From: Maylandia zebra
Taxonomy: Eukaryota; Chordata; Actinopteri; Cichliformes; Cichlidae
NCBI RefSeq assembly: GCF_041146795.1
Contig: NC_135187.1
Location: forward strand, 19,254,056-19,318,055
DNA: 64,000 bases
Reading direction: 5' to 3'
The notes under the pieces are model-generated. The model did no database searches. It saw only the letters and a program-made list of their open reading frames with translations, and had not been told where the DNA came from. The translations under genes and the position numbers were made by a program. Shown in pieces: positions 1-64,000 of the stretch; the first letter of the stretch is position 1, and every line of letters begins with the position of its first letter.

Positions 1-3000
1 CCTCTGAAATGCTGTTTCTGTATCAAACTCTTGGGTCAGAGAGCATGGCTCAGTTGCTCTTATTATGTTTTTTGCAGCACCTTTCATTCTGCATTTATTT
101 CAAGTTCAGTTAAACTGAACGCTCTTTCGTCTCACCTGTTAGTTCCAGGACCTGCACAAGTGCTAGTTTTGGTGACGCAAAACACTCTGAAGGCACGCCT
201 TGGTTTGAATCTAGGAGTTAAAAAGGGCTTTAAGGTGAACCAGTGTCACAGTTTTACAGATGTTCTCAAATGATTGCTTTATGTTTCTTACTTATGCTTT
301 TATCTTAATGTTTAATGTCAAGTTTAAATGTTTCCCTTGGGCGAGAACTGGAAGCAATTTATCAGGTTGTTATACAACAGGTGCCTGAATCGCTCTGCCC
401 TACCTCTCCAAGTGTAGCTGGGTCAGACTCCACTGCTAAACAGCCCTTAATGGTTTTTGTACTATGTGGGGGGGGAAAATCACAAAAATTGGTAAAATAT
501 GATGTGTGACAATAATCAGTGTCTTAGAAACACTAGCGTCACAGGAAAAGCTTTTAATGACGAGTTATGTCTAAAACCTACCTGTTAGGTCTCTTGATTT
601 ATACCGCACAAGTGTACGCCCATGCCAATGTCCTACTTTAATAACCCCATATAAAGGTCATCTTAGTGGGTTGTTAGGCCATAATGTATATGTATCATTA
701 TATATGGATACTTTGTGAATATAAATTAAATGTTAATGTCCCAAAATTAAAATGTGATGCTTGTATAAGATTGCACAAGTGCATAATTGCTAAAAATGGG
801 TCATTTTAGTTCATTTGGTAGTTGATTACTTGGCAATGTGATGATAAGACTCTTCAAGGGCCTAAGATGTACCTGTGCACCACATTTGGTTGCTAAGTTC
901 CAGATCATGTAGGATGAGTTTGCAGACAAACAGATTTTGTGTATTGTAACGAGATACTTGCACCTGCATTTCAGAGTTTTAAACATGCAAATGTATCTAA
1001 CCTTGCAGTCCTGGCCAAGACCTAGACTCTCTCACTTTCAGGAGCGGATGCACAGAGCACTAAGCAGTTATCCGGCATATCGTTGTGTAATACCGAAGAT
1101 TTTCACAGAGTTTATCGACTAGAAGGTTGTGTGTTTTCCTAATTTCCCATAACATAAAGTAGGCTGCCTGTCCTGATTACAGTCTGAACAACCTTTATTT
1201 CAATGGCAGTAAAGTTAACTTCTTAAAAAGAAAAAAGCTGATAGGGTTGAATGGTGCAGTGATTTCTTAAATCAGCCTAGATGCATTTCCCCTGCATCTG
1301 CAGAGGAAATGAAAGTGCTACTCAGGCTGCTCACAGCAGTTTAAATGGTTCAGGGTTTTTTCACCTATGGGGGTGATATTTGTTTTTCCACTGTGACTAA
1401 GATATCTCAAGTCTGTTTGGACTATGTTTGCCGTATAGATCTTTAATCTCACTCTTGCGGTGTCCTCTCACTTGGTAAGAGAATTGTCCTAACACTTAAT
1501 CTCTGCAAACCCCTGACAACAAGTGCTAATCAACCTTTCCTCTATAATCATGTTTAATGATGAGTATGGCATTAGACCACCTAATCTTCTTCTGACTATA
1601 ATAAAAAGCTTTCCCTTCACATATACTGGGTAAAAGGTACATTTAGAGCAGTGCATGTCCTGACAGATCCAGCCAAAAGGTGATATTGTGGAAAAAGAAT
1701 TTTCTGAGATTTGCCAAGGGCTTGTGGATAACAAATAGGGCTTGCAGGATCAAAAAAAAAAGAGGCCTCTGTTTGCAGAAATGCAGCAGAAAAAGAGCAG
1801 GGGGAAATTCATGTGAAACTATGCATCATGTGAAACTGTGGGGGTAGATAAAGTAGTGAAAGGAGACACCAGGTATGAGTCCACTACAGGGTGACTGCTC
1901 TCTGCCCTGACCTTAAGAAACAAGGAGGAGGAAAGAAAAGGGGCAAACACATTTTTCATTTCTGAGAATAGCAGGAGGAATGTGGAGGCAAGATATAGGA
2001 GACAAGACAACTGCATATATCAATGGCAATGGGATAGTGTGTATGCATTCAATGATCAGGGTTAGGTCAAAGGTGTCCTAAATGCATTGTGTGACTTAGA
2101 GTAAAAATGTAACAGGTTGAAGGAGCACCCCTCAGATCTGCAGGATGCTTTGCACTGTGCACAACTCCCCATGTGCATGGGTAAATAAAGATATTTGTTT
2201 ATATTTGTTAAAGCTGTAGGGAGCTCAGTTCTCACACTCATGTAGGCATCAACCTGATAATGAAGACACAATGCGAGCATTATATTTAGGCCAGGTCATT
2301 TAATTGAATGAAATCTTCAGCTGATACAGGCGACATCAAGCCTTAGTGTTCTCCTGAATGTAAAAGTAATAGAAAAAAAACCTCTATTTGCATAGCTCTG
2401 TCTCACTCTTGCACACACACGCACACACTTGCACACGAATTCCTAAACCGCGCCAGACATCCAGAGAAGACCGAAACAAGCAAAGGAACAAACAGTAGAC
2501 CAAAAACGAGTGAAGGAATGGAGGTTTCAGACCTGACAGCTGGAGGGTGACTGAATGATTTTAACGGCTGAAAACACAGAAGGTGGGCTGACATTTAAAA
2601 GTGAAACAGTGGGAGGTGTTTAATGTAAATAAAGGAAATAAAACCCTATTATTTTTCACTTTTAAAAACAGCGGCAGCTCTGAGTAAGAACCTTTCTTCC
2701 ATCACAGTGTATCACAGTTAATTATGAATAACTCGGTGCTCCTGTCAAGACAGTTTGGACAAACTGAGTAGAAAATAAGAAAATAAAAGTCTGTAAAGTC
2801 AAAAGAGTTTTTAATCTAGATGAAGTGGAACTAGGCACTTGTTTGTTCTCTCACACAGGAGTGCTTTTATACCCTTTGATGAGAAAGGAGGTTAAAAAAT
2901 TCATTCATTTCCATCGTAGTCCTCAAATTACATGATTTTTTTCTAAATCCTACATACTCGTTATTTCTTCTCAGACTCAATTGGCACTTCATGGACGAGA

Positions 3001-3174
3001 CATCCTTTAACTCTATCATCTAAGTCCACAAAATCTCTGTCAGCCCATTTCCCCCTCCACACTTTAAACATACAAACCCATCTGCAGCTACTCTACCACC
3101 CACAAATTTACTATCAGTCCCCATTTCCCCAACTATCTGACCCTTTGCCTTATACCCTCGCGCTATAAAGCACG
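1..3174. other. No recognisable gene; sequence beyond the fkbp9 3' end
   Basis: AT-rich sequence with only short, uncharacteristic open frames and no exon set that I can join. The part next to fkbp9 (about 2800-3174) is probably its 3' UTR, since fkbp9 reads leftward and stops at 3175. A minus-strand ATTAAA-type poly(A) signal is possible at 2810-2815. I see no RNA gene or transposase remnant here. Confidence 0.5.
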
Positions 3175-6100
3175 TCATAGCTCGTCGTGGGCAGCAGCCT
3201 CATCGGCTTTAAGTTTGAACTCTGCCTCTGTGATCTTTCCGTCACCGTTGCGGTCCTGGTTGGAGAACATGTTGTCAATGATGCGGTAAGGATCAAAGCC
3301 AGGAGCCAGGCGACCTTTACCCTCAGTCACCTGCTGCATGATGTAGTCAGTGAACTGTGCAAACAAAAAGGGGATGGTAAATTAATGGTGATGGTTAAGA
3401 GAAAATCTTGATAAGAGCAACTTGACATACCTCAGAGGGCTCCACCTCTTTGTCGGTGTTTTTGTCCATCTCAGAGAAGAGGTCTGGAGACACCTCGTCG
3501 TTCCAGATGAACATGTAGCCTTCGGGAAGTCCTTCCTCCATGTCAACCAGCTCGATGTCAAACACCAGCACGGCACTGCCTGGAACCTCATCAGCTGGAC
3601 GCACAAATAAAAGCTCAATAAATCACTGTGACTCGTTCCAGACATCCGCTGAAAAGAGAGAACTATCTCTACTGCTCACTGGGTGCTTTAACCTCAAGTT
3701 ATAAAATTATAAAATGGAGTTTACAGTCATTGTGTGCTCAATGAACTATTTGACAAATGTGGAAATATGGTTATCCTTTTAGTTAAATGAGGAGAACTGA
3801 TGCTACTCTCATGTTAAATCCATCCATCCTCTCTCCTACTCTCCTCCTGCTTATCTGGGCAGGCCCGGCAGTACCAGAAAGACCCTCGTGTGTCGCCCAC
3901 CACCCACAGGAGGAGCTATAGGGGTTCAGTGCATTTCCCAAATCTGCTGATAAGTGGATTTTCATCCCTGACCAGGCTAGACAGCAAAACTAAGTAAATA
4001 CTTACAATAATTTTATTTTATGACTGGAAACTGAAAGAAACCTTTCATGTGTTGCACCACTAGAAAGGTGCACGCAGTAAAAATGTGTGTTTCATTTTAA
4101 ATGAAATGAAACACACATTTAGTTTAAAATGAAACACACACATTCTGAGTGTGAGTGTGCGGGCGTGTGTGCGTGACTCACTGACTCCCCTCTCCCCATA
4201 GCCCAGATGAGGAGGAATAACAAGGTGTCTTCTCTCTCCCACACACATGTCCATGAGTCCATCCTCCATCCCCGGGACCACCTGGTTTGCTCCCAGGACT
4301 ATGTTGTATGTCTTCCCATAATTATACCTGAAACAGATAAACATATAAAACAGCTGCATATTAGTCGCCGTGCTAAAGGAAGCATGTCCATCATTTCTGT
4401 CTACACACATGAGATCTGTTTTTCTTATTTATTCTTGTTTAAGAATAAGTAAAAGTTTCAACTTGTAAACATAATGTGTATTTCCTTAATTTCAGCAGGC
4501 CAGAGGATCACGGTGTGGGTTTGAATCCACAGCATTAAGAAGACTTTTGCAAATTATAACCTGCTGCTAGGATGACTCACAATTGTGGATTCAAACAACC
4601 ATTAAACAGTGAGGAGACATGACCCTGCAGACCTCATTGCTGGGGATCGTTACTATATAAAGAGCTCACAGCTCAGACAAAGAGCTCACCATTCAAGAGA
4701 TCCTACTTATGTTATCTTTGTGATAGCTGGACACTAAACCAGGAGTTTAAAGTGGCTGTGAGGAATAAAAAGGGGGAAAAAAGGAAATTCACATGTAGAG
4801 CGACAGTTTTCTTTTTCAAATGCATAACGTGAACAAAGTGGCGCTTTCACCACCACCTATGCGCACTTGAATGCACATCTGTAAGAGGAAACTTGCTAAA
4901 AGGTCTGTTTGAAGGCTGAAATCCGACACACCCCCTCTTCAGTCTGCCTGAAGCTGTTTCTATGCAAAAAAGCACAAATCATCACACATCTCTGCTTTGG
5001 TCTCATCTGTCCAAACAAAATCTTCTCCTGAAGTCTTGTCGTTTGCTCTGATGCAACTTTGCGAACCTCTTTAGAAAGAAGAGGCTTTCTCCTGACAGCT
5101 AACTGTACTCTTATTTACCATGCTAACTGAGTCTGAGATGTAGCTCTTGAGCTTTACATGGTCTGATCTTGCTGTGGCTTTGTGGCTTTGCTCCAGACCA
5201 GCAAGCTGGACATTGGGGAAACTGTTACAGAGTCATGTTTACCATGAATAATCTTGTAGGCTACATATTATAGCTACATTATGAAGCTTTTGTGCATATA
5301 ACACATGTTTTTGGTCAGGATGGTGACGAAAAAAATCAGAGAATGACTCGTCTCTGTGTTTAAGTGAGGACTCAGGGAAGCTTGGTTCTGTTGTGGTGGA
5401 TCTACGTGCTTATTGGTTGACATCTGGTGGATGCCTCCGCTTTTTATTCACTGATTCTGCACTTTTGTAGAATTTCAATAAATTGTTTTCAGTGAGTTCT
5501 GCTCTCCTCTAATGGCCCTTTTTATGTTTTACTTTTAAACAGAATTTTAAAAACTGAATCGACAGTTGCTTAAAAATGACTTGAATCTCACCTCCAATTT
5601 TTAACCTAGCAACAGCTTTACTAACCTGCTATCAACCCACTACATGTGACCTCTGTCATAGTTCCTATCATGCCATCTATTGCTGCCCTCTTAATTACAG
5701 GAAAAATTTTAATTATGTTAAACTGTTGCTCGACTTACGTCTGTATGAGATCAGTTGATTATGATGTACTTGCAAGAAGACTGCTGTTGAAAAGAAAACT
5801 GACCCTGAAACGGGGCTGAGTTGGAGCTAATAAAGATAAGATTGTATGCCTCGGCATGATGGCACATGTATGGAAAATTCCACAATTTTGAAAGGCTAAT
5901 TGTGTAACTTAGGATGTGACTCCAGCTATAATGGCATCCGTGAGCTGTAAGTTTTAGTCTTAATCTGTACCCTCTGACTTCTTGCTGCAAGTAAAACTTG
6001 AGAGACTCTGTGATCACTGCTTAAAGTTTTTAAATCAAATTTTTAAAATTATCTGAATGTTGATGATGCTCTGGTCCTGATTTCACAGCTATAACACGCT

Positions 6101-9100
6101 TTACCTGATCTCTTAAGAATTATTAACCGGTTCTCTAATATATCAGGATGTAGAGTAAATTGGCCAAAATCCGAAGCACTCCCTCTGCCCCAAAACCTTG
6201 TTCCAGCCGGGGATTTCAGCTGGCCTCAGACATGGTTCACTGTGTGTCGTCCCTCCCCCCACTAAGCTCTCAACCCCCCATTCTTTCGCTCCTGCAGGTG
6301 GTCTGGAAGAAGGTGGCCTTGCTATTAAATTTTAACTCCCACCTTTACGCTGACGCCTCCATTTAGGTCAATCCCAACTCTGCACTAATAAGTCTCAGTT
6401 TCTCTGTTACCTTTTTTTTTTTTTGCTCTCCCAGAAGAGTCCAACAGAGCTTTACTTACGTGGAGTCGATGGATGTGCCGTCCATCAGAGAGGCATTGTA
6501 GTGGTATTTAACAAAGTCTCCCTTCTTAGTTTGCTTGTCACACTCTTCTGGCTTGAAAGTGGCGGTGATCTCAGTGTTATCCGAGGGGTTGTGGAAGTCG
6601 ATGATGTGGACGTCGAACACCAGCACTGCTGAGCCTGGGATCTTTGTGCCTGAGAGAGAGAGAGAGATGTGGAAAGGGGAAAAAATGAGTTGAATCTACC
6701 TGTGATTTCAGTCAAAACAAGAATCCAGAATTTCTTTTTAATTTATTGAATCTTGAGTGGAAAGCGTGCACATTTGTACAAAGACGTTCTCAAAAACGAA
6801 CGTTTATGTCTCGTCGCTACAGCAGACCTTCTGTTTTCTCTACCACAAGAAGAACGCATGATAAATGGCACAACAAGCACTTCTGATCTCATGGCTCATG
6901 ACTCTTATGATCTTTCTCTCACTGAGCCAATGAATCTGAGCATTACACATACGCACCTGTGCCCTCCTCTCCGTAACCGAGATGCGGGGGGATGGTGATG
7001 GTGCGTCTCTCCCCAATGCAGACTCCGATCAGGCCCTCATCCATGCCGGCGATCACGTAGCCTCGACCCACGTATGTGTCGTAGGTACGATTACGAGAGT
7101 AGCTGAGGAAAAGAAAATATTAGGAAAATAATTTTGAAGGTAAAAACAGTTTGTTTTTTACCCTCATATAATAAAGTTAGTCATAGCTTAAGCTTGAGTT
7201 TCAGATGCACGCCGATATGGAGGAGGTAAAAACACCGCAACACATTGCAAAAGTCAGTTTTCCTTTATAGACACAGGGTAATGAACAAAGAGATAAACAC
7301 ACACAAAAAACATCTATCTAGCAGATAATCAAACCAGGGACTTAATTTCCTCCTTTGTGATATGCCCTCTACCCAGTCTGCTGTCGGATCACACCAGTGT
7401 CACCCAAATTTTGTAAGTTTTGCTCTCTTAGTTCAGACTTGTACACACACGGGCAACAATGCACACTTCTCTCTCTAATGGATAAGACAGATAACAGATA
7501 ACACTTGATCTGACATGTTTTGTGATTGTCTTTAGAAATATGACGCGTTATTATCACAGTTCCTCTTTAATCCCTGCTATCCATGTTTACATTTTGTACT
7601 GGTTATAGTCTAAGAAGCTTGGAAAGAAAGCCACTGGACTTCTTTAAGTTTCTTGAAGAAGTTTCACCTCTCATCTGAGAAACTTCTTCATTTGCAAAAC
7701 AAACCGGTAGAGAGTCCCAGGTATTTAAACCCTAGCGGGGGTTGTCCCTTAAAGGAGTTGTTGACCCATTAATCATGAGTCAAGGTGTGAAAACGGCATG
7801 GGTCAATAACAGGAGAGGTTTTGTGTGAAACCATTGTGAGGCCTTGCACCATCCTGTGACTCATTGAGATGCAAGATGTGAGTGGAGATTGAGGCACCAG
7901 CATTGTAGGTGGCAGACAGTCGGGCGCCCTAAGCTCCTGAGACTACCATGACCGGGATGACTACGAATCTACACATGTCAGGTTACAGTGTTAAATTCTG
8001 TGTATAAATAGTTTTTTATACTCTATTATTGTGGTTATCGGGTCGCCTTGACATTTGCAGCAGACATAGGAGGTTGTTTTGGAAAGATTATTTTTGTTTT
8101 ATGTTTACGATTAGCCATTGAGGAGGAATCATGATTGATGTGTTTTGAATACGGTGATGTCTTCAAAACTGAACCAGAAAGTGCATAAAAGCAGCTCATT
8201 ATACCGCTATATAGGCCACATTATGCCTTTGATTAAAGATTGTGAAATCATCATATTGTTTTAGGTTGCATTACACTCCAGATCTACAAGAAGGTGAGAA
8301 AACATTAGATTTATTAGACTGTTTTATGATGCATTACACTGCTGAGTTATAAGAAATGCTGTTTGTGTAGAATCATGACCTTCCTTTTTCAGATTACAAA
8401 GAGAACACAGCATACTGGGTAGAGGTTTTCTGCCCCATCTCATCAGGAAGAGATAAAACAGGAAGCCAAGGCCATCACTTAGGCGCCGTAAGATAGAAAG
8501 AATGTGAGGGTTTAGGCTTCATGACCCTGGAGGGGGGAGGGGAAGAAGCTATGTGTAACTGTCACACACTTCAAGACACCCTCCTGTGGAAAGTGTTGTA
8601 TGGAATAAAGAGATTGTTGATTGAGCATTAAACACTCAGTGTTGTTCTTCCTTCAGCCCAAAGATCAAAGAATTGGGGTATTTAACAGCACCTAGTTATT
8701 TAACTGATCTCCTTGACCTGTATAACCCCAAGAGAGCACTAAGATCTTCTAGCCAACTGCTCTTAGTGCAACCAAGGTCTCGTTGAAAAGCCAGAGGTGA
8801 CCGTGCCTTTGCTGTTGCCGCTCCTAGACTCTGGAATAATCTCCCAGTTGATGTCCGTACATCTGAATCTATTCAATTGTTTAAATCGTGCCTAAAAACT
8901 TACCTGTGTAATTTAGCCTTTGAAGCAAATTAGTTTGACTTTCTTCCGGCTTGCACTCCATACCATCTTATTGTAATTGTTCAATTTGTCCCTTGTTTCT
9001 CCCCACATTGCGGTACTATTGTGAAGCTCTATGATGTACACTGGTCTTTTAAATGTGCTAAAGAAATAAATGTGATTTGATTTAATTAAAACTCGTAGTT

Positions 9101-12100
9101 TTTGAGTTTTGCAGATTTTAATTTTTTAAAATATATTTTTGATTCACATAGACCTAAGGGGGAGACGATATTTCAGCACACTGTATATGCAAATATGGTT
9201 ATGCTGAAAATAAACAGTCTAATAGAGGCAGATGTTAGTCCTTATTAACTCACGATTTGGATGACTGAATTCAGGAGTGACTCATTACCCGCTTATTGGT
9301 TTCCTGCATTTAGGGTGTAAATGTAATTCCTACACACAAATAAATACTAAACAAGCTAAAAAAAATGCTGCTGCATCTAAAATCAACTCTCCCTTGTTTT
9401 GAAAGAAGCTCCTAAAGGGAATGTTCTCATTCAACATCTGCAAAACCTCCAAGAACCGCAGAGCCTCTCTCTGAAGATGCTGAATGTTTATGTGCATTAC
9501 CTTAGACTGAGGTTAAATGAACAATACCAGATTTACTGGCTTTATTGTGATGGACACAGTGTGCTAGCTGCTAGCTGTGTGGAATAAGGATAAAGACACT
9601 TAGCTGTGAGACTACCCAGACGTTAAAATCCAACGTCAGCTCATTTGGTGATGATGCATTCAACAGCAGGAAACGATCTTACCCTCAAAACCACTGGGCG
9701 TAAGCTGCAACCAACAGCGTGCATTTGTTTGTTTACCTTGAATAACTCTGCGTCATATGACGCAGATACCAAAGAAATGCACACAGTGCAAATCAGCTAT
9801 GAGTGCAAATGTGTTTCTTTTTTCCTTTTTTCTTGCATTCACTGGCAATATTTCGTGGTACATTTCGTGTTATTTCTTTGTGGCACAGATTCAACAAGTT
9901 GTTGGGCGCATGTACTTGACCTGATAGATGAAATGATGATGATAAATGATGAAATCTTATCTTATTACATATGACATCTTTCTTCAGAAAACTAAACCAC
10001 ACCTTTCTTGCGTTTTGTTTTGATTTTTCAAATCAAATTAGTTTCTGACTGTATCTCTTATTTGTGTCCTTTGTGGTTCTAAATTTAGCATACAAGCAAT
10101 GCCGCTCTAAATCAGGCTTTTTCAAATCCACAAGAAATACCACAAGAAGAGAGATTTTAAACTTAAAACAGTTACACTATTATGTGACACAGATGTGCAG
10201 GAAGTTTCTACTTGAAGTTTAAGTTTCGATTCCTCTTTGTGTCTCCAGAGAAATGCTGCCACCGTGAGGCTACTTGAGAAACAGCGGGCAATAAACGGTT
10301 TTTATTTAGGAACCACGAGAACAAGTTTCCCTCTATGATGAATACATACCTAGAATCGAAAAATGTCCCATCCAGAAGGCTGCCGTTGTAGTGGTAACGC
10401 ACAAAGTCTCCAGAAACACTCTTCCTCGTGCAGGACTCGGGCGCCACTTGGTTAGTCACTGTGATCCCGTCTCTGGGATTGTGGAGGTCCAAGAGGACAA
10501 CATCAAACACCAGGGAAGCCTGTCCTGGGATGTCACTGCCTGAGGAGAGAAGAAGATGACGAAGAAGCTAAACTCTTTATTTTTCTGGGCTCAGGTTGCT
10601 ATTCCCAAACTTTCAGCAAATCAGATCACGATAATGTGATGTGAAGATGAGAGCACGGGAGCCTTAGTAATAATGTTTGTGCTTGTTAATGATAGAGTGT
10701 GAGTAAGCGGGTTTTCTTACCCTTAAACACAACCAGTTTCAGTTGAACTTGTTAATAACTCACATACACAAAGGTGTTGTGAATCATTCCATCTTAATTT
10801 CCTCCAGCAGGTAGTCACATAACTGTGCTGCGCAATGGATGAAGGATAAACTTCCTATTACTTAACTTATTTTACCTGCATGCTGTCACGGTCCCCGTGT
10901 CTCTCTGGTTGGCCCACGCTGGCTACAGGTTTTGTTGTTGTTCGTTTTAGTTTTTTGTCTCTCCTCCTCCTCTCTGCCTGGGTGGAGCTCATTACGGGCT
11001 CTCACTCTTGGCCCACGCACCCCTGTGGATGGTGTCCACCTGCGGCTGATCTGGCTGATTTCCCCAGCTGCTATTTAAGGCAGTGGCACAGAGCAGCTCA
11101 CCGCTGGAACGTCGAACCACCTGAGTTCGTGCTCGCGGCATATTCAAAGAAGAATCGCTTACACGTGTTTTATGTTGTGGAACTAACCTTTGACCTTCTG
11201 TCTGTAGATTCTGGACCGAATCACCGGACCTGTCCAAGTGGGGCAGTGTGTGGAGTGTTGGAGCGAGTGCGGCTGAAGAGGAGTGCGTGTGTGCGGAGGA
11301 GCGGTGGCGGTGACTGAGTGGAAGAGGAAGCGTGTGTGTGGATTCCCCCCCCCCCCCCCCCCCCCCCTTCTCTCCCTGGAGCCCTGGACCCCCTCCCAAC
11401 TCACTGTACATATATTTTGCACTAAGGTGATCCCTATTGTAAATAAATCCCCTTTTTGTTTCCTTGAAAGAACTGTCTGCGCGTGGGTCCGTTCAGTAGC
11501 CATGACACATGCAGCTGTTTTTCTTCAGTTTATAGTGTTTTTTTTATTAATGCAATTTCCACTACCTTTAAACAGTGTCAGTCTTACTTTTACTGTCTAC
11601 TTTTCTTTCTTTTTATCACTCTTGTAAAGCGGTAGAAAGTATAAATACAAATGCTCAGTTACTGTACTTAAGTTGAATTTTTCAGGTATCTGTACTTTAG
11701 TTACGAAGTTATTTTTCTGGCTGCTTTGTACTTTTACTCCATACGTTTTCACACAAATATATTTGTGTATACTTAGATTTTCAAAACAGGCTCATTACCT
11801 TTAGTTAAAGACATTTGAGGGGAGTTATTGTTATTTTATATCACAGTGGGCCTTCAAAGCGTTAATTCGATATGAGCCTAAACAGTAATACACGAAAACT
11901 AATCCTAATGGTGTATCAGTCACCGGGGTTATTGCACATAAATGGATGAAAGAGGCAAAACGATATCGTTTATGCATAATATATACCACCAGTGGGTTAA
12001 AGTTGGTTTTTTGTTTGTTTTTGTTTGTTTGTTTTGAACAAGTGTGACTGTTCACAAGTTTTGTGGTAAGTTTTTCGTGGTACTTCAGCATCTAGCTAGC

Positions 12101-15100
12101 CCTACAGAAGAGGAGGGAGGACAAAGGGAGTAATGTTTTTTTAAAGGTCAGCTCTTTTCACATCTAACATTTATATCCACAAAGTTTGTCAGACTAACTA
12201 AACATATACAATTTCTATTCCCATTTTATAATGTCATTTTGTTAAATTAATATTTTATTATATTAATATACCACAAGGTTCCACAAGGTGCAGAAAAGTC
12301 CTCTAAAAAAATAACTTTTTACATAATTACTTTGAGTACATTTCTGAGCCTGTACTTTTTTACTTTTACTTGAGTAAAGAAGTTAAATCAGTACTTTAAC
12401 TTTGATCAGAGTACTTCTAAACCCTAGTACTTCTACTTAAGTACCTAATATCTGTACTTTTGCCGCCTCTGCACTCTCTCATACTATAAGGTCATTGTGT
12501 GGCACGTTTACTTAAAGTGTCTTGTTTATTGTAGATCTATCTAAACTCAGCCTAGTGTGATTAACAGGATACATATTGGATGGTATTAGTGCAGCTGCTT
12601 CTTTTCACCTAAATTCTAGTGTTTGTAGTAAAACTTGAAGAAACTGGAAATCCATCCGTCTATTTTCTTGACTGCTTATCCCAGCTGTCGTAGAGCAGGA
12701 GACGGGGTACGCCATAGACAGGTCGTCAGTCTGACAGAAGACTTTAAGGAACTAATCACATCAAAACTCACCATCTCCATTCTCTCCATATCCAAGTGAT
12801 GGGGGCATAGTGATGATGCGCCTCTCTCCAACACACATTCCCAGAAGACCCTGATCCATACCGGCGATCAGCCAGCCGATCCCGACGTAAGTGTCATAGG
12901 TCCTCATGCGGGTGTGACTGCAGCAGAGAGTGGCGAAAACAGGCTGTAAGTGTGCAGGTGGATTGATGCATGAATGACAGCTTGTACGAGACAAACCTGG
13001 AATCAAAGAGGGTCCCGTCCAGCAGCGTGCCGTTATAGTGGTAGCGGATGTAGTCAGACACTTCCACCTTTCTGGAGCAGACGGAGGGCGTGTGGTAAGT
13101 GTTTGTCTGGACGCCATCCTCGGGGTTCCACACATCGAGGAGCAGGACGTCAAAGTGGAGGATGGAGTCAGGAGGGATGATGTCACCTGTGGAGGAGAGG
13201 ACGGCAGGTGATTCTTAAACTCTGCAGTGGGATATCTGGATTAAATAAACAATCGATTCTGGTTTTTCTGATGAGCTTTTACAGGAAATCCTGATATTGT
13301 TCAGTTTTAAGTGTTTTAACCTTCCTTTTGATTTGATTTCTTTCCTGTAGCTGAAATTTTTAGTTAAGTTAAACTGGACATTCACATCGTGGATGCGTGA
13401 CCAACAAATCTGCAGCAGCTTTGTGACGTTATCATGTCAATATGGACCAAAGTCTTTCAGAAATGTTTCCAGCACATGGTTGAATTTATGCCTCAAAACA
13501 TTTAGGCAGCTCTGGCGCCACAAGATGGTCCAACCTAGTACTAGCAAGGTGTACCTAATAAATTGACTGGTGAGTGTATATAATACAGTGGGGCAAAAAA
13601 GTATTTAGTCAGCCACCGATTGTGCAAGTTCCCCCACCTAAAATGATGACAGAGGTCAGTAATTTGCACCAGAGGTACACTTCAACTGTGAGAGACAGAA
13701 TGTGAAAAAAAAATCCATGAATCCACATGGTAGGATTTGTAAAGAATTTATTCGTAAATCAGGGTGGAAAATAAGTATTTGGTCACCTCAAACAAGGAAA
13801 ATCTCTGGCTCTCACAGACCTGTAACGTCTTCTGTAAGAAGCTTTTCTGTCCCCCACTCGTTACCTGTATGAATGGCACCTGTTTGAACTCATCATCTGT
13901 ATAAAAGACACCTGTCCACAGCCTCAAACAGTCAGACTCCAAACTCCGCCATGGCCAAGACCAAAGAGCTTTCGAAGGACACCAGGAAAAGTATTGTAGA
14001 CCTGCACCAGACTGGGAAGAGTGAATCTACAATAGGCAAGCAGCTTGGTGTGAAAAAATCAACTGTGGGAGCAATCATCAGAAAATGGAAGACATACAAG
14101 ACCACTGATAATCTCCCTCGATCTGGGGCTCCACGCAAGATCTCATCCCGTGGGGTCAAAATGATCATGAGAACGGTGAGCAAAGATCCCAGAACCACAC
14201 GGGGGGACCTGGTGAATGACCTGCAGAGAGCTGGGACCAAAGTAACAAAGGTCACCATCAGTAACACACTACAACGGCAGGGAATCAAATCCCGCAGTGC
14301 CAGACGTGTTCCGCTGCTGAAGCCAGTGCATGTCCAGGCCCGTCTGAAGTTTGCCAGAGAGCACATGGATGATACAGCAGAGGATTGGGAGAATGTCATG
14401 TGGTCAGATGAAACCAAAGTAGAACTTTTTGGTATAAACTCAACTCGTCGTGTTTGGAGGAAGAAGAATACTGAGTTGCATCCCAAGAACACCATACCTA
14501 CTGTGAAGCATGGGGGTGGAAACATCATGCTATGGGGCTGTTTTTCTGCCAAGGGGACAGGACGACTGATCCGTGTTAAGGACAGAATGAATGGGGCCAT
14601 GTATCGTGAGATTTTGAGCCAAAACCTCCTTCCATCAGTGAGAACTTTGAAGATGAAACGAGGCTGGGTCTTCCAACATGACAACGATCCAAAACACACC
14701 GCCCAGGCAACAAAGGAGTGGCTCCGTAAGAAGCATTTGAAAGTCCTGCAGTGGCCTAGCCAGTCTCCAGACCTCAACCCCATAGAAAATCTGTGGCGGG
14801 AGTTGAAAGTCTGTGTTGCTCGGCGACAGCCCCAAAACATCACTGCTCTCGAGAAGATCTGCATGGAGGAATGGGCCAAAATACCAGCTACTGTGTGTGC
14901 AAACCTGGTAAAGACCTATAGTAAACGTTTGACCTCTGTTATTGCCAACAAAGGTTATGTTACAAAGTATTGAGTTGTATTTTTGTTATTGACCAAATAC
15001 TTATTTTCCACCCTGATTTACGAATAAATTCTTTACAAATCCTACCATGTGGATTCATGGATTTTTTTTTTTTCACATTCTGTCTCTCACAGTTGAAGTG

Positions 15101-17479
15101 TACCTCTGGTGCAAATTACTGACCTCTGTCATCATTTTAGGTGGGGGAACTTGCACAATCGGTGGCTGACTAAATACTTTTTTGCCCCACTGTATGTGTG
15201 TAAATGTGATTGTTCTCTGCACGTTATAAACTGCAGGTATAAACTGTTTCTCTGGAGTCTCTGCTTCACTTCTCTGTGGAAGCCGGAAACAAAAATCTAG
15301 TTTTTGTCACCCATAACTCAAAATTTTGTGTTATTATCTAAAAGTTTTGACGTAATAGCTCAATATTTCAAGTCATTTTTTCATGAGTTTGAGTTAGTAA
15401 GTTGAGATTTTGAGATATGAATGGCAAAAATGTGTTTTGTTTTGTTTTTCAGTAGCAGAAATAGGCTTCTTCAAATATTCTTCTACTGTTTCACAGAAGC
15501 TTTGTGAGCAGACAGAAGATATGGATGTAAAGTGAAGAAAGCGAAGGTAAGGGGACGGGAGGAGGAGATGGAGGGCCTGAGTGTGTGGTAGCCATTGTGA
15601 TTTTACTACTGATGAGTTGGCAGTCTCTTCTGGCAAAATTTTCCCTCTACCACTTCAGAGTGCTCCGTCTATCTCAGCGCTCTGTTTTCTTTTTCCTTGT
15701 TTGATCCCTCTAAAACAGGCAGCGGTAGAGGACACAGCCTCAGCCTTTACCTGTCTACACATGCCCGCTCTTTCTCTCTCTTTCCCATTAGATAATGGGA
15801 TAGAAATATTTCATGCTCTTTCTCAAATATACACACCTCTCTCTTCTTGTAAACATAGCTTCACATCCTGTGACTCCCACAATATATGCATTTTCTCACA
15901 CAAACACACTGATTTCTGAACAACGGCCCAGGTTTTTTTCATTTCCACACACACACTAATGACGTGACAGTGTATCTGCTTGCAGCTGATGCAGAAACAT
16001 TCACAGCTGAAAATCCACAGCGGCTTCCTCTGGTCTGCTTCCTGGTCTGTGATGCCCCTCTGACATCATTCAACATGGATGCTTAGGGGCAGCCCACTTC
16101 CTCTTTGCTTCCACTGACTTCAACAGAACAAAAGTCAGAGCATTCATCAAAGACTGTAACTTCTCCGCCTTGTGCTCCTGCAAATATCCCACCAAGATCT
16201 CTCTTTGTTATGATTAGCTTTGCCAGAGATATATTTATAGTAACTACAGAGGGATAAACACCAGTCTGTGCCCTAACGTCCCAGAGTTTGGCACAGAAGT
16301 TTTGTTCTCATTCCAAACAATCAGTCATATAGGACAGCAATGTGCTGATATGAGTTTGGCACACATTCAGACATACGCACCGTAGCCTTGTTTTCCGTAG
16401 GCGAGTTGAGGTGGGATCTTCACCAGTCTTCTCTCGTTGACACACATTCCCACGAGAGCTTTGTCCATCCCTTCAATCAACTGCTTCTTGCCAACAAAGA
16501 CATTGTACGTGCTGCCACGGTCATAACTAAAACATGCACAAAAACAGACTGTCAGGGAATTATCTATGAGGATGTTGCTGTGTAACATGAATCGTTTTAT
16601 TCCCTGGCTTTAATCACATTTCCTTTGAGGCAATGACTTCAGGTTTTTAAAGTGACTGCCTTTCTTTTTCATATTTCAACATCTTAACAGCCTTTTATTT
16701 CTAAAGATTTAACATAAAGACTCTTGTGCAAAAATGTAAGTCTATTTCTCACTAAAACTGGGCCACGGTGTTATCTTAATCTGCAGAGTGCATCATAGTT
16801 TATGCTGTAATCAATTGTGCAGTAAATCAAATGTGACAGTGTATGTGGGGCTTTGGGTGTCTGCCCAGCTGACCACTGTGCAAGACATTTTCACTGTCAG
16901 TGGTTTGCAAAGTGGAGTTCGGGGGACTTTAAAGGTCGTGGAAGAAGCATCTGCATAAAACAAAAACTAGTTTAACTGACCCTGTGCTAACTTGCATATG
17001 ACAAATAAAACTGAAAACTGAAACTAAATTATCTCTCAGATCGGGGTCCTGTGTAATCCCTGTTACCGTCTGTTTTCCAGACGACACAAAAACAGTTTTG
17101 GACCCTGAGATTAAGCACCAGAGCTCAGGCTGTCTGGTTGCCTGCGTGGCTCACAGGGGCGAACCACTAAACGCGCACTTTTACGCATCGCGCACGCTGC
17201 TCGGACCGTGCAGCCGGTCTTCTAAACGCAAAGGTGCTAAAGTGAGAGGGAAATAATGCAGATGTGAGACACTCACCTGGAGTCGAACTTGTTGCCGTCT
17301 GGAAACGTGCCGATGTAGTGATACCTGACAAAATCTCCCACTTTGACCGCGCGCACACACTGCTCTGGCACGGAGGTTTTCTCAATGAGGATGTCGTCTA
17401 ACGGTACCGGAGGAGCGTTGCAGGCGGCGAACGTCACCAGAACCGAGAGATACAACACCCCTTGCGCGCACTTGATCAT
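3175..17479 (-). CDS. fkbp9: FK506-binding protein 9 (ER peptidyl-prolyl cis-trans isomerase), 10 coding exons
   Basis: ER-lumenal peptidyl-prolyl cis-trans isomerase of the multi-FKBP-domain family, which assists folding of secreted proteins including procollagen. Coding exons in transcript order: 17277-17479, 16381-16526, 12997-13186, 12772-12917, 10350-10539, 6957-7102, 6460-6649, 4182-4327, 3431-3594, 3175-3354. All junctions are GT-AG in phase and give 566 aa (human FKBP9 is about 570). Residues 1-22 form a signal peptide. Four FKBP domains start near residues 49, 160, 272 and 384, with DFVRYHY-type openings and MCVGERR / PPHLGYG cores and Asn-X-Ser/Thr sites in domains 2-4. Two EF-hands follow (about 490 and 540; the second is canonical, [12 protein letters not shown]). 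The C terminus is HDEL, an ER-retrieval signal. FKBP9 is preferred over FKBP10 because of GTFPDG in domain 1 and [11 protein letters not shown] before the EF-hands. An upstream in-frame ATG at 17638 is rejected because the signal peptide begins at 17479. crtap is divergent, 1.1 kb away. Confidence 0.95.
4082..4144. repeat. Imperfect inverted repeat (intronic hairpin) beside fkbp9 exon 8
   Basis: The arm at 4082-4101 is the reverse complement of 4123-4144 apart from one extra CA in the right arm. The loop is about 21 bp. It lies about 38 bp downstream (in transcript sense) of the exon 8 donor at 4181/4182, so it could fold in the pre-mRNA. Function unknown. Confidence 0.6.
4905..5260 (-). mobile_element. 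Decayed Tc1/mariner-like transposase fragment
   Basis: Read on the minus strand, this stretch gives broken frames containing a WTDETKAE motif, the first catalytic Asp block of Tc1-type DDE transposases, followed by frameshifted N-terminal-type sequence. The plus strand resembles a dispersed fish Tc1 family I recognise by its phrases. No intact ORF remains and I could not place the ends. It sits in fkbp9 intron 8 (4328-6459 side). Confidence 0.55.
7610..7935. repeat. Dispersed fish repeat, family unassigned
   Basis: Contains a self-complementary motif: AAACTTCTTCA-type sequence around 7650-7700 with an internal inverted repeat of AAGTTTCTTGAAGAAGTTTC type. This is typical of a common interspersed fish repeat, possibly the end of a Penelope-like element. 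It has no coding capacity. It lies in an fkbp9 intron (7103-10349). Confidence 0.35.
8655..9085 (+). mobile_element. 3' end of an L2-type LINE (5'-truncated, one internal stop)
   Basis: The plus-strand frame from about 8692 reads the C-terminal tail of an L2/Maui-like reverse transcriptase (..NPKRALRSS.., [20 protein letters not shown], ..[15 protein letters not shown]) and ends at a stop near 8930. One TGA interrupts it. A non-coding tail with a short TTTGATT-type repeat follows. It inserted opposite to fkbp9 in the 7103-10349 intron. The family call rests on remembered consensus patterns. Confidence 0.6.
10884..11507 (+). mobile_element. Solo LTR with 5-bp target-site duplication
   Basis: A 624-bp unit starts TGTCACGG and ends CATGACA, so it has TG..CA termini. 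It is flanked by a perfect CATGC duplication (10879-10883 and 11508-11512). Inside are a TATTTAAG promoter-like box (about 11072) and an AATAAA near 11441, the expected LTR order on the plus strand. A 23-nt C tract (11345-11367) lies within it. There is no internal retroelement sequence, so it is a recombined solo LTR. A relative of the same family lies at 40696-41170. It sits in the fkbp9 intron between the exons at 12772 and 10539, antisense to the gene. Confidence 0.8.
11628..12475. mobile_element. Possible MITE with degenerate terminal inverted repeats
   Basis: The left end (about 11628-11710) and the reverse complement of the right end (about 12390-12475) share GCGG.AGAAAGTA, GTACTTAAGT and ATCTGTACTTT motifs. 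The interior is AT-rich and non-coding. This pattern fits a non-autonomous DNA transposon, possibly hAT-like. Exact ends and target duplication were not resolved. Confidence 0.45.
12655..12735. repeat. Short fragment of a common fish interspersed repeat
   Basis: The ATCCATCCGTCTATTTTCTT start followed by a GCTTATCCCAGCTGTC-like block matches a dispersed fish repeat. A second diverged copy occurs at about 54110-54240 in this window. It lies just left of the fkbp9 exon at 12772. Non-coding. Confidence 0.4.
13434..13583 (+). mobile_element. 3' end fragment of an older Tc1-type transposon
   Basis: It shares ATGTCAATATGGACCAAA and the following transposase C-terminal region with the decayed Tc1 copy at 26275-26390, then ends with a GGTGTACCTAATAAA and GGTGAGTGTATA terminal repeat. 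Only the last about 150 bp remain. The younger Tc1 element at 13586 landed in the TA-rich sequence at its very end. Confidence 0.65.
13586..15192 (+). mobile_element. Complete Tc1/mariner transposon with near-identical long inverted repeats
   Basis: This 1607-bp element begins CAGTGGGG and ends CCCCACTG, flanked by TA dinucleotides (13584-13585 and 15193-15194), the usual Tc1 target duplication. Terminal inverted repeats are about 205 bp (13586-13791 against 14987-15192). By eye they differ only in the length of one A/T run (9 against 12). They bracket an uninterrupted transposase ORF. High arm identity and the intact ORF indicate very recent insertion. Location: fkbp9 intron 2 (13187-16380), transposase antisense to fkbp9. 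Confidence 0.93.
13951..14973 (+). CDS. Tc1-family transposase, intact 340 aa
   Basis: Cut-and-paste DDE transposase of the DD34E Tc1 type. The N-terminal half has two helix-turn-helix-like units (..[20 protein letters not shown].. near residues 25-50) and a PRSGAPRK linker resembling the GRPR motif. The catalytic triad is visible: Asp in MWSDETK, Asp in QHDNDPKH, and Glu in [11 protein letters not shown], with 34 residues between the last two. There is no stop or frameshift, and 340 aa is full length for Tc1 transposases. The start at 13951 gives a typical MAKTKELS beginning. It lies between the element's inverted repeats. Whether it is expressed or active cannot be seen from sequence. Confidence 0.93.
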
Positions 17480-18591
17480 TGTGACCGAGGAGAACGATTT
17501 GAGACGATGGAGGTAACTGTGGGTACGGCCTGCCTGTGTGCCCGCTGACTCCCTGTCCCCCGGTGCTTTGATTTCCTCTACTCCGATTTGGACACAAGTC
17601 CTGCTTCTGGTTCCAGCATAGGACTGATCACGTGTCAAGCCAGAGAAAAAGCCGCACTACATCCGGTTTGAATATTACAAGTAAAACTTTGACTATTCGT
17701 CTAAATGTGACGCATTGTTAATAAAACCCAAATACAAGAGGTTGAAACGTGTGGTCCAATATCTCTGTGCCACACAAGCAAAAAACACACAATATTAGAT
17801 TAGAAAATTTGACTCTTATTTTGACACAGTGACGTATTACTTCCGTGTTTCGCTCCAGCTGACTTAACGCCCTTTGCAATTGAATGGGATAGTTGGGGCA
17901 CCGCGCTTTGCTCTTGCGCAGTGCTGCCCGAGTTATGTGTCAACGTGGAAACATTGGGGTCTCCAAACAGATGCGGACACATCCACCTGGATCCATAAAA
18001 AAAAAAAAAACAATATCTGCATATCTGGCTACGCCTCTGATTTATAGTCAAAGCGTAAGAATAAGCAGCACGCATAACGATTGCTGCTGACTTTACGCAC
18101 AGATAGAGTTATGTTGGTGGTGTTCAGGTTTTTGGAGGGGAGGCAGACAGAGCAGGAATGTTTCTACGTGGCAGTGGGAGGAGAAGAGGTGGAGGGGGGA
18201 CAATCTCACCGGGGGTTCAATTAGGCAAGAAAGAGGTTCAAGCTTTAAATGTGAAAAAAATATTGTAAAAAAGTAAAGCAGACGGTAAATACTCAAATCC
18301 TTCGGGTAAAATACACTCTTTTTGAATTCATGCTTTCCCTAATAAAAGTTATGAAATGTAGATTTTCAGCCCGGTTTTTCAGTTGTAATGTGAAAATCCG
18401 AACAACTGTAAAGTTTTACTTTTGTAATTTAATGGGAGGAGCACCTCCAGTAGCTCCCACTGGACGGAGCGATCTTGCCAGCCCCGTGCCCGTGGGAGGG
18501 GAGGTTTTGTCTGGATACGTGGTGGAACTTGAGGCGGGCCTATAGACCCACGCTCAACAGCCTACCCTTCCAGCTCTTTCCAGCCTCAAAA
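17480..18591. promoter_or_regulatory. Divergent promoter interval shared by fkbp9 and crtap
   Basis: Only 1112 bp separate the two start codons, so the interval must hold both 5' UTRs and both promoters. It has CpG-containing segments at each end and no convincing TATA box for either gene. An ERSE-like motif lies at 17756-17774. No transposon insertion interrupts it. Shared regulation is inferred from geometry and from both products being ER collagen-maturation factors. Confidence 0.6.
17756..17774 (+). promoter_or_regulatory. ERSE-like motif (CCAAT-N9-CCACA)
   Basis: CCAAT at 17756-17760, nine bases, then CCACA at 17770-17774. The ER stress response element is CCAAT-N9-CCACG, so this is one mismatch off at the last base. 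It lies 277 bp upstream of the fkbp9 ATG and 818 bp upstream of the crtap ATG. A single near-match can occur by chance. Confidence 0.35.
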
Positions 18592-21500
18592 ATGGCTACC
18601 TCCACTGCTTCCCAGCTTTTTTCTGCCTTATTAGTCGCATTTTTCGTCTCCGTGGTGAACTCCCAGTATGAGAAATACAGCTTCAGGAGTTTCCCCAGGC
18701 ATGAGCTCATGCCTCTGGAGTCCGCTTACAAATATGCACTGGATCAGTACACCGGGGAGAAGTGGAAGGAGACGGTGGAGTACATGGAGGTGTCTCTGCG
18801 ACTCTACCGGCTGCTGCGGGACAGCGAGGCCTTCTGCAACCTTAACTGCAGCTCCGTGAGGCTGGAGGACGAGCAGAGGTTTGCGGAGTTTCCAGAGCTG
18901 CAGGCGTTTGGAAACGTTATGAAAAGAGCGCAGTGTCTGAAGCGCTGCAAACAGGGCTTACCCGCTTTCAGGCAGACCATGCCCAGCCGGGACACTATAG
19001 ATGAATTTGAGAGGAGGGAGCCGTACAAATACCTTCAATATGCCTACTTCAAAGTAAGCAGAACTAATAAGGAGGGGGCCTCGAAGGGGTCCCCTAAATG
19101 AGATTGGAGTCTCAAACTTTCTTTACCCAGTGATAATGGTTTATTTAACTATGGTCGTGATTTTTCCCCGACGTGCGTTTTGACGTCATCTACGTGCCAC
19201 GGATGCACAATTGGGGGTCTGCTGTAAGAACTAAACTCTTGTGGTTTATGGTCCATTTTTAAGGAAAGGACATCTTAGAATCGTCAATTTTACACGCACA
19301 GCATGGTCACAGAAAGTCGACTGTTAAAGCAAATTTATGAATAGTTCAGGAAGCTGAGAAACATGACAAACGCAGATGATCCCATGTGGAAGTGTTAGTC
19401 AATATAGTTATTGTATTTTTAACATTTCCATGCTGGTGATTTCCTCCACATGTCCCAAGGGGTCACCGAAAAGTTTCATTTTAATAGAAACTAATGTAAT
19501 CACATCATATTGAACTCCCAGTTGCCACAACTAAGCTCATAGGGCAATGCCAAAAAAGGGGGAAGACACACTGTTTTGCATCAGTTTCGCAAAGTAATCT
19601 ATTAATCTAAAATAATTAAAAATATGCAGCAGTAACGGAGCGTGAAGTAAGATGTGCATGAGAGTGGAGATGTGTGTGAGGAATCAGAATCAGCTTTACT
19701 GACGAGGTATGTTTACATATACAAGTTACAGGACTACACCGTGACACAGACATTAATAGCACATCATCTTTATATCAAAGATGTTGGAATCAATGTAATA
19801 AATATATAGTTACTATATATCAGTTCAATTCAACTTTATTGTATGCAGTTATATTTATAATTATAATTATAGTGCTTTATATACAGTTGAAGTTGAAGCA
19901 GATGTCAGTGATGAGGAAACAACAGGGGTCAACACACTGCCAACAATATAAGTTGTGGTCAGTTTTGGTGATTTAAACAGATTAATAAGTGAAGACAAAC
20001 ATCAGCTGATAACTGATAAATGACATCACTCTTACAAGTAAATCTACTGCTGCATGTGACACTCATTTCATTTCAGGTTAGTACCATAGGCTTTGTGTGG
20101 TTTCTTTACTGACCAGCACAAAAACAAATCATTTTAATGTGTGTTTTTGTGTTCTAGTCTGACAACCTGGCCAAGGCGGTGTCTGCTGCCCACACCTTCC
20201 TCCTGAAACACCCGGATGATGAGATGATGCAGAGAAACATGGCCTACTACAAGAGTCTGCCTGGAGCCGAGGAGCACCTGAAAGACCTGGAGACCAAATC
20301 CTACGAGGTAGGCACAGATACATGCTTTAAACACAGTGAGGCACGCTTTCATTTTGATCCTTTCTGATTTCTCGAGGCTTTTATCCACAAGAGGTGTCAC
20401 TCCCATGTGGCATGCAGCCCACTCTGTTATTGGCTCTGTGGGTGCCCTGACGTGGAAGCAGCCTGTGGTCGTGCAGATCAAACGGGCATATCTGGGAATA
20501 TGAACTTGCCAGTTTTGGTCTGAGGACTTTAAGGCATCCTTGGCACGGCCTCAGTGGCTACATCCACTTTACTTTACGCTACAAAATTTCATATGTCTTG
20601 ATATTTATTAGCGTTGTTATGTAAAATACAAGCGTGGGAAGGTGGAAAAAGAGAGTCTGCAACCATTACTTGTCAAAGATTTCAGACAGAAGATAATCAT
20701 AGTGTTGAAAATGATTAATACTGAGTCCTTCATCAAAGTTTGCATTAACACTCTGGATTGTGTTTTCAAATCCTTTTTTCTTGTGGTATCCCAGACCTTA
20801 TTTATACGTGCCGTGAGGGCGTACAATGGCGAAAACTTCCGTACCTCGGTGTCAGACATGGAGCTGGCACTGAGGGACTTCTTCAAGGTCTACGACGAGT
20901 GTCTGGCTGCGTCTGAGGGACCGAGGGACATCAGAGATTTTAAAGACTTCTACCCCTCGATAGCTGGTCAGCTCATGTCCATCTCATGTGCAGTCATGAC
21001 TGTTTATTGAAGGCCTAAACTTATTTTCTGTTTAGACCACTACATGGAAGTGCTGGAGAGGAAGGCCGGGTGTGAGAGCGACCTGACACCTGTTGTCGGC
21101 GGTTATGTTGTTGAGAAGTTTGTGGCCACCATGTACCACTACTTGCAGTTCGCCTACTACAAGCGTGAGTAGTACTCAGCTGGCAGCTTTGAGCAGAGAA
21201 GTATTTCTCTTTCGAATTTCTGAGGTTCGTTTGCTGGCGTTTGACTGTGACTTTGCTTTCAGTGAATGACTTGAAGAACGCAGTGCCGTGTGCAACCAGC
21301 TACTTGCTGTTTGACCCCAATGATGAAGTCATGAAGAACAACGTGGAGTATTACAAGTTCCACAAAAGCAAGTGGGGGCTGATAGATGAGGATTTCCTCC
21401 CCAGATCAGTGAGTGATGTTCAGATATGTTCACAGAATATGCACACACCTGATTGATGCATCTCAGCCTGGGAAAGCATATTGTGGATTTATTTAAAAAG

Positions 21501-23157
21501 CTTGTTTTATTTATTTATGTTTTTGTTATGATGATGATGACAAGTCCCTGAAGGACTTATTTCACATTTTTGGACGCATGTTTATTAGCCTTTTTACCTA
21601 AAAGTTGTTGAAAAGATCTGTTCGCAAATATGAAGCCTAGCAGGGCACAAGTCTGTGCACTGCAGGGTATCTGTGTTCTTATTGATTTTCACAGGTGCCC
21701 ATGAGTGAATCCTGGAAGTTTCCACCCTGTTTCAAGCGTTTAATGTTAATTAAGTTCATATAGTAAGCCATTTGCCATATGCAGGTTTATTGTTAAAAAC
21801 AGATATAAAAATGCATCAGTGCCAAAAACTGCAGTTCCTCCAGCAGCCACTTGAGGTTGGCTCTAAAAGTGAGATCAGCGCCATGGACTACCTTGTTAAA
21901 AAGCAAAGTGGCTGTAGTTAGCAGCTGTCTGCTGGGCTTCACCACAGCTGACCTCTCAGTCATGATTGTGGTGTTGGTGTATTTTGTAGCATTTACCTTT
22001 TGTGCAGGTAATTTCTCTAACAGCCCATCCAAGAAAGCAGAAGGTTTTATAAGTAAAATTTTATTGAACAAAGTTTAACTTAATTCAACTGAATTTATAT
22101 AGCACCAAATCACAACAACTGTCCCCTAAATGTGATTTAGATTGTAAGATAAAGACCCTACAATAATACAAAGAAACCCCAACAATTAAACGAACCCTTT
22201 TGAATAAGCGCTTGGCAACAGTAGGAAAGAAAAACAATCTTTTAACAGGAAGAACCCTCTGACAGATCTAAGCTGAGGGCAGGCGGCCAGCTGAATGTAT
22301 TTTTGATATACCAGTAATTTTTAAAAAAAGTATAACTGTTCCTATAAAATGTTTATTGCTTTGTCACAGAAACACACACATCCTAAAGAGGACTTATTGG
22401 TTTCTTCCCCGCTTTTGAGTCTTTGGGTCTCTCTGACACTCATCATTTCTTTGACTGTTGTCCTGCAGGAGGCAGTCCGGTACTACAATCAGACCACCAT
22501 GCAGCTTCAGATGTTGGAGTTCTCCAAACAGCGTCTGGCCAGCGACGATGAGGTGCGTGGTTTGTATCAAAGGATCTTTCCAGGCGGGAGGTTATCTTAG
22601 GTCAAGTGAAGTGAACATAAGATGCAGTCTATGCATAAAAATAGAAATACATAATTCCCATTAAATCACAGTTTGGACTGCACTGTTTGCATCTGTGAGC
22701 TTGTGTAACTGGGAAAACCCTGGATTCCTCAGGCTGGTCACATGATGACCTTCAGTACAATGTGTCCAGTGTTTATTAGACTGCAATATCACAGACAGCC
22801 GTGAGGTGGCAGTGTTGCATCATTTTTCTTTAAGTTATTTTACTGCAAGCACAAGAAGTGTGGCCATCAGGCCAACCCATAAGCCAGGATTACATGCTGT
22901 ACGTGGTAAATACTATTCAGTTACTGACTGTAATCTCTTCAGTAATGCAGAATATGAGAAATCACAGATAAAACTGCGAGTGTGAGGATTAATGGTAATC
23001 CACTTAGTGGAAAAAACCTCGCTTTGAAACAAAACAGCCCCTCCTGAGTTGTCTCTGTGTCATTGTTTTTTCGTGTTTGTGTCTGCAGGGGGAGGTGGTC
23101 GAGTTTATAGATGAGTTCCTGGATGAGGATGAGGAGAAGATTCTGCCGAAACACTGA
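18592..23157 (+). CDS. crtap: Cartilage-associated protein, subunit of the prolyl 3-hydroxylation complex, 7 exons
   Basis: CRTAP is the non-catalytic partner of prolyl 3-hydroxylase 1 and cyclophilin B in the ER complex that 3-hydroxylates procollagen. Exons: 18592-19053, 20158-20307, 20795-20966, 21036-21164, 21263-21408, 22469-22552, 23089-23157. These join in phase to 403 aa (human 401). Residues 1-24 are a signal peptide ending ..VVNS before [11 protein letters not shown]. Family hallmarks are visible: [98 protein letters not shown], and an acidic C terminus. There is no KDEL-type tail, as in CRTAP. P3H4 is the nearest alternative. The close match to CRTAP and the susd5-fbxl2 neighbours decide for crtap. 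It is divergent from fkbp9. Confidence 0.96.
19181..19201 (+). promoter_or_regulatory. CRE plus ACGTG/CCACG cluster in crtap intron 1
   Basis: A palindromic TGACGTCA (19181-19188) is followed within a few bases by TACGTG and CCACGG. CRE, ACGTG and CCACG cores are bound by ATF/XBP1-type bZIP factors. It lies about 130 bp after exon 1. Function is inferred only. Confidence 0.3.
19681..19900. repeat. Fish interspersed repeat fragments in crtap intron 1
   Basis: GAATCAGAATCAGCTTTACT near 19683 is the recognisable end of a widespread fish SINE-like repeat. TTCAATTCAACTTTATTG near 19825 starts a second fragment of a different common repeat. Both are diverged and non-coding. Confidence 0.45.
22076..22300. 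repeat. Degenerate fish dispersed repeat in crtap intron 5
   Basis: The blocks TTATATAGCACCAAATCACA, GACCCTACAATAATACA and TTTTAACAGGAAGAA are in the order of a repeat very common in percomorph genomes. The copy is diverged and has no ORF. It lies between exons 5 and 6. Confidence 0.5.
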
Positions 23158-23364
23158 AAAACAACACAAAACACTCCCAATTTTTATATTTATCGGGTTT
23201 ACAGTCTGTGGTTGATCGAGTTTGTTTTACTTTCCTACTGCGTGCCCATTAATATTCTGTTCAGTGGACATACAGCATAGTGGCTTAATAATTTAAAGAA
23301 AACTGAAATATTTTGTCTCGTCTTTTGTGAATCACACGAGTATGACTTTTTTTTTTTTTTTTAC

Positions 23365-23370
23365 AATAAA
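23365..23370 (+). terminator. crtap: crtap poly(A) signal AATAAA
   Basis: AATAAA about 208 bp after the crtap stop codon, just after a T-run, is the first canonical poly(A) signal downstream. It gives a short 3' UTR. No cDNA was available to confirm use. Confidence 0.6.
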
Positions 23371-25480
23371 ATAACTTTCCAATAATCACGGCTTTTCAGT
23401 GATGTTGTAAAACAACAGCCACTTCCACTGAGAGGATTTCTGAACAACAGCTGGATCAACTGAAGGCACAGATGCATCTCTCAGATCCTGTGTCAGGTCT
23501 TTGCTGGATTTGTTCCCTCGCTGTAGATAGAGTTTTAGTCCTGCAACTTCTAATTTTGTCCTCCACTTGTTCTTCAAAGTTGCAAGGAGACACTGCAAAC
23601 CACGCTGAGATATGATAGCTCTTTGGGAATAGCCCTGCTGGTCAAAAAATACTACTTTATGTCTGTCAAGCTGTGTTGTCTTTGGTATTTTTCAGCTAAA
23701 GAAATGGGAACAAATGATGTGCTTTAGCGACAGGCTGCAAATGAAAAAAGTGCCTTAAGACACAATTTAAAACTGGCTCTTTGCTAAGTTCATCCCTTGA
23801 GTTAGGTAGCTCTTTGTGCTTAAATGGTTCACGGGTCTGTGTTAAGCCACTTAACAAACAACAGACATTCTCCAGATAAAGGTCAGGTACAAGGACTGGA
23901 GTGTCCAAATGTCAATAGAGAAGTTTTTAAAGACCCTCAGAAATTCTGCAAAACTGTGAAGACAGTGATGTAAACCTACCAACCATTCTGATTCTCTTTC
24001 ACCACATGAGACAAACAGTAAATCATCCCAGTATCGAAGCTGGAAAAACAAAATTTTAATATCTGTTTTAAAAGTGACTTAAATGTTAATTACTCGGCTA
24101 TTCTTCGTTTCCAGTTCACTGGTCTTTAACTGGAGCCCCAATATAAAGAAACCCAGAGGTAGAAGACAGGAGAGCTGAGCAGCGAGCCCACCAGAGAAAA
24201 CACTGTGGTGTTTAATAATGTTTGAACATTGAGTCTCTGTGCAGTTTGTCACATGGTGATGTTAAAAACCCACAGGGGAACATTCCCTCTGTATTACTGT
24301 GTCTCTCCAACTCTTCGCCTTCTCCTTCTGTCCTGTTTCTTTTATTACCTCTTCCTCAGCTGTAGTTCATCCCACCAATTTCTCTCTTCTGCTTCTTTTT
24401 GCTTGGAGAAGCAGAAGCATTAAAAATGTCCTGACGAAAAGACAGAGTAACATCTTTTGCCGTGTCCGCTGTGAATACTAAAGAAAGATAACAACTGAAG
24501 ATTCCTATAAGTTAGTGCACCCAGAGCAAAAGTAAACTAGAAGCCAGAGTTATACCACATATTTATTTGTGAAGACACATACAGTACACATTTCATCTTG
24601 TCATAAATCACATAAGGCTGCGAGGACGATGCTGCAAATAACTAGTCACGCTTTTAATTTAACAACGTCTATTTTTATGACCCTTCTTCAGGCATCCTTC
24701 ATGTGGCAAACCTGTTGTTTTGCCACAGAGTTCGTTGCTTGATAACCTACGGCGTGGGCGAGTACAGTCGCGGTAATCACAGCTGAAGTAAAAGGTAGTC
24801 GAGCAGACGTCGCGGAGATGAGCGTACCCTGTGTAAGATATGAGGGGTGGTTTGTAATGCCACCTGTGAAACAAGAAACAAGGTATTTCCACATACTGGT
24901 AATGCTGTCGTATGTACAGCGAGTCAATACAGTCACAGATCATATGCACAGAAACACACAGACGTCAGGTACTTAATAATTCCCCGTGGCCTCGCCACAT
25001 TAACGTCAGTTCATTTTCAGACACCATGAAGGAAACAGATTAAGATATTTCCTGTAAATCAGTTCGTTATTGATTTTGAAATTATGCAAGAAAATTCTTT
25101 ACCATTAAGTTTCTTTTTTATTAATCAGCGGTCCCTGTTGACAATAATTATAATCACTTCCCATGCTCTTACCCTTATATACTGTTTTATTTACATTCCT
25201 ACTGTAAAACACTGAAATTTGACCACAAACATGACTATTTGTATCCATTTACATCTGCTCTTTTACATTTTCTAAATATTTGGCACATATGGAAAGATGG
25301 CACATCGATAACAAAGAATGATAGAGTATTTTTAAAAATCCTGAATGCATTCATCTCTGTTTGGCAGAAATTGTCACAACACTGATATCTACTCAGACAT
25401 GAGCAAATATTCCCAGAGTCCAGTCCTCTGTAACTGCTCATAGTGTAATGACTTATGACACATTCGCCATTATATGTGTG
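23371..25480. other. crtap-susd5 intergenic DNA, no firm gene
   Basis: Several short minus-strand open frames occur (23386-23598, 23696-23908, 23851-24051) with no recognised domain. One exon-like segment at 24659-24863 is listed separately. No RNA gene seen. Confidence 0.4.
24659..24863 (-). other. Possible orphan terminal exon encoding a Cys-rich tail
   Basis: On the minus strand a strong 3' splice site (pyrimidine tract then CACAG at 24864-24868) is followed by an open frame of about 68 codons ending in a stop at 24659-24661. The encoded tail has six cysteines and many basic residues (..DVCSTTFYFSCDYRDC.., ..ELCGKTTG.., ..GHKNRRC). I do not recognise the family and found no matching upstream exon. 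It may be a chance frame, a transposon remnant or the last exon of an unannotated gene. Confidence 0.25.
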
Positions 25481-25483
25481 TGT

Positions 25484-26397
25484 ACACTCACCGGTCACCT
25501 GTTCAACTCCTCATTAAAGGAACTATCCAATCAGCCAATCACAGCAGCAGCTCGAGGCATTTAGGCATGCGAACATGACGCGCTGAAGTTAAGACTGAGC
25601 ATCACAATGGAGAAAAGAGGTGATTTAAGAACGTGACAGCTGATAGCGAGGCAATAGTAACTCAAATAACTACTCGTTACAACCAAGTTTTGCACAGGGC
25701 GTCAAACCTCGAAGCAGATGACCTTCAGCAGAGGAAGACCACACTGGGTACCACTCTCATCAGGTAAGATCATGAAATTGAGGCCAAAATTCACCAAAAC
25801 TGGACAAGAGAAGACTGTAAAATTGTTGTCTGGTCTGTTGAGTCTCAGTTTTTGTTTTCACATTAGGATGGTAGGATCAGAATTTGGTGTAAATAAAAAT
25901 TCATGGATACATGCTGCCATGCGTTAATGGTTCAGGCTGCTGCTGGTGTAATGGTGTAGAGGACATTGTCTTGGCACACTTTGTACCCTTTTAGTACTAA
26001 ATGAGCACCGTTTCACCACCACACCCTACATGAGTATTGTTGCCGACCATGTTCGTCCCCGTGCACGCCTCTTCCAGCAGGATGACACACCACGTCGCGA
26101 AGCTCGGATCATCTCAAACCGCTTTCTTGAACGTGACAATGAGTCAGCTGTTCTCAAATTGGCTCCACAATCACCAGATCTCAATCAAACAGGCAATCTT
26201 TGGGATGTGGTGGAACAAGAAATTCACATCATGGACTTACAGCCGATAAATCTGCAGTACCTGTGTTATGATGTCATGTCAATATGGACCAAAATCTCAG
26301 AGCAACGTTTCCAGCACCTTGCTGAATCTATGCCATGAAGAATTAAGACAGTCCCTTTTAGAATAAAAGGGATGTAAAGTGGTATTTGAGTGTATAT
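25484..26397 (+). mobile_element. Decayed, internally deleted Tc1-type transposon
   Basis: The left end starts GTACACTCACCGGTCACCTG and the right end finishes GTATTTGAGTGTATA, degenerate inverted repeats. The interior reads Tc1 transposase in pieces. The best frame (26030-26338) has RLFQQDD, the PQSPDLNQTGNLWDVVEQE block (the final catalytic Glu region is altered to GN) and ..SIWTKISEQRFQHLAESMP. Much of the N-terminal half is deleted. It is the same family as the fragment at 13434-13583. Confidence 0.75.
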
Positions 26398-26460
26398 CAA
26401 TCTCTCTGTTTTAGGGCAGTGGAGTCCTATTTTTGATCATTTGAAAATCTAAATGCACTT

Positions 26461-26466
26461 TTTATT
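26461..26466 (-). terminator. susd5: Candidate susd5 poly(A) signal (minus-strand AATAAA)
   Basis: TTTATT on the plus strand reads AATAAA in the susd5 direction, about 880 bp beyond the stop codon. Other AT-rich candidates exist nearby, so the choice is tentative. Confidence 0.3.
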
Positions 26467-27344
26467 AAACTTTTGGCTGCATTGAAACTCTATTTAAACT
26501 GTATTTATTTGAGGCTGTGGTTCTTTTTCACCACAGTGTTTAATCTGTGGTTAGTTGGACTGATGTCAGGATCTACTCTGCTTCCTCGGTCGGTACCTTC
26601 AAACATAATTTACTGCTGGCTGGCGGATTGCACAGACCTGCGACACACACACGCACACTATCACACACACGCATACATGTGGCTGAGTCTGCAATCTGGA
26701 TGCCTCTTTATGTCTCATCAGCTGAATGTCAAAACCAACACAGACAAGAAATATTTCTCCCATCAGACTCCACCTCTTATTTACACCTTTCACCAGCCTC
26801 TTTTCTTTCATCTCACCCCTCTCAGTACTCTTCATGTCCTCCCGCGAACCTCCTGTGGTGAACTAGACCTTTTTTTTTCCATAAACACAATACACAGAAT
26901 ATCAAACAATGCACATCAGCAATAATACAAGCACTCAACAAAAACAACAGCAAGAAATCTTCATCAAAATGTCCAAGAGCTTTGGAGAATGAAGTTTCAG
27001 TTCCTATATTCAGGCAGTGCTGTGCCTCATGTTGTGGTTTTCCTACATGTTAATATCTTTAAAGTCTCGCTTCTCAGCTTCTGGAGTTGAATCCAGCCTG
27101 GTTTATGTCCAGGTAGATGCCAGAGCTTTAAAAATCATGGATAACATACAAGGACTGGTGGATTTCCTCAGAACTACTAAGTGACAGGACTATTGCCATC
27201 TTGTTTCATTCAAGTTTCACTATGTTAAGCATCATTACAATATTTTGTGCTAGCTTTTTTAAAGTTTATACCTAAGATCAACAGTTTTCAACTGAATCTT
27301 CCCATCCTTCCCAAAGGAAGAGTGTCTGTGCCAACCTCTCTCCC

Positions 27345-39411
<12,067 letters not shown>

Positions 39412-40695
39412 CTTTTTTCTTCCGTCCACAGCTGTACACTAACTGTCAACTCTTATTTTTAAGAGAAAAGAAAAAGTTTTCAAAAACTTCAAAAATTTGT
39501 ATTTACAGGCTTACAGGGTTAAGCAAACTCCTGCTATTTCCCTGCGGGTGGCAGAGGTTGGCTCTGGGAAGGTAAGGGGCTTGTTAACAAGTGAGGATGT
39601 TAACAGAGCTGCTCAGGAGCGAGGCGGTTATCGCCCCAAATAGTCGCACTGGCAAGCAGATGGAGCACCTGTGTGAAAACTCGCGTGCACCCGCTAGAAA
39701 ACAGGCGACGTCACGCCACAGTGTCTTGAAGGTGGGCAAAGAAGAAAGAGAGAGAAAGAGAAAAACTTTGGCTGCAGATTAAAAGGGATCCAGCCTGCTC
39801 AGTGTTTATGAGCTGGAGTAAATAAAAGCCTGTAAACTAGGAGTGAATGTACATTTACGATGATATTAAACACTCTCTAACAAATAGAGGACCTGTACAC
39901 CCAAACTAAACACATCCCAGACCATAATAATCTTGATTAAGGTGTACTGGAGCTGCACTCGTGCGAGTGTGGATGTGCGCGTCCCAAATTGGTAACTAAT
40001 GGTCAATCTCACACAGTTTTGACAGTGGATGTCGTTTATCTAAGAGTTATGGATGTTTTCTCAGGTTTTCAAACTCAGATCAGAAAATCTGAGGCGATAT
40101 TAGAAAAATTATAAAGACTGCTTTATTTTTTAAATAAAGTTCAAAAGTAAGATTGCATTGAAAAATGGATGTGCTGTTATTACTGATGAAGTGAGGTGTA
40201 AGTAACAATGTTTGCAATTGACGTGGAGCTAAATGCATGCAAAGACATTTGTTTTTTATTTTAAACTTAGCACAAAAAGTAAGGAATTTTGTGTCTGGTT
40301 GATTATTCCTGTGTTGTAACAATGCTTCTTGGCAATAAATCTGACACCTTTGGAAAGCCGTTTATTTCCCCTTCAAATGTTGGGACATTTGTAAGAAACA
40401 GGCATTAGTGGGTTGAGCAGCTTGTTCTGCTATTGACTCTTGATTGGTGTCATTTGTTGGGTTGGATGAAGAGTCTGAAGTCTGAAGAAATAGGACACAT
40501 TGGTGATTTAACAGTTTATTCATTTAACAAACAGGGACCTTAGTACCATGTGGAAAAACTATGCACAGCCACAACAGGTTGGCACCTCCCCCTCATGCTG
40601 GCCACCAGCTTGGTCACACACACTGCTGTGGGATGGTATCCCATTCTTCAATGCAGCATTTATCGCAAGTCACCTATGGTGGTTGTGTTGGTCAC

Positions 40696-41170
40696 TGTCA
40701 CGGAGGAGCAGGGAGGACTCGGCGCAGACTGAAATCTCAGAAAAACTGGTTTATTTACACACTCCAGGTGCACTATATACAGGTGAAGGAGAAGGGGGCC
40801 AGGGTTCCCAGGGGTGCAGAGAGGGGTCGGGAAAAGCGTCCAGAGTCTCCAAACCAAGCACGAGAAATCTGCATACAGAGAACAAGAGTTAGCACGGAAC
40901 TTTCACGGACAGAGCTCAAAAACTGGCTGAGGCTAAAGTAGCACTGACGAGCGTTACTCAATAGTCCAGCGGCGAGGTGCTCTCAGTCACTGCCTTAAGT
41001 AGCGGGAGCAAACAAGGTGAGGAGCCACAGGTGATTGCCTACAGGTGGTGGAGGCCGGGAGCTCACAATGAGCTCCGCTCAGGCAGCAAGCAGAGAGAGA
41101 GGAGAGAGAAAAGACAAAACATAACATGTAGCCACACAGGGCCAGCCGAGCAGGCACGGGGACCATGACA
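40696..41170 (-). mobile_element. Solo LTR, same family as 10884-11507, upstream of susd5
   Basis: A 475-bp unit with TGTCACGG and CATGACA ends, flanked by perfect GTCAC duplications (40691-40695 and 41171-41175). Reverse-complemented, it aligns by eye with the LTR at 10884: GGTCCCCGTG start, GGAGCTCATT block, CTACTTAAGGCAGTG promoter-like box, AATAAACC poly(A) region. So it reads in the susd5 direction and ends about 1.3 kb upstream of the susd5 start codon. It could donate promoter or enhancer sequence; that is inference. Confidence 0.78.
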
Positions 41171-41859
41171 GTCACAGAATAAGGTGTTTGGCACTGGCAG
41201 GAAAGATTTGGCAAGTTTTTCATGGGTGCAACCCACACACTCAACTCTGCTGCTCAACCCACAAATGCATTCTCCAGAAAAATGGCAAACAAACCCATAA
41301 ATATCAGTGCCTTTATTCATAGAAAGGCTGCATAAAAGCATTATTTTTACAGTGTTGTTTTTATTTAAGGGGGAATAAAAAGACTTTCCAAAGGGATCCC
41401 ATTTATTAGCAAGAACCATTGTTACAACCACGAAATAATTGATCAAAGACATGCCAGCTTTATTTTAATGACCGTTTTTCATTTAAGCCTGTAACTCCAG
41501 CACTAACACTACTCTCATAAATTGTGGAATTCAGAAATTCAATTTGAGGGGAAAACTAAATAAGTACCTGCATGCCAGTTAAAGTGATTTTTTTGTTTAA
41601 TAAGTCATTGTGAGAACCTTTTTGAAGAGCAAAAGTTATTTAATTTGATTGCACAGAGTTAGGTTAGGATCGGGGTCATTACTGATGCAAATTTAGACCT
41701 CACAGAGTTCACTCATTTATTAGTCTAAGAGGACAGTGAAAAATATCAAAGAGTGGAGCTGCTTGTTTTCTCTAAACAGCATGTCAATTAATTAGGGGGG
41801 AAATTTATAAGCCCATGACTGTCTGTCTGTGAAGTACCTGTAGCTGACAATGTTTTCAG

Positions 41860-42340
41860 AGGTTATTATAGTTAACTAAAACTAAACTAAAAACTAAAAA
41901 TATATGTGAAGAAAACATTTTAGTTAATTAAAGTAAAAATAAATAGACTGTTAAGGAAAGTTAACTAAATGAAATTATTTTTTCAATTAACAAGTAATAT
42001 AAAAAAGATTTGTAAAAATATCTTTAGTTTTAGTACTTGTTGACCTTGTAAAATTGGTTATCAAAACTTAGCTGATGAAGCGTTGGTGGACGTGTTTATT
42101 GAGACTTTTGCCATCTAAACAACTGCTTTTAAAAGGTTTTGTGTGTTTTACTGTAATACCTCTGCTGGTTTTCCTAAATCCTGCCTCTGACATATCTCCT
42201 CCATTCAACAAAAGAGTAAACTAACGCTGACATTAATAGAAACTTACCAAAATGAGCAAATCTACTCTGGAAATTAACTGAAACTCAACTGAATTTTAAA
42301 CAAAATGTGAAAAAAACCAAAAAAACCCCCAAAAAAACAC
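41860..42340. repeat. AT-rich dispersed repeat (TTAACTAAAACTAAA type)
   Basis: It starts AGGTTATTATAGTTAACTAA and continues with ACTAAA-rich sequence, a pattern seen in abundant short fish repeats. No coding capacity and no clear ends. Intergenic between susd5 and fbxl2. Confidence 0.35.
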
Positions 42341-43078
42341 AAACTTGCAGCTCTCAACTGAGTGAATGTGAACAGCTGCACCACTCTACAGAGGACTGTT
42401 TCCATTTCACTGTGTTTCTGTCTAAACTAGAGAAATAAAAAGGGAACAGAAAGAGGAAAACAATTTAAGAAGCACTGTGGGAGCGATGTGTAAACCCTCA
42501 AATACAGAACTCTTTCTCCAAGTAAAGCAATCCCAACAACAAAAACTTGATTTTTAAATTCCTTAAGGAGTGGTGCCATCTTTATTGAAGATTCACACTT
42601 AGTCATCTCTTTCACATCTTTCTTTCACATCCCATGTTTTCCATTTTCGTAGTTTTCCGTGTTTCCTGTATCCCTCTGGAGTCCCCCATTACTGCCTGCT
42701 GGCTTTGAATCCCCTCTCTAACGTTTTTCCATGTCAGTCCCTCTTCTCTACATTTCCTGTCACATTCTTTCAGCCAGCACTCATGCACCTCTCATGCTGT
42801 CACGGATGTCATCTACAGAGGGTTGGACGCAGAGATCAGGTGGGCTGGGATCCTGACTCATGTACAGGGGCTATTTCTGGATGACCGGGGGTCGTACAGG
42901 GGAGGGGAGAGAGATGGTGATTCACACCTGCACCATCTCAGAGAGGCGGGTGAAAATTATGTTTGCTGCAGGTGTCCTGGGGCCACTCTGACAGACACTC
43001 GTCCGGACATTACACAGGTGTGTAATCCCACAGGACTTCCAGGACACACCTATTAAGTAGTCTGTGCTGTAGAGGTAA

Positions 43079-43105
43079 ACACACACACACACACACACAC
43101 ACACA
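43079..43105. repeat. (AC)n microsatellite, about 13 units
   Basis: An uninterrupted AC run of about 26 bp in intergenic DNA. A much longer TG tract lies 275 bp to the right. Confidence 0.9.
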
Positions 43106-43377
43106 AATACTCAACCACAATTCCTCTGAGTATGTGCGAGACCGCTGACTTCCCATGTGAGACATGTCCTGCCAGACGGAGGTGTGTGATTGACTCGGAG
43201 GAAATCTCTGGTCATACCAGTGGAAGCCGGGGACAGATGGAGGTATGGCTCTGTCTCCATGGCAACAGTCTCCTAAAACCCCATTGAGGGGTGGGAAGCA
43301 GACAAACAGGGACAGCTTTGAAAGGCCAGAACTGAATCTGCATTCAAAGAAAATGTTATTTCAAGAGAAATGATTGA

Positions 43378-43477
<100 letters not shown>

Positions 43478-43488
43478 CACCATCCTGT

Positions 43489-43515
43489 AAGACGCATGTT
43501 TCAAACATGCGTCTT
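43489..43515. repeat. Perfect 13-bp inverted repeat with 1-nt centre
   Basis: AAGACGCATGTTT, then C, then AAACATGCGTCTT: the two arms are exact reverse complements. It lies 12 bp after the TG repeat. No flanking U-tract suggests a terminator. Confidence 0.9.
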
Positions 43516-43794
43516 CCTGCAGAGCTAATGAAAACATTCCTGACAGTCTTTAATTTTTCTTGTAAATCAGGAGTCTTGGAGTCTGTCAGAGTGGCTTTGC
43601 ATGATTCACAGTTTAAGTGTAGCCCTCAAGTTCATCCTCTGTCTGAAACAATCTGTCTTAACTCCTCCTGTTTCTTATTGGCTGTCTAATGCAAACAGCA
43701 GGTTTGAACAGCAGGTAGCTGTGCTTTCTGTGCTCACAGCCAGAGCTGAGTGCCAGAGATAACTATATTAGCGATATCCCCTCGTGCTGACGTC

Positions 43795-44545
43795 ATACCC
43801 CTTGGCAACTTGAAGCTTCAGCTACTGCCACAGATTCTCTACAGGACTGGGGTCTGGAGACTGGTTAGGCCACTCCATGACCCTCGCATGCTTCTTCTTT
43901 AGCCACTCGTTGGTTTTGTGTTTTAGGTCATTGCCATGTCTGGAAGACCCACCCACTCATCCTCAGGACAAAGGTTCTTGTCCAAGATTTTACAATACAT
44001 GGATTTTACAATCAACTGGTCCCTCAATGCAGTGAAGTCGTCCTATACTTTTAGCAGAAAACCATCCAAAAACATGAAGTTTCCACCTCCATGCTCGACT
44101 TTAAGGATGGTGCATGGAGCTCCAGACTGAGGGTGATTTATGGTCATTTGATATTTTTTTCCATTTTTACATAATCACACCAAGACCTGGTGGTCCTGTA
44201 GCTCATTCCAGCCTTGTTCAGGTCTACAATCTTGTGCCTGACGTCCTCGACAGCTCTTTGGTCTCACCCATTAAGGTGGAGAGGTTAGAATGGCCAAATT
44301 TTACTCTGTGGACAGGTGTGCTTTGTGCACATTAGGACTATATCCCAAATTGATTGATTGTTTGGTTATAATCTGAGGGAGCCCAATTCTGGTGGGTTTG
44401 TAGGGGGTCAAATACTTATTTCACTCACTGACAAGCAGTTCAATTTTTAACTTTTATGTAATGAAATTTTTCTGGATTTTTAAAATTTTTTGGTTGATAT
44501 TCTGTTTTTCTCCATTAAAGTAAAACTACCATAAAATTAGCATAC
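43795..44545 (-). mobile_element. Decayed Tc1-like transposon in reverse orientation
   Basis: Reverse-complemented, 43795-43960 reads a degraded Tc1 C-terminal region (WVFQ.., ..SPDP.PVENLW-like with stops). Sequence up to about 44130 continues the transposase backwards. The right end has GTCAAATACTTATTTCACTC followed by AT-rich terminal sequence typical of Tc1 ends. No intact ORF. Confidence 0.6.
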
Positions 44546-44559
44546 AAGCTACAGTGCTA

Positions 44560-45860
44560 TAAGCATTAATATGTTTTTTAATACCTTTAAAAAAAGAGAG
44601 GTTCGTGAAGAGTAAGAAGAAGACAAAATAAAGAAGGTAAAATACTCTCAAAGCCAATGAAAATGGTTAAGAAAACAAAACTTGTGAATATGATGTACGT
44701 AAATAAAATTAAAAGAACTGCATCAACAGCTGAGGTCCATTTTCCATTTGAAAGACTGTGTGTGTGATGGGCTCCGTGCTGCTTGACATCAATGCAGTCA
44801 CTGCGACCAGCAGGACACATTCAACACTGAGCTGCCAGCCACAGCCGAGTCAGGAGGAGAAGGGCGTGGGATTTTTCAAGGAAGGGAGTTAATTAAATTG
44901 ACTGTCGATGAGAGATTGCTCATTACTGAGCAATGTGTTGGTATGGGGTGGCGTGAAGATGAAAAACTACATATTTGGTCAAACTTTATGAAAGCTTTGT
45001 CTACCTGAGCTTGTTTTGTAATATAGTATATAATATGTTTTAGTGTTTTGTGTCACACTAAACACAACAATGACATTTTTTGAAATTTAAAATAAATTTT
45101 ACCTTTGATCAAGTTCAGAGGTGCAATGTAGTGCGCGAGTGTATGAAGCAGAGTCCAAGAAAACAAGAGTGAGGCTTATCAGCTCATGAGCCTGACTTAC
45201 TGCATCAATGATGAGGTGTCAGCACCACCTTCTGACTTCCTGGAACAAACATTCAACCAGGGAAGGAGGAGATAGGGCCAATCCTGGGGCTGTCACACAA
45301 AATAAAACTCTACCTAACATATTACGCTCAAAACATTATATACAAACATTGTTACCCTATTTACACCTACATTTACAAACATTTACATCAATTATATGTT
45401 AAACATCAGTTTTTACATCTGAATGTAAACGTTAACAGTTGAGTTTAAATATTTCATGTAACTTTATTAAATCTTGAATATAAGCGTTACATTTAAACTG
45501 AATCCGTATAGAGTAAGATAAATCGGAAATCCTTGTGCATGCGCAGTCGAATTTCCACGAAGCTGTACTGTATTAGTGGAGTGAACATGCTGACGCTGTC
45601 CATGTTTTGCTTTTAGGATAACAGAGGTTAGGCCAGCTGCATCAGAGCGCCCTCTAGTCGTGGAGGTGGGGAACACCTGCAAAGAGGTTTTTATACCTGG
45701 ACCAATGAAAAAATGGAAAAGCTTTGATATTTGTAACAGTCATACATTCAAATTGTAAATAAAAACAAATGACCGGTTTCAATTAAGAGGTGAAAGTAAC
45801 ATTTGAATGCTTATCATGATCTTTTTATACTTTACATCAAATAACTGAGTTCTTTTTAAT
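44560..45860. other. Intergenic DNA, nothing recognised
   Basis: AT-rich sequence between the Tc1 remnant and the L1 insertion, with no coherent coding frame or repeat boundary. Confidence 0.4.
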
Positions 45861-45881
45861 TAAAAGGCAGGCCAATTTAAT

Positions 45882-47496
45882 CAATAAATCAAAATCTTCT
45901 ATAATGCTTTTGAACTCAGAAGAAAGGATGAATCCACCTAAATACACCTGCCATTTTAGAAATGTGAATCAGTTTACTTATCTAGGTATTCAGATTGTCC
46001 CGAAATTGGAAGAGGTGGTGAACCATAATTATAGTCCAATTATGACTGACATATCCAAATCAGTGGAGAGATGGTCGAGTCTCCAAATTTCACTGATTGG
46101 TAGAATAAATATACTAAAGATGAACGTGCTCCCTAAGCTTCTGTATCTGTTTCAGAATATCCCCTTGCCACCCCCCTCAGACTTTTTCCTTAAAATAAGA
46201 AAACTGTTTAATCAGTTTTTATGGAATAACAAGCGTCCCAATTATTTTGCCCCGGGTAGGGCGGACGGTGGTTTTAAAATGTGGGCAGACTCGGGGCTGG
46301 GACTGGTGAAGGATGCTTTCGGGGGTGATGGAAGACTTTTAAGTTTTGAACAACTAATCTCTAAATTTAATATTCCCCGAAAGCACTTTTTCAAATACCT
46401 ACAGTTTAGGAGTTTTATCAGGTCTTATCATAATGATTTTACACATATTCCCCCGCTGTCCACATTAGAGAAAATCCTAACCAAAAACCCCAGTGGTAGA
46501 GGGATGATATCTGAATTATATAACTTGATGATGACATCCTCTCCTGATTCATCTGCTGCTAAGCTTGAAGCTTGGAGGTATGACTTACAGGAGGAATTGA
46601 CAGTGGAACAATGGAGTAGAGCATGTAAGCTAGCCCAAACACAGACAGGGAACACACGTCTAAAATTGCTACAATTTAATTGATTGATGAGAGTGTACAT
46701 AACACCAGAAAAACTTAACAAATGTAATATGCAGATTCCTGATATCTGTAATAGATGTGAAGAAGATAAGGGCACATTGCTCCACTGTTTATGGTCATGT
46801 CCAAAAATAAAGGAGTTTTGGGAAGAGGTTAGAGCAATGATAAAGGAGATTTTGTCAATTAAACTTGTGATGGATCCCAAACTTTTCCTACTAGGATTAT
46901 ATCCTGTAGAGTGTAACATAGATCATTTTGAAAAAATCTTCATAAACATGGGAATACTACAAGCAAAGAGAGTGATAGCTCTAACGTGGAGGAGTCTTGG
47001 CAAACCAAGTATTTCACATTGGTTCAAAGAATTGTCTTTATGTTTACCATTAGAGAAAATTACATATACTCTAAAATTCAATTCAATTCAATTCAATCTT
47101 TATTGGCAGACTTCATGTCCATAAAAACAAGACAAAAAAAACACACACACACACAACACTCCCCCCCCCCCCCCCCCCCCCCCAACACAAGGTATTGTAA
47201 AAGATAAACAAGAAATTTTCCAGAAAATTTGGGGGCGCTACATCCAGTATATTGGGAATAAAGATCTATCTGGTTTACTGTGTGAGACAGGGACAGCCTA
47301 GCTATTCCCGGTACAGGACCACAACCATATGCTGCAATGTGAAAATTATTCTTTAAAATCTGTCAGAGGTCTCATGGACTCAAGTGCTTTCATTGAATGT
47401 ACCTTGTGTTTCGTTTATTGTGTAAATTTGTTTGTGTATGTACTTTATATATGTATATATGTAAAACTTTAATAAACATAATGTTGAAAAAAAAAA
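45882..47496 (+). mobile_element. 5'-truncated L1-type LINE with 16-bp target-site duplication
   Basis: GGCAGGCCAATTTAAT occurs immediately before (45866-45881) and after (47497-47512) the element, preceded on the right by an A-run. This is the signature of L1 retrotransposition. The frame 45904-46683 reads the end of an L1 reverse transcriptase (FTYLGIQI.., INILKMNVLPKLLYLFQ, FLWNNKRP), then GGFKMWADSGLGL, where part of the usual region seems deleted. After a TGA at 46681 the frame continues with CNRCEEDKGTLLHCLWSCPK and KEFWEEV, the zinc-knuckle-like tail. It resumes after a foreign insert as IFQKIWGRYIQYIG near 47213. It is broken and immobile. Confidence 0.82.
47080..47200. repeat. Insert inside the L1 copy: TTCAA repeat, CA run and 23-nt C tract
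   Basis: L1 coding sequence stops at about 47079 and resumes near 47205. In between lie four ATTCA units, CTTTATTGGCAGACTTCATG, an A-run, (CA)n and a C tract at 47161-47183. This looks like a nested short repeat insertion. Its family is not assigned. Confidence 0.5.
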
Positions 47497-47519
47497 GGCA
47501 GGCCAATTTAATTAAAAAT

Positions 47520-48180
47520 AATGATGATTATTTTTATTCTACGTTACTTTTTTAATACTAATTAAATTTAACTTTCTACTTAATTTAATCAAACTGTTTT
47601 AATGCAATTTTACCTTACAAAGATATTTGTTTTGTTATGTTTTATTGAGTTATATACTATTTTGTTGAGGGTTGCATTTAGTGGGTCATTTGAATGTATA
47701 GGGGCGTGAATTTTAATGTACTGTAAAATAGGATTCTTATGACTTAGACAGAACTACTGTGGAGATCGTTTTTTTTCGGTTTCAGATTAAACTGACCAAC
47801 ACATGCTGGCCACGTAGTAATCATTTTATAATAACATGACGATTCCTTTAGTTACTTAATTTCTGTACTTGTATTTGAATCTAGAAACTTTATTGGCACT
47901 GATGTTTGACAAAAGCCCAGACTGCTTTGAGTGTGTCTTTCAGGCGTGCCTGAAACAGGCTGTGTTACAGCAGAAAAGCTCGTGGAGCTCAAACGTTCCC
48001 TCTAAGCAAACCCACGCGTTCGTGTCAGGGCACCCCCTCCATCCCTTTTGGGGGGTTTTTAAAATCAATTTTATTAAAATTCTGCCTGTGCTGGTAAATG
48101 AGCCCCAATTAGTTATGATTTGGTTTCTTCCTCCCTTCCTAAAATTCCTGCAACAAGCCCACAATCAAAACAAATCGACC
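47520..48180. other. Intergenic DNA upstream of the fbxl2 promoter
   Basis: AT-rich sequence with no recognised exon. The 149-codon frame at 47869-48318 lacks domain features and runs into the GC-rich promoter, so I treat it as chance. Confidence 0.4.
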
Positions 48181-48767
48181 ACGCGTGGTTTTCCCGCAGC
48201 AATGACGTCACGTCGCCCCTCCCCCTTCCCCGCAAGTAAACAGAAAACATTGAGGAAAGCGCTCGTGTCAGCCGCCACACGCGCGTCCGCTGCGGGAACC
48301 GTGCGGTGCAACGAGTAAAGGCGGACATCGGCCTAACGATTCCCGTGTGTTTTCAGCAAAGTTGGGCGATCCGCGGCCAGCTGACCGCCGATGAAGCGAT
48401 GAAGGGAGAGGCGGAAGTGAAGTCACTTGACAGACCGTCCATGTTATTATTGTTATTTTGGTAGCCCTGTGATGAGACGGGCTGCTGGGGAGCCGTTGGT
48501 CTTCGAGACGTCGAGTGTCAACGCTGCCCCAGGCCGCCCCGGACCACCACCACCCTCACCGTCACCCCACTGACCCGGAGTACGGGAGCCTCGCTGGCGG
48601 CTCAGGGGGGGAGGTGGAGGCGGAGGAGGAGGAGGGTGTGAAGACCCAGCTTCAGCTCGGCTCCTACACTCCGACCGACCAAAAATAAAACGGCGACAAA
48701 AACAATAACCGTCAAACGACTCGAGTGGTTTCTGCGCGGCGTGTAGCTGGGACGTGCCGCCGCAGAC
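48181..48767 (+). promoter_or_regulatory. fbxl2: CpG-rich promoter and 5' UTR of fbxl2
   Basis: A marked rise in GC and CpG begins near 48180, where surrounding DNA is AT-rich, and continues into exon 1. A palindromic CRE (TGACGTCA, 48203-48210) followed by C-rich Sp1-like sequence lies in it. No TATA box is evident. The transcription start is not determinable here. Confidence 0.6.
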
Positions 48768-51700
48768 ATGAACGGTATCACCAAGGGCCGGTTCGAGGTA
48801 TGACAGAGGGAGTGGACCACCAACGGTTAAAGTGTTTGTTTCTAGCAGACGTGGGAGTCGTGGGCTTGTATAAGCAAAGTCTCTGTGTGTGTATATCTCT
48901 GTGTGTCTGTTCGTGTGTGTTTGCGTGCGCGCGTGTGTGGTCGACCGTGCTCTGCTCCTAATTTTACACGCAGTCAGGAGCTGAGGCGTTTTGTTGGTCA
49001 AGGGTAATCCGAAATCCTGTTGTTGTCCTGCCGCACCACTAGACAGCGACAACATGGAGCTCAGGACTGCGGGACAGGAGGAGGAGGGCTGTGGCTGAGG
49101 ATAGTCAATATATCAGGGCCGAGGCTGGTTGCCACTGGCGCCTGAGGTTACAGGCTTTCAGAGAGGGGGGGCTGCAGATGGAGAGGATGGATTGTTGTTA
49201 AATACACGCAATGAAAACATCTAAAGCCTCCTTAAAATACCTGTGATGGGCAGGTGCCACTACAGGTGGCCTTTGTGTTCAAGAAGTAATAATACTGCAC
49301 ATAGGATGAATGCTGTACGTCTCCAGATCACTTTATCCATATTTACATGCCAATAAAAAGTAAAAGCACCAGAGCTTTCAGGGTCATTTGAAGTTGTTGG
49401 GTTTTTAAAATTTTTTTAGTTGGATTCATGAGCAAGATATAAAAAAAATAGTCATACTGCAGACAGTATGTGTGGCACTACTGGGTGTTATTACCCACGC
49501 CTGTGCAGCATTTTTGTGCTGTAGCAGTTTGAGTAAAGCAACACATTTGCATTACTTCAGATATTACTGAAAATATGAGCCGTGATAATCGTCTTTTATT
49601 AGAACAAAAACTTTGCGGCGGAAATGAGCTTCCTCCGAAGGGTGGCTGGCCTCTCCCTTAGAGATAGGGTGAGAGGTTCGGTCATCCGGGAGGGGCTCAG
49701 AGTAGAGCCGGTGCTCCTCCACATCGAAAGGAGCCAGCTGAGGTGGTTCGGGTATCTGACAAGGATGCCTCCTGGGCGCCTCCTGGGGTTGGTGTTCCGG
49801 GCATGTCCCACCAGGAGGAGACCCCGGGGCAGACCCAGGACACGCTGGAGAGATTATATCTCTCGGCTGGCCTGGGAACGCCTTGGTGTTCCCCCGGATA
49901 AGCTGGAGGAGGTGGCTGGGGAGAGGGAGGTCTGGGCTTCTCTGCTTAGGCTGCTGCCCCCGCGACCCGGCCCCGGATAAAGCGGATGAAGATGGATGGA
50001 TGGATGGATGGAACTTTGATCTGAAAGTTGTGGAGTTAAAAAAAAAAGTACATCATGTGTAGTGTAAAACATTATGTTACTAAGTAAACAAAACCAAAGC
50101 ATCTCCAAGTATTTGTACATTACTTTGTTCATAAACCTTTGCATACCTGTGGTGCAATAATCACCATGTACTGCTGATTTAACACTTATGTACAAACCAT
50201 AATCATCCCATCTGACTGATTATGGCTGCTCATAGATGCGAGATGTTTATCAGGAGTTATTATTCACACATTGCTGAGATGCCTTCGGGGTTGACTTGAT
50301 GCTACTTGACGCCCTCAGTCAGGTGTTCACATGTTTGTCAGTAGTAGGAACATGTGTGCTGATGTGCGAGTGAATCAGAACAGACGGCGTTAGTAGCGCC
50401 CGTGTGTCTGTTGCCATATCAGTGGATTTCTCAGCAGACTTCTAAGCTTCTTAGCATGAACCAGTGTACGGTGGGGAAGCAGGCTGGTGTGTCCAATTGA
50501 GAAGAAAGGGGAAGGGGGTCAACTGACAGACGAGTTGGTGATCGAGTCCTTTTTATGGTTTTTGTTGTTGTTGTGTTGCAGGCCTAAAATTGAACGCAAC
50601 ACTCGACCCAAGTCTTAATTTCTTCATGGGTGTCTTTGTTTGACGTGCCACAGGCGTTTTAAACCAGATTTGCATGTTAGGCTTGTTGCACCCTCTCTAG
50701 GAATAGTGAGTATGACTTCAGAGAGGAGTTTCCTGTTTGGGAATGGTGCTCTTCCTGCATGGGGAGCAAGGGCACCAGAATGCTGAGGCGGTAACTCTGA
50801 TAAGGATGATTATTGGAGTATCAGGTTGTTTTCGAAGTCATTTTGCTTGTTTTGACTGTAATGTAAAAGGATGAATTTGAATTTCTGAACATTTTTCAAC
50901 CCTGATCTCATTACACAGTAAACCATGTTTGTACCACAGAATGATATTATTGTTCTGTGAATGCTCCATGTTAGCGTAATGCTGTGTGGAGCCCAGTGCG
51001 TTCCATCATGGCCTCCCTGTGTTCCTCAGAGTGATGGAAGAGAGGTCAAAGGTGAGTGATGTGTTACAGATGTGGTTCGGATTTAAGTCTAAGTTTAGTC
51101 CTAAACTATCCCTCCCCCCCCCCCCCCCCCCCCCCAACAGCTTTACAGAGACACTGAGTCAACATGCTGTTTCTTGAAAGGTCAAATTGCCTGCCTGTCA
51201 GTCAGTACATGCTGATGTTTATTACCTTGATTTAATCAGGAAGCCCAGCAGAGGCCTGGTCAAAGTAGCAGCCTTCCACAGCAAATACCCATCCACAGGT
51301 CTCCTTCACTGCATTCCTTCTAATGCTATTAAATTCACCAATAGATATACGCATGTTTTAAGTTTGCTGTTAGTTTAATGTTACAGTTAATGACAGCATG
51401 CTTTACTCAACAGCCTCAGATGAGTGTGTAATGATGCATTATTCAGTACGAGGGCATGTGGGCCTCAGTGATGGCAGAGTTTTTTCTGGTAAGTGTGTTC
51501 AACAACACTCTTGTGTTGTTCCTTTAGCGATGTTAAAGTTCAAACCAGCTTAGTTAATCGTTTGCCGGACCTTGACTGGACCAACTCCCTCTCCTTTTCT
51601 TTTTTGACCCCACTTCCTTCTGAAATGGCCTGCATTTCCTCCCTCCTCCTCCTCCCTCGTCTTCTTCCACTCTGATGACTTTCAGACGTGTTTTTCCAGT

Positions 51701-54700
51701 ACTTCTTGACTGGAGCACGGTTCCTTTGGCTTGCCTTTGTCACTCAGTATCGTCTTCCTCACCTCTTCCCTCTCGCTTTGCTGCTTTCTCTTTCGAGGAG
51801 GTTGCGTCTGTCGTCAGGGGGCTAGACTACAGCTGAGACATTTTCAGAATCAACCTTTGCTCATCTCGTGCCTCTCCTCCTATCCCCTTTGTGTTCTCAG
51901 ATTTCGGTGTTTGTGTTTGCGTGTTCAACAGCAGGGAGTCCCCCCTCATTAGCTACAGCTTCTGAGCCTTTGAGGATACAAGTGTATCACTGGCAGGATG
52001 CGTGTCTGCAGAGGCACAGTGGATGTGGGTGTTTGCCGTAATTTAAATTCATGGCTGAATGCAGCCCACCTGATCTCGAATGTTCTGCCTCTGTTCTTCA
52101 CACAGAGAGGTTTGACTGGAATCACCTGCGAGTGTGTGTGTGCGTGTGTGTGTGTGTGTCCCACTCAGCAGATGGCCAGACATCCAGCGAGTAGACTAAT
52201 TGAGATAAGCATGCCAACAAGCTGACCAGGCTAACAGAATTATAAGCTTGTGAGGAGGCGACATGGAAATCCAAATGCAGCTCTGGCATGTTTATTAGCA
52301 TAGCTTACGGAAGCAGCAGCTGTAAACTGTGCAGGGGTCTATTTCTTTTCTTAAGTATAACAAGCTGGTGAAATAAAATTATGTGATTCCTGGGCTTAGT
52401 TTAGCTCTGTTTAGTGTAGCAATCTTGTGAGGATGATAATGTTTTCATATCACTGCACATCAACACACACACACACAAAGACACTCACTCATTGTTACTG
52501 TTTGTCTTATCTCTTGACAGGTGTTCTCAAACAGCGATGAAGCCCCCATTAATAAGAAGCTCCCCAAAGAGCTTCTTCTTAGGTAAGAATAATTATACCA
52601 GACACACAACATACAACACAACACACCCAGGGACGAGGGCTTAGGTCAGGGTTACTCATTAGCTCAAGCAGCCTGAAACGGTGTGTGTTTGCTCTGCCTC
52701 TGTTGGTGGTGTAGGTGCATTTGTGTGTTTAGTATGATGTTTGTCAGCCACCAGCCTGAAATAAGGTTCTTTTAGCTGTGTGTGACCTACAGACCAATAT
52801 TTTGTCCCACAGCAGCTGCACATGACCCATTAATCTGACATCACTCGCGCAGTCACCCATGTTCATCCTTCACGCTCGTTTATGTGGAATGGAAAGGGTT
52901 GCACTTGCATATATCTCTGCTGACACATGACACGCTGTGCACTCTGTGAAAGCTGCATTTTTTGTGTGCATGCGTGTGTGCACGCATGTGTGAAACACTC
53001 CTGGGCCTATGCAAACTGTATGTCTCTGTAAGTGAGCTATAAATAGTTTTGTCATAGCTAGTGGGGAATTCCGCAGTGCTCTGCTCTTCTGCTGGTCCAT
53101 ACGCTCTCCCAGCATGCCCATTATGACCAGTGCATTTCCACTGGTGGTCAGAAAAACATGTATTAGTCCTGCACTATGGGGGCCAGATGTGCCCCAGTGT
53201 GCTGCAGTAAAAGATTGGAAGAGAGGGCCCCACATTTCATGCCACTACCGAGGCTCATTGTTGGCTGCCCATAATACGCCACCAATTGGTACTGAGTGTG
53301 GACCAGAATGTTGCTCTGAGAAAAAACATGACTTTTAGCCACTGCTTTACTCACAAGGGGTAACCACATAGTTAATTTGGTAGAGATACTCTTCCTGATC
53401 CAAACCCCAAATGATTTATGTCACTTCCCAAGCTTGAACCAGCGATCTTTTGTTAGTTAGTCAAAATGTGTAGTTTCACTTCCATTTTACTGAGGTTTTG
53501 AATCAGTTGCTTTCTAACAGCCACATATTTCAGACAGTGTAATAAAAAATGTTCTGTGGGTCATGTTCTCCACAATAGTCATATCTGCCTGTATGTTGTT
53601 TGGCGCATTATTGATAATGAACAATGCGGGCCCACAGTGGATATATGTGGGCAAACTATGGGGCTGTGTCGGGGAGGGCAAATCCACACTTATCCCATAC
53701 GAAGCCCAACTGAGTGTACCCGCACAGGGCCAAACGCAATTTTGCTCTTTGGGGTCCTTATATAAGTTTTCATTGGGCAAGCTATAGAAAACCCAAAGGC
53801 CCACAGAATACCATTATAGGGCCCAGAGGGGCAAAACTGCAATGGACCACACAGGCTAACCTACATAGAGCCTACATGGGTTTTCTGTGGGCAACCCCAT
53901 AGTCAGTATCCCAATAGAAAACCCTTAATAGGGGCCCCAAAGAACAAAACACCTGCCAGACCTGTATGGGCACACCCAATTGCCCCACAGCTCATCCACA
54001 ATTACACAGCTTGGGCTCGCACCAGCATGTTTGCAGGGTTAGTGATCTGAATAAGCTGATGTTAAGGGCTACATTTTTTAGCCTTTCTGGTTTATGGTTG
54101 GTCGTCCATACATTTTCTTAAAAAATTATCCAAATTAGGTCGCAGTGGTTGCTGGAACCTCTCCCAGCTGTCATGGAGTGACAGGCAGGGTACACCATGG
54201 GCAGAGAGCCAAATGTGCTCACATTCACGCCTGTGGTTAATTTCTAATTACAGATTAACCCAAGATGCATATTTTATAACGACTGCAGTATGCCACCATG
54301 TGTTACACGTTGGAAAATATGCAGCTCGAGGAGTAGTGGCTATTTATTTTGTTAATTTGTGTTCATATTAGCGTTGCTGTTTATGTACAGAGCATCACTA
54401 GCGAGCAAGCCTGAATTGCTTGTGCAGCAGTCTGCGTCTTAGTGGGTGCACTTGTAAACAGCCGTTATGTAGGCCAGCACAGCGCAGATATAAACTGTGA
54501 AAACTGTGTGACATCCAAGAACCCTGTCTGACAGACAAGCCCCGGAGAGGGAGCGTTCGGGGTGGTTCACGGTCCTCTTACCCAGAAGCACTGACTCAGC
54601 ACCCTCTCCACTACCACTAAATTCATGTCTGAGTTGTTGCCATGACAACCAGGCCCAGACTTTATGGCGAAGGCTCGACTCTCCCTTTTCTAGCCATGCT

Positions 54701-57700
54701 TGAAGGGCCGGGTGACAACAAATGGGAGTGTGCTTCATGAAAATCCTGTTATGTGCCTTGTCCGAAAAATAGGGACACCCAGGCTGGATCTGATAGAGTG
54801 ATCCAAGGCTTTTCTCTTATTTCGTGCTCTGCATTCAAAGGTGCCCTTATTGCTTTCCTGTGTGTAGTAAAGTGGAAAAAGATACCATGCTCATGGTGTT
54901 GTTGCTCTGAATTTGTCTGTATTATGTCACGTCCTTCACTTTCTTTTGTGTGTCTTATGAGAAAAAGTCCATGTCAGTCCTACCCTGCCGGTAATATGAT
55001 CTATCTGTGTTCAGCAGTCTCTCTCAGCTGGTAGCAATTACAGATTTCAGATAGGTTAACAGGACTCACCAAATCAGATTGACTGATTCCTTCGCTGTGA
55101 GTGTGAGTAACAGAGTTCTTCTGTGGTTACTAAGAGGCCTTTCTCGCACACATAGTGGAAAGTCAGATTGTAGTTGATTAAAACGGGCAATCAATCATTG
55201 GTCAGCATCGCGGCCATTAACCAGTTATTAGGAAGGAGATCAATGTGTACGATCAACTTGATTGGTCGGCCCCTTGGGTGCCAGCAACCTCTCCAGGATC
55301 TGTGTACTCTGCGTGAGAGTGCATGGAAGTTGCATATGCATTGCTTTGTCAATTGTATGATGTCTGTACTCTGTGACACCAGACTCTTGTATAGATTATA
55401 CAGACTCGTCCTGACATGCCCTGGCCTAACACACATCAAAACACACAGCCTTTGTCCGTGTCTATTTGAAGGAAACAATGGCCAGCTCCTGTTTCCTAGG
55501 GTTAAAAGGGCAATCAGACCCCAGCTGCACTCAAAACTTTGGCACTAACAGCTCTCTTAACACCTCAGATTTTCTAAAGATTTTCCGTTTAAGTCACTTC
55601 TGTGAGATTTAACAGACCGTTTTATCACAAGAACTGACAGGAGGTATTTGGCTTTGTTGTGTGTGTGTGTGTGCACGCATGTGTGTGTGTGTATGTGTGC
55701 CCTTCTATACATGCTCATACTGTATCTCTGTCTGTACCGGCCTTTTGGTGGCCTTGCTTGTCTGAGTGCCAGAGATTACTCATTGGCAGATTAATGGATT
55801 GAGCTGACCCAGTAGCCTGCTGCATGTGGCCCTTTGTGGCTGACCAGCCCATAGCTCAAACACTGCCTGTCTATGGGCCTACCAGCCAAACACCACAGAT
55901 TGTTCTGTTCCCTACAGACATAAGAAAAAAAACATACTTTCACTAGCATCAAAGAAAGAATAAGGTGTTCCAGCATGTGCTTGAGCAGAGCTCCTTATCT
56001 GAGTATGATCATATGATCACTAATATGAGAAAACCTCATCCTCCTCTTTGTCTCTCTTTCTAGAATATTCTCCTATTTAGATGTGGTGACACTGTGCCGG
56101 TGTGCCCAGGTGTCCAAGGTAAGCGCCTCCCTTTCAACGCCACATCCTAATTAAGACCTTACTATTAAAAAGGAGGTAAATCTGGTTTGTACTTACTGAA
56201 TTCTCTGGGCAAGTGTATAATATGGTGCCCTCTGCTGGCTCTGTGTAAAGGGAACCACAGTGAACTGCAGCTTAAAGTGATTTATAAAATGATCTGTGTG
56301 AATTATTGTTACAAGCCACTGACTGAATGCAGAGCTTTTGGGGCAGCCTCTCATACCACAGCTTCAAATTAAACTTTTATTACCTGTGACAAGGCCCAAG
56401 GAAGGTTTTCTTTTGCTATGTAACATGTAAACAAAACAAATGTTATTATAAAGGCAGTTTATCTCTTTCCTGTTGAATTTCATGTATTTTTTTTTTTTTT
56501 TTACATCGGACTATCTTTAATTATGTAACTTCTTCAGTTTACAAAGACGCCAAAGAGAGAGGAGCAGGAAACCCTCACATTAGATAGGACAAGGACTGAC
56601 AGTGGAGACTGTTGATGTGTACACAAACCCGTAGCTGCATGATGATTAAAAAAGTCACAGTTCACCTTCTTCCACCTCTGTCTGACCCATTTTTCTGTCT
56701 CTTTGCACAACCTGTCTGTCACCCTCTCAGGCGTGGAACGTCCTGGCCCTAGATGGCAGCAACTGGCAGAAGATCGACTTGTTCAACTTCCAGACGGATA
56801 TAGAGGTGAGGGTCGTGTTCATGAGAGAAAAAAAGGAGCGAAGGGTTCGGGTTTTGAGCATTTCCTGTGTGTGTGTGTGTGTGTGGACGTGAGAGCTTGT
56901 TGAGTAGCATTATCTAGTCCAAGGCTTAGTGCTGGGTCAGTAGGCTTTGGTGCCGACTGTGACGTCACAGCTGATTCCCTGTCCTGTAGCCCAAGTCATA
57001 TTACTCTCTCTGTCTGTCCGTCCGCCCTCAGGGCCGGGTGGTGGAGAACATTTCAAAGCGCTGTGGAGGCTTCCTGAGGCAGCTCAGCCTGAGGGGCTGC
57101 CTGAGCGTTGGAGACGCCTCAATGAAGTGAGAATACATTGACCCTCTGACATGCACCGTTATAATAAACGTGCTTCTGCTTTGATTTTTAGCAACAAACA
57201 TCCTTTTGTTGGTTTGATTACTTCCGTTTCGGTCCCTGTGTGATTATATTTAAAGTTTTAGCCGAGTGTGTGCGTCTTCATTCCCAAGGGACCCTTTAAT
57301 TTTTTCTTTGCTCACTGCAAACATACAAAAAACTAACAAAACAAAAGAAAACCCCACGGGTGTTTACTTTTTATATTCTTCTGAGACTGTTGGATCTCAT
57401 AATGTATTTCTATCATCTCTGTAAGCAGCAGATTTAACCGATACTTTCTCTTCTTTGCAAAGCAAGGCTTTTTTTCTTTGTAATAGAAACTTGTGAAAAC
57501 GTCAGAAAGAAGTCCCTTCACCTCTCTTCTTCCATGCTTCACCTGTTTCCCAGGACTTTTGCTCAGAACTGCAGAAACATCGAAGTGTTGAACCTTAACG
57601 GCTGCACTAAGATCACAGACAGCACCTGCCTCAGCCTCAGCAAGTTTTGCTCCAAACTCAAACACTTAGATCTCACTTCCTGCGTGTCCGTCAGCAACCA

Positions 57701-60700
57701 CTCCCTCAAGGCCCTCAGGTAGCACCAGCACACTTGTTTTCGCTGCGGTATTTAAATCACAAGGGCTTACATGTCTTTAACTTGATATTTCTCTTTTATT
57801 GTGCAATGTGTGCGCATGCTCAGTGATGGCTGCAGAATGTTGGAGACGTTGAACTTGTCGTGGTGTGACCAGATCACACGCGATGGCATCGAGGCCCTCG
57901 CTAGAGGTTGCGCTGGTTTACGAGCACTGTTCCTCAGAGGCTGCACACAGGTACGCACATTTATTTTCTTTATTTCAGGTTATTTTATGCCTTCTTTGGC
58001 CCTTTTAAAAGTAGTTCTACACCTTTTTATAATCAATTATCATATTATTACAAAAAAGCCCACCTAGTCATTATACAGTGTTAAAATAAAGCCTTTTAAA
58101 AAGACCTAATGGGATGAAAATTTGCTTGTTTCTTGGTATATTCTTTTCCTGATGCCCGTGTAGAACTAAAATGTGATCAGCTGTTGTTTTTTTTCCACAT
58201 GAACTGAATCTAGTCTAGAAAGTGAAATTGGGGTTTATTTTATTTTAAATGAGTCGTTCACCCGTATGGTTAGGTCTAGGAGTATTTGGACAATGACACC
58301 ATTTTTTTTCTGTCATTATCCAAATACTCTGTACATCATCACAGTGGATTTTAAGTCAAACAGTCAAGATGTTATTGAAGTGCAGACTTTCAGCTTTAAT
58401 TCTTTAATGAAAAACATTAATAGTATTAATAGTTTAGGAATTACTTATGTTTCACACCCAGTCACTCATTTTCAAAAGTAACTGAATGAACTATTATATT
58501 TCTAAATATTAGGATTGTTTTTTAATACTTGTATGTGAATGGCTGCCTGCACTAGATGCTCTCTGCCTTCGGTTTTGCATTTAATAACTGAAAAGCTGCT
58601 CTGCTGGGTGGAGATCAGGTGACTGACATGGCTACTGAAGAATATCCGATTTTGATTGTTGATTTGGCCTCTCCTGAAGTTTTTGCTGTCTCTTATAGGT
58701 TTATTTTGATTTTCAGCCTCATGAAATTCTCCTTGAAAATAAATAAACTTTAAACTTTAAATAAATCTTTTTGGACCTTGTATTGAGAATTCCAGTATAA
58801 AGCTGCAAAATGCAACTTCAACACTTAGATTCAGCTCTTATGTGTTTATTTTGTCATGGAATAATGAGTGAACAGGCCTCACCTGTCCACGAAAATCTTT
58901 GTCAGTTAACTGTCCAATAACTTCCGAGCCTCTGAAAATGGGTGCGGCTGTATACAAACCTCTTTAATTTCCAACACTTAATAAATACTTGTTTTAAACC
59001 CCTTAAATTAAAGCTGAAAGTCTGAACTTCAGTCACATCTTGATTGTTTCACTTTAAATACTTTGCAGTTGTCTACAGAGTCAAAATACTTGATACTTGA
59101 TTAATTTTTTTTTTTTAACCCAGCTGGACGACGGAGCATTGAAACACCTTCAGAAACACTGCCCAGAACTCACCACCATAAATATGCAGTCTTGCACAGT
59201 AAGACAAACATTTGGTTGTTGGAAGCGGAGCGGGAGCAACTGATAATAATGCATGACTAAGGCTCTGCATGCCTTTTGCGTTTTTGTAATCAGTTTTTTT
59301 TTTGTTTTGTTTTTTAAATGTCTGTTGCCTCCAGCAAGTAACGGATGAAGGTTTGGTCAGTCTGGGCCGAGGATGCCACAAGCTGCAGAACCTCTGTGTT
59401 TCTGGCTGCAGTAACATCACTGATGCCTCTCTCACTGCACTGGGTCTCAACTGCCCCCGACTTAAGTAAGAAGCTCACACACCCGTCTCACAACATCTCT
59501 CATACATCCAAGAAATATGACTGCTGTTGCTTCCAAAAATAGTGTACAATCATATCTATTTGAGGCTCTCAACTAAATTCAGCTATTAAAAAAACAAATC
59601 ATGCAAAATATTAGACGTTTTGTGCACAAGAAGTCTTATATTTTGCACCTGTTGACCAACCCAGTGTGTTCTCCAGTGATCTTCAGTATTCCTTCCTCAC
59701 ACTAGCTGTTTAAAAAAACTCTTCCCAAACTTTGTGTCTGTCTGTCTAAGGATCCTTGAAGCTGCACGATGCTCCCATTTTACGGACGCTGGGTTTACTG
59801 TCCTGGCCAGAGTAAGTGTTTTGTTTATGTTTTCTTATCTCCTTTAGTTATGCCAGCCGTGTTCTGAGTTCAGTTCAGGTTCAAAACCTTTTTTTTGTCT
59901 TCACAGAACTGTCATGAGCTTGAAAAAATGGACTTAGAAGAATGTATTTTGGTAAGAACATTTTAGTTCCCTCATCTACTCCCAAGATCATACTTCATCA
60001 TACATGATTTTTGTCAAATGACGTTTGGCAAAAAGTAGAAGTTGTGACATAGAAGACGTGACAGAGTTCTGGGACTGAGAACGAGATATGATCATGATAT
60101 CACATGTTTGCTAATGCTTGAACTGATCCTCTCAGCTGTCCCCAGGCATGTGAGAACAGTACATTAATCAAGCTTGGCCTGTCCTCAGGTGACAGATAAC
60201 ACCCTGGTTCAGCTGTCAATCCACTGCCCTCGGCTTCAAGCACTGGTAAGCAAACAATGTCTGATACTGTATCAGCTTTTTTCTCAGCCCGTCTTCGTTG
60301 CTGTGTGTGGTTTAATCTTTCTATTTGCGCATCTTTAACCCAATTTCCTGCACCTTGGGCAGTCCCTGTCACATTGCGAGCTTATCACAGACGATGGCAT
60401 CAGAGCTCTGAGCAGCAGTACCTGCGGCCAAGAGCGCCTCACCGTGGTAGAGCTGGACAACTGCCCCCTGATAACTGACGTGACCCTCGAGCACCTGAAG
60501 ACCTGCCACCGTCTGGAGCGCATCGAGCTCTACGATTGTCAGCAAGTCACTCGGGCGGGCATCAAACGCATCAGGGTCAGTGGGCATGAAGGGAAAATAC
60601 ATGCTGCTTTTCAGCTCTTGTTGGGGATTGGAGCGGAGCTTTAAAAGAATCGCTCGACATTTTGAAAAATGTGCTTGTTAGCATTCTCGCTGAGAGTTAG

Positions 60701-61009
60701 ATGAAAAAATCAATACTACTCTCACTCATGATGTACACAAGCGGGCTGCATTTCTAAAAATATTTTACAGAAGGCAGTCCTGAGCATGTGCTTTTTCCTT
60801 GTCTTTTTGTTTTGTTTTGGGATTTTTTTTTTTTTTGTTTTATTCGGGAGGGGTTTGTACATTTTTGGTCTTTTGTATTAACACATCTCTCCCGCATACA
60901 GGCCCACCTTCCAGAGATCAAAGTCCATGCCTACTTTGCCCCCGTGACACCCCCTCCCTCTGTACATGGAGGTGGCCAGCGTCTGTGCCGCTGCTGCATC
61001 ATCCTCTGA
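48768..61009 (+). CDS. fbxl2: F-box and leucine-rich repeat protein 2, SCF ubiquitin-ligase receptor, 14 coding exons
   Basis: Substrate receptor of an SCF (Skp1-Cul1-F-box) ubiquitin ligase, membrane-anchored by prenylation. Exons: 48768-48797, 52521-52582, 56064-56118, 56731-56805, 57032-57126, 57554-57718, 57824-57950, 59124-59198, 59335-59465, 59751-59811, 59907-59951, 60189-60245, 60363-60575, 60902-61009. All are in phase, 432 aa (human about 423). The F-box lies at about 18-60 (LPKELLLRIFSYLD, RCAQVSKAWNVLALDGSNW). About a dozen cysteine-containing LRRs follow (LNLNGCTKITDS, LDLTSCVSVSN, LNLSWCDQITRDGIEAL, MDLEECILVTDN). The last four residues, CIIL, form a CaaX box suited to geranylgeranylation. 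The paralogue FBXL20 is very similar. ALGLNCPRLKILEAARCSH and the crtap-susd5 neighbourhood favour FBXL2. Exon 1 (MNGITKGRFE) resembles the FBXL20 N terminus. Confidence 0.93.
48798..52520 (+). other. fbxl2: fbxl2 intron 1: repeats only
   Basis: A 3.7-kb first intron carrying the LINE fragment at 49570-50010, a C tract at 51114-51135 and short TG runs (about 52135-52158). No additional exon is recognised. Confidence 0.6.
49570..50010 (+). mobile_element. RTE/Rex3-like LINE 3' end with (GGAT)n tail
   Basis: The open frame (from 49624) reads EMSFLRRVAGLSLRDRVRGS, RIERSQLRWFGYLTRMPPGR-like, RPRGRPRTRWRDYISRLAW, ERLGVPPDKLEEVAGEREVW and ends at PPRPGPG-stop near 49980. A GGATGAAGATGGATGGATGG tandem tail follows, the short-repeat 3' end typical of this clade. 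The copy is 5'-truncated but its remaining ORF is uninterrupted, so it is younger than the copy at 30630-31465. It lies in fbxl2 intron 1, same strand as the gene. The Rex3 assignment is from memory. Confidence 0.72.
53590..54005. repeat. Diverged GGGC/CCCA-rich internal repeat block
   Basis: The region is full of related short words (GTGGGCAA, GGCCCACAG, GGGGCCCA, CCCATA, ATAGAAAACCC) recurring every 20-60 bp on one or the other strand. It looks like a degenerate tandem or palindromic fish repeat inside fbxl2 intron 2. Family unassigned. Confidence 0.5.
54110..54240. repeat. Second copy of the repeat at 12655-12735
   Basis: CCATACATTTTCTTAAAAAA, then CTGGAACCTCTCCCAGCTGT and GGCAGGGTACACCATGGGCA parallel the fragment at 12655. 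Diverged and non-coding. Confidence 0.45.
58268..59095. mobile_element. Internally deleted Tc1-type element with inverted ends
   Basis: The left arm (about 58270-58400, containing TCAAGATGTTATTGAAGTGC and AGACTTTCAGCTTTAA) is matched in reverse complement by the right arm (about 59005-59060, TTAAAGCTGAAAGTCTGAAC and CACATCTTGATTGTTTCACTT). The interior has no transposase. It sits in fbxl2 intron 7, ending just before the exon at 59124. Confidence 0.6.
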
Positions 61010-63160
61010 CAGTGGAGGGCCAGGGGGGGCCACCTCTGTCTACAGGTCCTGCTGCTATGAGAAGGGGGCTGATGTCGGGTGGGGGGTGTGGGGTGGGGGA
61101 ACTGGGGTAGGCATAGGGGAGAGAGGGGGCTGGACCCACTCACTGCTCCTGATCACTGATCAAAACACTGACTGATTGCCGCTGATCCCTGATCAGTTGA
61201 ACCCGCCCCTTCTCTCTCCTCTTGCTCACCGATCAGCAGTGCAGCAGCCATCCGTGTGACGGTGTGGCAGGGTGGAGGAAAGAACACGGATGGACGGAGT
61301 TTTTCTCTTTTTCTCTCTCTGTCTCGTGCTCTCTTTCTCATCGTGAAGACCAGAACAGGTTCTCCATTCCACTCTGCTCTCCCTCACATCTCTGACTCCC
61401 CACCTGCGGGGGTAAAGGACTGCATCTGGACAGCTGCAGGTGGGGTGGGAGGGTGAAACGGTGAAACTACAGTGCTTCATGTTCAAACTTTAAAAAAAAA
61501 AAAAAAGAAAGATATTTTCATGTTGGACACTCTCTGTGGAGAGGTATCATCTCAGCTGATCACATGACACCTCTACACGACCATCCTGTGATTCATTCTG
61601 CTTCGACCAATAGACGCACAGCACGGAGGAAGTGGAGCGCTGCACTGTGGGTAAAAGCCACAGATTCTTCTGGATACGAACAGTGAAGCTCTGGCACAGC
61701 TGGCTCAGTTTTGCAGTGCTGGAGAAAAAAAAAACAAAAAAACAAAACAGGAAGTACAAAGTGGAACATGTGACATATTTGTGCATCTGGGAAACCTATG
61801 TTGACATTTTAATTCTGTTTGTACAGAGAATGTTTTGCAATGGAGAGGGGGAAAAAAGATTTATGGCAACTCACTCAAAAATTGGGGAAAGCCAATTTTT
61901 TTTTTTGTTTGGTTTCTTTTTCAGTGCTTATTGTAATTGTCCATGCCTGTCTATTCAGAGAGGAGGATACGCTTGTGTTTCTTTTTGAGATGTAAAAGGA
62001 AAAACTGTTGCTGTGTTACAAAAAAAGGACCTATGATTCAGACCCTTGGTGTCTAAAAGCATTATATTGACACTGTATGCTGCTGGGATGAGTGGCCTCT
62101 CCCGTGAACTGCGCGGATACGTTAGCTCGCAGGCCCTTATCCAATCCTCCTGTCAGTAGCCCTTGTGGTCTAGCTTCTACTCTACTACTTAAGCATTTGT
62201 TTACAACCTCAATTAGGTTAGCGGCCACAGACTAACTTGTTTACATGAGTAGGTTTCCAGTCCCACTGTTATTCAGACAGCTACTAAACTGAATCTGAAT
62301 AGGTTAGTAACACTGATACAACTGTTTTTAAACTGGACTGTGACACCCACTATTCAGATTTATGCTGTGTGTGTCTGGATCAGGGCTGACGCTGGTGCAA
62401 CTTTGCTTCAAAAGCAAAAAGGAAATTTGTTTAGAGATAAGTATGAGACTGTGAACAAAGGCACCTCAACTTTATTGACAATCACATGAATTTATGTACT
62501 TGGAGGTTCATTTAGTCTAGCTTTGTGTAAATGTTAATTTACAGATGATGTAGAAACATAAATGAATTGGCTGTCATCAAGACTTAAAGAATCATGCGAG
62601 TAGTAATTTGCAATTAGTTTGTTATACAGGTCTGGTGGAACTTGCCAGTCAATGTATGTAATTGATCCCTGACAAATTCTGGTTCATCTAATCCTACAAA
62701 ACATATGTGATGGGGTAATTTGAAAAGCAGAGATTGGAAATCCCGTCACACCCCACAAACCAACAGCTAATTTTACTGTATACACGCACCTCTTTAGATC
62801 AACAGGATTTCAACATGATGTCTCGTCATGCCTGATTACACACGTACGGGGCATGAACACCATCATTTCACGCACTGAAAATGCAACAAAACAAAAGCAG
62901 CTTTTAATATCGTGTTAAACAAGAGACTGATAAGTATCGTGTAGTGCCAAGTGCTCAAAGACTGGGGAGACTGGCAGGACAATGGATAGGACTGAAACAA
63001 GAGAGACCAGATGGAAAGGTCAAGGAAGACTTGGATGGATTTGAGATACATAGCTGACTCGACTGGCTGTGATACTAATGCCCTGTTTGACAGCCGTTTT
63101 AACAGTTTTATGTTTAAGAAAAAGAAATAAATTAAAAAAATAAATAAATAAAGGTGACTA
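61010..63160 (+). other. fbxl2: Probable fbxl2 3' UTR
   Basis: No exon follows the stop codon. The sequence starts G-rich (61017-61130) then becomes AT-rich, and the first cluster of canonical AATAAA signals is at 63126-63148. This implies a 3' UTR of about 2.1 kb, plausible for this family but unconfirmed. Confidence 0.4.
63126..63131 (+). terminator. fbxl2: Candidate fbxl2 poly(A) signal AATAAA
   Basis: The first of several overlapping AATAAA hexamers in 63126-63150. Use is inferred. Confidence 0.35.
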
Positions 63161-63239
63161 ATAGTAACTGTGCTTTGTCTCTGCAGTGTGAGATTTTGTT
63201 TTTTATCTGAAAGACCTACTTCATAGTAAACTGCAGCAA

Positions 63240-63900
63240 TTTGAATAGAGACTGTGCAGCCGTGACGCCGCTAGATGTCAGCAGAGGGCCGTGTAGACAG
63301 CGGACACGCCCACACGTAAACAGTAATTTTGTTTATCGTTTCTAGAACAGAGAATAGAAATTAACCAGCCACAATCAATAAAAATATATCTTAAGTTAAT
63401 AAGCGTATATATTTCCCTATTTTAGTACGGATGTGGTTCACAGTGCACTTGTTTATTTTACATTTTACATCAGGCATTATGCAGGCTGGCTGTGCAGTGC
63501 CCGAAGACCCATCGGCCTGATCGTTGATCGGTTGCGCCTCCTGGTGAACTGCAGTCCCCGGCAACGCGCAGCTTTCAGCGCCTAATAACGGCTTTAACGG
63601 CAGCAGCGATTATTCCTGGGTTAAAGAGAAATCAGAGACCCCCGGACTGGAGCTGAACTATTTTTGTGGAAGTTTGGTGCAACTTTGCCCCGGACGGAGT
63701 TGACCGTTGAACGCCTTTAAAGCCTGCGGTCATGGAATAGAGCAGCGGACTGAGGCCTGCGGATAACTGACGGTAGCTAGCTGAGCTAGCTTTTGTGAAG
63801 CTGTCCATATTTGTTTGGGTGGCCGTGCTAGCTTTCTATGTGCTATTTTTGTTAGCATAACAGCCAAGCATATTTGCTATTTTTTTCTGATGAGGTTATA
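63240..63900 (+). promoter_or_regulatory. GC/CpG-rich segment, possible promoter and 5' UTR of the next gene
   Basis: After AT-rich DNA the sequence becomes GC- and CpG-rich (63240-63320 and 63490-63780), resembling a CpG promoter with a non-coding first exon. A plausible splice donor (GGTAGCT) lies near 63771. No coding exon falls inside the window, so the gene and its direction are not identified. Confidence 0.35.
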
Positions 63901-64000
63901 TTAAAGGAACCGGCTGAGGGCCACTGCGGTTATTCGTTTCCCGAAGTTTCGCCAAGTTTAAGTTCCCTCTGAGTTAACGGTATCTAATAAGGAAACCAGC

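Follow-up and report, generated by a model that had tools for sequence, protein, structure and literature searches.

FKBP10 and CRTAP are both recessive osteogenesis imperfecta genes. In human, we take FKBP10 and P3H4 to lie head to head, and FKBP9 (chromosome 7) and CRTAP (chromosome 3) to be unlinked. The closest described system is the mouse Fkbp10–Sc65 pair, which is already published: according to excerpts of that paper, Fkbp10 lies less than 900 bp from exon 1 of Sc65 (P3H4) in the opposite direction and "likely shares common regulatory elements" with it, and Sc65 acts in collagen lysyl hydroxylation (PMC4847768). An excerpt of a cancer paper lists FKBP10 together with LEPREL4 (P3H4) at a single human locus. 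In zebrafish, fkbp9 is given as a shared target of Creb3l1/2 and Xbp1, and crtap as a Creb3l-specific target, in the excerpted part of a preprint.

The window, that is, the whole stretch of 64,000 nucleotides of Maylandia zebra analysed here, lies on C21 and carries fkbp9 (minus strand) and crtap (plus strand) head to head. Their stop codons end at positions 3175 and 23157. The sequence-only reading had claimed this arrangement with an interval of ~1.1 kb, and it was borne out. The two genes to the right of crtap carry names that we assume, susd5-like and fbxl2. The features of the locus are as follows.

3175..17479, minus strand: fkbp9 coding gene, spliced 566-aa frame, 10 exons
17479-17277, 16526-16381, 13186-12997, 12917-12772, 10539-10350, minus strand: fkbp9 exons 1-5
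7102-6957, 6649-6460, 4327-4182, 3594-3431, 3354-3175 (with stop), minus strand: fkbp9 exons 6-10
17480..18591, no strand: divergent interval between the start codons, 1,112 bp, GC 0.45, CpG observed/expected 0.72
17629..18521, no strand: five places with an ACGTG core (17629, 17747, 17943, 18166, 18517)
18592..23157, plus strand: crtap coding gene, spliced frame, 7 exons
18592-19053, 20158-20307, 20795-20966, 21036-21164, plus strand: crtap exons 1-4
21263-21408, 22469-22552, 23089-23157 (with stop), plus strand: crtap exons 5-7
27345..30295, minus strand: right neighbour, susd5-like, acidic open frame of 632 aa plus a Sushi-domain exon
57438..60644, plus strand: fbxl2-like leucine-rich-repeat exons, marker of the duplicated block

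The coding sequence of fkbp9 comprises 1,701 bases including the stop and is open throughout (566 aa), with GT/AG borders in 9/9 introns. Four of its exons matched PF00254 (FKBP_C), the last exon matched EF-hand_1 just above the cut-off (E 5.9e-6, 25.9 bits vs. 25.4), and the protein ends in AHDEL, i.e., in an HDEL tail. The gene has all the features of the FKBP9/FKBP10 class, namely four FKBP domains, an EF-hand, and an ER retrieval tail. Among the 60 of 155 solved-sequence matches listed, none was an FKBP9 or FKBP10 chain. The HDEL tail, which we take to be a sign of fkbp9 rather than fkbp10, and the nt5c3, kelch, and acly-like context of the other two such genes in the genome (see below) point to the window gene being fkbp9 and not fkbp10.

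The frame of crtap is likewise open, with GT/AG borders in 6/6 introns. Its first exon matched TPR_leprecan (E 1.4e-34), and its stop codon follows exon 7, upstream of any dioxygenase. A phmmer search with a hand-joined version of crtap as the query returned human CRTAP (8k0e_B, E = 3.2e-184) and human P3H1 (E = 8.3e-52). The identity to human CRTAP is 67.5% over 391 sites. The leprecan TPR region, the early end, and the grouping with human CRTAP (support 82) identify the C21 gene as CRTAP. In the right neighbour, the Sushi domain was matched at 29960-30295 (E 2.5e-7), and the 632-aa frame was without a Pfam match. One of the fbxl2-like exon frames gave an LRR_4 match below the cut-off and the other gave none.

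Only three places in the genome contain four FKBP-domain exon matches: the window, C4:29.40 Mb, and C8:18.08 Mb. A CRTAP-like gene lies head to head with the FKBP gene at 3/3 of them. Since the arrangement occurs in two more copies in the same genome, inheritance as an old unit is very probable, and a chance event at this locus is not. It should be noted that the C4 pair and the C8 pair probably stem from a duplication and do not count as independent cases. On both C4 and C8, 10/10 fkbp exons and 6/6 of the crtap-type exons sought were placed with GT/AG ends, the phases of the window gene being imposed in this placement. The exon plan is compatible and the orientation identical across the C21, C4, and C8 pairs; the three start-to-start distances are 1,112, 2,049, and 1,556 bp. 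The remaining three leprecan loci, on C5, C11, and C22, were taken as p3h1-3; an extension of the unit to them was rejected, as no FKBP match was found within 5 Mb.

The C4 and C8 pairs are adjoined, in the same order, by nt5c3, a kelch gene, and acly-like exons, the Pfam match of the latter being below its cut-off. The human neighbourhood is presumably ordered FKBP10–NT5C3B–KLHL–ACLY, and with this order assumed, the CRTAP-like genes on C4 and C8 stand in the neighbourhood of P3H4. They also group together apart from CRTAP in the tree, and we read them as putative p3h4 genes. Both share a GDYEES tail, which we believe resembles that of human P3H4. The nearest paralogue of fbxl2 was found at C4:29552953-29556476, ~140 kb from the C4 pair and on its p3h4 side, i.e., on the matching side; no fbxl20 match was seen near the C8 pair. 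At least three linked paralogues (FKBP, CRTAP/P3H4, and FBXL) are therefore present on both C21 and C4. The duplicated block is incompletely collinear, given that the C4 fbxl20 is encoded on the minus strand and fbxl2 on the plus strand. On its fkbp side, the block was not retained on C21, the remaining nt5c3 being on C11 and avl9 on C9. In the flanks of the C11 nt5c3, no gene was recognised without recourse to Pfam. What the 60 kb to the left of the window had in common with C4 and C8 was limited to short pieces, in which no gene was recognised, and four long open frames 50-60 kb to the left of the window had no Pfam match.

These results, with gene order compared within this one genome, support an ancestral unit consisting of FKBP9/10 with CRTAP/P3H4, together with a linked third paralogue, fbxl2/fbxl20. 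Our main reading, to which we assign a probability of roughly 0.8, is that a single ancestral head-to-head unit was copied with a larger block before the human–fish split. This unit would have paired an ER FKBP of four domains with a leprecan of the CRTAP type; the copying of the block, which most likely belongs to the genome doublings of early vertebrates, would have produced fkbp9–crtap and fkbp10–p3h4, and the latter would have doubled again in teleosts to give the C4 and C8 pairs. We infer both the timing and the function of the unit. The earlier proposal of an ancestral FKBP–CRTAP/P3H unit is supported for one duplicated head-to-head unit with both copies present in this fish, but not for the loci taken as p3h1-3.

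The adjacency on C21 might instead be the product of a local rearrangement within this lineage and only resemble fkbp10–p3h4, as the left flank of fkbp9, lacking synteny to C4 or C8, would allow. However, paralogues of both pair members would then have had to come together by chance, oriented as in the existing pair and with fbxl2 on the side of its paralogue, which makes this origin very improbable. Even less credible is that the C21 pair was copied from fkbp10–p3h4 late, at the teleost level, and is not orthologous to FKBP9/CRTAP. The orientation and compatible exon plan common to all three pairs would agree with such a copy, as would the identity of the C4 p3h4, which is closer to crtap of C21 (55.6%) than to the C8 p3h4 (49.7%). 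The tree attributes the latter to the long C8 branch: in the five-sequence tree with human P3H1 as the outgroup, the C4 and C8 p3h4 group together (support 99) and crtap of C21 groups with human CRTAP (support 82). Moreover, the identity of the C21 crtap is 67.5% to human CRTAP vs. 55.6% and 45.0% to the C4 and C8 p3h4. The two fkbp10 are 61.3% identical to each other vs. 55.6 and 56.6% to fkbp9. Resolution was poor in the FKBP domain tree, with domains 3 and 4 mixed; in the best tree, C4 and C8 group in domains 1, 3, and 4, not in domain 2.

In the C21 interval, both ends are rich in GC and the middle is less so. The ACGTG cores in it are candidate Creb3l/Xbp1-type sites, the motif names being our assumption. 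Six counts were observed vs. 1.45 expected (the place at 17629 is CACGTG and was counted twice), a number reached in 0/300 shuffles and in 6/2,516 overlapping background windows, for a motif that was picked after reading the sequence and is one of 13 patterns. The place at 18166 lies within TGCCACGT on the minus strand. The excess was weaker in the C8 interval and absent from the C4 interval (2 seen vs. 1.65 expected). CCACG was in excess in C21 only (3/300 shuffles), the longer ACGTG-containing patterns with an excess overlap the same sites, and the ERSE, CCAAT, AP-1, GC-box, TATAAA, TGACG, and TGACGTG patterns showed none. Comparison of the three intervals for conserved non-coding sequence gave only matches of 10-20 bases (best E 0.5), none alignable.

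Shared control of both genes through this interval is a candidate only, with somewhat less than even odds. The likeliest role of the interval would be to let ER-to-nucleus factors of the Creb3l1/Creb3l2 type raise both collagen-handling genes in matrix-secreting cells; each gene would still have a separate core promoter and additional inputs specific to it, such as Xbp1 for fkbp9. The ACGTG excess in C21 and, more weakly, in C8 speaks for such control, as do the overlapping Creb3l targets in the zebrafish excerpt; against it stand the differing Xbp1 response in the same excerpt, the unequal start distances, the two GC-rich ends, and the post hoc choice of the motif. An account to which we give similar odds keeps the descent and makes the adjacency passive, the genes having separate promoters and a Creb3l response typical of many secretory-pathway genes. 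The intervals share no conserved non-coding sequence, C4 has no ACGTG excess, C21 has two GC-rich ends, and the pair is presumably split in human, all of which suits passive adjacency; so does the placing of zebrafish fkbp9 and crtap in different target classes in the preprint excerpt. Its difficulties are the ACGTG excess in C21 and C8 and the retention of the pairs, with nt5c3 and avl9 lying away from fkbp9. The fullest version of shared control, in our view unlikely, is that Creb3l-type factors act on both genes from one divergent interval and that, for this reason, a pre-doubling collagen-maturation unit stayed head to head in two or more of its descendant copies; the doses of prolyl-isomerase and CRTAP-type chaperone would then rise together in matrix-secreting cells, and lineages splitting the pair would have had to rewire one partner.

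If the four paralogues go back to one divergent unit, fish would still show the pair unsplit, in contrast to its presumed separation in human, and would allow a direct test of how one interval affects two collagen chaperones. A knock-out that targets the 5' portion of one gene may also disturb its partner, as considered by the authors of the mouse Sc65 work in the excerpted text (PMC4847768).

The linked FKBP9/10, CRTAP/P3H4, and FBXL2/20 genes resemble other paralogue pairs of genome doubling; points of difference are that the C21 copy is not accompanied by nt5c3 and that fbxl20 lies on the opposite strand. The available parts of papers on Ciona and notochord leprecan make no mention of an FKBP neighbour. 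Vertebrate bidirectional promoters, as described in parts of two surveys, likewise involve divergent neighbours, many long kept in place (PMC2423431, PMC11676430); crtap or fkbp has 0 occurrences in their main texts. The usual limit in that literature is 1 kb between transcription starts, whereas the 1,112 bp of the fish locus is measured between start codons. Like the fish pair, the mouse Fkbp10–Sc65 pair, as excerpted, joins an FKBP10-class gene to a CRTAP-type leprecan in opposite directions across a short gap. Unlike it, C21 holds the FKBP9 and CRTAP paralogues with 1,112 bp between their start codons, and fkbp10–p3h4 is found on C4 and C8.

Gene models confirmed that fkbp9 and crtap lie head to head, as the sequence-only reading had described, and the interval of about 1.1 kb between their start codons (17480-18591) was measured as 1,112 bp.

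17479 down to the stop at 3175, minus strand: fkbp9, 10 exons, GT/AG at 9 of 9 introns
18592-23157, plus strand: crtap, 7 exons, GT/AG at 6 of 6 introns

The spliced frame of fkbp9 encodes a 566-aa product ending in HDEL. The crtap protein, joined by hand, matched human CRTAP with E = 3.2e-184 and human P3H1 with 8.3e-52. A Tc1/Sleeping-Beauty-type transposon was seen within intron 2 of fkbp9 (13583-15195), where inverted repeats at 13583-13682 and 15096-15195, exact over at least 100 bp, flank an open 361-aa transposase frame. The start of the C4 region analysed carries pieces 94-100% identical to it in translation, and the insertion looks recent.

The pairing of paralogues was tested inside the same 962-Mb genome, where the window spans C21:19254056-19318055, by asking whether relatives of both genes also pair. 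The FKBP_C search gave 33 exon matches (49/49 candidates scored); four close matches occurred at only three places, namely the window, C4:29.400-29.405 Mb and C8:18.081-18.085 Mb, and every remaining place had two at most. Exon 1 of crtap gave five matches in the genome, the second at C4:29.408 Mb and the third at C8:18.079 Mb. At C4 and at C8, 10/10 fkbp exons and 6/6 of the crtap-type exons sought were placed, each with GT/AG ends; this placement imposed the phases of the window gene, so the agreement in phase is built in and gives no independent evidence. The final exon of p3h4 was located separately, through its tail. The orientation is head-to-head in all three pairs, with start-codon distances of 1,112 bp (C21), 2,049 bp (C4) and 1,556 bp (C8).

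On the fkbp side, the C4 and C8 pairs are both flanked by nt5c3, a kelch gene and then acly-like exons. This identical order matches what we take to be the human one, FKBP10-NT5C3B-KLHL10/11-ACLY, and we therefore read the two pairs as duplicates of fkbp10-p3h4. The name acly is our assumption from the look of the sequence, the Pfam match being below the cut-off. A five-sequence tree (C21 crtap, C4 and C8 p3h4, human CRTAP and P3H1) joined the p3h4 copies with a support of 99, and C21 crtap to human CRTAP with 82. Human P3H4, FKBP9 and FKBP10 stand outside the trees; no human P3H4 chain was among the 2 solved-structure matches, and no FKBP9 or FKBP10 chain was among the 60 of 155 matches listed. 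In simple percent identity, C4 p3h4 is closer to C21 crtap (55.6%) than to C8 p3h4 (49.7%), which the tree attributes to the long C8 branch (0.72 for the C8 copy, locus L024, C8:18076472-18078988, versus 0.30 for the C4 copy). These branch lengths suggest that p3h4 evolved asymmetrically after duplication. The C4 and C8 fkbp10 proteins share 61.3% identity, against 55.6 and 56.6% with fkbp9. They end in HEEL on C8 (L025, C8:18085865) and RDEL on C4 (L017, C4:29400206), so the ER retrieval signals of the duplicates have diverged.

The leprecan search found six loci, on C21, C4, C8, C5, C11 and C22. No FKBP match lay within 5 Mb of the last three, taken as p3h1-3. Therefore, the proposed ancestral FKBP-CRTAP/P3H unit holds for FKBP9/10 with CRTAP/P3H4, as in the three head-to-head pairs, and does not extend to the other leprecans.

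Exons like those of fbxl2 lie ~34 kb right of crtap, and their nearest genomic paralogue (C4:29.553-29.556 Mb, 59-81% identity by piece) lies ~140 kb from the C4 pair on its p3h4 side, matching the crtap-side place of fbxl2, on the strand opposite to that of the window copy. The paralogue search of the genome gave no fbxl match near the C8 pair. This linkage points to the duplication of a block and, given that human FBXL2 and CRTAP are presumably both at 3p22 and FBXL20 and FKBP10 on 17q, to a date in the early vertebrate doublings. The evidence against a well-kept block comes from the other neighbours: nt5c3 adjoins the C4 and C8 pairs and its remaining copy is on C11 (L034, C11:30.80 Mb), away from fkbp9; avl9, which we take to be near FKBP9 in human, is on C9; and the 60-kb stretch to the left of the window has only short pieces in common with C4/C8, of which some resemble transposons and none was recognised as genic (comparison rows that began within the pairs excluded). 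As human NT5C3A presumably stays with FKBP9, apart from CRTAP, an ancestral trio of genes may have been split on opposite sides in the human and fish lineages.

The crtap side of the window also holds another open frame.

27345-29243, minus strand: open frame of 632 aa with a very high content of Asp, His and Glu, no Pfam match, probably part of susd5 (a name we assume)

Long retroelement-like frames were seen by eye in the window (45820-47124, plus strand; no Pfam match for 45820-46683) and on C21 left of it (loci L029-L030), where similar frames reach 1,248 aa. They suggest that the left flank of fkbp9 is repeat-rich.

Descent of the window pair from one ancestral unit has, in our estimate, a probability of about 0.9; the same descent with the block and timing as told is still likely, if a little less so. 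Shared control of the two genes through the interval, which the sequence-only reading also proposed, we regard as possible rather than probable. The ACGTG core is common to Creb3l, Xbp1 and Atf6 sites. It was spotted by eye before counting, and 13 patterns were tested, so its excess in the C21 interval (six counts at five places, one palindrome being counted twice; 1.45 expected; reached in 0/300 shuffles and 6/2,516 overlapping background windows) is a lead. TGCCACGT, which is part of one of these places, occurs 7 times in 264 kb. In the C8 interval, three places give five counts (reached by 17/300 shuffles and 42/2,487 windows), and the C4 interval has two, with no excess (144/300 shuffles). 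The three intervals have no alignable non-coding sequence past short chance-level matches. The GC content of the C21 interval is 0.51-0.58 at both ends and 0.34-0.47 between, with a CpG o/e peak at the fkbp9 end and none at the crtap end; the C4 and C8 profiles are less distinct and show additional GC-rich patches within the interval. Two putative core promoters with possible common elements would suit this composition better than one compact bidirectional promoter. In zebrafish, a preprint (PMC10793473) gives crtap as a notochord target specific to Creb3l1/Creb3l2, and fkbp9 as a target common to Creb3l1/Creb3l2 (notochord) and Xbp1 (hatching gland). On that account, the neighbours have one input in common and one that differs.

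The literature search found, among the texts that it covered, none pairing fkbp9 with crtap, and no paper on their synteny, and the main texts of two bidirectional-promoter surveys (PMC2423431, PMC11676430) name neither gene. The adjacency of the two genes in fish may well be visible in genome browsers. The fkbp9-crtap pair is a well-supported further case of an arrangement already known.
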